This document shows, piece after piece, positions 1 through 64,000 of a stretch of 64,000 nt of DNA. Origin of the DNA: Cymodocea nodosa (Eukaryota; Streptophyta; Magnoliopsida; Alismatales; Cymodoceaceae). The notes beneath the pieces were generated by a model. It was not told the DNA's origin. It did not search any database and was given only the letters and a program-made list of their open reading frames with translations. Position 1 is the stretch's first letter; every line of letters begins with the position of its first letter. The stretch covers positions 8,258,501 through 8,322,500 of the forward strand of contig CM072341.1 of NCBI GenBank assembly GCA_036874045.1. Direction: 5' to 3'. The position numbers were made by a program, and so were the translations under genes.

Positions 1-2588
1 TGATGCATGTGAGTTAGGTAAACTTCATAAAAACTCTTTTAAATCCAAAACTGATATATCAAGCAAGAGAGTCTTAGAACTTATACATATAGATCTATTT
101 AGACCAACAAGAATCATGAGTCTTGGTGGTAAACGGTATGTACTTCTTTTAGTAGATGACTTCTCTATATACACTTGGGTATATTTTCTAACATCTAAGA
201 CAAAAGTTTTTAAAAAATTTAAAATGTTTTGCAATCTTGTTCAAAATGAACAAAGTGTCTTTGTTCAAAAACTTAGGAGTGATCATGGTACTGAATTTGA
301 TAATGATCAAATGGATAATTGTTGTATAGTTCATGGCATTGATCACAGATTTTCTTTTCCAAGAGCACCATCTCAAAATGGTGTTGTTGAAAGAAAGAAT
401 CGATCACTTTAGGAAATGACCAGAACTATGTTAAATGAACATAATTTACCTCAAAATCTTTGGGCTAAAGTAGTAAATATAGCTTGTTATGTTATTAACA
501 GAAGTCACTTTAGACCTCTTATTAATAAAACTCCTTTTGAAATTATGTTTGATAGGGTTACAAAAGTTTCCTATATGAAACCATTTGGCTGCAAGTGTTT
601 TATTCTTAATTCTAAGGATAAAAGGGATAAATTTCAAGCCAAAGCGAATAAAGGAATTTTTGTAGGTTACTCTACTAGAAGTAAAGCCTATAGAGTATAT
701 AATAAGACTTCTAAAACTATTGAAGAAACCCTTCATGTAAGCTTTAGTGAAAATTCTTTTAGAGAATTTCAATCTAAAGCTAATAATGATGATATGATCA
801 ATTTCCCAAAAGAATTAGAGATCAATAGAGAGATTGAAGATTTATATGAGAAAATTAAAAACATGAACTTAAATGATTATACTAATGATGAAAGTGATGT
901 ACCTTTAGATGTTGATGAGAATATTGAGAAAAATCAGAAAAATTGGCATTATTCTTCATCACATCCCATCACTCAAGTCATTCGTAATATTAATGAGGGA
1001 GTTAAAACTAGAGCTTTAGTAAATTTAAATAGTATGTGTATGTTTGTTTCTATGATGGAACCAAAGAATATAGAAGAAGCATTATCTGATGAAAATTGGA
1101 TAGTGGCAATGTAAGAAGAACTAAATCAATTCATCAGAAATGATGTTTGGGAATTAGTCTCTCCACCAAAACATCAGTCCATAATAGGTACAAAGTGGAT
1201 CTTTAAAAACAAAACTAATGAGACTGGTCAAGTTATAAGGAACAATGCTAGATTAGTTGCACAAGGGTATACATAAGAAGAAGGACTAGATTATGATGAA
1301 ACATTTGCTCTTGTGGCTAGGTTAGAATGTATTAGAATATTATTGGCCTATGCTTGTTATATGGATATTAAAATATATCAAATGGATGTCAAGGGTGCAT
1401 TTCTAAATGGTTTAATTAATGAAGAAGTTTATGTGAAACAACTACCTAGATTTGAAGATATTAAAAATCCTGACTGTGTATAAATTGAATAAAGCTTTAT
1501 ATGGTTTAAAGCAAGCACCTAGATCTTGGTATGAAAGGTTATCTACTTTTCTAATAGAACAAGGTTACGTCATGGGAAAAGTAGACCATACTCTATTTAT
1601 CAATAGAGATAATAAAGATTAGATTGTTGTTCAAATATATGTGGATGATATAATCTTTAGAGCAACTTCTGATAAACTAATAAAAATATTTTCTAAAGAA
1701 ATGGTTAGTCAATTTGAAATGAGTATGATAGGAGAACTTTCATATTTTCTAGGACTTCAAATTAAGCAAATGGATAAAGGTATATTTTTAAATCAACAAA
1801 AATATGTAGATGAAATGCTTAAGAAATTTAATTTTAATGATACAATGATTCGAGAAACTCCTATGAGTACTTCTTTAAAGTTAGATATTGATGGCATAGG
1901 AAAATCAATTGATTAAAGGAAATATAGAAGTATGATTGGTTCTTTACTTTATTTGACAACTAGTAGACCTGATATTATTTTTGTTGTGTGTGCTTGTGCT
2001 AGATTTCAATCTAATCCTAAAGAATCACACTCAATTACTATTAAAAGAATATTTAGATATATACAAGGAACTAAAAATTTCAAACTGTATTATTCTAAGG
2101 ATAGTTCAATAGATCTTATAAGATATACTGATGCTAATTACATAGGATCTAAATCTGATAGGAAAAGTACCAGTGGCACGTGTCAATTATTGGGAAATAA
2201 TTTGGTGTCATGGTTTAGTAAAAAGTAAAACTATGTAGCACTTTCAACCACTAAAGCTGAATATGTTGTTGTTGCACTGTGTTGCACTCAGATTCTGTGG
2301 GTAAGGCAAACTTTAGAAGATTTTGGATTATCTAATGATACAACTGAGATTTATTGTAACATTAGTTCTATAATAAATCTTTCCAAAAATCCTATATTAC
2401 ATTCTAGAGCAAAACATATAGAGGTTAGACATCATTTTCTAAGAGATAACGTAATTAAAGGAAAAATTAAATTAGGATATGTGTCTAGTAAAAATCAATT
2501 AGCCGATATATATACAAAACCTCTAGATGAAAATACATTCTGCAACATAAGATTAAATTTAGGTATTTGTAGGCTATGTGATGTGTAA
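1..2588 (+). pseudogene. pol: Copia pol remnant: integrase, reverse transcriptase, RNase H
   Basis: Would encode the enzymes that copy element RNA into DNA and insert it. The reading enters in frame 2 at the end of the GAG-pre-integrase segment (DACELGKLHKNSF). The integrase triad is visible: Asp at 92, Asp at 281 in SDHGTEF, Glu at 389 in NGVVERKN. RT follows with QMDVKGAFLNG near 1380 and YVDD at 1638-1649. RNase H ends with NLGICRLCDV and a stop at 2586-2588. It is broken by in-frame stops (410, 1112, 1274 and others), most explainable as CAA, CAG, CGA or TGG changed to stops, and by a 2-base loss near 1481 that shifts the frame. RNase H acidic residues are also damaged: TDANY where the sister copy has TDADY, and YCN where it has YCD. 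Non-functional. Confidence 0.92.
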
Positions 2589-2673
2589 AATGCTTAATCT
2601 CCACAAAAAGATAAATTTTTTTGATGATGTTGTTTACCTCATAGATATTATATACTTATCATAAATATCTAAG

Positions 2674-3966
2674 TAATATCTAAACTACTACATAAGATAC
2701 TATGTATTTATTGTAAAATTATAGTAGTATCTTATTGATTTTACGTATTCTGTCAAGTTTAATGGTTTTCAAAATTTTAAGTGGAAGTGTAAATGAAAAA
2801 CATTAAATACCTCTGAAATCCTGAAATTTTGATTAAATGTTTTCTTTGGATCAATGAAAGTACATATGATCATGCATGAATTTGACTTGATTGATTAAAC
2901 TTGTAGAATAATTTATATGTAAATCATCTTAAACTACTAATCAAAAGTATGAGCTTATTGAAACTGATTCATATTTTCAGTAAAATCATAGACATAAAAA
3001 TTGTATGAGATTTGTGTTTTATTGCATTTGTATTAATGAAATACATATATACTATGCTTATAATGAAAAGTGCTTACAAAGTGAAAATCTTTGAGAGTTT
3101 ATTGATCAGTTTGATCACGAGCCTTTTGTATTTGAGCAGATAGGTATGTAAGGATTGTTGTCTTGAAAAAGGATTCTTTAAATCTGGCAACCTATGGTCC
3201 TGATCAGACTTAGGATTATTGACTGAAAGCTCATTACACAGGTACAATAGAAAGCTCTTGTATGATTCAAACTTTTCAAACTAACTTTTAAAGAAAATTA
3301 TCAATATGTACTATTTAAGATAATATCTAAATTACTGCTTAAGATACTATGTATTTATTGTAAAATCATAGTAGTATCTTATTGATTTTAAGTAGTTTAT
3401 CAATTTTAATGGTTTTTACGATTTTAAGTGGAATTGTAAATGAAAAACATTAAATACTTCTGACATTTTGAAATTTTGATTAAATGTTTTCTTTGAATCA
3501 AGGAAAATGCATATGACCATGCATAAATTTGACTTAATTGATTAAACTTGTAGAATAAGTTATATATAACTCATCTTAAACTCTTAATGAAAAGTATAAG
3601 CTTATTGAAACTGATTCATATTCTCAGTACAATCATAGAAGTAAAAAATTGTATAAGATTTGTGTTTTATTGCATCTGTATTAATGGAATACATATATAC
3701 TGTGCTTAAAATGAAAAATTCTTACAAAGTGAAATTCTTTGAGAGTTTATTGATCAGTTTGATCACGAGCCTTTTGTACTTGAGCAGATAGGTATGTAAG
3801 GATTGTTGTCCTGAAAAAGGATTCTTTAAATCTGGCAACCTAAGGTCCTAATGAGATCTAAGATTATTGACTGAAAGCTCATTACACGGGTACATTAGAA
3901 AGCTCTTGTATGATTCAAGCTTTTCAAACTAACTTTTAAAGAAAATTATGAATATTTACTATTTTG
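2674..3966 (+). repeat. Tandem duplication of a ~647-bp non-coding block after pol
   Basis: Copy 1 (2674-3320) and copy 2 (3321-3966) are head to tail, closely similar, offset by 647 bases. Landmarks repeat in order: TAATATCTAAA, ATCTTATTGATTTTA, TTGATCACGAGCC-like text, GCAGATAGGTATGTAAGG and AGAAAGCTCTTGTATGATTCAA. The minus-strand sister element holds one copy (about 21690-22330), so the doubling is specific to this copy. The block has no long ORF. It also has relatives in the F-box elements (about 35410-36390 and 58250-59265). Confidence 0.85.
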
Positions 3967-4859
3967 AAAAAAATAAATAAATAAATAAATTTGCACTTTA
4001 GTTTATAGTAGAAGAACAATTGTTTCATTAATTACAGATATCTTTGAATCGCGTATAGTTTCTACCAATATGACTACTGATTTATTGAATCAACATTAGT
4101 ACTTTTGAAAACATTTATTTGAGATACCTTCTTTTATTCTCCTTGAATTAATCATATTGAGTTCAAAGTTGTGTTTTGATTCATATACAGTAGGAATTGA
4201 TTCTGGAAATCATTTTTGATGATGTCAGAATAACGGAAGTTTCTAAAAAGAAAATTTAAAAGTATAGTTATACTTAACATCTATTGTCACTACAAGTATA
4301 TTTTGTATTTTGATTGAATATATTTGAAGTATATTTGTAGGGGGAGGATTACCAATGTCGAAAATAGATTAATATAATTCAAAATACAAATCTTGGTTAA
4401 TCTGAATTAATGTCCTCTTAAAATCTTGATGAAATAATTTAAAAAGACAAACAAACTATTTTAGATTCAAAGGACAAAAATGTTTGAATAGTTTAAAATG
4501 TTCTCAAGATAATGTTAAGTTTAGCATGTATGTTGTTTTTGGAACGTTTCAGATGGAAGCATCTGAAACTTGTTTAAGTGTACTAACTAGACGTTATGTT
4601 AGATAAGGTAACGTGTAAAACAACCTCTAAACAGCATTTTACTCGTTAGGTTAGTTAACTCAACGAGTTATACTTGAATATTTCGGGTACCTTGATTGAA
4701 TAAACTTTATTCAATATTTATTTAATATCTAAACCTGACTTCTCTTCACGTTGAGTTATTCGCCTAAAACCCTATTTAAACACTTACTACACGGGCACTT
4801 AGGTTATTTGTAAACTTTTTCAAGAAAATTTTTCCCGCTTGTTGGTATTACAACCTGCG
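3967..4859 (+). other. Non-coding stretch between the block and the env-like ORF
   Basis: No ORF of note. It continues the homology with the F-box element 3' region to about 4345, where ATATATTTGTAG followed by GGGGGAGGA resembles a 3' splice acceptor or purine tract. From about 4500 to 4800 it holds motifs of the type AACGAGT and GTTAGTTAACTCAACGAG, also abundant in the LTRs. A spliced message would be one way to express the ORF downstream; this is inference. Confidence 0.5.
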
Positions 4860-7131
4860 ATGATGGTCTCCAAGTTCTACAAAGTTTGTGGCAGAGGAAA
4901 AGGCAAAAGCAGAGGAGATGCAACAGGAAAAGAAATAGAAAATGATGAAGTTCCACGCACTTGGTTCAAGAAAATATTTCGAGTGGACAAAAGGTTAGTA
5001 GAAATTTATAGTGAATATTTCTTTCCTGAAGGCATACTGAATGAAGTTAGACAAGAACTCCAAAATAATGATGCAAATATTACATACATGGGTATTCGTA
5101 GTAAATTTGATAGAGAAAACAGAATGAAATGTGCTGAGATTGCATTTCTCGAGCAGTATGCAAATTATTTGGAAAAAGGTGTAGGTTCTTCAAGTAGAAC
5201 TCCTCAAATACCATTAAACGGTACTAGACTACATGCATTTGAGGAAGAGCATGAATCAGCTATCCCTACCCCTTTATATTCAAAACAAGTAGAATCAAAG
5301 ATTGCTGTAGACAAAACAAAAGTTGATAGTCTTCGAAACGCCGTAGCAATTGAGAGTGCCTTAAAAGAATTAAAGCAGAAAACTTTTATGGAGCAAGTTG
5401 AAAAGAAAACAACAATACTTGAAGAGGAGAAACAGAAATGTTATAGAAGAAGAAAAGTTAGAAAAATTATGTCTAAGGAAACAAAGTCTATTGAAAAAGG
5501 AAAATCAGATGAAAATTTATTTCCAAAGGAAAATGTATGTCTAAACATTGTACCTTATTGTGCATCTGATAAACTCATCAGTTTCGAACACAATGAAACT
5601 GATGAAGATAATGAGACTTTATTTTCCCTTGCTAGAAAGCTTGAGAAGAAATACAAGTCAAATATGAGCTCAAGTTTTTCTATTAGTACAAGTCCTGATG
5701 ATGTAGAAATTGACAAATCCGAGCATCAGGCACCCAACATTGAACAAGTTATGGCAGATATAATTGACAATGTTGAAGCAGTAACTAGTTCACAGGCTGA
5801 ATTGTTTGGAGTAGCAGATATTGAAAATGTTAAGACTCTAGAAGAGCTACAAGTTAACCAGCCTTCTTTAGAATCTATAAAAGTAGAGTCTGAGAATTCA
5901 CAGCATGAATCAATGGAAATATCTGTTGAACAAAATGAACAATTACAGATAGATACACCGATTGTAGAATTTGTGGAGAAATTGAACTCTGAAGATTCTA
6001 TAGAGATTGAACAGATGAATGTTGAGCATATTGAAGATGCTCCTAACATTGTTGAAGCTGAAGAATGAAGCTTACCTGAGCAGCTTCAAGATAATATTTT
6101 GGAAAAGGAACAACATGACATTCATTTTGAAGAAGAGGTTCCTGAAGATGAATTAAACTCTGAATCACGGCTTCAGGTATCACCTTCTTTGTGTACAGTA
6201 TTACGAATTCAAGGTAATTCAATTCATTTTAGATCAGAAGAAGCATTGCATAAATACTATAATCTGATTACATGTCAGATTCTGCATGCTCGTCCAATGA
6301 AGTTCAGAAATTTGATGAACATAAGAGATCTATTTGAGTTTCAAGGCCTCATTCAATTCTTGCCAGTAGGAACGAAATGGAAGCAATATAGAGAGCTTAT
6401 TATAGCTTTTTATAGCAATCTGGTCAAGAATGGAAATTTTTTGAAAACTCAAATAAATCAACAGAAGTTTATATTGTCTTCTGAGTTAATTTTTGAAGTT
6501 TTGAGATTAAAGAATGAAGGTGTTGTTGTTACGAACAGATTTGACATGATTAGACAACTGGAATGGAACATTCAGTCTTTATCAAAAATTCCAGATGTAT
6601 ATTCTGAAATGAGATTAATGAAAAATCTAAATGCAGAGGCAAGGTTTATACTAAATATATTGCATGCAAATTTATTTCAGAGAGTTGGACACAATTTGGA
6701 AGTCAGCAGAAGCTGTTTATATGCAACTTATGGCCTACTGAATAGAATTCAAATAAATTGGTTTGATGTTTTTGTCTCAACTACAACATATGAGTTCAAA
6801 GTTATTTTATGGTGATGTTGTATGTAGAATCCTTACAAGCCAATTGAATTTATCCGACTGGCCCTATGAAACTAAAGGCATGAGAGCATTTAGTGTTAAA
6901 GATTTGCAAAAATTTCAGGCCATGCCTAAACTTCAACGACAACAACAACAACAACCTGATTGTATAGACCACATACAACAACAACAACAAAGTTATTCGG
7001 TTAAAGCAGAACAGCAAACCCAGCTACCTCCTGACTTAGATGTAGTGCTTAACGATATCAGAAATGATATTAGGCATCTAGGAGATAAAATATGTAATGC
7101 TATAAGTGATATACTTAGGAGGGGTCGATAA
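4860..7131 (+). pseudogene. Sirevirus env-like / additional ORF, broken
   Basis: Lies between pol and the 3' LTR, where Sireviruses carry an 'env-like' ORF of uncertain function. I start at the ATG pair at 4860 (MMVSKFYK). The first ~400 codons are hydrophilic and acidic, with a basic GRGKGKSRG stretch near the start; a TGA at 6066 interrupts. The same frame resumes to 6815 with a conserved region (DLFEFQGLIQFLP, FYSNLVKNG, LLNRIQINWFDVF) resembling the plant transposon-associated domain I know as PF20167 (from memory, not searched). A frameshift near 6800 moves to frame 1 (KLFYGDVV), ending in a Gln-rich segment (about 6934-7020) and a tail LNDIRNDIRHLGDKI. I see no signal peptide or membrane segment, so a true envelope role is not supported. 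The minus-strand copy is an internal deletion derivative. A homologue lies in gypsy context at 27660-29312. Confidence 0.7.
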
Positions 7132-7598
7132 CTGTTTTTGTTTGTTTCTGAATACAAAATGTAATGTTTGTATTACTTGTTTGATTCATTGAACAATACA
7201 TTTTTCTGTAAATGTGTTCAATTATTATTCTTGTTTACAGAAAGAGTTGTAAATATATCTCTTATATATATATATATTCCCTGTAATTATCTTTTTGATT
7301 AATGACAAAAAGGGGGAGAAATATTATAAAAAGATGATTATGATCTTAATTGCATATATTATAAAGCGAGATAATATTTAAATGGTTTCTGACAAATGAT
7401 AATTAGAGAACTGATACATATATAATTATTGACATCTGAGAGTTTTAGTTTTGAGAGGTAAAATTTACACAAACAATAGAAATAAGCTTAAGTGAACTTA
7501 AGTCAACAAAAAGGTTTGTTGAATTAAAAGTTAACCCAACGAAGGTGCTTTGTTGAGTTAAACATATTTCATAATTGATTTGATATGGTTTTATCATC
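7132..7598 (+). other. Non-coding region before the 3' LTR with an extra purine tract
   Basis: AT-rich, with a TA microsatellite at about 7263-7276 and a purine tract AAAAAGGGGGAGAA at 7307-7320 that nearly repeats the tract next to the LTR. The sister element keeps both tracts (minus strand, near 20090 and 19803). No coding signal. Confidence 0.6.
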
Positions 7599-7612
7599 AA
7601 AAAGGGGGAGAT
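7599..7612 (+). promoter_or_regulatory. Polypurine tract
   Basis: AAAAAGGGGGAGAT lies directly before the LTR start TGTTGAG. It would prime plus-strand DNA synthesis in reverse transcription. Confidence 0.85.
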
Positions 7613-7968
7613 TGTTGAGTATTTTGTTTTGATGATGTGTGCTGAATGAAAATAATCATATTTGCTCAATTACTATTGCTTGTGAAAAGAAATTAAAATC
7701 ATCAATTAATACATAAAAAACTTACTAGCATAAATACTTGTCTGTATTGGATCTGAAGTTAATAACTAGTCGTTTCATTGCATTAATTTCTCATTTAACT
7801 AAACGTTAAGTTAACGTGTGTTTTTATTGAAAAACATGATATGTTTTAAAGTTATATCTTTTGTATCATGAGGAGTGCACATTTCGACAACTCGTTAAGT
7901 TAGAGTTTTGTTTGTATAGAGGTTACGTGAGAACTCGTTAAGTTAGAGGCTTAAAGGTTAAAATAGGT

Positions 7969-8497
7969 CACGTGATAACTCATTAAGTTAGTGAGTGAAA
8001 GAAGAGACGAACTTGTTAAGTTAGTGTTATACACGTGGTGAAATTATAAGTTACGAATGTTGTATTGTATCATGTGAGGTGCACATGTTTAACTCGTTAA
8101 GTTAACATAACTAAACGCGTTGAGTTGCTATATTGAACACTAAGGCAACGCGTTAGGTTAGCGTTATAAATTTAAGTTGTTATTTTTGCACGTGGTAAAA
8201 TTCTTATTATAAAAACATTTGTTTATTACTGAATCGGTGAGTTAATGTTTTTTCGGAGACTTACAGTCGTAACTATCCGAAAGGTAACTTAAGTCATGTT
8301 TTCAGGTCTTGACACATGTCTCACTAGTTTATGGTATAAAGAGTTTTTCGATGACTTACAACCGTAACTATCCGAAACTTAAACTATTTTCGGTGAGTTA
8401 TTGTTTAACCTTCCGAAAGAAAGGTTAAGCTGGTTCGTTGAGTTAGCGTAACACCACAAATTTAGTTCGTTGAGTTAGCTATAATACTTGTCACGTG
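7969..8497 (+). promoter_or_regulatory. LTR U3 array of CACGTG palindromes and AACTCGTTAAGTTAG motifs
   Basis: CACGTG occurs at 7969-7974, 8032-8037, 8189-8194 and 8492-8497. This hexamer is the core of the plant G-box, bound by bZIP and bHLH factors. Between them are repeats of AACTCRTTAAGTTAG and GTTCGTTGAGTTAGC. All lie upstream of the TATA box, so they probably control LTR transcription; that role is inferred. Confidence 0.5.
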
Positions 8498-8796
8498 AAA
8501 TGGCACATGAGCAACTCATTAAGTTAGAAACGTTAAGTTATATTTATATACTTGTGTTACTCATTTAGTTAACATTAAAGTAACGACTTCTTATTACGCT
8601 TGATGAAAGATTTTGGACGATAAAGTTTATTTTGCAGGAAATTTTTCAGAGATCCAAGACTGATGATTAAAGAAAATTCGAAATATAAACATGGGTCAGA
8701 ACGTGTGTGTTTCGATGAAGGAAAAAGAAAAGACCTAGAGAAGTGGAAAACTGGTAGTGATTAAACGTGAAGGATATGCATGAAATGAAGATACAG

Positions 8797-8805
8797 TATA
8801 AAAGG
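8797..8805 (+). promoter_or_regulatory. LTR TATA box
   Basis: TATAAAAGG, kept in other LTR copies near 12610 and 32015, on the minus strand near 18615, and as ATATAAAAGG near 52260. Confidence 0.65.
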
Positions 8806-9362
8806 CATAGAATTCTCGGTGATCAAACTATCCTTGCACACAAAAAGAAAAATCTTTTCAAGGATCAAACTATCCCTGCACACCAAAAGAAAAAATTTTT
8901 TTAGGGATCAAAAACACCTCTTCGAGGAAAATCTCTCAAGTGGAAGAAAGTTCAGTGAAGCAGAAAAAGGTATTATTTATGTCACTGAAGATTTAAAGTA
9001 TCAGAAGAAAGCAAATTCGATGAAGAAGAGAAAGACAAGATATTCGTCATTGAAGAATTGCTAAAGAAGAAAAAGAAGAAGAAGAAAGATCTCAAATAGG
9101 GAGAAATGTTTTAAATTCCACAAATTAGTTTTCTCTATTTGTAGTTATGAAATTGTTTAGATGATACATGGTATCGAGATATAATTGCATCTACAATTTC
9201 TGAGGAGAATTGAATTGTATATTGTAATTGAAACCTTGAATAAAAATGATTTTATGAAAACAATGTCTCGACTTGTTTTTGTGTTTTAAAGTTTCAATTA
9301 TATTTCAGAAAATATTAAAAATACACAATTCACCCCCTCTTGTGTAGCCATACGATCCTACT

Positions 9363-12300
9363 ATTACAACTGCAAGAAATCTGGACATCTTTCTCCAAGT
9401 TGTCCTATAAGGAAAAATGAAAAGCAAAGTAGGACAAATCAGAAGAAGTCTTAGAAATCTCAGAAAAAGTTTTACAAGAAAAAGACTTTAAAGGTCACTT
9501 GGGATGATACGTCAGAAGTGTCTGAATCTAAGGAATTATCATCAAAATCCTCACATTTAGAAGAAGAATAAGAGTCAAAAGATGTTGCTCATGTGTGCTT
9601 CATGGTAGATGAGTCTAAGGTAATATCTAATCTTGAAAGTCATTCAGATTTTAACATTGATGAATTATTATGTGCTTATCATGCATTATTACAAAAACTT
9701 AAAATTTTTAAACTAGAAAATAAGAATATTAGAAACTCTTTGTCCATTATGGAAGAAGAAAATTATTCTTGTCTACTACTTTAGAAAAGTTTAAATGTGA
9801 TAATGAAAATCATGCTAGAGATTTGTATAAATTTAGATTTAATGAATGTGTCTTGCATGAACAAATACAAAATATAAATGCTAAAAAATTGAAGATAAAA
9901 TATGAAAATGAAAAATTGAGAAACAACACAAATGATCTTGAGTTAGAGATTGATAGATTAAAAGTGAGAGAGCTAGATTTAAATTCCACCATTGAGAAAT
10001 GGAATTTAAGTCAAACTAAGTTAGACAAACTAACTAGTACCCCTACGATATCATATAAATTTGGCTTAGGATTTGATTATCCTAAATACCCTTAATCTCA
10101 AACCAACAAAGGATTTATTAGTTGCAATTCAAGTAAATCTAAGACTAAAATTCCTTTTATTATGAAACAAGATAATAAATATGTAGAAGTAGGTACTTCA
10201 AGGGATGAATCATGTAGTAATAATATAAACCAATGTGATTTATCTAAATGTACTTCTAACATGACTATCAATGTTTCTAAAAATCTTATTTCTTATTTTG
10301 GAAATTTAATTACTAATGTTTCTAAAATTTCAGACAATTATAATAAACTAGAAATTCAAGAACCTAAGCATGAAATTCAAAACACTAGTATTAGACCAAT
10401 TACTGGTTCTACATGTTCTTTATTTGAAAATTCATGTGTAGAAAAATATTTTGTATATATTGAAAATTTAAATATAAGTACAAAATCTTGGTATGAACTT
10501 ACTAAAATGTATGAGCAAGACCAAAATAAATTAATATCTGATAAAAATCGGTTTGGTCTTGGCTATACTACATCTAAAAATAAAAAGAATATCAATAAGA
10601 GCAATAATTCTATAAGTGAGTATAAAGCTAATGATAAATCAGTAGTACTTACAACTAATAAGAATATAAATGATAATGTTAAGTTATTTTTAAACAAAAA
10701 GAATAAATATGCTTTTAATGAACTTGGTCCTCAAAGACATTGGGTACCAAGAAATAGTTCTTCTTAATTTATTTTGCAGGAGAAAACAACATCAAAATGG
10801 ATTTTAGATAGTGGAGCATCAAGTCACATGACTGGATAGAAAAGCCTACTGAAAAATTTTACATATACCAAGAAAGGAAGTGTAATATTTGGAAACAAAA
10901 GTAAGGATAAAATCATAGGTATGGGCAATGTTCAAATAACTCCTACTTGTGTTATTTCGAGTGTACTGTATGTAGAAAACCTAGGATTTAATTTACTAAG
11001 TATTATAAAACTAATTGATAATGGATACTATGTATTGTTTGAAGATAATGTATGCAAAATTATTGATAAAATTACAGATAAATTTAAGTTTATTACTAAA
11101 AGAAAAGGTTCTATATGTATTTTATCTTTACCTTCTAGTGCAGTTGATTTAAATTAGAGTTTCCTAGCTAAAACTAGTGATGCATATCTTTGGCATAGAA
11201 GGATTGGGCATATAAATATGAAACTATTGCATAAATTATCCAAACAAAATTTGGTGAGAGGTTTACCAAAAATTAAATATTCAAAGGATTTCATGTGTGA
11301 TGCATGTGAGTTAGGTAAACTTCATAAAAACTCTTTTAAATCCAAAGTTGATATATCAAGCAAGCGAGTCTTTAAACTTATACATATGGATCTATTTGGA
11401 CCAACAAGAATCATGAGTCTTGGTGGTAAACAGTATGTATTTGTTTTAGTAGATGACTTCTCTAGATACACTTGGGTATATTTTCTAGCATCTAAGATAG
11501 AAGTTTTTGAAAAGTTTAAAATGTTTTGCAATCTTGTTCAAAATGAACAGTGTCTCTGTTCAAAAACTTAGGAGTGATCATGATACTGAATTTGATAATG
11601 ATCAAATGGATAATTACTGTAAAGATCGTGGCATTGATCACAGATTTTCTTTTCCAAGAGCACTGTCTCAAAATGGTGTTGTTGAGAGAAAGAATTGATC
11701 ACTTCAGGAAATGGCCAGAACTATGTTAAATGAACATAATTTACCTCAAAATCTTTAAGCTAAAGTAGTGAATACAGCTTGTTATATTATTAATAAAGGT
11801 CACTTAAGACCTTTTGTTAAGAAAACTCCTTTTGAGATTATGTATGATAGGGTTCCAAAAATTTCCTATATGAAACCATTTGGCTATAAGTGTTTTATTC
11901 TTAACATTAAGTATAAAATGGATAAATTTCAAGCCAAAGCAGATGAAGGAATTTTTCTAAGTTACTCTACTAGAAGTAAAGCCTATAGAGTTTATAATAA
12001 GACTTCTAGAACCATTGAAGAAACCCTTCATGTAAGCTTCAATGAAAATTCTTTTAGAGAATCTCAATCTAAAGCTGATAATGATGATATGATCAACCTC
12101 CCAAAAGAATTAGAGATCAATAGAGAGATTGAAGATTTATCTGAGAAAATTAAAAATATGAACTTAAATGATTAAACTAATGATAAAAGTGATGAACTTT
12201 CAGATGTTGATGAGAATATTGAGAAAAATCATAGAAATTGGCATTATTCTTCATCACATCCCATCACTCAAGTCATTGGTGATATAAATGAGGGAGTTAA

Positions 12301-12440
12301 AACTAGAGCTTCAGTAAATTTAAATAATATGCATATGTTTGTTTCTATGGTGGAACCAAAGAATATAGAAGAAGTATTATTTGATGAAAATTGGATAGTG
12401 GCAATGCAAGATGAAGTAAATCAATTCATTAGAAATGAAG
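9363..12440 (+). pseudogene. gag-pol: Second copia copy: gag C-terminal part, protease and integrase
   Basis: Begins at the gag zinc knuckle, read as YYNCKKSGHLSPSC (first Cys changed relative to CYNCKKPGHLSPDC in the sister), right after the LTR, so the N-terminal gag is missing. A Lys/Glu-rich, probably coiled-coil segment follows (about 9700-10060). Gag ends with a TAA at 10765-10767 also found in the sister copy. Protease has ILDSGASSH near 10806. The GAG-pre-integrase motif (LWHRRIGHINMKLLHKL) is near 11187-11240. Integrase runs to about 12440, where sequence switches to LTR; RT, RNase H and the env-like ORF are absent. Frameshifts near 9770 and 11550 and stops such as 9543 and 11696 disable it. 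Confidence 0.88.
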
Positions 12441-13114
12441 TTTATTTTACAAGAAATTTTTTAGAGATCTAGGATTGATGATTAAATAAAATTCGAAAGG
12501 AAAACGTGGGTCAAAACGTGTGTATTTCGATGAAAGAAAAAGAGAAGACATGAAGAGTGGAAAACTGATAGGGATTAAATGTGGAGGATATGTATGAAGT
12601 GAATATATAGTATAAAAGGCATAGAATTCTCGTTGATCAATTATCCCTGCACACCAAACGAAATATATTTTCAAGGATCAAAAACACCTCTCCAGGGAAA
12701 AACTCTCAGATAAAAGAAAATTCAGTGAAGTAGAGAAAGTCAGATATATGTCATTGAAGATTTAAAGAAGAAGAAGAAAGCAAATTCGGTGAAGCAGAGA
12801 AAGTCAAATATTTGTCATTGAGGATTTGCAAAAGAAAAAGAAAAATCTCAAATAGGGAGAAATGTTCTAAATTCCGCAAATTAGTTTTCTCTATTTGTAG
12901 TTGTGAAATTGATTAGATTAAATATGGTATCGTTATATAATTGCATCTACAATTTCTAAAGAGAATTGAATTGTATATTGTAATTGAAATCTTGAATAAA
13001 ATGATTTGATTAAAACAGTGTCTCAACTTGTTTTTAATATTGAAGTTTCAATTATTTTTGAAAATGTTGAAAAACACAATTCACTCCCCTCTTGTGTAGC
13101 CATTTGATCCTACA
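12441..13114 (+). repeat. Copia LTR fragment (3' ~40%)
   Basis: Matches the LTR from TTTATTTTGCAGGAAATTTT onward, including the TATA box region near 12607, and ends CCTACA at 13114. The junction with integrase at 12437-12445 shares a short AGTTTA-like overlap, consistent with a microhomology deletion that removed RT through the front of the LTR. Confidence 0.85.
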
Positions 13115-15369
13115 AGAGGATCAAGAGAAAACAACTTTCACATGTCCTAATGGAACTTATGCTTTTAAGAGGATGTCATTCAGATTATCCAATGCACCAG
13201 CTACCTTTCAAATATGTATGTAGAGCATATTCACTGAAATGATTGAAGATTTTTTAGAAATAATTGTGGATGATTTTACTATATATGAAACTTCATATGA
13301 AGTGTGTTTAAATAATTTAGACCAAATATTAAAATGTTGTGTGAAAAAAAATCTGGTTCTAAATTGGGAAAATGTTACTTCATGGTTAAACAATAAATAG
13401 TCTTGGGACATGTTATTTCAAAGAAAGGGTTGAAAGTAGATAAAGCTAAAATAGAAGTAATTTCTAATCTACTAAAGCCTAAATCAGTAAAAGATATTAG
13501 ATCATTTCTAAGACATGCTGGATTTTATAGAAGATTGATTAAAGATTTTAGCAAAATAGTTAGACCTTTAACTAATCTATTAAAAGATGTCTCATTTAAC
13601 TTTGATAAAAATTGCAAAGAAGCATTTTTCAAGCTTAAAACTAGCTTAATTTCAACTCCTATAATACAAACACCTAATTAGAGCCATCCATTTGAATTAA
13701 TGTGCGATGCATCTAATTTTACTGTAGGAGTAGCGCTAGGACAAAAGATAGAAAAATCTCCTAGAGTGATTCATTATGTAAGCAAAACTTTAAATGATGC
13801 TCAAGTTAATTATACAACTACTAAAAAAGAACTACTAACTGTTGTGTTTGCCTTAGAAAAGTTTAGATCATATCTGATTAGAGCTAAAGTAATAGTATAC
13901 ATGGATCATTCGGCTTTAAAATGCCTAATAGCAAAGAAAGAGACTAAACCTAGATTGATCCGGTGGATATTGTTATTGCAAGAATTTGATATAGAAATTA
14001 AAAATAAAAAAGGTTGTGAGAATGTAGTAGTAGACCATTTATCAAGATTACAAATAGAAAAATCAAATATTGAAATTAAGGATAATTTTCCAAATGAACA
14101 ATTAATGACCATAAACACAATGCCTTGGTATGCAAACATAGTTAATTACTTAGTTACTAGTCTAATACATAAGGATTGAAAAAGATAGGATATGAAATTA
14201 TTCTTTTCAAGAGTGAAATATTACTATTAGGAAGACTCATACTTATTTAATAAATGTCCTGATCTGGTTTTAAGAGTTGTGTTCCAGAAACTGAATATCA
14301 GAGCATATTGTCTTTCTACCACGACCAAGCATGTGGAGGACATTTTGGTTCAGAAAAAACTACTACCAAAATTCTGCAATGTGAATTTTATTGGTTAACA
14401 CTTTTCAAAGATGCTCTTAAATACTACTTAAGTTGTTTAAGATGTCAACAAATAGGAAGGATATCAAAGTGGAATATGATGCCTCTAAACCCTATGTTGA
14501 AGTTGAAATCTTTGATGTATGGGGAATAGATTTTATGGGTCTATTTTCTATGTCTAATCAATTTAATTATATATTGTTAGGAGTGGATTATGTATTTAAA
14601 TAAATAGAAGCTTTTCCTACAAAAACTAATGACAACAAAGTGGTAATATATTTTATAAGAACTAATATAATTGCTAGATTTGGAATACCTAAAGCTATTG
14701 TTAGTGATAGAGGAACTCATTTCTGTAATAAAAGTTTTGAAGCCTTAATGAGAAAATATGGAGTAAATCACAAAATTGCAACATCATATCATCTGCAAAT
14801 AAGTGGACAAGTAGAAAGTGCAGACAAACAAATTAAGTTAATCTTAGAAAAAGTAGTAAATAGATTAATAGATGCATTTTGGGCTTATAGAACTACTTAT
14901 AATACAAGCTTAGGTATGTTACCTTTTAAGATAGTATATGGAAAAAGTTGTCATTTACTAGTTGAAATTGAACATAAAGCTTAATGGGCATTAAAAACTC
15001 TAAACACTAATTTAAATCAAGTTGTTGAAAATCGAAAAATGCAATTGATTGAATTAGGAGAATTTAGGAATGAAGCTTATTTGAAAATTTTAAAAGAAAA
15101 AGAGAAAATGAAGTTTTGGCAGGATAAGAAAATTATTCCAAAAGCTTTTGTAATAGGACAAGAAGTATATCTTTACATGACTAGACTTCATAACCATCTA
15201 GGAAAATTAAGATCTAGATGGGTAGGACCTTACATAATTTGAAATATTTATTCCTATGGAGGTATTGAAATTGAAAATCCTAAAAATCAGAATATATTTA
15301 AAGTAAATGGACAAAGACTTAAACGTATTCTAAAATTCCAAAAAGTTCCTTTGGAATTATAGAAAAAGT
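13115..15369 (+). pseudogene. pol: Athila-type Ty3/gypsy pol remnant: RT, RNase H, integrase
   Basis: RT enters at EDQEKTTFTCPNGTYAF just after the copia LTR, so the front half is missing. The catalytic box reads IIVDDF near 13263. RNase H/connection follows ([29 protein letters not shown] near 13700; [20 protein letters not shown]). Integrase has an HHCC finger (HDQACGGHF ... CLRCQQIG, 14323-14450), then DFMG, SDRGTHFCN and GQVESADKQIK, keeping the D-D-E pattern. FKIVYGKSCHLLVEIEHKA is an Athila-lineage signature. It ends near 15369 after NGQRLKRILK. Stops and frameshifts (13222, 13398, 13680, 14177, 14527, 14983) inactivate it, and about ten codons after EKVVN are lost relative to the copy at 45590-47737. 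Confidence 0.9.
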
Positions 15370-16449
15370 AAGAGTAGAGGACTACTCGAGCTTTATTAAT
15401 TAAGAAATAGATATATGTTAGTATTAAAAAAAAAACTTATTTTAAATATAGCAGTCCAATAGAAAGAAATTATCGGTTTTACCAAAATATATATTAAAAG
15501 AAAAATATTGTTACGATTACACCAAAAGGATCTATTAGTTTGATCGAAACATAAAAATATAAATATATATATATATATTATATTAAGTAAATGTGTCGGT
15601 TTGAACGAAACAAGGCATCAGTTCAACTAGAAAAAAAAAGGCATTCAATTTCGATTCAATAGTGGAAGTATAACGGTTTGATCAAAATTCTAAAATGTTG
15701 AAAAATTAAGAGTCAGAAAAATCAGAAATTCTTTGATCTTGACTGAATTAAAAATTATTATTATAAGTATTTTTATTAGTTATAACTTTACAGGAAGTTC
15801 GTTGAGTTACGCTTAACTCAACAAACTTACTCCATTGAGTCTAGGATAAGTTAATGAAGTTACTCCGTTGAGTTAACTATAACTCAATGAAGTACTTAAG
15901 GTAAGTCCACGAACTTAGTCTATGGAGTTAACCATAACTCCACGGAATAGTATATGTGTATGGATGATATTTGAGCACATTTTAATATGATAATTCATGC
16001 ATTCTATGTCTTGAAACTCAAGTTATATGCACTTATACAAGAAAATACATGTTAATCACATTTTTATGACATTGCATGAATATGTGCACAAATGCACTCC
16101 TTTAATGCAATTTTCATGAAACATACTATATGTTCATATGCTTGAATGTATGATTTAATAATTCTTAGGCCAAGAAAGAGATTTTAAAGGTCATCAAGGT
16201 ATTGAAATAATTTTATATGGCCACATATATTTTACACACTATGGTTATGAACTTGTGGACATTAAATGCAATAATGTGGCATTAGTTATGAATGATTTTA
16301 AATACATGTTACTAATTGATTCATTCATGGATGAACTTACATTTCACATTTGTAAACATGTTAAAATGAATGTTACATACCTTAGAAATAAATATATTTC
16401 AAGTTCATAACTAGAGTTATTTTTGGCATGTGTTACTAACATTACATGC
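15370..16449 (+). other. Gypsy post-pol non-coding region
   Basis: No coding signal. 15560-15580 is a TA microsatellite. 15790-15950 holds inverted repeats of GTTGAGTTA and TAACTCAAC. From about 15965 (TGATATTTGAGCACATTTTAA) the text resembles an Athila-type LTR start, but I see no polypurine tract before it. Confidence 0.4.
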
Positions 16450-17805
16450 ATGACTTAAATAGATTTGATTATAGGTGAATGAGGGCCCTTAGATCAAGCT
16501 TTGGGATCATCAATCCTTGATGATCAAAATCTCTACAAATAGGCCTTGTATCCCACAAGTTTTCTCCCCTCTCCCAACTCCAATTTTTGGAATTCCCCTT
16601 GGTGCTCCAAGCAAGGTGAAGGAAGAGCTCCCCTCTTGGTGTCTTCTCCTCCAAACAACTCTTGGAGGTAAGGTTCTTCTTCTTCTTGTCTTCTCCAATA
16701 CTTCATCCGGCATTCTACATCTTGAGGAGGTGAATTTCTGCTACAAATCCCCTCTTGTTGGTGCTGAATCCGTGGATGAAGCTCCATTGGAGATACACTT
16801 GAAGGTGTGGAAACTTGCATCCAAGAGAGCTCTTCAATTGGTCTACATGTTGTTGTATTCCCTTCGGCATTGGACCTCCAATCTATGGAGGGAACAAGCA
16901 GCTTTGGATGTGGAGAATTGTTGGAGAAGGTAGCCATCTCAAGTGATGTGAAGCAAGGAGGTGACGTCCCTTGTCCTTAAGCCATTGGAGGTATGATCTT
17001 AAGGTAATAGGAGTAGACATTTGAGTGGAGATGGAGTTGTAATGTAAATTTCAGTAGTATATGTTTGTGTATCCCACGTGATTTCCCCTTTGTTATAGTG
17101 TTGAATTCTTGTTGTTATTTCAATGTTTTTGAATTCTAAGTTTAGTTTGAGTTTTTTCCCTTTATGTGTTTGATTTTATGTTTCCTTGTATGGATTCTTC
17201 TCAAATGTTTGTTCCTTTAACTCTAACATAGTTTAAATGTTTTTTTACTTAATTCTAACCTTCTGATTTACTTGATTTTGATTGTATATAGCTTATACTT
17301 AGTAGATTAGAGCATACATGGAGTTAGATGTATGGTTATAAGTCCATGTATGCTAGTTTGTAGTAAAATTAGTAGTTTGATGTAGTGTAAATTTATTTTC
17401 TATTTTTGTAGTGTAATAATTATTGTGTGATGCATTTTCTTAAGTGATGGATAGAGGAGGACATGAATGAGGTTTCTCATTACTGATTCAACTCTATGTG
17501 AAGTCATTTCGAACATACACATGATTGTTAAGGCAAACATGTGATGAGAATGTATTTACACAAGGCATATCTATAAACTCTAGTGAATTTTATGTTTAAT
17601 TGATGGTCCCGGTGGATTCAACCCATTCTTGCATGCTTTCTATAATTGACTATGTGCACTTGCAGTTATAAATATTAAAACTCATTTGTGTGTTAATTTC
17701 ATAACATATAAACCCCGAACAATACATAAAAAGCAATAGTTTGCATAGGAAAATGACCTGATTACCCGTCAAAAACTTAGGGTTTATTTATACTAAAACT
17801 TAGGA
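16450..17805 (+). repeat. Probable Athila-family LTR (R/U5 part), boundaries uncertain
   Basis: Higher GC than its surroundings at 16450-17000. A perfect 12-bp inverted repeat (AGCATACATGGA 17311-17322, TCCATGTATGCT 17343-17354) matches in position and structure one in the complete Athila LTR at 42437-42482. Near the end it has TGTGCACTTGCAGTT, also near the ends of the LTRs at 39115 and 43120. A primer-binding-site-like motif follows. ORFs on both strands at 16470-16937 show no recognisable protein. Confidence 0.45.
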
Positions 17806-17808
17806 TTT

Positions 17809-17825
17809 TGGCGCATTATCTGTAG
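17809..17825 (+). promoter_or_regulatory. Degenerate primer-binding site (tRNA-Asp type)
   Basis: TGGCGCATTATCTGTAG keeps the first six bases and scattered later positions of the tRNA-Asp complement TGGCGCCGTTGCCGGGG. It lies after LTR-like sequence and 88 bases before an ATG, the usual context. The match is weak. Confidence 0.3.
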
Positions 17826-17896
17826 AATCATTTAGAACTTAGAATAGTAGAGATCAAACTGTACTATTTCATTTTGTAACACCACGACAATACAAG

Positions 17897-18048
17897 ATGT
17901 CGCTAGAATTCTAGGAAGCAATTGACACTACAAGATTTCTTAGGGAGCCAAAGGAATGGAGAGAATTCGCAAAGCTTGTTAAAGTTTCCAAGAGCCAAGG
18001 AAATTCTGAAGATATGGCTATGGCAAAGACACATTTACTATATGATGC
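17897..18048 (+). pseudogene. Start of an extra ORF in gypsy context, cut by a copia insertion
   Basis: ATG at 17897 (MSLEF), then a TAG, then RFLREPKEWREFAKLV and MAMAKTHLLYDA up to 18048, where the minus-strand copia begins. The frame resumes at 27660 on the far side (MHSIRK). It is the N-terminal part of the ORF at 27660-29312. I do not recognise this N-terminal domain. Confidence 0.5.
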
Positions 18049-19802
18049 TATAGGATCGTATGGCTACACAAGAGGGGGGTGAATTGTGTATTTTTAATAT
18101 TTTCTGAAATATAATTGAAACTTTAAAACTCAAAAATAAGTCGAGACATTGTTTTCATAAAATCATTTTTATTCAAGGTTTCAATTACAATATACAATTC
18201 AATTCTCCTCAGAAATTGTAAATGCAATTATATCTCGATACCATGTATCATCTAAACAATTTCATAACTACAAACAGAGAAAACTAATTTGCGGAATTTA
18301 AAACATTTCTCCCTATTTGAGATCTTTCTTCTTCTCCTTTTTCTTCTTCAGCAATTCTTCAGTGACAAATATATTGTCTTTCTCTGCTTCACCGAATTTG
18401 CTTTCTTCTGATACTTCAAATCTTCAGTGACGAAAATCTTACCTTTTTATGTTTCATTGAATTTTTTCCACTTGAGAAATTTTACCCGAAGAGGTGTTTT
18501 TTATCTCTGAAAAAGATTTTTCTTTTGGTGTGTAAGGATGGTTTGATCCTTGAAAAGATTTTTCATTTTGTGTGCAAGGATGGTTTGATCAACGAGAACT
18601 CTATGCCTTTTATACTGTATCTTCATTTCATGCATATCATCCACGTTTAATCACTACCAATTTTCCACTTCTCCACGTCTTTTCTTTTTCCTTCATCGAA
18701 ACACATACGTTCTAACCCACGTTTATATTTCGAATTTCCTTTAATCATCAGTCTTGGATATTTGAAAAATTTCTTGCAAAATAAACTTTCTCGTCCAAAA
18801 AATTTTTCATCAATGTAATAAGAAGTCGTTACTTTAATGTTAACTAAACGAGTAACACAAGTATATATATATATAACTTAATATTTCTAACTTAACGAGT
18901 TCCTCATGTGCCATTTCACGTGACAAGTACTGTAGCTAACTAAACGAACTAAGTCTATGGTGTTATGCTAACTCAACAAACCAGCTTAACCTTTCTTTCG
19001 GAAGGTTAAACAATAACTCACTGAAAACAGTTTAAGTTTTGGATAGTTATAGATGTAAGTCACCGAAAAACTCTTTATATTATAAAACTAGTGAAACACG
19101 TGTCAAGACCTGAAAACATGACTTAAGTTACCTTTCGAATAGTTACGACTGTAAGTCTCCGAAAAACTTTAACTCACCGATTCAGTAATACACAAATGTT
19201 TTTATAATAAGAATTTTACCACGTGCAAAAATAACAACTTAAGTTTATAACGCTAACCTAACGCGTTGCCTTAGTGTTCAATATAGCAACTCAACGCGTT
19301 TAGTTATGTTAACTTAACGAGTTAAACATGTGCACCTCACGTGATACAATGCAACATTCGTAACTTATAATTTCACCACATGTATAACACTAACTTAACG
19401 AGTTCGTCTCTTCTTTTACTCACTAACTTAACGAGTTATCACGTGACCTATTTTAACCTTTAAGCCTCTAACTTAACAAGTTCTCACATGACCTCTATAC
19501 AAACAAAACTCTAACTTAACGAGTTGTCTAAACGTGCATTGTTCATGATACAAAAGATATAACTTTAAAACATATCATGCTTTTCAATAAAAACACATGT
19601 TAACTTAACGTTTAGCTAAATGAGAAATTAATGCAACGAAACAACTAGTTATTAACTTCAGATCCAATACAGACAAGTATTTATATTAATAAGCTTTTTC
19701 TGTATTAATTGATGATTTTAATTTCTTTTCACAAGCAATAGTAATTGAGCAAATATGATTATTTTCATTCAGCACACATCATCAAAACAAAAATACTCAA
19801 CA
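18049..19802 (-). repeat. 3' LTR of the minus-strand copia element
   Basis: Begins (minus strand) TGTTGAGTATTTTTG at 19802 and ends CGATCCTATA at 18049, the expected CCTACA with one C-to-T change. Collinear with the LTR at 7613-9362, including CACGTG sites and the TATA box. Confidence 0.9.
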
Positions 19803-19816
19803 ATCTCCCCCTTTTT
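19803..19816 (-). promoter_or_regulatory. Polypurine tract of the minus-strand copia
   Basis: Complement reads AAAAAGGGGGAGAT directly before the LTR. A second similar tract lies near 20090. Confidence 0.85.
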
Positions 19817-20272
19817 GATGATGACAAAACCATATTAAATATGTTTAACTCAACAAAGCACCTTCGTTGGGTTAACTTTTAATTCAACAAACTTGTTTGT
19901 TGACTTAAGTTCACTTAAGCTTATTTCTATTGTTTGTGTAAATTTTACCTCTCAGATGTCAATAATTATATATGTACCAGTTTTCTAATTATCATCTATC
20001 AGATTACAATAACCATTAAATAGCATCTCCTTTTATAATATATATATGCAATTAAGATCATAATCATCTTTTTATAATACTTCTCCCCCTTCTTTCATTA
20101 ATCAAAAAGATAATTACAAAGAAAATATATATATATATATAAGAGAATTACAACAACGATTTCTATAAACAAGAATAATAATTGAACACATTTACAGAAA
20201 AATGTATTGTTCAAAGAATCAAACAAGTAATACAAACATTACATTTTGTATTCAGAAACAAACAAAAAACAG

Positions 20273-20825
20273 TTATTGACCCCTCCTTAGTATATCACTT
20301 ATAGCATTACATATTTTATCTCCTAGATGCCTAATATCATTTCTGATGTCGTTAAGCACTGCATCTAAGTCAGGAGGTAACTGGGTTTGCTGTTCTGCTT
20401 GAACTGAATAACTTTGTTGTTGTTGTTGTATATAGTCTGTATCAAGTTGTTGTGGTTGTTGTTGTCGTTGAGGTTTATGCATGGCTTGGAATTTTTACAA
20501 ATCTTGGACACTAAATGCTCTCATGCCTTTAGTTTCAGAAGGCAAGTCAGATAAAGTCAATTGGCTTGCAAGGATTCTACATGCAGCATCACCATAAAAT
20601 AACTTTGAACTCATATGCTGTAGTTGAGACAAAAACATCAAACCAATTTATTTGAATTCTATTCAGCAGACCATAAGTTGCATATAAACAGCTTCTGCTG
20701 ACTTCCAAATTGTGTCCAACTCTCTGAAATAAATTTGCATCATTCTCTATTTCTTTTCCTTTTGCATCTCTTCTGCTTTTGCCTTTTCCTTTGCCACGAC
20801 CTTTGTAGAACTTGGAGACCATCAT
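20273..20825 (-). pseudogene. Deleted env-like ORF of the minus-strand copia
   Basis: Starts MMVSKFYKGRGKGKGKSR (ATG complement at 20823-20825) and after about 27 codons jumps to NLFQRVGHNLEVSRSC, which in the fuller copy (4860-7131) lies ~1.7 kb further on. The deletion is in frame. The frame then ends VSTTAYEFKVILW with a stop at 20589, the same break as in the plus copy, and the Gln-rich tail continues in another frame to 20273. It cannot encode the full protein. Confidence 0.75.
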
Positions 20826-22408
20826 CGCAAGTTGTAACAGCAACAAGCGGGAAAGATTTTCTTGACAAAGTTTACAAATAACCTAAGTCCCTGTGTAATA
20901 AGTGTTTAAATAGGGTTTTTAGGCGTATAACTCAACGTGAAGAGAAGTCGGGTTTAGAAATTAAATAAATATTGAATAAAGTTTATTCAATCAAAGTATC
21001 TGAAATATTCAAGTATAACACATTGAGTTAACTAACCTAACGAGTAAAACACTATTTAGAGGCAGTTTTACACGTTACCTTATCTAACATAACGTCTAGT
21101 TAGTACACTAAACAATTTTCAGATGCTTCCAACTGAAACGTTCCGGAAACAACACACATGCTAAACTTTACATTATCTTGAGAACATTGTAAACTATTTG
21201 AACATTTTGTCCTTTGAATCTAAAATAGTTTATTTGTCTTTTTAAATTATTTCATCAAGATTTTAAGAGGACATTAATTTAAATTAACTAAGATTTGTAT
21301 TCTAAATTATATTAATCTATTTTCGACAATGTTAATCCTCCCCCTACAAATATACTTCAAATATATTCAATCAAAATACAAAATATACTTGTAGTGACAA
21401 TAGATGTTAAGTATAACTATACTTTTAAATTTTCTTTTCAAAGACTTCTGTTATCCTGACATCATCAAAAAGGATTTCCAAAATCAATTCCTACTGTATA
21501 TGAATCAAAACACAACTTTGAACTCAATGTGATTAATTCAAGGAGAATAAAAGAATGTATCTCAAATAAACGTTTTCAAAAGTACTGATGTTGATTCAAT
21601 AAATCAGCAATCATATTGGTAGAAACTATATGCGATTCAAAGATATCTGTAATTAATGAAACAACTTTTTCTTTTCAAAACAGTAAATATTCATAATTTT
21701 CTTTAAAAGTTAGTTTGAAAAGCTTAAATCATACAAGAGCTTTCTAATGTACCCGTGTAATGAGCTTTCAGTCAACAATCCTAGATCTTATCAGGACCTT
21801 AGGTTGCCAGATTTAAAGAATCCTTTTTCAGGACAACAATCCTTACATACCTATCTACTCAAGTACAAAAGGCTTGTGATCAAACTAATCAATAAACTCT
21901 CAAAGATTTTCACTTTGTAAGCACTTTTCATTTTAAGCACAGTATATATGTATTCCATTAATATAGATGCAATAAAACACAAATCTCATACAATTTTTAC
22001 TTCTATGATTGTATTGAGAATATGAATCAGTTTCAATAAGCTTATACTTTTGATTAACAGTTTAAGATGAGTCACATATAACTTATTCTACAAGTTTAAT
22101 CAATTAAGTCAAATTTATGCATGATCATATGCATTTTCCTTGATTTAAAGAAAACATTTAATCAAAATTTCAGAATGTCAGAAGTATTTAATGTTATTCA
22201 TTTACATTTCCACTTAAAATCGTAAAAACCATTAAAATTGATAAACTACTTAAAATCAATAAGATACTACTATGATTTTACAATAAATATATAGTATCTT
22301 AAGCAGCAGTTTAGATATTACTTTAAATATTTATCATAAGTATATAATATCTATGAGGTGAACAACATCATCAATAATATTTATCTTTTTATGTGGAGTT
22401 TAAGCATT
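20826..22408 (-). other. Non-coding region between pol and env-like ORF, minus-strand copia
   Basis: Contains a single copy of the block that is doubled at 2674-3966, plus the continuation with the CCTCCCCCTAC purine tract (complement) near 21340. No coding signal. Confidence 0.75.
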
Positions 22409-25400
22409 TTACACATCACATAGCCTACAAATACCTAAATTTAATCTAATGTTGCAGAATGTATTTTTGTCTAGAGGTTTTGTAAATATATAAGCTAATT
22501 GATTTTTACTAGACACAAATTCTAATTTAATTTTTCCTTTAATTACGTTTTCTCTTAGAAAATGATGTCTAACCTCTATATGCTTTGCTCTTGAATGTAA
22601 TACAGGATTTTTGGAAAGATTTATTATAGAACTACTGTCACAATAAATCTCAGTTGTATTATAAGATAATCCAAAATCTTCTAAAGTTTGCCTTATCCAC
22701 AGAATCTAAGTGCAACACAGTGCAGCAGCAACATATTCAGCTTCTGTTGTAGAAAGTGCTACACAGTTTTGCTTTTTACTAAACCATGACACCAAATTAT
22801 TTCCCAATAATTGACATGTGCCACTAGTACTTTTTCTATCAGATTTAGATCCTACATAATCAGCATCAGTATATCCTATAAGATCTATTGAACTATCCTT
22901 AGAATAATACAGTCTGAAATTCTTAGTTCCTTGTATATATCTAAATATTCTTTTAACTACAATTAAGTGTGATTCTTTAGGATTAGATTGAAATCTAGCA
23001 CAAACACACACAGCAAACATAATATCAGGTCTACTAGTAGTCAAATAAAGTAAAGAACCAATCATACTTCTGTATTTTCTTTGATCTATAGATTTTCCTA
23101 TGTCCTCAATATCTAACTTTAAAGTAGTACTCATAGGAGTTCCTCGAATCTTTCTATCATTAAAATTAAATTTCTTAAGCATTTCATCTGCATATTTTTC
23201 CTGATTTAAAAATATACCTTTATCCATTTGCTTAATTTGAAGTCCTAGAAAATATGAAAGTTCTCCTATCATACTCATTTCAAACTGATTAGTCATCTCT
23301 TCAAAGAATATTTCTATCAACTTATCAGATGTTGCTCCAAAGATTATATCATCCACATATATTTGAACAACAATCTGATTTTTACCATCTCTCTTAATAA
23401 ATAGAGTATGATCCACTTTTCCCATGATATAGCCTTTTTCTATTAAAAAAGTAGACAATCTTTCATACCATGATCTAGGTGTTTGCTTCAAACCATATAA
23501 GGCTTTCTTCAATTTATACACAAAGTCAGGATTTTTAATATCTTCAAATCCAGGTGGTTGTTTTACATAGACTTCTTCATTAATTAAACCATTTAGAAAT
23601 GCACTCTTTACATCCATTTGATATAATTTAAAATCCATGTAACAAGCATAGGCCAATAATATTCTAATACTTTCTAACCTAACCATAGGAGCAAATGATT
23701 CATCATAATCTAATCCTTCTTCCTGTGTATACCCTTGTGCAACTAATCTAGCTTTATTCCTTATAACTTGACCAGTTTCGTTAGTTTTGTTTCTAAAGAT
23801 CCACTTTGTACCTATTATGGACTGATTTTCTGGTGGAGAGACTAATTCACATACATCATTTCTGATGAATTGATTTAGTTCTTGCATTGCCACTATCCAA
23901 TTTTCATCAGATAATGCTTCTTGTATATTCCTTGGTTCCACCATAGAAACAAACATACACATACTATTTAAATTTATTGAAGCTCTAGTTTTAACACCCT
24001 CATTAATATTACCAATGACTTGAGTAATGGGATGTGATGAAGAATAACGCTAGTTTCTCTGATTTTCCTCAATATTTTCATCAACATCTGAAAGTCCATC
24101 ACTTTCATCATTAGTTTGATCATTTAAGTTCATATTTTTGATTTACTCAGATAAATCATCAATCTCTTTATTGATCTCTAACTCTTTTGGAAGATTGATC
24201 AAATCATCATTATCAGCTTTAGATTGAGATTCTCTAAGAGAATTTTCATTGAAGCTTACATGGAGGGTTTCTTCAATAGTCCTAGAAGTCTTGTTATATA
24301 CTCTATAGGCTTTACTTCTAGTAGAGTAACCTACAAAAATTCTTTCATCTGATTTGGCTTGAAATTTATCCATTTTATCTTTAGTATTAAGAATAAAACA
24401 GTTGCAGCCAAATGGTTTCATATAGGAAATTTTTGGAACCCTATTAAACATAATTTCAAAAGGAGTTTTATTAACATGAGGTCTTAAATGACTTCTATTA
24501 ATAACATAACAAGCTGTATTTACTACTTTAGCCCAAAAATTTTGAGGTAACTTATGTTCATTCAACATAGTTCTAGCCATTTTTTGAAGTGATCTATTCT
24601 TTTTCTCAACAACACCATTTTGACATGGTGCTCTTGGAAAAGAAAATCTGTGATCAATGTCATGCTCATTACAATAGTTATCCATTTGATCATTATCAAA
24701 TTCAGTTCCATGATCACTCCTATGTTTTTGAATAGAGACACTCTACTCATTTTGAAAAAAATTGTAAAACATTTTAAATTTTTCAAAAACTTCTATCTTA
24801 GATGCTAGAAAATATACCCAAGTGTATCTAGAGAAGTCATCTACTAAAACAAATACATACCGTTTACCACCAAGACTCATGATTCTTGTTAGTCCAAATA
24901 GATCCATATGTATAAGTTCTAAGACTCTCTTGCTTGAAATATCAGTTTTGGATTTAAAAGAGTTTTTGTGAAGTTTACCTAACTCACATGCATCACACAT
25001 AAAGTCCTTTGAGTATTTAATCTTTGGTAAACCTCTCACTAAATTTTTTCCTGATAGTTTATGTAACAGTTTCATATTTATATGCCCAATCCTTCTATGC
25101 CATAGATATGCATCACTAGTTTCAGCTAGCAAACATGAATTTAAATCAACTACACCAGAAGGTAAAGATAAAATGCATACAGAACCTTTTCTTTTAGCAA
25201 TAAACTTAATTTAATCTGTATTTTTATCAATTATTTTGCATATATTATCTTCAAACACTACATAATATCCATTTTTAGTTAGTTTTATGACACTCAGCAA
25301 ATTAAATCCTAGGTTTTCTACATATAGTACATTCGAAATAACACAAGTAGGAGTTATTTGAACATTGCCCATACCTATGATTTTATCTTTGCTTTTGTTT

Positions 25401-25525
25401 CCAAATGTTACACTTCCTTTCATGGTATTTGTAAAATTTTGTAATAGACTTTTCTGTCCGGTCATGTGACTTGATGCTCCACTGTCTAATATCTATTTTG
25501 ATGTTGTTTCCTCCTACAACACAAA
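22409..25525 (-). pseudogene. pol: Copia pol of the minus-strand element: PR, INT, RT, RNase H
   Basis: One reading frame runs from the gag stop to the stop at 22409-22411. Protease ILDSGASSHMTG is near 25465-25492, with a TGG-to-TAG just before it. The GAG-pre-integrase motif LWHRRIGHINMKLLHKL is near 25105-25055. Integrase shows MDLFG, SDHGTEFDN and NGVVEKKN. RT/RNase H is open for 418 codons (22706-23962), with GTKWIFRNK, QMDVKSAFLNG, YVDDIIFG, TDADYVGSK and TTEAEYVAAA intact. Further stops include 25211, 24743, 24143 and 22706, most readable as Gln or Trp codons changed by transition. The RT part alone looks catalytically complete; the whole is not. Confidence 0.93.
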
Positions 25526-27225
25526 TTAAGAAAAACTTTTTCTTGATACCCAATGTTGTTGAGGACCAAGTTCATTAAACGCATATTTCTTCTTTTTGTT
25601 TAAAAATAGTTTAACATTATCATTTATATTCTTATTAGTTGTAAGTACTATTGATATATCATTAGCTTCATACTCACATATAGCATTATTACTTTTACAA
25701 TCATTCTTTTTGTTTTTAGATGTAGTATAATCAAGACCAAACAAATTTTTATCAGATGTTAATTTATTTTGGTCATGCATATACATTTCAGTAAGTTCAT
25801 ACCAAGATTTTGTACTTGTATTAAAATTTTCCATATATACAAAATCTTTTTCTACACAAGAATTTTTATTTTTATCACATGCAGAATGAGTAATTGGTCT
25901 AATACTAGTGTATTGAATTACATGCTCAGGTTTTTGAATTTTCAGTTTACTACAATTGTCTGAAATTTTAGAAACATTAGAAACTGAATTTCCAGAACAA
26001 GAAACAAGATTTTTAGAAACATTTATAGTCATGTTAGAAGTACAATTTGACAAATCGCATTGATTTATATTATTACTACATGATTCATCCCTTGAAGTAC
26101 CTACTTCTACATATTTATTACCTTGTTTCATAATAAAAGGAATTTTAGTCTTAGATTTACTTGAACTACAACTAATAAATCCTTTATTGGCTTGAGATTT
26201 AGGATATTCAGGATAATCAAATCCTAAGCCAAATTTATAAGACACCGCTGGGGTATTAGTTAGTTTGTCTAACTTAGATTGACTTAAATTCCATTTCTCA
26301 ATGGTAGAATTTAAATCTTGCTCTCTCAGTTTTAATTTATCTATCTCTAATTCAAGTTCATTTATATTGTTTCTCAACATTTCATTTTCAGATTCTATCT
26401 TTAATTTTTCATCATTTATATTTTGTATTTGTTCATGAAAGATACATTCATTAAATATAAATTTTTGCAAATCTCTAGCATGATTTTCATTATCACATTT
26501 AAACTTTTCTAAAGTAGTAGACAGGAAACAATTTTCTTCTTCCATAATGGATGAAGATTTTCTAATATTCTTATTTTCCAATTTACATACTTTAAGTTTT
26601 TGTAATAATGCATGATAAGCACATAATAATTCATCAAAGTTGAAATCTGAATGACTTTCAGGATCAGATATTACCTCAGACTCATCTGCCATGAAGCACA
26701 CATGAGCAACGTCTTCTAACTCTTGTTCTCCTTCTGAATGTGAAGATTTTGATGCTGATTCCTCAGATTCAGACTCTTCAGACATGTCATCCCAAGTGAC
26801 CTTCAAAGCCTTTTTCTTGTAAAACTTTTTTTGAGTTTTCTGAGCTGTCTTCTTCTGATTTGTCTTACTTTGCTTTTCATTTTTCCTCATAGGACAATCT
26901 GGAGAAAGATGTCCAGGTTTCTTACAGTTGTAACATACATACTTTCTGGATGAAGAATTCTTGTCATTCAGTGATTTTAACGTTGAGGGTTTATCATTTT
27001 TGTTCCTTTGCTGTTTCCTAGCTTTCCATGCTTTCTTGAATTTCCTAGTCAGCAAAATCAAATCCTCGTCAGAATCAGTAGATATATCAAAATCTGAATT
27101 AATTTCGAAGGCTATTTCTTTCTTCATTTTTAGTTTGTTATGACTCAGTGATTCATTTAATTAAACTTCATAAGCTGTTAAATTTTCTATAAGCTCATTC
27201 ATAGTATAAACATTTAACTTAACGA
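25526..27225 (-). pseudogene. gag: Sirevirus gag, 5'-truncated
   Basis: Long open stretch (533 codons from 27127). Upstream, NVYTMNELIENLTAYEV precedes one stop and adjoins LTR sequence at about 27225, so the N-terminal part is deleted. A CCHC zinc knuckle (CYNCKKPGHLSPDC, about residue 62 of the open stretch) binds nucleic acid in this family. An acidic Ser/Glu-rich segment, a long Lys/Glu coiled-coil-like region and a Ser/Asn/Lys-rich tail follow. The TAA at 25526-25528 sits where the plus copy also has one (10765), so it looks like the natural gag end rather than decay. Confidence 0.9.
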
Positions 27226-27659
27226 ATTTTCACCACGTGTATAACACTAACTTAACGAGTTCGTCTCTTCTTTTACTCACTAACTTAACGAGTTATCACG
27301 TGACCTATTTTAACCTTTAAGCCTCTAACTTAACGAGTTCTCACGTGACCTCTATACAAACAAAACTCTAACTTAACGAGTTGTCTAAACGTGCACTGTT
27401 CATGATACAGAAGATATAACTTTAAAACATATCATACTTTTCAATAAAAACACACGTTAACTTAACGTTTAGCTAAATGAGAAATTAATGCAACGAAACG
27501 ACTAGTTATTAACTTCAGATCCAATACAGACAAGTATTTATATCAATAAGCTTTTTCTGTATTAATTGATGATTTTAATTTCTTTTCACAAGCAATAGTA
27601 ATTGAGCAAATATGATTATTTTCATTCAGCACACATCATCAAAACAAAAATACTCAACA
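27226..27659 (-). repeat. Truncated 5' LTR of the minus-strand copia
   Basis: Holds the first ~430 bases of the LTR (TGTTGAG at 27659 inward), then switches to gag at about 27225. The rest of the LTR, TATA box and primer-binding site are missing, so this copy could not be transcribed from its own promoter. Confidence 0.85.
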
Positions 27660-29312
27660 TATGCACTCTATAAGAAAAGGGTCGAAGATAGGTTGAAGGC
27701 CCAATATAAAATTAAAGTAGAGTAGTATTTTGAAATAGCTAGATCACTAGTTGCAAGAGAAACTGAAGTTGGTCCTTCGAGAGTAGTAATTATAGAAACA
27801 ATGAAATAGGAAGAGCTAATACATGTGGCTTGAGGGCTTGAAGAGCCCAATTTTGTAGACTTAGTTTCATTGGAAAAAGAGGAAGAACAAGCACAACTAA
27901 TTAGAAGAAAAGGGAAAAGAAAAGGTGCCTGAGGCTGAGGAGATAGTTAAATTCGAGCCTATACTATCAGTAGAGCCTAAAGAGCTCATTTTTGTTAATC
28001 TACTATCCGAATATGAGGAGGAGCAGGAGCAGTAGTAGCAAGAGCAAAGAAAGGAAGAAAAATAGGTTGAAATTAACCTATAACCTGAGGAATTAGAAAC
28101 TGAAGTTAGGGTAGAATATACTATTCTCATGACTCCATCCCAATCTACCACAGAATCAGAAAGAACAGTAACAATGCAGATTGGTAGTTAGGAGGAAGAA
28201 GAAAGAGAAGAAGTTGAGCAGGAAGTTGAACAAGAAGAAAAGGATTTGATAAATTCCTTTGAAGAAAATAAAACTCTTCAGCAACTTATGGAAAAAAATC
28301 AAGATAAAAATGTGGGAAGTTCTGCAGGCTCTCCACAACAATTCAAAGTAGAAGAGCAAGAATCTCTGGATTATTTTCAACAAGAAATATAACAACAAGC
28401 TCAGCAACTAGAAGAAGAAATTCAAGAATAAACCCCTCTAGAGCAACAAATCCAAATTACTGACCCGTCTGAAGCGACTATTCTGAATGAAGTTCACTTT
28501 TGGAGTCAGGAAGCTTATGATAAGTATCAAGAAATAAAGGGGTATGATATTATTTACAGTAGGCTAGTTGACTAGACTGGAATGGAGGATATTAAAAAAT
28601 TATTCAAATTTCAGGGCCTACTACAAATTATTCCAAAGCAAAAAGGACATGCAATTTATGAAAATTTAGTGCCCTATTTGTATGCAAATTTGAGAGAGGA
28701 AGAAGGAAATTTAATTGCAAACGTAGAAGAAGTTAATATCCAAATAACACTTGAGCTTCTCTACAACATACTCAGATTGAGAAATGAAGGAATTGAAATT
28801 CTAGAACAAACAACTACAGTCGAGTGGACAGAATAGGAAATAAAAGACTGTTTAGCTATCAATCCTAGTGTACCGTTATTAAATAGATTGAAGTACCTAA
28901 ATGGTAAAGCACACATGGTAGTTAACATTTTGATTAAAAATGTCTACCAACGACAAGGCCATGATATAGAACTTAGTCAATTCGTCAAGTGAGCCACATA
29001 TGCAGTTGTGAACAGAATTCAAGTTAATTGGTACAAAGTATTTATCTCCAAGCTGAGAGCAGTAAAGAATAAATTATTTTATGGAGATCTGATTCCATTG
29101 ATGATGGTGGATAGTATTAATTTCACGAAATGGACATATAAAAGGATAAGATCAAGAACCATTTCAATGAAAGAATATAGAAATTATGCTATTGCTACTA
29201 AGATGACTATACCTTCTAGAGAATTTACAAGAGCTATAGAACGAATTAATCAACTAAAACAACAACTAGAAAAGCTCCAAAAGAAAGTAGATGAACTAAG
29301 GAAGAAAGATTA
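27660..29312 (+). pseudogene. Extra ORF homologous to the copia env-like ORF, gypsy context
   Basis: Continues the ORF begun at 17897. The middle (27700-28440) is acidic, Glu/Gln-rich and full of stops. The conserved domain is at 28440-29312: KKLFKFQGLLQIIP, YLYANLREEEGN, NILRLRNEGIEIL, then a TAG at 28834, LIKNVYQRQGHDIEL, a TGA at 28990, VNRIQVNWYKVFIS, KLFYGDLIP and a coiled-coil-like tail LKQQLEKLQKKVDELRKKD. This aligns end to end with 6300-6930 of the copia ORF, including RIQ(I/V)NW and KLFYGD, and here KLFYGD is in the same frame as what precedes it. Function unknown. I infer a retroelement accessory protein, not a host enzyme. Confidence 0.65.
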
Positions 29313-30438
29313 AATCTATTATTCATCTACTTGTATTGAAAATGTCTGATTGTATATACTGTAAACGATATATATATATTAATGTTTGAACATCAATTTA
29401 TTTTTGAATTTGCGTAATTGCGAATGAATGATTTAATTGAGAACTATATTGAAGATAAATATTATATATATATCAGTTTGAAGCTTTGCAGGACTATGTT
29501 ACAAGTTTTACAATTTTATGAATGACATGGTTAAATGCACAATGATTGGATAATATCTGAACATTTCTGTATACTAAAAAGAAAAATATAAATTTCTGCA
29601 TAATAGGAAATGAATTGTAAGTTAAATATGCATATAATGTTCAAATTTAAATGAGTCTAAATTAGAACACTACATTAATGTAATGTATTTAACTTTATTT
29701 GAGTTGATGACATGTAGAAAAAGAAATATTAAAGTTAAGATGAAAAGTAAGTTCTTAGAAAAAATTTGGTAAGTGTTAACTCAATGAAGTAAGTTCATTG
29801 AATTAACCTTAACTCCACAAGGTCAATAATAAAATATAAGGTCACTCTCTTGAGTTATCTGTAACTCAACGAAGTTAGTCCATGAAGTTAGCAAATGGGC
29901 AACGAAGCTGGTCCGTTGAGTTAGCTGTAACTCAATGAGATTAGTTCGTTGAGTTAGAAACAGTAATCGGAGCTAGTTCATTGAGTTATTTGTAACTCAA
30001 CGAGGTTAGTTCGTGGATTTAGTGTAACGGTTATTCTTTTAGCCACGAATAGAAACTTCGTCGATTTAGTGGTTACTGAAATTTGAAATGAGAAGTGGAA
30101 TATCCATAAAAATAGAAACCATACTACATGTTACAAGACATGTTCTTGCAACGAGATTCATTTGTCTTATGGACGTGCATTATAAATATAGAACAAAATG
30201 TTATTTATTAGTTACCATCACTTGAGGAAAGAAAAAAAAATTCATTGGGGAATTGAAAGGAGAAGCAGCTGATTCAACTTCATCCGTCAACAACTATTTA
30301 CTAAGAACAAAGCATCAGACTGGTATGTAATTGATCTTGTACTATTTTACTTTATGTTAAGAGTTTATGAGCACATGGACACGTTCTCCTAGCACTAAAT
30401 GATTAGTAAGAACACCTACACAGGATTATTCAACATAG
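29313..30438 (+). promoter_or_regulatory. Leader or promoter-like region upstream of gag
   Basis: No ORF. 29760-30040 has alternating GTTGAGTTA and TAACTCAACGA motifs. A TATA-like TATAAATATAG lies near 30182, and ACTGGTATGTAAT near 30320 looks like a 5' splice donor. It may be LTR or leader sequence; I found no TG...CA ends. Confidence 0.35.
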
Positions 30439-33382
30439 AAGCGTATTGAAATATTTTCTGAATTGAACTTTAACGAAATCCTTAGGGGTGTAGCTAACCT
30501 TTCTTTAAAGGAGAACAAAGATATAACTACTCCAATAGAAAAACCATTAGGAGAAATTTTGTATCTTGAATTAGTTGATGAACCTTCATGTATTCGATTG
30601 CCAAACTTTGAGGGAGATACGTTTGAACTGAAATCTAATTATATTAGTCAATTACCACACTTTCATGGATTAGAAAGAGAAGATGCCTATTATTTCCTTA
30701 AAGAATTTAACAAAGTTTGTCAAATGATGAAAATGTCAAACATGAGTATTGATGCTATTAAACTTAGATATATCCCTTTTTCTTTAAAAGACATAGTTAA
30801 GAGATGGTTATATACTCTATCGATTGATTCAATTTCTGCATAGACTGAATTTTGCTTTGTTTTTTTGAAAAAATATTATCTAACACATCAAACGATTAAA
30901 AAGAAAAAGGAAATATTAATGTTGTTGAGTATTTTGTTTTGATGATGTGTGCTGAATGCAAGTAATCATATTTGCTCAATTACTATTGCTTGTGAAAAGA
31001 AATTAAACAACATCAATTAATGCAGAAAGCATTTACTGATATAAATATTTGTCTATATTGGATCTGAAATTATATTAAGTTAAATAGCTAGTCGTTTCGT
31101 TACATTAATTTCTCATTTAACTGAATGTTAAGATAACATGTATTTTTATTGAAAAACATGATATGTTTTAAAGTTATATCTTCTGTATCATGAACAGTGC
31201 ACGTTTAGACAAACTCGTTAAGTTAGAGTGTTATTTGTATAGAGGTCACGTGAGAACTCATTAAGTTAGAGGCTTAAAGGTTAAAATAGGTCATGTGAGA
31301 ACTCGTTAAGTTAGTGAGTAAAAGAAGAGATGAACTCATTAAGTTAGTATTGTACACGTGGTGAAATTAAAGGTTACGAATGTTATATTGTATCATGTGA
31401 GGTGAACATGTTTAACTTGTTAAGTTAACATAACTAAATGCATTGAGTTGCTATATTGAACACTAAGGCAACGCATTAGGTTAGCATTATAAACTTAAGT
31501 TGTTATTTTTGCACGTGGTAAAATTCTTATTATAAAAATATTTGTTTATCACTGGTTCATTGAGTTATCTGCAACACAACGGAGTTGGTTCGTTAAGTTA
31601 TCGTAACACCACGAAGTTAGTTCGTTGAGTTAGCGTAACACCACAGACTTGGTTCGTTGAGTTAGCGTAACACCACAAACTTAGTTCGTTAAGTTAGCTA
31701 TAGTACTTATCACGTGAGTTGGCACATGAAGAACTCATTAAATTAGAAACATTAAGTTGTATATCTACTTGTGTTACTCGTTTAGTTAACATTAAAGTAA
31801 CAACTACTTATTATTACACTTCATGAAAAATTTGGATGAGAAAGTTTATTTTGTAGGAAATTTTTCAGAGATCTAGGATTGATGATTAAAGAAAATTTGA
31901 AATGTAAATGTGGGTTAGAACGTGTGTATTTCGATGAAGGAAAAAGAGAAGACGTGAAGAAGTAGAAAACTAGTAGTGATTAAATGTGGAGGATATGCAT
32001 GAAATGAAGATAGAGTATAAAAGGCATAGAATTCTCGTTGATCAATTATCCCTACACACCAAACAAAAAATCTTTTCAGAGAAAAGCTCTTAGATGGAAG
32101 AAAATTCAGTGAAGTAGAAAAAGTCAGATTTATGTCACTAAAGATCTGAAGTATCAAGAGAAAGAAAATTCACTGAAGCAGAAAAAGTCAGATTTATGTC
32201 ATTGAAGATTTGAAGTATCAAGAGAAAGTAAATTCGATAAAGCAGAAAAAGACAAGATATTTGTCATTGAAGAATTGCTAAAGAAGGAAAAGAAGAAGAA
32301 GAAGAAGAAAGATCTCAAATAGGGAGAAATATTTTAAATTCTACATATTAGTTTTCTCTATTTATAGTTATGAAATTGTATAGATGAAACATGGTATCGA
32401 TATATAACTGCATCTACAATCTCTGAGGAGAATTGAATTGTATATTGTAATTGAAACCTTGAATAAAATGATTTTATGAAAATAGTGTCTCAACTTGTTT
32501 TTGAGTTTTGAAGTTTCAATTATAATCAGAAAAAGTTGAAAAACACAATTCACCCCCCTCTTGTGTAGTCATACGATCCTACAAATGTGTAGCCAAAAAC
32601 AGGGAGAATCATTTTGGAAATATTTTGAAAGATTTAAAGATTTACTAACTCAATGTCCACATCATGCAATGAGTAAAGCACAATTAATAGGTATAATTTA
32701 TGAAGGCATAGATGTTTCAACTAAATCTTTATTAGAATCTACTTGTCAAAATGGATTTTTAAAATTGTGTAGTGAAGAAGCATGAGCATACTTAGAAAAC
32801 TTTACAAAAAAAACTTCATAGTGGGAAAACTCAGCTGAAGCTATTACAGATAAAAGAATATTGCCAAAGGGAATACATGAAATAGATTCCAGCACTATGC
32901 TTGAAGTTAAATTAACTGAGTTAACAAAGAAAATAGAAGAGTTATTATTAAATCAAAAGCTAGCAGAAAAGAATGCAAATGTTAATGACTTAGATATTAT
33001 TTATGCTAGAAACTAGAAAGATAACTTTGGAAATTCTTATAACCCTAATTAGAGAAATCACTCGAACCTATCTTGGAAAAATAACAATTTCTAGGGAGGA
33101 GAAAATATAAAAGAAAAAAATATAAGTTATGAAGCATTAATTGAATAAGGATCTAGAATAGAGAAGTTAGAAAAGATAATTCAACAATTAAACAATCGTC
33201 TAGACCTTGTATTTGGAAATGCTGCCATTCAAAATCATAATATGAATAGAAATATACCCCCTAGACAGAAGTAATCAATAGAAGTTAGACCTACTGGAGG
33301 ATTGCCATTGCAAGCAGTACCTAACCTTGTCAATAGAACTGTTAATGAAATTGATACCTCTTTTGGGAGGGAAGCTGAGTGA
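30439..33382 (+). pseudogene. gag: Athila-type gag of the F-box element, split by a solo LTR
   Basis: Left part 30439-30922 and right part 32589-33382 flank the solo LTR. The retrotransposon gag domain is clear: PNFEGDTFELKSNYI, REDAYYFLKEFNKVCQMM, IKLRYIPFSLKD, then after the insertion GESFWKYFERFKDLLTQCPHH. The C-terminal region has NSYNPN and NNRLDLVFGN. I see no CCHC knuckle. No clear ATG remains: the frame opens after a TAG at 30436. Several stops follow (30841, 32782, 33015, 33109 and others), mostly at positions that are Trp or Gln in the copy at 55233-56341. Ends at TGA 33380-33382. An F-box ORF follows 224 bases on, where protease and RT would be expected. Confidence 0.85.
30923..32583 (+). 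repeat. Copia solo LTR with perfect 5-bp target duplication
   Basis: TGTTGAG...CCTACA, 1661 bases, flanked by AATGT at 30918-30922 and 32584-32588. The homologous unoccupied site, with AATGT once, is in the second gag near 55550. It differs from the 7613-9362 LTR around 31555-31700, where several ~35-bp repeats of GTTCGTTGAGTTAGCGTAAC replace the TTTTCGGA-containing part, so it belongs to a second LTR subfamily. TATA box near 32015. Confidence 0.95.
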
Positions 33383-33606
33383 AGCAGTATAACTAAAGCA
33401 ACTATGTATAATATAGTAAGTAGAAAAATATAAATATAAAAAGAAAAAAATGTAACTTTAATTGTAGTTAGTAGTATCATAGAGTTATTACTTAACTTAA
33501 CGAACTTAGTGCATTGAGTTATGACCTAACTCCATAAGGATGTATAAGTAGCTATGTTAATTTTATCTCTACAAAATTTTGTTTATGTTATATAGAATCA
33601 CAACAG
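33383..33606 (+). other. Spacer between gag and F-box ORF
   Basis: AT-rich, with a CTTAACGAACTTAGTGC / GTTGAGTTATGACC inverted-repeat-like motif, and ending ATCACAACAG immediately before the F-box ATG, which could serve as a splice acceptor. The second copy (56342-56530) has the same layout with the same inverted motif. Confidence 0.4.
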
Positions 33607-34743
33607 ATGGAATTGATGAAATTATCACTAGATGCATTGAGGGAAGTACTGAATAACTTATCAGCTAAATATCTGTGCAGATTGTGTTGTGTGTCAAAGG
33701 AAATTAAAGAATGTGTTAGTGAAAAATATTTTTATGGACTACAAGCTGCAAAGATGACTAATATTAGAGATGAATTTTTATGGAAGACATTTAATCGTAG
33801 TTCAATCAGCTATGAATATCTAAATTTGGAAGAAACTACTAGAATTCCACCCAATATGTAAAAAGGAATAAATCATATTATGGGAATAGATGAAGGATTA
33901 ATTATTTACAAAACCAAACCAAGGTATGCAATTCTGTTACCCAATATTTTGATTAGAAATCCTATTACTAGAGAAGAATGGAATATAGGAAAGCCTAATA
34001 GATTTGAAGTACCAACTGAAAATTGTGGGTCAGCATTAACATTTTTTGATAAAAATTCGACCATTCCTGAAAAATTGTATTACTAGAGACCAACTAGAAA
34101 TTGGGATGAGGATTTATGCTTAAGTATGTATAATTTTTTGACTAAATCTTGGACTAAAAATACTATGATATATCTAGGATAGAAAGTATTAATTAACAGC
34201 ATACATGTCATACTTGATGGATATATATCTAGTTACAAATATATCAGTTACATTTAGATCTGATTTATACATAGTAAGCATAGATAGTTATGTTGACGAC
34301 TTTATAGAAATATTGCTTATACCTAATGATATAGCTAAACCACCATCTACAGAACATGATAAAATTCAATTAGGAGTATGATATAATGAATATGATGATC
34401 CTACTTTGTGTTTAGTAAGATGGTGGGATGAACTGATGAAATTTCAAATATAGATTATGAAAGATCTAAATGAATGGAAGTGGGAAGAGGAATATATTGA
34501 AATATATGTAGAAACAGAAACAACTCCATAATCTTGGAACAGAAAAGGATCGCTTTCTGCATTTCAATTCACTAATGGTAATACACTTATATTTAGTATT
34601 GATAACATACTGCAAGTTTACAAGTTAAAAAAGAGAGCAGACTGCATTAAAATAGAATTAATAGCAAGAAGAATTATGCCTAAAAAGTTTGCTTGGACTG
34701 ACATGTTTATTCCATTGGTCGTTACTTTTCAATTATGTTCTTA
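33607..34743 (+). pseudogene. F-box protein gene (F-box plus FBA-like domain), copy A
   Basis: F-box proteins are substrate receptors of SCF ubiquitin ligases: the F-box binds SKP1 and the C-terminal domain binds the target. The ATG at 33607 opens MELMKLSLDALREVLNNLSA, then KYLCRLCCVSKEIKECV, a good F-box (about residues 5-43). Downstream, NIGKPNRFEVPTE, VILDGYIS and WWDELMKFQI match the pattern of the plant F-box-associated (FBA) domain. It ends near 34743. Stops at 33859 and 34084, more later, and at least one frameshift near 34210 disable it. It sits between an Athila-type gag and that element's 3' region, in the same orientation, so it travels inside a retrotransposon. The family name is from motif memory, not a search. 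Homologous to 56531-57668. Confidence 0.75.
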
Positions 34744-36558
34744 AATTGTGATTTTGTACTTTTAATGTTGTGTGTACTCTGCATTTATATTTAGAAAGAA
34801 AAAAAAAATTAGTTTCTGTTTTAATTTCTATAAAAAAAAAATATATCAATCCAATTTGTTGGTATCTGTTGTAGGAAACCAACTAGCTTGCTTGTGAGAC
34901 ACCAAAGGCATAGGATCCTGGTTTCCACACAAGACACTGATTTAACAATTTATGTTTTGTTGTTAAGTTGTTATTTTGCTATATATTCTACTTTTATTTG
35001 TGAATGAAATATTTTTCAAAATCAAAAGTCGAAAGATATTGAAGGAGATACAAAGAACAAGGTATGTAATTAATTACCTACCTTGAATTTACATTCAAAC
35101 TCAATTCGTGGAGTTATTCATTAACTCAACGAATTAAGTTCGTTGAGTTAGGTGCTAAGTCAATGAAACAATATTCATGTCTGCTAATATTTTCTATATT
35201 TACTGTAAAATCTTTTACATTGAGGACAATGCAAAATGTAGGTATGGGAGAGAGGTAATTAGATTAAATCCAAGTAACCTTGTTAATTAGAGGAACTAGA
35301 ATTGTGTTGCATATTTTTGTAGAAACTAAAATTTTTTTTTATGAATTTGCTGTAACTAACCGAAAATTCCTATAATTATCTGATAATTGAAACTATAAAA
35401 AAATTATGACTGCTTGAATGTTATATTTAGAATCTTATATAAGATGCTACAAATTTTACTATTAATACAAATCTAGATATAGTATCTTATGTTTTTACTG
35501 AATTTTATGAGTTTAAAGTTTCACAATTTTAAAGAAATCAAAATGTTTAACTGAAACTTAGGAAATGATCTGAAATCCTGAAAGAGCTTAAATATTGTTT
35601 TTTGGATTAAATGAAATACATATGATCAAGGATACATTTAATTTGATTGATTAAACTTGTAGAATGATTTATGTGTAAATCTTATTAAACTATAGAAAAA
35701 GTATGAGCATATTGATATAGACTCACGTTTTCAATAAATTATAGAAGTAGGATTATATGAGATTTGTGTTTTATTGCATCTGTATTAATGAAATACTTAT
35801 ATATACTGTGTTGAAAAGGGAAAAGAGGAAAAAAAGAGAAAAACTTTGAGAGTTTATTGATTTATTTGGTCACAAGTCTTTTGTACTTAAGCAGATAGGT
35901 ATGTAAAGATTGTTAACCTAAAAAAAGACTCTTTAAATCTGACAACCTAAGATCCTGATCAGATCTGGGATTATTGATTGAAAGCTCGATACATGGGTAC
36001 ATTAGAAAGCTCTTGTATGATTCAAACTTTTCAAATTAACTTTTAAAGTAAAAATATGCATATACTATTCTAAAAAGATAAAAGTGTTTTGTGAAAATAT
36101 AGAAATCTTTTGAATCGAGTATATTTTCTGTTATTTATGATTACTAAAGTATGAATCTAGATTAGACTTTTGAAGTTGCTTGTGTGAGATACAATTTATT
36201 ATTCTTCTTGTTTTAATCATATTGACTTGGATTGTGTTTTGATTCATATGTAATTAAAATTTATTCTGGAAATCATATTGGAAAATTCAAGATAACAGAT
36301 GTTTGAAAAAATGATAATATAATTACCAACTATGTGATGCTAATATATTTTGTATGTAATTTACATATGTTTTAAATATATTTGCAGATGGAGAGGAGAA
36401 AACAATATTAAATTAGATTACTGAATTAATATAGAGTATATTTATATTAATCTAATCTATGTGTTCTGAAGAAATAAAATGAAGAATTAATTTTAGCACT
36501 TGAGAAAAGACCAACTAGTTAGATCTTAGTAGTTTGCTAAGGGACTAGCAAAAGTTAA
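34744..36558 (+). other. Long 3' region of F-box element A
   Basis: No coding signal. In order: poly-A runs; a stem GTTGGT/ACCAAC near 34858; a donor-like AAGGTATGTAAT near 35060; GTTGAGTTA/TAACTCAAC motifs; ACATTGAGGACAATG near 35217 followed by a purine run; then about 35410-36390 homologous to the copia block at 2674-4345. Copy B (57669-59394) has the same order. Confidence 0.7.
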
Positions 36559-36570
36559 GTATGGGGGAAG
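36559..36570 (+). promoter_or_regulatory. Polypurine tract, F-box element A
   Basis: GTATGGGGGAAG directly before the LTR start TGTTTAGAATG; identical in copy B at 59395-59406. Confidence 0.8.
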
Positions 36571-39235
36571 TGTTTAGAATGAAAAAGTGCATAAAATTAA
36601 GGCTTAAATGATGGTTAATTGCATAATATTTATCTTATCATATGAGAATTAAGCCATTATGTTATAATTGCATTGTTATATGCTTTAATGAAAGAATCTA
36701 CATAATTTCAAGGAATTAGAATTAATTAAGTATATTTCTAAACTATCGACGAATTACAAGCTTTTTATTTCCTAAGTCTCTGAAATGTCTGTTATTTTGG
36801 AGAGTTATATTTCATGTATGAGACAATTATGTTTTAAACGCTAAAATAATATTCAAGTACATAGAAACAACTCGTTGAGTTACAGGTTTAAAGGTATAAA
36901 AAGATCACATGAGAACTCATTGAGTTAGCGAGTAAAAAGTTGTAAGTTATATATCTGAACTCGTTAAGTTAAGATTTATGCACATGTTGTATTTAAATGT
37001 TTTATTATGTCACGTGAGTTGCACATGTATAACTCGTTAAGTTAGCATAACTATATACGTTGAGTTACTTGATATACATTAAGGTAACACGTTGTGTTAG
37101 TATTATAAGCTTATAAGTTATTTCTTATTTGCACGTGTTTTATAGTTAAATCAACGAAGTAAGTCCGTTGAGTTACACTAAATCCACAGACCATTTATTT
37201 TCTAACATGCCATTGTAGTAGTTGCAAAAATAGGAAATTCAAAGGAAAACCACGATTGCACGTATCACGCAAGAATTCACTCGTAGAATGAAGAAGAAAT
37301 CGCCATCATTGATATGAATGAAGAAAATCCAACCAATCATTTAAGTAGAAATGGTTATTACTGAAAGAAATATAAAAGAAGAGGAGAAAGGTGAAAAAGT
37401 TTGTAGGTGGAGAACCACGCTAACTGTAGGAAGCATCAGAAGTTCCCTAAAGCTCCACAACACCACCAAAATCACCAACCATCAGAGGTCTATAAGGATA
37501 CTTTTCGAATGTCGGGTTGATTCCAAGCCAAACACGGTGACTATCAACCATTGTGAGGAGTGATCGCGTCGTAGAAAGAAAAGTCATTTTCACCAAGCAC
37601 CGACTCATATCTTAGGAGATCATAAAGCTTCTAGCCTTGGTTTCGGGTTGATGCTAGTATGCTAAAGAGGATATCAACTTACAATTCTTGATTTACAATT
37701 CTATAGGGAGAGGAGGCAAAATTGTAAGTGATTAAGTTTTCAGTGGTGTAATCGTGTCACATGTAGTGACGGAAGATTTATGCACATGTTGTATTTAAAT
37801 GTTTTATTATATCACGTGAGTTGCACATGTATAACTCGTTAAGTTAGCATAACTATACGCATTGAGTTACTTGATATACATTAAGGTAACACATTGTGTT
37901 AGTATTATAAGCTTATAAGTTATTTCTTATTTGCACGTGTTTTATAGTTAAATCAATGAAGTAAGTCCATTGAGTTACACTAACTCCATAGACCATTTAT
38001 TTTCTAACATGCCATTGTAGTAGTTGCAAAAATAGGAAATTCAAAGGAAAACCACGATTGCACATATCACGCAAGAATTCACTCGTAGAATGAAGAAGAA
38101 ATCGCCATCATTGATATGAATGAAGGAAATCCAACCAATCATTTAAGTAGAAACAATTATTACTGAAAGAAATATAAAAGAAGAGGAGAAAGGTGAAAAA
38201 GTGTGTAGGTGGAGAACCACGCTAAAAGCTCCACAACACCATCAAAATCACCAACCATCAAAGGTCTGTGTGGATACTTTTCAAATGTCGGGTTGATTCC
38301 AAGTCAAACACAGTGACTATCAACCATTGTGAGGAGTGATCGCGTCATAGGAAGGAAAACCATTTTCACCAAGCACTGACTCATATCTCAAGAGATCATA
38401 AAGCTTCTAGCCTTGGTTTCGAGTTGATGCCAGTATGCTGAAGAGGAGATCAACTTACAATTCTTGATTCGCGATTCTATAGGGAGAAGAGGCAAGATTG
38501 TAAGTGATTAAGTTTTCAGTGGTGTAATCGTGTCACATGTAGTGATTAAGTTTGCTCATCTTCAAGAACATATCAAAACAAAAATACCAAAAACAATTAA
38601 TTATCTGTGTTTACAATTAGTATTAAAGTGTTGTATTGTTTATTTTGTATCGTGATTAATGTTATCATTGTCAATATTGTGAATGTTTTATGTTTATTTG
38701 ATTTAGAAAATAGTTTTATTATTTATTGAACTTGATTCGTTGTAGATACTTAAAGACTTTAATAGTTACTATTTGAAATATCTAAATGTTAATGTTACTT
38801 AATGACAAATCTAATATTAACTAACATTAAAAAGCTTAATTAATGTTATTTACATTCTATGGAATTGCCCAATGGTTAGCCAAATTCCTTTGTGAATAAC
38901 AATATTTAACTAGAAAGGTAGACTCGTAGAGTTAACTTAAGTCCACAAGGTTAGTCCATTGAGTTAACCATAACTCCACGAACTAAGTCCATTGAGTTAA
39001 TTGTAACTCAACAAAGTGCTTAATTGAACACATACAAACTCCAATTTAAAGAAAAAATAGTACACAATTCTTACTCAATCTCTATGGGATTAACCTGTAC
39101 TTGCACACAAATACAATATACATTGTGCACTTGCAGTTAAAAATACAAATTGGACTTAATATCTAATTTGTGTGAAAAGTTGTTTGTTTACTCTTAAAAG
39201 AATTTATTAATATAAGCACAAAAACAAATCAAACA
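36571..39235 (+). repeat. LTR of F-box element A, enlarged by an internal duplication
   Basis: TGTTTAGAATG...CAAACA, 2665 bases, followed by a primer-site-like motif. U3 has CACGTG at 37011 and 37132 and ACTCGTTAAGTTAG motifs collinear with the copia U3. Near the end is GTGCACTTGCAGTT, as in other gypsy LTRs here. Confidence 0.75.
36971..38546 (+). repeat. ~800-bp tandem duplication inside the LTR
   Basis: Unit 1 about 36971-37772, unit 2 about 37773-38546, offset 802 bases. Unit 2 lacks about 26 bases around 38222. The LTRs at 39290 and 59407 have one unit each. Confidence 0.85.
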
Positions 39236-41205
39236 AGTTTTCTAGCATCGCCTAATAGACAAGTTTCTGATATAACTTTTCACAACAAACTAGTGCGTTA
39301 AAAGCTTTGAAATTCTTAAGTATCTAAATTGTTTGTTATTTCGGAGAGTTACATTTCATGTATCAGATAGTTATGTTTTAAACGTTTAAAGAATACTTTA
39401 TTATTTCTTGGAGTACTTGTGTTGTATCCTTAATTTGTGACTTAAGTGGTTTTTCAATAAGTTAGGTGCTAACTATCCAAAATGTGTTTGAGCATCGGAT
39501 AGTTAGGTTTGCAAGTATCTGAAATATCCTTTTATCATAAAACTTCCTAAGGACACGTGTTGTGATCTAGGAACTTAAGTTATCTTTCAAAAGGTTAAGT
39601 GCTAATTATCTGAACTACATATAAGTTTCGGATACTTATAGTTGTAACTATACGAAATATCTAAACTCATTAAGTTAAAATTATGCATGTGTTGAAATTA
39701 AATGCTTTATTATGTCACGTGAGTTGCACATATTTAACTCGTTAAGTTAGCATAACTATATGCGTTGGGTTACTTGAATATACACTAAGGTAATGTGTTA
39801 TGTTAGTGTTATAAGCTTATAAGTTATTTCTTTATTACATATGTTTTATAGATAAGTCAAAGAAGTAAGTCTGTTGAGTTACACTAACTCTATGGACCAC
39901 TTATTTTTTAACATGCTACTATAGCAATTGCAGAAACAAGAAATACGGAGGAAAACCACGATTGCACGTATCACACAAGAATTAACTCGTGGAATGAAAA
40001 AGAAATCACCATCATTGATATGAATGAAGGAAATCCAACCGATCATTTAAGCAGAAGTAGTTACTACTAAAAGAAATATAAAAGAAGAGGAGAAAAATGA
40101 AGAAAAGTGTGTGGGTGAAGGACCACGCTAACTGTAGGAAGCGTTAGAAGTTTCCTGAAGCTCCATAACACCACCAACATCACCAACCTTCGGAGGTCTG
40201 TGAGGATACTTTTTGGATGTCGGGTTGATTCCAAGCCAAACACGGTGATTGACAACCATTGTGAGGAGTGATCGTGTCACGGGAAGGGAAGCTATTTTCA
40301 CCAAGCACCAACTCATATATTAGGAGATTGTAAAGCTTCTAGCCTTGGTTTCGAGTTGATGCTAGTATACTAAAGAGGAGATCAACTTACAAGTCTTGGT
40401 TCGCGATTCTATAGGGAGAGGAGGCAAGATTGTAAGTGATTAAATTTTCAATGGTGTAATCGTGTTGCATGTAATGGCGAAAGTTCTTACTATCGATAGA
40501 GATTTTTACATTTCACCTTTCGCTCATCTTTAGGAACATATCAAAACAAAAATACCAAAAACAACTAATTATTTGTATTTACATTTAGTATTAATGTATT
40601 GTATTATTTGTTTTGTATCATGATTAATGTTATCATTATTAGTATTGTAAATGTTTTATGTTTGTTTGATCTAGAAAATATAAAATAGTTTTATTGTTTA
40701 CTAAAATTGATTCGTCTAGAATACTCAAGAAATCTTAATGATTACTATTTGAAATATTTGAATGTTAGTGTTGCTTAATGACAAATCTCAGATTAACTAA
40801 CATTAAAAAACTTAATTGATGTTATTTACATTCTGTGGAACCGCCCAATGGATAGCCGAATTCCTTTATGAATAGTAGTATTTAACTAGAGAGGTAGGCT
40901 CATGGAGTTAACTTAAGTCCATAAAGTTAGTTTGTTGAGTTAACTATAACTTCACGAACTAAGTCCATCGAGTTAACTGTAACTCAATGAAGTGCTTAAC
41001 TTAACACATATAAACTCCAATACAAAAATAAAAATAATACACAATTCTTACTCAATCTCTATGGTTCGACCTATAATTTCACACAAATACAATATACACT
41101 ATGCACTTGTAGTTAAGAACAAATTAGATTTAATATCTAATTTATGAAAATTATTTGTTTACTTTTAGCAAAACTTATGAATATACATTTAAAAGTAATT
41201 GAACA
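39236..41205 (+). repeat. Primer-site remnant and second, 5'-truncated F-box-family LTR
   Basis: After the LTR end at 39235, AGTTTTCTAGCATCGCC has the layout of the intact leader AGTTTTTGGCGTCGTTGCC at 43154, so it is a decayed tRNA-Asp-type site. From about 39290 a second LTR begins without its first ~190 bases and ends GAACA at 41205. It has no 800-bp duplication. The arrangement LTR, short internal stub, LTR suggests deletion or recombination. Confidence 0.6.
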
Positions 41206-41540
41206 ACAACGTGTTAAGTTAGCATTATAAACTTAAAGTTATTATTATTACACGTGGTAAATGCTTTATTGTTTAAGACATTTATTTACTAGTTCGATAA
41301 GTTATCTAAGGATTTTCGGATACTTACAAGCTTAACCATCCAAAACTCAAACTCATTTCAGATAGTTAGCATCTAACCTTCCAAAAGATAACTTAAGTCA
41401 CGTTTCTAGGTCACGACACGTGTCTCACTAGTTTTTATGATACAAAGGTATTTTGGATACTTTGAAAACTTAACTATCTGATACTTAAACACTTTTTGAT
41501 GAGTTAGCATCTAACCTTTCGAAAGATAGGTTAAGCTAGT
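41206..41540 (+). repeat. Copia LTR fragment, left part, interrupted by the Athila element
   Basis: Matches copia LTR sequence corresponding to about 8147-8430 of the 7613 copy, ending GGTTAAGCTAGT. It continues at 51860. The front of this LTR is missing; it abuts the gypsy LTR end. Confidence 0.75.
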
Positions 41541-43153
41541 TGTTCAAGCTTTAATTTTGCCCATTTTTAATGAATTTTATAAGTAATTTTGCATGATATT
41601 ATCTATCTATGGTGGATAAATGATATTAATTATGGGTAATATAAGTCTTGAAATATAGTACAATATAGAAATTTAATTAACAAGTGCATCCCCATTAGAT
41701 ATAATTTTACATATAACTCATTGATTTTATTTTAAATGTCCTATCCTATGTTGGCTAACATCTCTTGGAGTTCAATTTCCATTAATTATAGGTAACACAC
41801 ATGTGGAAGGAGGTTATTGCAAAAGACAAAAAGAAGATGTAAATAATCAAAGTTGGTGGACTAAATTTTAAAGAAGTGGACATGCCAACACCTCATTGGC
41901 TCCCTTAGATCTATGGATTCTCATTGGAGGGTGATACACTCGATGTTGGAAGAGGTGGAATCGGACGAGAAAAGCATGCACAGAAGACGTACGCGTGGAA
42001 GACGTGCATCTAGGAGACAACGCACGCAAGAATTCGTTCGCCCGGTGGAGAGAATTATTTAAAGCCGGAAGAAATATCCGCGACCGAGAGTCCCGCGACC
42101 GAGAGTCTCGCGATCGAGAGTTCTGCGTCCGAGAGACAACGTGCGCGAGAGGTGGAGACGCGACTGAGCATCCAAGCATCCTTGTGGGAGTGAAAGCTCT
42201 TCCCAAGCTCTCTAATAAAGCTCCATTGTGCAAGTTCCTCTACTACAGATTTTCAAAGCTCACCAAGGTAGTGACAGCCCTTGGAAAGTTTGTTTTCTAG
42301 TAGTAGAGGAAAGCTAGAGGAGTTTGGTAGAGATACACTTCTTGTTTATGATGTCTTAGTAGGATTAAATGTGTGTTCAAGTTTAATTACTGCATTGTTC
42401 TCTTAATTTCAGTTTACATTCATTTGATTTGTTGGGACCATACATAGGGCTTTCACAAGAGTGGTCGACACCTATGTATGGTATACTTGGCACATATGAA
42501 TGTGAAGTGTTGATTCAAGGAGAAGAAGAGGAGTATAAGAATTTGGAAGTATATTGTGTTGAATTTCTTCTTAATGAAGAACCTCTCATTTACCTTAGTT
42601 GTTAATTTTAATTTTAGTAGTTAGCTGAATTTGTTATACCTTATATTGATCACATTATGTCCAAATCAATCTCCAAAAAGAATTTCTAATGCAAACAGTA
42701 TAGTATAGTTCAGCTAGATTAGCAAATAGCATAGTTGCATGCATTTAGTATAAATTAGAATAGAGTAGCATAGCCTATTGAACCTTGTTGTTTTATATTT
42801 CTTTCCTTAATATTGATGCATTGATATCACTTCCGAAATCACGTGGAACTTGTGTGCATGTTATAATTGAATGAGTTGATAGATTTACAAGTAAAGAAAT
42901 TGATTCACATTACCATTTTCCACTACACATTGCCTTGAAATTGCATGATTTGTGAGCTTGTGTTAACTTTGATTATTCTACATTCACATGTCATTAATTT
43001 ACTGAAGTATACCTAAGAGCTTGAAGAACAAGTTGAGTAATAGTTGATTAAGTCATAAACACAATCCTTGTGGAAGAATGACCTGTATTTGTCATGTACA
43101 CCAAAAGAACTGTGCACTTGCAGTAAAGCTTGAGCTAAAAATATAGCTCAACA
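41541..43153 (+). repeat. 5' LTR of the Athila element
   Basis: TGTTCAAGCTTTAATTTTG...AGCTCAACA. A GC-rich segment (about 41930-42190) contains tandem GCGACCGAGAGTC units; the 3' LTR has one unit fewer, accounting for the 16-base length difference. TATTTAAAG near 42055 is a TATA candidate. The ORFs on both strands here are by-products of base composition. Confidence 0.93.
42437..42482 (+). other. Perfect 12-bp inverted repeat in the LTR
   Basis: ACCATACATAGG (42437-42448) and CCTATGTATGGT (42471-42482) with a 22-base loop; present again in the 3' LTR near 51144-51189. The LTR-like region at 17311-17354 has a stem of the same length and similar loop but different bases. Confidence 0.7.
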
Positions 43154-43159
43154 AGTTTT

Positions 43160-43176
43160 TGGCGTCGTTGCCGGGG
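43160..43176 (+). promoter_or_regulatory. Primer-binding site for tRNA-Asp
   Basis: TGGCGTCGTTGCCGGGG matches the complement of the plant tRNA-Asp 3' end at 16 of 17 positions, six bases after the LTR end. Use of this tRNA fits the Athila lineage. Confidence 0.9.
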
Positions 43177-43302
43177 ATTGGCAATTTGGCTTAGTTTATT
43201 TTTACCATATTTGAAGTTCTTAATTGGTTGTTTGATAAATTTTCATAAACATATCTTTCTTGTGCTTAGTTGTGAATTTTATTGCTTAAATTTCTTGCAA
43301 GT

Positions 43303-45612
43303 ATGTCAAATTTTCATCATGATGATCCTTTTAAGTTTATAAATGATTTTTTATCTGAAAGTGCTTGTTCTTATTGCCATGTAAAAGGTCATGATGAAAG
43401 CATATGTACCAACAAGTTATTTAATATAAAAATTCAACTAGTAGAAGAAACAACTCATGTTAGTGATGAATATGATGTCTTGCATGATGCTATTGAGTTT
43501 TCTTACGATTTTGATATGCATAAATCTCATATTGATGAAAGAAATGATGTTTGTGATTGCTCTCATGTTAGTAGTAGGTCTATAGAAGAGTCCATGAGGA
43601 ATATAGAGAGAATCATAGAGTTAGGAGATACCTATTATGTTGCCACTAAGCTCCTACAACAAAAAGAAGATGTAATTGTCATAGATGATGAAGAAGACTC
43701 TAATGTAGATAAAAACGTGAATTTAATCTTAAGATCTGGAAAAACCATAGAAAGAAACATATTAGAACATGAAAGTGAAGAGAAACAAAGTGAAGAAAAC
43801 GTAGATGAAAAGGAAGAAAATATGTTGACAAGAGATGAACACAAGGATGTAGAACTAGAACATGAAGGAGTTGAACTTGAAAAATATCTAATGGATGAAA
43901 CTAATGAAGAATTAATTGAAGAAAACCCTATTATAGACTTAGAAATGGATAAAAAGAAAGAAGAAACATCTGAAAATATGAACAACAAACCACCATTTCC
44001 TAGTCGGCTTGACAACAACAAAGAAAATGAGGAAAATGAAGCTATAAGAACCATATTTGAGAAAATCAATGGTAATATGCCTATGTTAGAATTAATTAGA
44101 AAAATTCCAGCATATGGGAGGGTGCTTAAAAACCTTTGTACCAAGCATAGGAAGCCAAGAAAAAAATTAAGTAAGCAAGTTTATTTAACCGAGTTAAGTA
44201 GTTCAATGTTGTTAGATAGTTTAGCTAAAAAATTCAATGATCCTGGTGTTCCTCTAATAACTTGCTTAATAGGGAATGTTTTAATTGAAAAAGCATTATT
44301 AGATCTTGGTGTAGGAGTTAACGTGATGCCAAAACACTTATATGAACAATTGGGAATCACAGGAATTAAGAAAACTAGAACACTAATTAAACTAGCTGAT
44401 AGATCATATAGGAGTCCCATGGGTATTGTAGAAGATGTCTTAATTCAAATTGAAGATTTTATATACCCAGCCGACTTTATCATTTTAGAAACCAATGCAC
44501 TAACTTGTGAACCAAATGAATCTACATTGATCCTAGGGAGACCATTCTTAGCAACTATTAATGCCCACATTAATTGCAAAAATGGTAAAATGTCAATCTC
44601 CTTTAACAATAAGGTGATATCATTGAACATTTTTAAAAGAGATAGGACTATAAACCATCAAGTAGATGACAACATTAGTGTAAGCATTTCTGAATTATTT
44701 GAAGAAGTTGAAAATAGTAGTAATGAGGAAGAACTTAGTGCTGAAATTTGCTTTCTAGACGTTGAAGATAATCTAGAACACAAGGCATCGTTACAAGAGA
44801 ATAGTGGAGAGCATGAAATGAATAATGACTTGATTTTAGAAGTTAAGGAAAGGAATAAATTAAAAGCACTCCCACAAAATTTGAAATATGCATTTATAGA
44901 TAAGCAAAATGAATATCCTGTTATAATTGGAGCAAACTTAATCCCAAACCAAGAAGAAAAATTAATGAAGATATTAAGTAAAAACAAGAGAGCTCTTGGT
45001 TGGCAATTGAGTGACATTGTAGGAGTTAGTCCCACTATAGTTCAACATAGAATTATCCTAGAAGATGAGAACTATGCCTTTAGAGAACCTCAACGTAGAT
45101 TAAATCCCCAAATGAGTGAGGTGGTAAAGAAGGAGATAGTTAAATGGCTTGACAATGGCATTATATACCCTATTAGTGATAGTAGGTGGGTAAGCCGTGT
45201 GCATGTAGTACCTAAGAAATCGGGCTTTACAGTAGTTGAAAATCAAGATCATGAGTTAGTGCCTACTAAAATAAAAACTAGTTGGAGGGTATGTATTGAT
45301 TATCGTAAATTGAATTCTGCAACTCGTAAAGATCATTTCCCATTGCCATTTGTTGAACAAATGCTAGAAAGGTTAGCTGGACATGAATTTTATTGTTTTC
45401 TTGATGGATACTCTGGGTACAATCAAATACCCATAATCTCTAAGGATCAAGAGAAGACTACTTTTACTTGTCCAAGCGGAACCTATGCTTTTAGGCATAT
45501 GCCTTTCGGTTTATGTAATGCGCCTACAACATTTCAAAGATGCATGGCAGGAATTTTTTATGATATGAATGAAAAAAATTTAGAAATTTTCTGTTTTTGG
45601 CAAAAATTTTGA
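43303..45612 (+). pseudogene. pol: Athila protease and reverse transcriptase, RT catalytic box deleted
   Basis: First ATG at 43303 (MSNFHHDDPFKF). Residues 22-35 form a CX2CX4HX4C knuckle (CSYCHVKGHDESIC), but the usual gag capsid domain is absent. A long acidic region (about residues 100-240) follows. The protease has LLDLGVGVNVMP with the active-site Asp near residue 334; the DLG form is typical of Athila. RT has WRVCIDYRKLNSATRKDHFP and FLDGYSGYNQIP, keeping the first catalytic Asp near residue 701. At 45588-45590 about 14 bases are missing where the (Y/F)MDDF box belongs: LEIF runs out of frame and SVFG-type text resumes in the next frame. RT is therefore dead and the ORF stops at 45612. 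Up to there the frame is fully open for ~770 codons. Confidence 0.93.
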
Positions 45613-47737
45613 TATTTGTTTACATCATTTAGATATGGTTTTGCAAAGATGTGTTGAAAAGAATTTTATTTTAAATTGGGAAAAGTGCCATTTCATGGTG
45701 AATGAAGGCATAGTTCTTGGGCATGTGATATCTAATAGAAGGATTGAGGTGGATAAGGTAAAAATTGACGTTATATCTCATTTGTAGCCACCTAAATCCG
45801 TTAAGGAGGTTAGAAGCTTTTTAGGACATGCTGGTTTTTATCGTAGATTTATTCATGATTTTAGCAAGATAGCAAGACCTATAACTAATTTACTTGCAAA
45901 AGATTCTAAGTTTGTTTTTGATGAACATTGTCTTGCTACCTTTAATCAACTTAAGCATGCATTAATATCTCCTCCTATAATTCATGCCCCAATATGGGAT
46001 TATCCTTTTGAAATTATGTGTGATGCCTCCAATTATGTAGTAGGTGCAGTACTTGGGCAAATAATTGATAAGAAACATCATGTCATATGCTATGCTAGTA
46101 AAACTTTGAATGAAGCTCAAGTAAATTATACTACCACAGAAAAAGAATTTCTTGCTGTTGTTTTTGCTCTAGATAAATTTAGACCATATTTAGTTTGTAA
46201 TCAAGTTATTGTGCATACTGATCATGTAGCTATTAAACATTTGATGAGTAAAAAAGATGCAAAACCAAGATTAATTCGTTGGGTTTTATTGTTGCAAGAA
46301 TTCAACATAGAAATTAAAGATAAGGTTGGAAAAGAAAATTTAGTTGCTAATCACCTCTCTAGATTAGAAAATATTCCAGCATGCAATAATGTGATTAATG
46401 AAAAGTTTCCTGATGAGAGTTTATTTCTAGTTGGTAAGTTGCCTTGGTTTGCAGACATTGCTAACTATCTTGCTACAGGGTTAATACCAACTGATTTATC
46501 TAAACCAGATAAGAAAAGATTGAAGTACATGGCTAAACATTATGTTTGGATGGAACCTTATTTGTATAAAATGGGTTCTGATCAAATTTTAAGAAGATGT
46601 CTTCCTGAAGATGAAATTGCTAATGTCTTAAATTTTTGTCATAATCATGCTTGTGGAGGTCATCTTAGTCATAGAAAAACTTCTTTGAAAATTCTTGAAT
46701 GTGGATTTTATTGGCCTTCTCTAATTAAAGACTCTAAAGATCATTGTACACATTGTGATAGATGCCAAAGAATGGGAAAAATTTCCAAATGAAATATGAT
46801 GCCTTTGAATCCTATCATTGAAGTTGAAATTTTTGATGTTTAGGGCATTGATTTCATGGGACCATTTCCCATTTCTTTTGGTTATTCTTATATTTTGTTG
46901 GCTATTGATTATGTTTCTAAATGGATTGAAGATATCCCAACTAAGAGAAATGATGCTAAAGTTGTTGTTGATTTTCTTAGATCTAACATTTTTGCTAGAT
47001 TTGGTATTCCAAGAGCTATAATTAGTGATAATGGACCTCACTTTTGCAACAAAGTATTTCAAATGGCTTTGAGGAAGTATGGGGTTACTCACAAGTTAGC
47101 AACACCATATCATCCTCAAACAATTGGGCAAGTTGAGGTATCCAATAGACAAATCAAGCACATGCTCGAAAAAGTAATCAAACCAAGTAGGAAGGATTGG
47201 GCAGAAAAGCTTAATGATGCACTTTGGGGTTATAGGACTACCCATAAAACTGTGTTGGGAATGTCACCATTTAGAGTAGTTTATGGGAAAGCATGTCATT
47301 TACCTATAGAAATAGAACATAAAGCAGAATGGGCTATTAGAACATTTAACATGTGTGTTGATGATGCAGGAAAAGCAAGAAAATATCAACTCAATGAGCT
47401 GGAAGAAATAAGAAGAGAGGCTTATGAAAATACAAAGATTGCAAAAGAACGAGCAAAAGCATTCCATGACAAGAAAATTCTAAGAAAGGACTTTCATGAG
47501 GGACAAGAAGTTTTATTATATAACTCTAGATTACATTTGTTCCTTGGAAAATTTAAGACTAGATGAACAGGACCATTCATCCTTAAACATATATATAATC
47601 ATGGAGCTACAGCTACAGAAAATTGTAAGACAGGATTTAAAACTGTAGTGAATGGTCAAAGACTTAAAGAATATTATCCTGGAAAAACCTACAATCATGG
47701 AGAGAGTGCTTTGTTGTTGAAACCCAATTATAATTAG
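45590..47737 (+). pseudogene. pol: Athila RNase H and integrase
   Basis: Continues pol in frame 2 after the deletion. RT thumb/connection (GHVISNRRIEVDK), then RNase H (MCDASNYVVGAVLGQ near 46013; NYTTTEKEFLAVVFALDKFR), integrase HHCC finger (HNHACGGHL ... CTHCDRCQRMGK), core IDFMGPFP, SDNGPHFCNKVF and GQVEVSNRQIK giving D-D-E, and the lineage signature YGKACHLPIEIEHKAEWA. Ends HGESALLLKPNYN, stop 47735. Four in-frame stops (near 45786, 46790, 46840, 47564) are all explained by single G-to-A or C-to-T changes at Gln, Arg or Trp codons. Otherwise well preserved. Confidence 0.93.
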
Positions 47738-48046
47738 TGCTTGTATGTATTTAGTTGTAGGTATAGTTTTTCTTTTCTTAATTCTTAGTAATTTTTCATT
47801 CTATGTATTAGTGTGTTAGTAGTTAACAATAAAATTTATTATTGCAAGTTCACGTCAAAATTTTATATGCTTATTATCATGCATCTATCCTTGTTGTTTC
47901 ATGTCATCTTGAATTTATATAGTGAACCATTTACGCTGAAATTTTATGATATATGATGGTACTTGTATACTTTGATGATATTTCACCATGTAAATAACTC
48001 TTGCATATACTCTTGAATTACATAACTGATGTGAATGTCTTAGTGC
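47738..48046 (+). other. Non-coding spacer after Athila pol
   Basis: AT-rich sequence between the pol stop and the gag-like ORF. I see no coding or repeat signal. Confidence 0.5.
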
Positions 48047-48709
48047 ATGAAAAGTTGGGAGAAATCCTCTCCAAGATCTGAAACAAGGCAAGAGAAGGGC
48101 ATTCATTCCATAAATGCAACCACGACCCTTGAAATGAAATATGGAAGCCTATTGAAAAGGGTTGAAGCAATAGAAGGAAAAGGGAAAGAACCACTCAAGT
48201 GCTTGGGATGTAATATGGTAGGCCATATTGTGAATGAATGTCCTATGTTGGCTAACCCTTCTGCTGATGTTCAGGAAATATACACAAGGAACAATCAAAG
48301 GCAAGAAGTTTATGGCAACTCCTACAACCCATCTTGGAGGAACCACCCAAACTTTTCATGGAGAAACTCACATTTTCAAGATAATCAACATGGTGAATCC
48401 TCAAATTTTCAAGGCAATCAACCTACACGAAATACTATGGAATTGGCTAAGAAAAATGATCATTCAGCAGCAATAGAAGACATGGGAAAGAAGATAGATA
48501 GCTTGATCAAAGGCATGGAAGCATTTGCCATGAACAACGCTAAGTATCAACCAATTGTGCATGCTAATGCACAATCAATCAGCAAGATAGAGGCACAACT
48601 ATCCCAAATATCAGCAAGGCTTTGCGAGAGGGAGAAAGGAACCATTCCAAGCCAAGTTATCACAAATCCACGTGTCAACCAAGTGGAGACAACTTCAGGA
48701 GAAAAGTAA
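48047..48709 (+). CDS. Gag C-terminal-like ORF downstream of pol
   Basis: Open for 220 codons from an ATG. It has a CCHC knuckle CLGCNMVGHIVNEC (about residues 52-65), then the Athila gag signature YGNSYNPSWRNHPNFSW (about residues 89-105), QDNQHGESSNFQGNQP and a predicted helical, heptad-like tail (MGKKIDSLIKGMEAF; ISKIEAQLSQISARL). In ordinary Athila elements this lies upstream of protease in gag; here it is 3' of integrase and lacks the capsid part. It also resembles the C-terminal gag of the F-box elements (NSYNPNWRNHPNLSW at 56000). It could be a displaced gag module or an independent nucleic-acid-binding accessory protein. Expression is unknown. Confidence 0.75.
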   Translation: MKSWEKSSPRSETRQEKGIHSINATTTLEMKYGSLLKRVEAIEGKGKEPLKCLGCNMVGHIVNECPMLANPSADVQEIYTRNNQRQEVYGNSYNPSWRNHPNFSWRNSHFQDNQHGESSNFQGNQPTRNTMELAKKNDHSAAIEDMGKKIDSLIKGMEAFAMNNAKYQPIVHANAQSISKIEAQLSQISARLCEREKGTIPSQVITNPRVNQVETTSGEK

Positions 48710-50262
48710 AGAGAAGAATCACTTGCAATCAACAAGATAGCTAAAGGCAACCTTTTATCTCCACAACTTATGCTCAGCTTATTTGATAAGAGACTTATTT
48801 TATTTCATGCTTGAGATGTTTAATTTTAAAGAACAGAATTTGATGATATATTTGAAAGTAGTTAGATGCATGATTTTCAAATACTTGAAGGGTGTAGAAT
48901 GGGTTGAAAGACTTTATCATGATATCATGTGTTTGTTTGACAAATTGATGTTCAACCATAATTAGAGTTAAATACATTTTATCTACACCACTTGAAGAGC
49001 AGTGCACAATAGGTATGCGCTAACATTTTTTTACTTATTCTTATTGTTGAAACAATCCTTTCTACATTGAGGACAATGAAGGAACTAAGTGCGAGGGGGA
49101 GGAGAAAGTAAAAAAATGTTTTAGGATGCATACTACAGCAATGAAATTGAAAATTTTCCAAATGTAAGTTTCTTTCACAAGCAGGTTGGTGGTAAGTTTG
49201 AAAATTCATTCTATATGTTGCATGCCACCATGTTTTAGGTGTATCCATGATAAGAACTTGCATGTCAATTTTTTTTTAGGAAATAGCTTTGTTAGTTTAA
49301 TTTTGATTTTGAATTATTGCATCTTAGCCTTACTAGCATGCTACTCAATCTCCATTGTATGCTCTTAAGGTTAAGATCATTAATTCTTTATTAGTTTTAG
49401 CTTTGTTTTCATTTGAACTTAATTTCTTTTTGTGGCATGTTGAATTTTCCTCAGTAATGTTCTTTCCATATGATGTCTTACACTTAGAGCTGAACTTATC
49501 TTTAAGGTGAGGATAGGAATATGCATTTGAGATGCCAACCATAGTTTCTTACTTATAACATATACACATTCTTGCACTAGACTCTTAATCATGTGGTATC
49601 TAGAGGACTCTTCTTATGACATGAATCTTGAGGAGTGGCTTAGGAAATCCTTCCAATAGGTTGTCCCATGAGAAGGGTAGATATATGAATTTGGGAATAA
49701 GGTTTGATACCCGTTCTCATAAGGTTGCTGGGGACGGAGGCTAAGTAACCTCTTAGTCTTCACGTGTAAACCCTTTATGGGAGGTATCCTAAGGGTAGTG
49801 GTAGGATGTGAGAAAAGAGAGGTTTCAAAAAAAAAAAAGAAGAAGAAGTTGTTCTATAGAATGAATAAAGAAAATACTTTTATAGAATAAAAAAAAAAAA
49901 AAAACTCAAGTGAAAATAAAGGGGCAATGTACTAGAGGATAGAAGCCTAAAGAAACCTTCATGTATTCTTGGATTAAGTGAGATGAACCTAGATGCTATT
50001 GATTATGGGTCTAAGCACTTTGCACTTAATTGTATTTTAAAAACTTATTTTCCTTAGGTTGGCATTAGATGTCCATTCTAAATTCCTCACCATTACAGGA
50101 ACTCAACTTGTGAGTGGAGATTATCTATAAGTATTGTTGCATTACTTGGTGAGAATTTAATTTGCCTTAATTTTCTTTATTGTGTTTATCTGTTTCAAGG
50201 GGTTCCTTAATCTTTTCTTCTCTAAATTTTGCCAGAGGACTAGCAAAGTTTAAGTGCAGGGG
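48710..50262 (+). other. 3' non-coding region and purine tract of the Athila element
   Basis: Contains ACATTGAGGACAATG at 49064-49078 followed by AGTGCGAGGGGGAGGAG, the same motif-plus-purine arrangement as in the F-box elements; A-rich runs near 49830 and 49890; and a purine-rich GTGCAGGGG (50254-50262) immediately before the 3' LTR. No ORF with support. Confidence 0.65.
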
Positions 50263-51859
50263 TGTTCAAGCTTTAATTTTGCCCATTTTTAATGAATTTT
50301 ATAAGTAATTTTGCATGATATTATCTATCTATGGTGGATAAATGATATTAATTATGGGTAATATAAGTCTTGAAATATAGTGCAATATAGAAATTTAATT
50401 AACAAGTGCATCCCCATTAGATATAATTTTACATATAACTCATTGATTTTATTTTAAATGTCCTATCCTATGTTGGCTAACATCTCTTGGAGTTCAATTT
50501 CCATTAATTATAGGTAACACACATGTGGAAGGAGGTTATTGCAAAAGACAAAAAGAAGATGTAAATAATCAAAGTTGGTGGACTAAATTTTAAAGAAGTG
50601 GAATGCCAACACCTCATTGGCTCTCTTAGATCTATGGATTCTCATTGGAGGGTGATACACTCGATGTTGGAAGAGGTGGAATCGGGCGAGAAAAGCATGC
50701 GCGGAAGACGTACGCGTGGAAGACGTGCGTTCGGGAGACAACGCACGCAAGAATTCGTTCGCCCGGTGGAGAGAATTATTTAAAGCCGGAAGAAATATCG
50801 GCGACCGAGAGTCTCGCAACCGAGAGTTCTACGTCCGGGAGACAACGCACGCGAGAGGTGGAGACACGGCTGAGCATCTGAGCATCCTTGTAGGAGTGAA
50901 AGCTCTTCCCAAGCTCTCTAATAAAGCTCCATTGTGCAAGTTCCTCTACTATAGATTTTCAAAGCTCACCAAGGTAGTGACAGCCCTTGGAAAGTTTGTT
51001 TTCTAGTAGTAGAGGAAAGCTAGAGGAGTTTGGTAGAGATACACTTCTTGTTTATGATGTCTTAGTAGGATTAAATGTGTGTTCAAGTTTAATTACTACA
51101 TTGTTCTCTTAATTTCAGTTTACATTCATTTGATTTGTTGGGACCATACATAGGGCTTTCACAAGAGTGGTCGACACCTATGTATGGTATACTTGGCACA
51201 TATGAATGTGAAGTGTTGATTCAAGGAGAAGAAGAGGAGTATAAGAATTTGGAAGTATATTGTGTTGAATTTCTTCTTAATGAAGAACCTCTCATTTACC
51301 TTAGTTGTTAATTTTAATTTTAGTAGTTAGCTGAATTTGTTATACCTTATATTGATCACATTATGTCCAAATCAATCTCCAAAAAGAATTTCTAATGCAA
51401 ACAGTATAGTATAGTTTAGCTAGATTAGCAAATAGCATAGTTGCATGCATTTAGTATAAATTAGAATAGAGTAGCATAGCCTATTGAACCTTGTTGTTTT
51501 ATATTTCTTTCCTTAATATTGATGCATTGATATCACTTCTGAAATCACGTGGAACTTGTGTGCATGTTATAATTGAATGAGTTGATAGATTTACAAGTAA
51601 AGAAATTGATTCACATCACCATTTTCCACTACACATTGCCTTGAAATTGCATGATTTGTGAGCTTGTGTTAACTTTGATTATTCTACATTCACATGTCAT
51701 TAATTTACTGAAGTATACCTAAGAGCTTGAAGAACAAGTTGAGTAATAGTTGATTAAGTCATAAATACAATCCTTGTGGAAGAATGACCTGTATTTGCCA
51801 TGTACACCAAAAGAGCTGTGCACTTGCAGTAAAGCTTGAGCTAAAAATATAGCTCAACA
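50263..51859 (+). repeat. 3' LTR of the Athila element
   Basis: Near-identical to 41541-43153; by eye the two differ by a few tens of bases at most, many of them transitions in the GC-rich part, plus the 16-base repeat-unit difference. Confidence 0.93.
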
Positions 51860-52769
51860 CTGATTCGTTGAGTTAATTGTAATACCATGAAATTGGTTCG
51901 TTGAGTTAGCATAACACCACAGACTTAGTTCGTTGAGTTAGCTACAGTACTTATCACATGAATTAACACATGATGAACTCATTAAGTTAAATACGTTAAG
52001 TTATAAATCTACTTATTTTACTCGTTTAGTTAACATTAACACAACAACTTATTATTACATTTGATGGAAAGTTTTTTTTAGACAAGAAAGTTTATTTTGT
52101 AGGAAATTTTTCAAAGATCTAAGGTTGATGATTAAAGAAAATTCAAGAGGAAAACATGGATCAAAATGTGTGTATTTCAATGAAGGAAAAATAAAAGATG
52201 TGAAGAGTGGAAAATTAATTATAATTAAACGTGGAAGATATGCATGAAATGACGATACAATATAAAAGGCATAGAATTCTCGTTAATTAATCATACACAC
52301 TAAACAAAATATATTTTCAGGGATCAAAACACCTCTTCGAGGAAATGATCTCAGATAGAAGAAAATTCAGTGAAGAAGAGAAAGTTAGATATATGTCACT
52401 AAAGAATTGAAGAAACAAAAAAAAAACAAATTTAGTGAAGCAAAGAAAGTCAGATATTAGTCATTGAAGATTTACAGAAGAGGAAGAAGAAAAAAAAAAA
52501 ATCTCAAACAAGGAGAAATGTTTTAAATTCTGCAAATTAGTTTTCTTTGTTTGTAGTTATGAAATTGATTAGATGAAACATGGTATCATTATATAATTAC
52601 ATCTATAATTTTTTAGGAGAATTGAATTGTATATTGTAATTGAAACCTTAAATAAAATGATTTGATTAAAACAATGTATTGACTTGTTTTTAATTTTGAA
52701 GTTTCAATTATAATTGAAAATGTTAAAAAACACAATTCACCCCCTCTTGTGTAGCCATTTAATCCTACA
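51860..52769 (+). repeat. Copia LTR fragment, right part
   Basis: Continues the LTR interrupted at 41540 (CTGATTCGTTGAGTTA onward), with ATATAAAAGG near 52260, ending CCTACA at 52769. Confidence 0.85.
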
Positions 52770-54625
52770 GGTATACTAAATATAGATGAACAACTGTCAA
52801 TAAATGAATGAAAATATGTTCCACATGAGAAACCTACATGAACAATCCAACATGATTCATCATTGAGTAGCATACTAACCTTGGGAAGATGCGTTGCATG
52901 GATAGGACCTTCTTGCACGTTGCACAAATAGGATTGAACTCATGGCGTGAGATGAGCAGGTGTTCCTCCTTACATGTGGCATGGAGATGAGTGGGCGTTC
53001 CTCACGCATAGAGTGGAGATAAGTAGGTGTTTCTCACATGGCATGGAGATGAGCAGGTGTTCCTCCTTGCGCATGGAGTGGAGATGCAGGTGTTCCCCCT
53101 GCGTGGCGTGGAGATGTAGGTGTTCCTCCTCACACATGGAGTGAAGATGTAGGTGATCCTTATGTGTTGTGGAGATTTGGGTGTTCCTTTTGTCGAGGTT
53201 TTCGTATTAGGGTTTTCAAACCTTTCAAACCATTTTGGTTTGAAAGTGTTATCTATTTATATCTTGGAAAGTTAGAAAAAATTTTCGACTTTCCCAAATG
53301 ACACAAATACTAGAATGTTGAAAATAAATTCCCAACATTCTAGGTGGCATAAACACCTTCTTATATTTTTGCTAATGTTCTATTATTTTTTGTAACTTTC
53401 TTTTTCATTATTTTTTATAACTTTTCAACACTTTCTTTTTGTTACTTTTCATTATTTTCTAAGTATACATATGGACCTTAAATTAAATTCCAAATTAGTG
53501 CTCCAAATGAACTTCACTACAACATTCATAATACGCACATAAGATAGATTTTAAAGGTTACCTGATATTACAGGTTTAACATAAGCATCCAATTACCCAA
53601 TAACTCATTATTGTTATCACCAACAATTTAATAACAAGGCAAAAAGGGGCTTTGCTATCAATGACCACTTAAATTCCTTACTGACCCTAGAATTTTGGGA
53701 TGGTGTAGCAATTTCTTTTCTTGCACTCAGCCGCATCTAATCATGTAGCAGCACATGGCAGATTATCGCCAATCAAACTACAACCTCACAGAGTCAAAGT
53801 TCCTTAAAGAACTTATGATATCTTATTTAATCTCATAGAATTTAAAAGTTGGCATTTCCTTCGAAAAGCATATTTTTCATTACAAAATTAGACGAGTAAA
53901 TATTTCTTGAAAAAATTAGATAAGTAAATAAAAGAAAATTGGATGGATATTACTAGTACATAACAACAAATACAGAATTCAAATAAATATTTGTTTTCAA
54001 ATAGACCCTATCAGTTACATAAATGTATATTTTAATATTGATCGAGCGAAAAAAGATATCTAAATTGCATTTGCAAACAAAATATGTTAATTATATTTGC
54101 TACTTAAGCAATAGAAGTAACATAAAAAAAAGGAAATAGAAATCATGTCTGACATTGTCCACTCAGCTTAGGTAACAAGAGAAGCTCAAAAAATAGATAG
54201 GTGAATGGAGCAAATGAATCAATTTTCAATAGAGTGGTTAGTGCCTCTATCTTTCATGTAACAATCCTAGCCATAAGTATTGTTGTGAGACAATACTACA
54301 ATAGCATGAAAAATGTTGCAATATTCTATGCTTTTTTTATACTTGTAACACAAGCATCAAATTACTCGATAACTTATTATTAGGTAAATAGTTTTGTTCT
54401 TAGCATCAAACGGTTATCATCTACTGTGATTACCTAGCTAAGCATTTCTCAAATCTTTTCTTTCATTTCTTCCTAGGAATTCAAAAAAGTAAAGCGTTAC
54501 TTACTAGTATTTCTTTTTATTATATCTCGAAGATAGGAAACTCTCAAGTATGATTCTAAGGAAAGGGACTCACTTACCTATTTTGACTAGGGAGGACAAA
54601 CCATTCGTTAGGGGGATTTTGTATA
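52770..54625. other. Unassigned AT-rich DNA
   Basis: No gene or element end recognised. Contains a minisatellite (52935-53195) and a short inverted repeat TAGAATGTTG / CAACATTCTA near 53312-53345. Could be host intergenic DNA or an old element. Confidence 0.4.
52935..53195. repeat. Minisatellite, ~28-35-bp units
   Basis: About eight imperfect units built on GGAGATGAGCAGGTGTTCCTC, separated by variable CACATGG- or GCGTGG-like text. Confidence 0.75.
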
Positions 54626-54719
54626 TTTGATGTTTTTAATTTCTTTTCACAAGCAATAGTAATTGAGCAAATATGATTACTTTCATTCAGCACACATCAT
54701 CAAAACAAAATACTCAACA
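54626..54719 (-). repeat. Copia LTR terminal fragment
   Basis: The complement gives the first ~94 bases of the copia LTR (TGTTGAGTATTTTG...). The rest is missing. It abuts F-box element sequence exactly at the LTR terminus. Confidence 0.8.
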
Positions 54720-55232
54720 AATGTTGTGTGTATTCTGCATTTATTTTTAGAAAAAGAAAAGAAAAAAACAAAATATCAATCTAGTTTGTTGGTATTTGTT
54801 CTAGGAAACCAACTTGCTTGCTTGTGAGCCACCAAAGGCATAGGAGCCTAGGTTCCACACAAGACACTGAATTAACAATTTATGTTTTGTTATTTTATTA
54901 TATATTCTGCTTTTATTCGTGAATGGAAAGTTTTTCAGAATCAAAAATCGAAAGATATTAAAGGAGATACAAAAGAACAAGGTATGTAATTGATTACTTA
55001 TCCTGAATTTAGATTTAAACTCAATTCATGGAGTTATTCATTAACTCAACGAATTAAGTTTGTTGAGTTAGGTGCTAAGTCAACGAAACAATATTCCTGC
55101 CTGCTAACATTTACTGTATTTACTATAAAATCTTTTACAATGAGGACAATGCAAAATGTAGGTATGAGGGGGGAAAGTAATTAGATTAAAAGCCAAGTAA
55201 TTTTGTTAATTAAATGAATTAGAATGGTACTG
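54720..55232 (+). repeat. Fragment of the F-box element 3' region, upstream of gag B
   Basis: Collinear with 34764-35290 and 57687-58160: the hairpin near 54786, donor-like AAGGTATGTAAT near 54980 and ACAATGAGGACAATG at 55137. It joins gag sequence at TGCAAAC (55231-55237). Confidence 0.85.
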
Positions 55233-56341
55233 CAAACTTTGAAGGAGATAGGTTTGAACTGAAATCTAATTATATTAGTCAATTGCCACATTTTCATAGA
55301 TTAGAAAGAGAGGATGCCTATTATTTTCTTAGAGAATTTAATGAAGTTTGTCAAATGATGAAAATGTCGAACATGAGTATAGATGCTATTAAACTTAGAT
55401 ATATCCCTTTTTCTTTAAAAGACACAACTAAGAGATGGTTATATACTCTATCGCCTAATTCAATTTCTACATGGACTGAATTTTGCTTTGTTTTTCTGGA
55501 AAAATATTATCCAACACATCAAACGATTAAAAAGAAAAAAGAAATATTAATGTGTAGCCAAAAATAGGGTGAATCATTCTGGAAATATTTTGAAAGATTT
55601 AAAGATTTACTGACTCAATGTCCACATCATGGAATGAGTAAGGCACAATTAATAGGTATAATTTATGAAGGCATAGATGTTTCAACAAAATCTTTATTAG
55701 AATCTACTTGTCAAAATGGATTTTTAAAGTTATGTAGTGAAGAAGCATAGGCATATTTAGAAAACTTTGCAAAAAGAACTGCATAGTGGGAAAACTCAAC
55801 TGAAGCTATTATAGATAAAAGAATATTGCCAAGGGGAATGCATGAAATAGATTCAAGTACTATGCTTGAGGTGAAATTAACTGAATTAACAAAGAAAATA
55901 GAACAGTTATCATTAAATCAAAAGCTAACAAAAAAGAATGCAAACATAAATGATTTAGATATTATTTATGCTAGAAACTAGAGAGATAACTTGGGAAATT
56001 CTTATAATCCTAATTGGAGAAATCACCCGAATTTATCTTGGAGAAACAACAATTTCCAAGGAGGAGAAAATGTAAATGAGAAGAATATAAGTTATGATGC
56101 ATTACTAGAACAAGGATCTAGAATAGAGAAATTAGAAAAGATAATCCAACAATTAAACAATCATCTAGATTTTGTACTTGGAAATGGTGCAATTCAAAAT
56201 CAGAATAGAAATATACCACTTAGACAAAAGGAACCAATGGAAGTTAGACCTACTAGAGGATTGCCAATACAAGTAATACCTAATCCTGTCAATAGAACGA
56301 TTAATGAAATTGATACCTCTTGTAGGAGGGTAGTTGAATGA
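55233..56341 (+). pseudogene. gag: Athila-type gag of F-box element B, 5'-truncated
   Basis: One frame from NFEGDRFELKSNY to the TGA at 56339-56341. It has REDAYYFLREFNEVCQMM, the gag core ESFWKYFERFKDLLTQCPHH, NSYNPNWRNHPNLSWRNNN and a coiled-coil-like RIEKLEKIIQQLNNHLDF. About four or five stops (55565, 55748, 55784, 55979) lie at likely Gln or Trp codons. No zinc knuckle seen. The AATGT near 55550 is the empty site of the solo LTR in copy A. The N-terminal part was lost at the junction with the 3'-region fragment. Confidence 0.87.
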
Positions 56342-56530
56342 AGTAGCATATCTGAAGCAACTATTTGTATGTATATATGTTTTTATTTATAGTTAATAGT
56401 ATCGTAGAGTTAGTCCTTAACTCAACGAACTAAGTTCGTTGAGTTATGCCTTAACTCCACGAGGGTGTGCAATAGTTATGTTAATTTTTGTCTCTACTAA
56501 ATTTTTGTTTGTGTTATACAAACTCGACAA

Positions 56531-57668
56531 ATGGAATTGATGCAATTACCGTTGGATGCACTAAGGGAAGTACTGAGTAATTTATCAGCTAAAGATCTAT
56601 GCAGGCTGTGTTGTGTATCAAAGGAAATTAAAGACTATATTGAGGAAAAATATTTTCAAGGACTACAAGCTGCAAAAATGACTAAGATTAGAGATGGATT
56701 CATATAGAGGTCATTTAATCGTAGTTCAATTAACCATGAATATCTGGCTATGGAAGAAACTACTGGAATTCCACCCAATACATTAGAAGGAATAAATCAT
56801 ATTATGGGGATAGATGAAGGATTAATCATATATAGGATGAGACCAAGGTATGCAAGTTTATTATTACCTGATATTTTGATAAGAAATCCTATAATAGGAG
56901 AAGAATGGAATATAGGAAGACCTAATAGATTTGAAGTACCAACTCTAAATTATGGATCGGTTTTAATATTTTCTAATAAAAATTCTACAATTCCTGAAAA
57001 ATTATATTATTGGAGACCTACAGAAAATTAGGGTGAAGATTTACGCTTAAGTGTATAATTTTCTGAATAGATCTTGGACTGAAAATATTATGATATATCT
57101 AGGACAGAAATCATTAATTAACCAAACACATGTCATACTTGATGGATATGTATATCTTGTCACAGATATATCAATAGCATTTGGATCTGATTTATATATA
57201 GTGAGCATAGACAGTTATGATGAATATATAGAAATTTTACCTATACCGAGTAATATAGCTAAACCACCATCTGTAGAATTTAATAAAATTCAACTAGGAA
57301 TGTGGTATAATGAAGAAGATGATCCTACTTTATGTCTAATAAGATGGTGGGATGAATTGATGAAATTTCGAATATGGATTATGAAAGACATTAATGAATG
57401 GAAGTGGGAAGAGAAGTATATTGAAATAGATGTAGAAATAGAAACGGCTACATTACCTTGGAACCAAAAAGGATCCCTTTCTGCATTTCATATAATTAAT
57501 GGTAATACACTTGTATTTCAAATTTATAATATATTACACATTTACAAATTAAGATGGAACAAGAACTACATTAAAATAGAATTAATAGCAAGAAGAACTA
57601 TGCCTAAAAAGTTTGCTTGGACTGACACGTTTATTCCATTTGTTCCTACTTTTCAATCATGTTCTTAA
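56531..57668 (+). pseudogene. F-box protein gene (F-box plus FBA-like domain), copy B
   Basis: ATG at 56531: MELMQLPLDALREVLSNLSA then KDLCRLCCVSKEIKDYI, a better F-box match than copy A. It continues EYLAMEETTGIPPNTLEGIN, NIGRPNRFEVPTLN and, after a 2-base loss near 57049, an open 205-codon stretch (57051-57668) with LGQKSLINQTHVILDGYVYL, SIDSYDEYIEILPIPSNIAK, PTLCLIRWWDELMKFRIWIM and KKFAWTDTFIPFV. This order (display-like strands, 'I-P-x-P', then W-I-M-K) is characteristic of F-box-associated domains. Full length would be ~378 residues, usual for the family. Defects: TAG at 56705 and 57029 (both Trp in copy A) and the 2-base deletion. None is shared with copy A. SCF-receptor function is inferred from family knowledge only. 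Confidence 0.8.
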
Positions 57669-59394
57669 GCTATGATTTTGTGTGTTTAATGTTGTGTGTA
57701 TTCTACGTTTACTTTTAGAAAAAAATATATAGTTTTCATTTCATTTTATAAAAAAAGAAAAAAAACAAAATATCAATCCAGTTTGTTGGTATCTATTCTG
57801 GGAAACCAACTGGCTTGCTTGTGAGCCACCAAAAGCATAGGAGCCTGGGTTCCACACAAGACACTGAATTATCAATATTTGTTAAATGTTATTTTGTTAT
57901 ATATTTTTTGCTTTTATCTATGAATCAAAATTTTTTAGAATTAAAAAAATCAGAATATGCAGAAGGAGATACAAACGAAATAAGGTATGTAACTGATTAC
58001 TTATCCTGAATTTTAAATCAATGAAACTGTATTCATGCCTGCTACAATTACTGTACTTATTGTCAAATCTTTTACATTGAGGACAATGCAAAATGTAGGT
58101 ATGGGGGGGAGGTAATTAAAGTAACAGCCATGTAATTTTGTTAATTAAAGGAATTAAAATGGTACTGCAAAGTTTTGTGGAAATTGAAAATTTTTATGAA
58201 CTTGCTGTAACTATCCGATAATTGAGAATGTAAAATTTTTATAAATTGTAACTGCTTGAATGTTATATTTAGAAGGCTATATATGATGCTATAGAATTTA
58301 CTATTTATGCAAATCTAGATATAGTATCTTTTTTTTTTTTGAATTTCATAAGTTTAACAGTTTCACGATTTTAAAATGAAATCAGAATGCTTAATGAAAA
58401 ATCAGTAAATTATCTAAAGTCCTGAAGGAGCTAAGATGTGAATTCTAAATTAAATGAAACACATATGATTAAAGATACATTTAATTTGACTGATTGAACT
58501 TGTAGAATGATTTATGTGTAGATCTTATTAAACTATAGAAAAGTATGAGCTCATTGTTATGGATTCATATTTTCAGTAAATGATAGAAGCATGACTATAT
58601 GAGATTGATGTTTTACTACATCTGTATTAATGAAATACGTACATATACAGTATGTGATTAATGATTTGTTTGTGTGTATTTTGATTGAAAAAAAAAAAGG
58701 AAAATTTGAGAGTTTATTGACTTGTTTGATCACGAGCCTTTTGTACTTGAGCAGATAGGTATGTAAGGATTGTTGCCTTGGAAAAAAAAGGACTCTTGAA
58801 ATCTGGCAACCTAAGATCTTGATCAGATCTAGGATTGTTGACTGAAAGCTTGTTACAAGGGTACATTAGAAAGCTCTTGTATGATTCAAGCTTGTCAAAT
58901 TAACTTTTAAAGTATAAAAAAAAAGCATATACTGTTCTGAAAAGATACAAGTGTTTTGTGAAATACAGATATCTTATGAATCGAGTATATTTTCTGTTAT
59001 CTAGAATTGCTAAAATATGAATCTGGAATTGACTTTTGAAGTTGTTTTAATAGAGATACAATTCTTTATTCTACTTGTCTTAATCATATTGAATTGGGTT
59101 GTACTTTGATTCGCATGTTGTTGAAATTTCTTCTAGAAATCTTATTGGAAAATTCAGGATGACAGATGATGAAAAGAAGAACAAACGATAATATAATTAA
59201 CTCTTATGTGATGATGATATACTTTGTATATAATTTACATATACTCTAAGTATATTTGCAGGTTGATTGCTGAAACATACAGAATATATATTCTTATGCT
59301 GAACAGAAGAAAAAAAGAAGAGGAATTAATTCTAGCACTGTTAGAAAGACCAATTAATTAGATCTTAGTTTGCTAAGGGACTATCAAAATTTAG
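57669..59394 (+). other. 3' region of F-box element B
   Basis: Same order as in copy A: hairpin near 57783, donor-like AAGGTATGTAACT near 57981, ACATTGAGGACAATG at 58074-58088 followed by a G-run, then the block shared with copia (about 58250-59265) ending in ATATTTGCAG. No coding signal. Confidence 0.75.
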
Positions 59395-60667
59395 GTATGG
59401 GGGAAGTGTTTAGAATGAAAAAGTGCATATTATTAACGATTAAATGATGGTTAATTGCATAATATTTAGCTTATCATATGATAATTAAGCCATTATGTTA
59501 TAATTGCACTATTATATGCTTTAATTAAAAAATCTGCTTAATTTTGGGGAATTAATGTCAATTTAGTACATTTCTGAACTGTCGGTAAGTTGCAGGGTGT
59601 GAAATTCTTAAGTATCCGAAATTTCTGATATTTTGGACAGTTATGTTTAACATACTGAACATATTTCAGACAGTTATGTTTAGCATACCGAACATGTATC
59701 AGATAGTTATGTTTATATTGCTAAACAGTTACGCTTTAAAAGAATATTTTATTATTTCTAGAAGTACACGTGTCGAAACCATAATGCTTGACTTAAGTGA
59801 ATTTTCGGTGAGTTATCTATAACTATCCGAAATGCATCTAAGCATCGGATAGTTAGACTTGCAACTCTCCGAAATGTTTCTTTTATTATTAAACTATTGT
59901 TGACACGTGTCGAGATCTAGTAGATTTACTTAAGTTATATATCGGTGAGTTATTTGTAACTATCCGAAATGCATCTAGGCATCGGATAGTTAAGTTTGTA
60001 AGTATCTGAAATGCACCTGAGCATCGGATAGTTAAATTTATGCATGTGTTTTATAGTTAAATCAACGAGGTAAGTCCGTTGAGTTATCTACAACTCCACG
60101 GACTATTTATTTTCTAATATGCCACTGTAGCAGTTGCAGAAACAGGACAGTTGGAAAAAAACCACGATTGCATATATTGCGCAGGGAGAAGAAATCATTG
60201 TCGTTGATATGAATGAAGGAAATCCAACCGACCATTCATGTAGAAGCAGTTACTACTGAAGAAATATAAAAGAAAAGAAGAAAAAGAACAAAAGTGTGTG
60301 ATCGATGGACGGCCAGTGTGTACAAAGGAGGAGCACCGAGCTTTCTACAGGCAGCGTCAGCAATTCTCCAAAGTACCACACCAACCATCGTTACCGCCAT
60401 CACCACCATAATCACCAACCATTAGAGGTCTATGAGAATACTTTCTAGATGTCGGGTCGATTCCAAACCAAACACGGTGCCTGACAACCACTATGAGAAG
60501 TGATCACGTTGCAAGAAAGGAAGCCATTTTCACCAAGCGCCAACTCATATTTCAGGAGATCGTAAAGCTTCTAGCCTTGACTTCGGGTTGATGCCTATAT
60601 GTTGAAGAGGAGATCATCTTGCAATTCTGGACTTGCGATTCTATAGGGAGAGGAGACAAGATTGTAA
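59395..60667 (+). repeat. Polypurine tract and 3'-truncated LTR of F-box element B
   Basis: GTATGGGGGAAG then TGTTTAGAATG at 59407. LTR sequence with CATCGGATAGTTA and GACACGTGTC motifs runs to GATTGTAA at 60667, where an unrelated G-rich sequence begins. Copy A continues TGATTAAG at that point, so the LTR is interrupted, not naturally ended. Confidence 0.8.
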
Positions 60668-60690
60668 GGGGGGGTTTGTGCCTACTCGAA
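60665..60690. other. Candidate left end of a PIF/Harbinger-type DNA transposon
   Basis: TAA followed by GGGGGGGTTTGTGCC interrupts the LTR. PIF/Harbinger elements duplicate a 3-bp TWA target and have G-rich termini, and a transposase fragment of that family lies ~1.8 kb on. The right end was not found in the window. Confidence 0.4.
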
Positions 60691-60852
60691 ATTTTAAGAA
60701 AGGAAAGAAATGAAAGTAAAGAAAGTATGTAAGTAGTTTGTGCAGATTTGGAAACTTGAGAAAGTTTGTTAACTTTCCCAAATATAAAAGGAAAAATTTT
60801 CCCTGATTTCGGAGACTCTCCCCTCTGAAATCAAGGAATCCCCGACCACTCG

Positions 60853-61550
60853 AATGCCCTGATTTCGTCTACTCGAAGCTTGCAAGGTGCGTGAATCCCA
60901 TCGATCGTTCAAAGCTCACCGACCGCTCGAAGGTCGTCAACCACTCGAAGCTCGTCGACCGCTCGAAGCTTACCGACAGCTCAAAAGCTCACGGACTGCT
61001 CGAAGTTCGCCGACTGCTCGAAAGCTTGCAAACCGCTTCAAGCTCACCGACTGCTCGAAAGCTCCTGGATCGCTCAAAGCTCGCAGACCACTCGAAGCTT
61101 GCCGACTGCTCAAAAGCTCGCCGACCGCCCGAATGCCCTGATTTCGTCTGCTCGAAGCTTGCTAGTTGCGTGATTCCCGTCGACCGTTCGAAGGCCGTCG
61201 ACCACTCGAAGCTCGCCTACTGCTCGAAAGCTCACGGACCACTTGAAGCTCGTCGACTGCTCGAAAGCTCACGGACCGCTTGAAGCTCGCCAACTGCTCG
61301 AAAGCTCCTGGACCGCTCGAAGCTCGCGGACCATTGGAAGCTCGTCGACTGCTCGAAAGCTCATCGACCGCTCGAAGCTCACTGACCGCTCAAAAGCTCG
61401 TCGACTGCTCAAAGCTCGACGATCGCTTGAAGCTCGCCGACCACTTGAAGCTCGCGGACCGCTCGAAGCTCGCCGACCGCTCGAAGCTCATCGACCGGTC
61501 CAAGCTCGCCGCCTGCTCCAAGCTCGTCGATTGCTCGAAGGTCATAATTT
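60853..61550. repeat. GC-rich minisatellite, 18-19-bp unit
   Basis: About 35-40 imperfect units of CTCGAAGCTCGCCGACCG. A longer period of ~278 bases is visible: CCCTGATTTCGTCTRCTCG occurs near 60857 and 61135. Open frames on it (repeating RSKLAD- or RRPLEA-like) are by-products of the 18-bp period. Confidence 0.85.
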
Positions 61551-62484
61551 CGTGAAACTTTTGCATAGTTTATTTCTTGCAACCAGAAGAATACTAACAA
61601 ATATTATTACCTATGCATGTCGACATGCCACTATTCCTGGTTTACTGCGTTCAAAATTTCATTTTTGTCGTTACAAGAACAAATAGGCAGGGACGTACGG
61701 TGGAAACTAATATGGGTAGACGTAGAGCTTTCCGAGCAAACACTCTTATCTTATCTACCAAAGTTTAAATTGAGTAACTTTTTATTTCATCCATTCATCA
61801 CCTCTAATAATTTCTGTTGTTTGCGGTGGAACTTATTTTGTATTAGTCGTCTGAACTTATTTACAAGGTAACATTTGTAACATATGTATTTTGTTAATAA
61901 GAGTTAGAAGTTCATATCATGTTTATATGGTTAGTGGAGATTAATGAGAAGAGGAAAATTGAAAAAACAAGAAGCAAGATCTTTTGCAAGAACTAAGGTT
62001 GTTGAAGATTTAGGATTTTGTTAATATGACTCAATATTTTCTGTTGTGATCAATATGACTCAATTTGCATTAACGAGGTCCTACATTATTTGGATTTTGC
62101 TCTAAACAAGGAGGGACTACGTTGGCCTTGCATTAGCAACAAAGCATGCCTGGACCTAAGCAATCTTAGTGTAGGCTATGTGTTAATTCTTGAATATCTT
62201 TTGCTATTGTTCTTACTTCATTTGCTTCCCTTTTCATGATATCCAACTTATTTCTTTAGTTATATTTTGATTACAAATCCAACGAAAAAAAGTATGAAAT
62301 TCTTATGTATGCCATTTCATATGTGTTATGAATGACTAGTAACTTATTTAAGTTATTCATTCTTATCCATTTTTAATGCATATTGTCATTGAATGAATAA
62401 TAACTTATTTAATTTTTATGTTAATGATTGATGTTGTCATTGTCATCCATATTTCAATGATGTGTTTTTCATTTATATCAGTGA
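61551..62484. other. Region between minisatellite and transposase fragment
   Basis: No supported gene. ORFs here match nothing I recognise. A possible splice acceptor (TTTATATCAG) is near 62481. Confidence 0.35.
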
Positions 62485-62823
62485 TTAAGATTAGTGATTG
62501 AACGATCATTTGGAGTTGTTAAACATCATTTTGCAATCTTACGAGGACATATGCCGTATCCTTATGATACACAAACGAAGATTGTGATGACTTGCTTCCT
62601 ATTACATAATTTTATACGTAAAGCTGACAGAGCAGATTTATTAGAAGATCTAGAAGATGAGTTAGCTGAATTTGATCTAGAAAATGAAGAAATTGGAATT
62701 ACTGAAGATGAGGTTTCACAGATAGATAGTACATTAGAAATGACACAAGAACGAAGAAAACAAATAGCAGATGAAATGCGTGACAACATGAAGACTACCA
62801 TGTGGGATGGACGTGACTTTTAA
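62485..62823 (+). pseudogene. PIF/Harbinger transposase C-terminal fragment
   Basis: VIERSFGVVKHHFAIL, MPYPYDTQTKIVMTCFLLHNFI and an acidic tail ending MWDGRDF match the end of the DDE_Tnp_4 / HARBI1-like nuclease of PIF/Harbinger transposons. The Glu of VIERSFG is the last member of the catalytic DDE triad. An upstream TGA at 62482 is in frame, so this is a terminal exon or a 5'-truncated copy; no other transposase part was found to the left. It ends with TAA at 62821-62823. Confidence 0.8.
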
Positions 62824-63119
62824 ATTATTTCATATGTAACTTTGTTGAATTGTTATGTTACAATATTTGAATATTTGTATGTTGACAATTTATATTTATG
62901 TTGTGAATTTTATTTATATATTGGATGTTAGTTAACAATTTTGAAAAGTAATTATTTATGATATGTTATGTTCAAATAGGTAATACACAATACAACTTTT
63001 GGTCAATTTGTTCAAATTGATATTATTAATAAATATAAATAAGAAGACTTAATATTTTTTCTTAAAATATAAGTTTTCTTTTTCTTTTATTTTTTTTCCT
63101 ATCAAACCATTAGACCAGC
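62824..63119. other. AT-rich non-coding DNA
   Basis: Follows the transposase stop. No feature seen. Confidence 0.5.
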
Positions 63120-63735
63120 TTTGGTGCGATCGGCAAAATTTTCTTCATTTTTATTTTTCTTCGGTTCAACACTCCGACAAACTAAAGTGTTTTTTGTTTT
63201 TTCCTTCGGTCAAACCGAAGTCTGAACTTCAGTCTGACCGAAGTTTTTAAGTTTTTTATTTTTTCCTAGTTAGACTGAATTTTTTCCTTTGGTCCGATCG
63301 AAGTTTTATAGTTTTTTTACTTTTTTTTTGGTCAGACCGAATTTTTTCCTTCGGTCCGACCAAAGTTTTCTAGTTTTTTTACTTGTTTTTCGATCAGACC
63401 AAATTTTTTCCTTCAGTTCGACCGAAGTTTTATAATTTTTTTACTTTTTTTTCAATCAGACCGAAGTTTTTAATTTTTTTTCAGTCAGATCGAATTTTTT
63501 CCTTCGGTCTGACCGAAGTTAAATAATTTTTTTCGATTTGATCAAGCTTTGGTCCGATCAAATTTTTTTTTCTTTTATTTATTTTTTCAGTCTGACTAAC
63601 CAAAACTTTTTTATTTTTTTATATTTTTCTTCAGTCAAACCGAAGCTCATTCTTCGGTCGAACATAAGATTTTCAGTTTTTTATTTTTTTCAGTCAAACT
63701 GAATCTCAACTTCGGTCCAATTGAAGTTTTTGATT
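63120..63735. repeat. Array of CTTCGGTC-GACCGAAG palindromes in T-rich DNA
   Basis: About 10-15 imperfect copies of the palindrome CTTCGGTCNGACCGAAG or its half sites (for example near 63201, 63230, 63285, 63345, 63400, 63500, 63640, 63695), separated by T-rich spacers. Confidence 0.75.
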
Positions 63736-63760
63736 TTTTATATTTATTTTTTTGATTTTA

Positions 63761-64000
63761 AATTAAAATAAAAAGAAAAAAATTTACAACATTTTCGATA
63801 TTCAATTCATCATTCAAACACATTATTTTATTTATAAATACATTTACTAATTTTCAATTGTTAATTTTTTATATTTATTTTTTAATTTGAAATTAAAATA
63901 AAAATAAAAAAATTTACAACATTTTCGATAATCAATTCATCATTAAAACACATTATTTTATTTATAAATACATTTATTAATTTTCAATTATTAATTTTTT
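63761..64000. repeat. 130-bp AT-rich tandem repeat, ~1.8 copies
   Basis: AATTAAAATA at 63761 and 63891, and TTTACAACATTTTCGATA at 63783 and 63913, give a period of 130. It runs off the window end. Confidence 0.85.

What the first reader, a model, noticed from the sequence alone, without database searches (positions are those of the whole stretch)
30439..34743. Retrotransposon in which gag is followed by an F-box gene instead of pol
Directly seen: Athila-type gag, a ~200-base spacer, an ORF with a clear F-box and an FBA-like C-terminal region, a long 3' region, a polypurine tract and an LTR, all on one strand. The same gag/F-box/3'-region order recurs at 55233-60667. Known: plant F-box proteins are SCF receptors, and retrotransposons can capture host genes. 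Inference: a non-autonomous gypsy lineage has fixed an F-box gene as cargo. An element-coded ubiquitin-ligase receptor could target host silencing factors or control Gag level, which I have not seen described.
Basis: partly seen in the sequence, partly recalled or inferred. Interest (0 to 1): 0.92.

Follow-up and report, generated by a model that had tools for sequence, protein, structure and literature searches.

The report
Retrotransposon carrying its own F-box gene
An abundant plant jumping gene carries a selectively maintained gene for a likely ubiquitin-ligase receptor and has its capsid gene moved behind its polymerase, so mobile DNA may here direct the destruction of chosen proteins in its host cell.

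Summary
The two window copies belong to a high-copy Athila-like family in a 375-Mb plant genome (5714 first-look candidates, best 150 scored, all matching). Pol lies upstream. Order, pieced from several copies: LTR, CCHC motif with PR-RT-RH-INT, Transposase_32-like ORF, gag capsid, F-box, 3' module, PPT, LTR. One insertion has a 5-bp target duplication and LTR divergence 0.040. So the capsid gene sits 3' of pol; a second family in the window also has gag after integrase. The F-box is a resident gene: PF00646 in 6 of 6 open copies scanned, frame open in 15 of 20 sampled copies (taken from the best scorers), dN/dS 0.28-0.54 against about 0.8 in neutral simulations. Gag lies in a GT-AG intron; its spliced junction occurs 198 times genome-wide against 1383 unspliced acceptors, with at least 5 changes forced on a tree. 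Spliced RNA was thus repeatedly reverse transcribed. SCF action and target are inferred. The listings of ten literature searches showed no such element.

The parts
13115..15435 (+). copy A, part of pol: RNase H and integrase (fragmented frames)
   Evidence: PF17917 2e-32, PF00665 1e-8; 13115-14861 89% to L029 pol; 3' end shared with L017, L023, L025
15750..15896 (+). copy A, part of the INT-ORF1 intergenic region
   Evidence: 78-79% to L017, L023, L025
17726..17959 (+). copy A, further part of the INT-ORF1 intergenic region, just before the nested SIRE insertion
   Evidence: 76-81% to L017, L023, L025
18051..27659 (-). SIRE copia element nested in copy A (not part of the element)
   Evidence: self-comparison and Pfam RVT_2 4.8e-74
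27660..29316 (+). copy A, ORF1 (Transposase_32-like), broken
   Evidence: 71% to the open ORF1 part of L024; PF20167 5e-5, below the curated cut-off, in L024
30181..30194 (+). TATA-like element about 140 bp upstream of the donor (putative internal promoter)
   Evidence: TATA-like sequence in 16 of 16 aligned copies
30323..33595 (+). intron in copy A (donor CTG|GTATGTAAT, acceptor TATATAG|AATC) that contains gag; includes the 1.66-kb SIRE solo LTR
   Evidence: spliced junction in L017, L025, L035 and 198 places genome-wide
30424..30921 (+). copy A, gag capsid, N-terminal part
   Evidence: 82% to the L013 gag
30922..32583 (+). solo SIRE LTR inserted in gag (not part of the element)
   Evidence: 85-89% to SIRE LTR sequence at 7612-9361
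32584..33382 (+). copy A, gag capsid, C-terminal part; no zinc knuckle
   Evidence: 80% to L016 gag
33607..34743 (+). copy A, F-box gene (broken: 6 stops, 1 frameshift)
   Evidence: PF00646 5e-9
35062..36387 (+). copy A, 3' module bounded by splice-like signals; 35569-36322 shared with SIRE elements
   Evidence: 75-82% to window 2812-4259; no spliced form found with one junction pattern
36558..36570 (+). copy A, polypurine tract
   Evidence: direct reading; same kind in L030
36571..39235 (+). copy A, 3' LTR with an internal ~0.8-kb tandem duplication
   Evidence: end read by eye
54721..55240 (+). post-F-box fragment of another copy, fused to copy B in mid-gag
   Evidence: 87% to 34832-35302
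55233..56341 (+). copy B, gag capsid (N-terminus missing)
   Evidence: PF03732 4e-8
56531..57668 (+). copy B, F-box gene (broken: 2 stops, 1 frameshift)
   Evidence: FBA_1 4e-4, just under cut-off; 88-91% to L014
58014..59261 (+). copy B, 3' module
59407..60668 (+). copy B, LTR (partial)

Best explanation
It is a pol-bearing Athila-like LTR retrotransposon family of about 16.5 kb with a rearranged gene order: LTR, CCHC motif with PR-RT-RH-INT, Transposase_32-like ORF1, gag capsid, F-box, 3' module, LTR. Gag sits inside an intron. Unspliced RNA can encode capsid; splicing removes gag and places the F-box gene next to a short leader exon. The F-box protein most likely joins the host SCF ubiquitin ligase and marks a host or element protein for turnover in a way that helps the element. 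Shown: gene order, presence in the copies examined, purifying selection, splicing followed by reverse transcription. Inferred: SCF assembly, the target, the benefit, an internal promoter, and that the 5' CCHC motif is the left-behind nucleocapsid part of Gag.
For: F-box frame open in 15 of 20 sampled copies; PF00646 E 1e-7 to 5e-10 in 6 of 6 scanned. Element context in 20 of 20: family post-F-box sequence follows in 20, LTR further downstream in 18, gag upstream in 17, and 2 of the other 3 are spliced copies. Pol to F-box: INT end upstream of ORF1 in L017, L023, L025; among 150 INT and 150 F-box places, 6 same-strand pairs with the F-box 2.5-6.4 kb downstream, none upstream and none on the opposite strand within 7 kb. 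5' end: LTR to CCHC ORF in 4 of 5 fetched starts, chosen for long open integrase frames. TSD and PBS-like site. Selection: A against B omega 0.349, 0 of 5000 neutral simulations as low from either start; 7 disjoint pairs of open copies 0.28-0.54, 0 of 1000 simulations with so low a non-synonymous share; non-coding frames behave neutrally. Splicing; 8 parsimony changes, at least 5 forced.
Against: No RNA or protein data. The FBA match is below its cut-off in every copy scanned (7 of 7), and the fold prediction was poor (mean pLDDT 38), so the substrate domain is not established. No homologue at E 0.01 was found among 5.8 billion proteins, so the donor gene and target are unknown. The 20 copies come from the best-scoring 150 of 5714 candidates, which favours intact ones. 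In all-pairs raw dN/dS one wrong frame gives nearly the same median as the true frame (0.455 against 0.411). The TSD-bearing copy was read at its two ends, not in the middle. No spliced form of the 3' module was found.
Confidence: 0.7

Rival explanations
1. The F-box protein acts on the element's own products: capsid (unspliced) and F-box (spliced) come from one intron switch, and the F-box marks capsid or Pol for turnover, limiting copy number or timing assembly.
For: Gag lies exactly in the intron whose removal gives the F-box message; both genes are selected.
Against: No contact or target data; a brake is hard to square with the high copy number.
Confidence: 0.2
2. The F-box gene is passive cargo from one host-gene capture and has no role.
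For: Plant LTR elements do transduce genes (PMC7264820, part 1 of 3 read).
Against: omega 0.28-0.54 against about 0.8 neutral; open frames in 15 of 20 sampled copies.
Confidence: 0.07
3. The gag-less copies are deletions, not reverse-transcribed spliced RNA.
For: Other internal deletions with short homology exist in the family (L015, L027). Spliced copies are also clustered on the tree (5 of 500 label shuffles as low), as a spreading deletion would be.
Against: The junction falls exactly on GT and AG in L017 and L025, which were fetched without looking for it, and in L035, which was picked by its INT-F-box distance. It recurs 198 times (control 0), and the tree of 22 spliced and 17 unspliced copies forces at least 5 changes. 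The 20 further spliced copies of that tree were found by the junction pattern itself.
Confidence: 0.05
4. One reading: a non-autonomous lineage in which the F-box replaced pol.
For: Between gag and F-box there is no pol, in the window or in the 17 sampled copies with gag.
Against: Pol lies upstream in the same element.
Confidence: 0.03
5. The protein has lost ubiquitin work and serves a structural or RNA role, for example in place of the zinc knuckle lost from the moved gag.
For: The moved gag lacks a zinc knuckle; the FBA match is weak.
Against: The F-box motif itself is conserved (codons 1-45 omega 0.23 in A against B, 90 and 112 of 3000 simulations as low).
Confidence: 0.1

Closest known systems
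Athila lineage (Athila4, Calypso, Diaspora, BAGY-2; Ty3/gypsy, OTA clade)
   Same: PR-RT part 39-50% identical to that of 15 plant polyproteins with a gag domain; long LTRs, a GCCGTTGCCGGGGA-type PBS, a Transposase_32-like ORF, large non-coding regions
   Different: Canonical order is GAG-PROT-RT-RH-INT, in Diaspora as one ORF (PMC6317226 and PMC1142308, passages); here the capsid is a separate gene after pol and an F-box gene follows it
BAGY-2 and plant env-like 3' ORFs expressed by splicing
   Same: A 3' gene reached by splicing (PMC7264820, part 1 of 3 read)
   Different: The gene is an F-box, the intron holds gag, and spliced copies are themselves inserted many times
Polerovirus P0
   Same: A selfish element's F-box-type protein; P0 suppresses silencing through AGO1 (PMC6593998, start of abstract in a listing; PMC3588083, passages)
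   Different: P0 is an RNA-virus protein with an F-box-like motif; this is a 378-379-aa protein with a Pfam F-box and unknown target
Nanovirus Clink
   Same: Virus-coded F-box protein binding SKP1 (PMC3588083, passages)
   Different: Clink binds RB through LxCxE (same passages) and belongs to a DNA virus (recalled)
SIRE copia elements of the same genome
   Same: Homologous env-position ORF (34% identity, E 7e-34) and a homologous 3' module
   Different: Another superfamily (Ty1/copia) and no F-box in the window copies
Maize Bs1 and other gene-transducing LTR elements
   Same: Host-type gene inside an LTR element (PMC7264820, part 1 of 3)
   Different: Here the gene is kept across a large family under selection

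Membership tests
LTR retrotransposon | paired LTRs, target-site duplication, PBS, PPT | tested here: met
   L029/L030: LTR K2P 0.040, TSD AGAGT, PBS-like site, PPT
Athila lineage (Ty3/gypsy) | pol order PR-RT-RH-INT | tested here: met
   RVT_1, RNase H and rve in order in L029; no protease Pfam match there, the protease region is placed by alignment to plant polyproteins
Athila lineage (Ty3/gypsy) | gag N-terminal to pol in one polyprotein | tested here: not met
   Capsid lies after INT; in the 15 of 15 compared plant polyproteins with a gag domain, capsid precedes a PR-RT part
Athila lineage (Ty3/gypsy) | place within Athila in an RT tree, no aRH domain | not tested
   No RT tree was built; hence 'Athila-like'
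Athila lineage (Ty3/gypsy) | tRNA-Asp primer site | tested here: inconclusive
   TAGCGCCGTTGCCGGGGAA after the LTR; the tRNA letters are recalled, not computed
Athila lineage (Ty3/gypsy) | 3' extra ORF with Athila ORF1/Transposase_32 domain | tested here: inconclusive
   PF20167 5e-5 but 23.7 bits against a cut-off of 45
F-box protein | F-box domain over the Pfam cut-off | tested here: met
   PF00646 31.9-39.4 bits, cut-off 20.5, in 6 of 6 open copies scanned
F-box protein, FBA subfamily | FBA C-terminal domain over the Pfam cut-off | tested here: not met
   20.7 bits in a B fragment, cut-off 21.1; 13-17 bits in 4 and no match in 2 of 6 open copies
F-box protein | binds SKP1 and forms an SCF ligase | not testable with these tools
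   needs binding assays
Non-autonomous element lacking pol | no pol in the element | tested here: not met
   pol upstream
Retrovirus-like spliced accessory gene | spliced message for a 3' gene | tested here: met
   genomic copies of the spliced form, 198 against 1383 unspliced acceptors; RNA itself not seen

The most novel reading that the evidence does not exclude
A retrotransposon that codes for its own SCF substrate receptor, made by a splice switch that swaps capsid for F-box, and uses it to destroy a host silencing or cell-cycle factor, as P0 and Clink do for plant viruses. The same lineage broke the gag-pol order, and it shares its env-position gene and 3' module with Ty1/copia SIRE elements, so accessory genes move between superfamilies.
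Probability: 0.35. Interest if true: 0.93.

Novelty: new variant of a known kind. Interest (0 to 1): 0.8.

Why it matters
Plant retrotransposons often carry extra genes of unknown use. Here is one with a recognisable biochemical role, kept by selection in a large family, with a clear test (which SKP1, which target). If it removes a silencing factor, transposons wage the same arms race as viruses. The moved capsid gene also suggests that gag need not precede pol, which matters because a large survey sorted elements by domain order (PMC6317226, passages) and could miss such families.

Tried and rejected
Rejected: gag-less copies as plain deletions (see rivals); F-box as chance ORF (off-frames carry 47 and 58 stop-containing codon pairs against 8 in frame); stops as recoding (by eye they look like C-to-T and G-to-A decay). 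A spliced form of the 3' module was sought by one junction pattern: 0 hits. AlphaFold of the F-box protein gave mean pLDDT 38, so no fold search was made. PDB search by profile: 0 hits. Protein database search of the F-box: none at E 0.01, although the same database returned 7970 pol relatives, those with names in the listing being plants. Viral contigs: none. Host FBA genes by Pfam family search: none, and none in the controls either, so uninformative.

Ten literature searches: in their listings (titles and starts of abstracts) I saw no F-box gene resident in an LTR retrotransposon and no gag-after-pol Athila. Several listed papers that hold the word F-box (for example PMC5142383, PMC7602945, PMC12888819, PMC7998346) were not opened. 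Most subscription papers are not in that library. A survey of extra ORFs in Ty3/gypsy elements by Steinbauerova and others is cited in papers I saw but was not held. Papers opened: PMC11963269 (abstract and outline), PMC1142308, PMC11728184, PMC3588083, PMC6317226 (passages), PMC7264820 (part 1 of 3 and passages).

Counting notes: L027 also has an open F-box but was left out of alignment A1 and the dN/dS set by oversight (14 of 15 open copies used). The tree left out L011 (truncated) and L001-L008; its long rows L042, L051 and L057 were kept; 22 of its 36 inner branches are poorly supported.
Full report
WHAT WAS CLAIMED AND WHAT IS THERE. The finding names a gag, spacer, F-box, 3' region, PPT and LTR on one strand at 30439-34743, repeated at 55233-60667. 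Self-comparison of the window and Pfam confirm this. Copy B has Retrotrans_gag (PF03732, 4e-8), copy A an F-box (PF00646, 5e-9) and copy B a C-terminal FBA_1-like stretch (4e-4, 20.7 bits, cut-off 21.1). The two copies are 79-93% alike segment by segment from mid-gag to the LTR, apart from the short stretch before the PPT at 75%. In copy A gag is cut by a solo SIRE LTR at 30922-32583. Both F-box frames are broken (A: 6 stops and a frameshift; B: 2 stops and a frameshift), so neither window copy codes for the whole protein now.

A LARGE FAMILY. The window lies in a 374.6-Mb plant genome (G000, C13:8258501-8322500). Its F-box C-terminal part has 5714 first-look candidates; the best 150 were scored and all matched at 88-100% identity (the 100% row is the window itself). 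Junction patterns alone find 1383 unspliced and 198 spliced F-box starts with up to 3 mismatches. I fetched 20 of the 150 with about 10 kb each, spread down the list. In 20 of 20 the F-box is followed by the family's own post-F-box sequence (in several its first 60-80 bases do not align; in L011 only part is present); an LTR lies further downstream within the stretch in 18 (not in L015 and L020); gag, at least in part, lies upstream in 17. Of the other three, L011 is truncated within the F-box, and L017 and L025 are spliced copies (below). The ORF1 region is present upstream in 15 of 20. The F-box frame is fully open (378-379 codons) in 15 of 20. This sample comes from the best scorers and so favours intact copies.

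POL IS THERE, UPSTREAM. Sequence upstream of ORF1 in L017, L023 and L025 is the end of an integrase gene and its flank, homologous to window 15014-15435. Copy A is therefore one element: pol part (13115-15435), a SIRE insertion (18051-27659), ORF1 (27660-29316), gag, F-box, LTR. The stretch 15897-17725 was not matched and may be a further insertion. Searching the genome with the integrase gave 6426 candidates, again with the best 150 scored. Comparing the two lists of 150 places, 6 same-strand pairs have the F-box 2.5 to 6.4 kb downstream of integrase; none has it upstream, and none lies on the opposite strand, within 7 kb. One of the six (L015) is a rearranged copy. At the other end, L029 shows LTR, PBS-like site, then within about 120 bp an ORF with a C-x2-C-x4-H-x4-C motif, then one open frame with RT, RNase H and integrase. 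The CCHC motif is weak by Pfam in L029 (E 0.003, under cut-off) and gave no match in L034 and L027. The same LTR-to-CCHC start region was seen in 4 of 5 fetched starts, chosen for long open integrase frames (L029, L031, L033, L034; L032 held a SIRE element). L029 and L030 are the two ends of one insertion of about 16.5 kb in a SIRE pol gene: target duplication AGAGT, LTR pair 1790 aligned bases with 69 differences, K2P 0.040. I did not read its middle; the INT-to-F-box distance fits the unspliced arrangement.

GAG IS MOVED, PERHAPS SPLIT. The capsid gene (PF03732, 1e-19 in L013 and L021) lies after pol and ORF1. It ends in a stop codon of its own and has no zinc knuckle in L016 and L022; the CCHC motif at the start of the pol ORF may be the part left behind. 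In related plant polyproteins, our capsid matches a part in front of PR-RT within one ORF in 15 of the 15 compared that carry a gag domain (P0017 and P0032 also hold another RT block before a capsid). A second family, complete in the window at 41541-51859 (LTR K2P 0.018), has the C-terminal part of gag after integrase. In two other copies of that family, chosen for a 454-codon frame, gag is a separate ORF 300-310 bp behind the integrase stop (L038, L039). A survey defines Ty3/gypsy by the order GAG-PROT-RT-RH-INT (PMC6317226, passages), and Diaspora has one gag-pol ORF (PMC1142308, passages).

SPLICING. In L017, L025 and L035 the sequence runs from CAGACTG (CAAACTG in L025) straight into AATCRACAAATGG, where unspliced copies have CTG|GTATGTAATT ... 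TTATACAG|AATC about 1.55 kb apart with gag between them. L017 and L025 were fetched without looking for this; L035 was picked by its INT-F-box distance. The junction occurs 198 times in the genome with up to 3 mismatches, against 0 for the reversed control and 1383 for the unspliced acceptor (patterns of 36 and 39 bases, so the ratio is rough). I fetched 20 more such places, found by the pattern, and built a tree of 22 spliced and 17 unspliced F-box copies. Spliced copies do not form one group: 8 changes by parsimony, at least 5 forced by well supported branches. They are nonetheless clustered (5 of 500 shuffles as low), and 22 of 36 inner branches are poorly supported, so some intron-less forms may have multiplied as such. 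Spliced RNA has thus been made and reverse transcribed repeatedly. A TATA-like box about 140 bp before the donor is present in 16 of 16 aligned copies and may start a shorter message; that is inference.

SELECTION. Between A and B the F-box has omega 0.349; in 5000 neutral simulations with the non-coding substitution spectrum none was as low (mean 0.82 from B, 0.78 from A), while the two wrong frames fall inside the null. Gag has 0.26, and the frames of the 3' module and post-F-box sequence behave neutrally. Seven disjoint nearest pairs among 14 open copies, 3-6% apart, give 0.28-0.54 (0 of 1000 simulations with so low a non-synonymous share). The 14 were chosen for open frames and one further open copy (L027) was left out, so stop counts in that set mean nothing; the dN/dS share is less affected. 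Over all 91 pairs the median is 0.411, and one wrong frame gives a similar raw median (0.455), which is why the simulation, not the raw ratio, carries the argument.

HOW IT PROBABLY WORKS. The F-box motif is complete and conserved. The plain expectation for such a protein is SKP1 binding and target choice by its C-terminal part. Because capsid and F-box are the unspliced and spliced outcomes of one intron, the element can trade particle protein against F-box protein. The target may be host (silencing or cell cycle, as for P0 and Clink; PMC3588083, passages) or the element's own capsid. Nothing here decides between them; I favour a host target because both genes are kept and the family has spread widely.

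KNOWN AND NEW. Conserved extra ORFs in Athila elements, env-like genes reached by splicing, and gene capture are known (PMC7264820, part 1 of 3 read; PMC11728184, passages, which reports a Transposase_32-like ORF in a sunflower Athila). An F-box gene as a resident of an LTR retrotransposon, and a capsid gene behind pol in this lineage, appeared in none of the listings of my ten literature searches, which cover open-licence papers only and of which I opened six papers. I therefore call it a new variant of a known kind, and do not file it as a strict Athila member because the gag-pol order fails.

Noticed in passing
window 41541-51859: A second, young Athila-like family (LTR K2P 0.018) in which gag also follows integrase; two other copies have a stand-alone 454-aa gag ORF there.
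   Followed up: partly
window 2812-4259 and 6180-6921 against 35569-36322 and ORF1: SIRE copia elements share with this gypsy element both the 3' module (75-82% DNA identity) and the env-position ORF (34% protein identity), which suggests exchange between superfamilies.
   Followed up: partly
window, 48 places, e.g. 8434-8477, 15798-15891, 29862-30004, 35105-35150, 56418-56446: Motif TTCGTTGAGTTA (up to 1 mismatch) 48 times against 0.48 expected, often as facing pairs, in LTRs and between genes of unrelated element families.
   Followed up: no
window 35891-35907 and 3136-3152: Inside the shared 3' module a short GCAGATAGGTATGTAA block that reads like an acceptor followed at once by a donor, present in SIRE and in this element.
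   Followed up: no
C13:8094766-8104387 and window 48044-57665: The second family's gag and the copy B F-box recur at 98% identity with the same 9007-bp spacing about 212 kb upstream, so this part of the window looks segmentally duplicated.
   Followed up: no
window 36571 to about 41200: Two LTRs of the family stand side by side, the first with a 0.8-kb internal tandem duplication.
   Followed up: no
window 60839-61545: GC-rich degenerate tandem array with open frames reading like SKLADRSK repeats.
   Followed up: no
window 62485-62820: Fragment of a PIF/Harbinger-type transposase (PF13359, 3e-5, just under its cut-off).
   Followed up: no
L052-L055: Some spliced, gag-less copies group together, so intron-less forms may have multiplied on other copies' capsid.
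   Followed up: no
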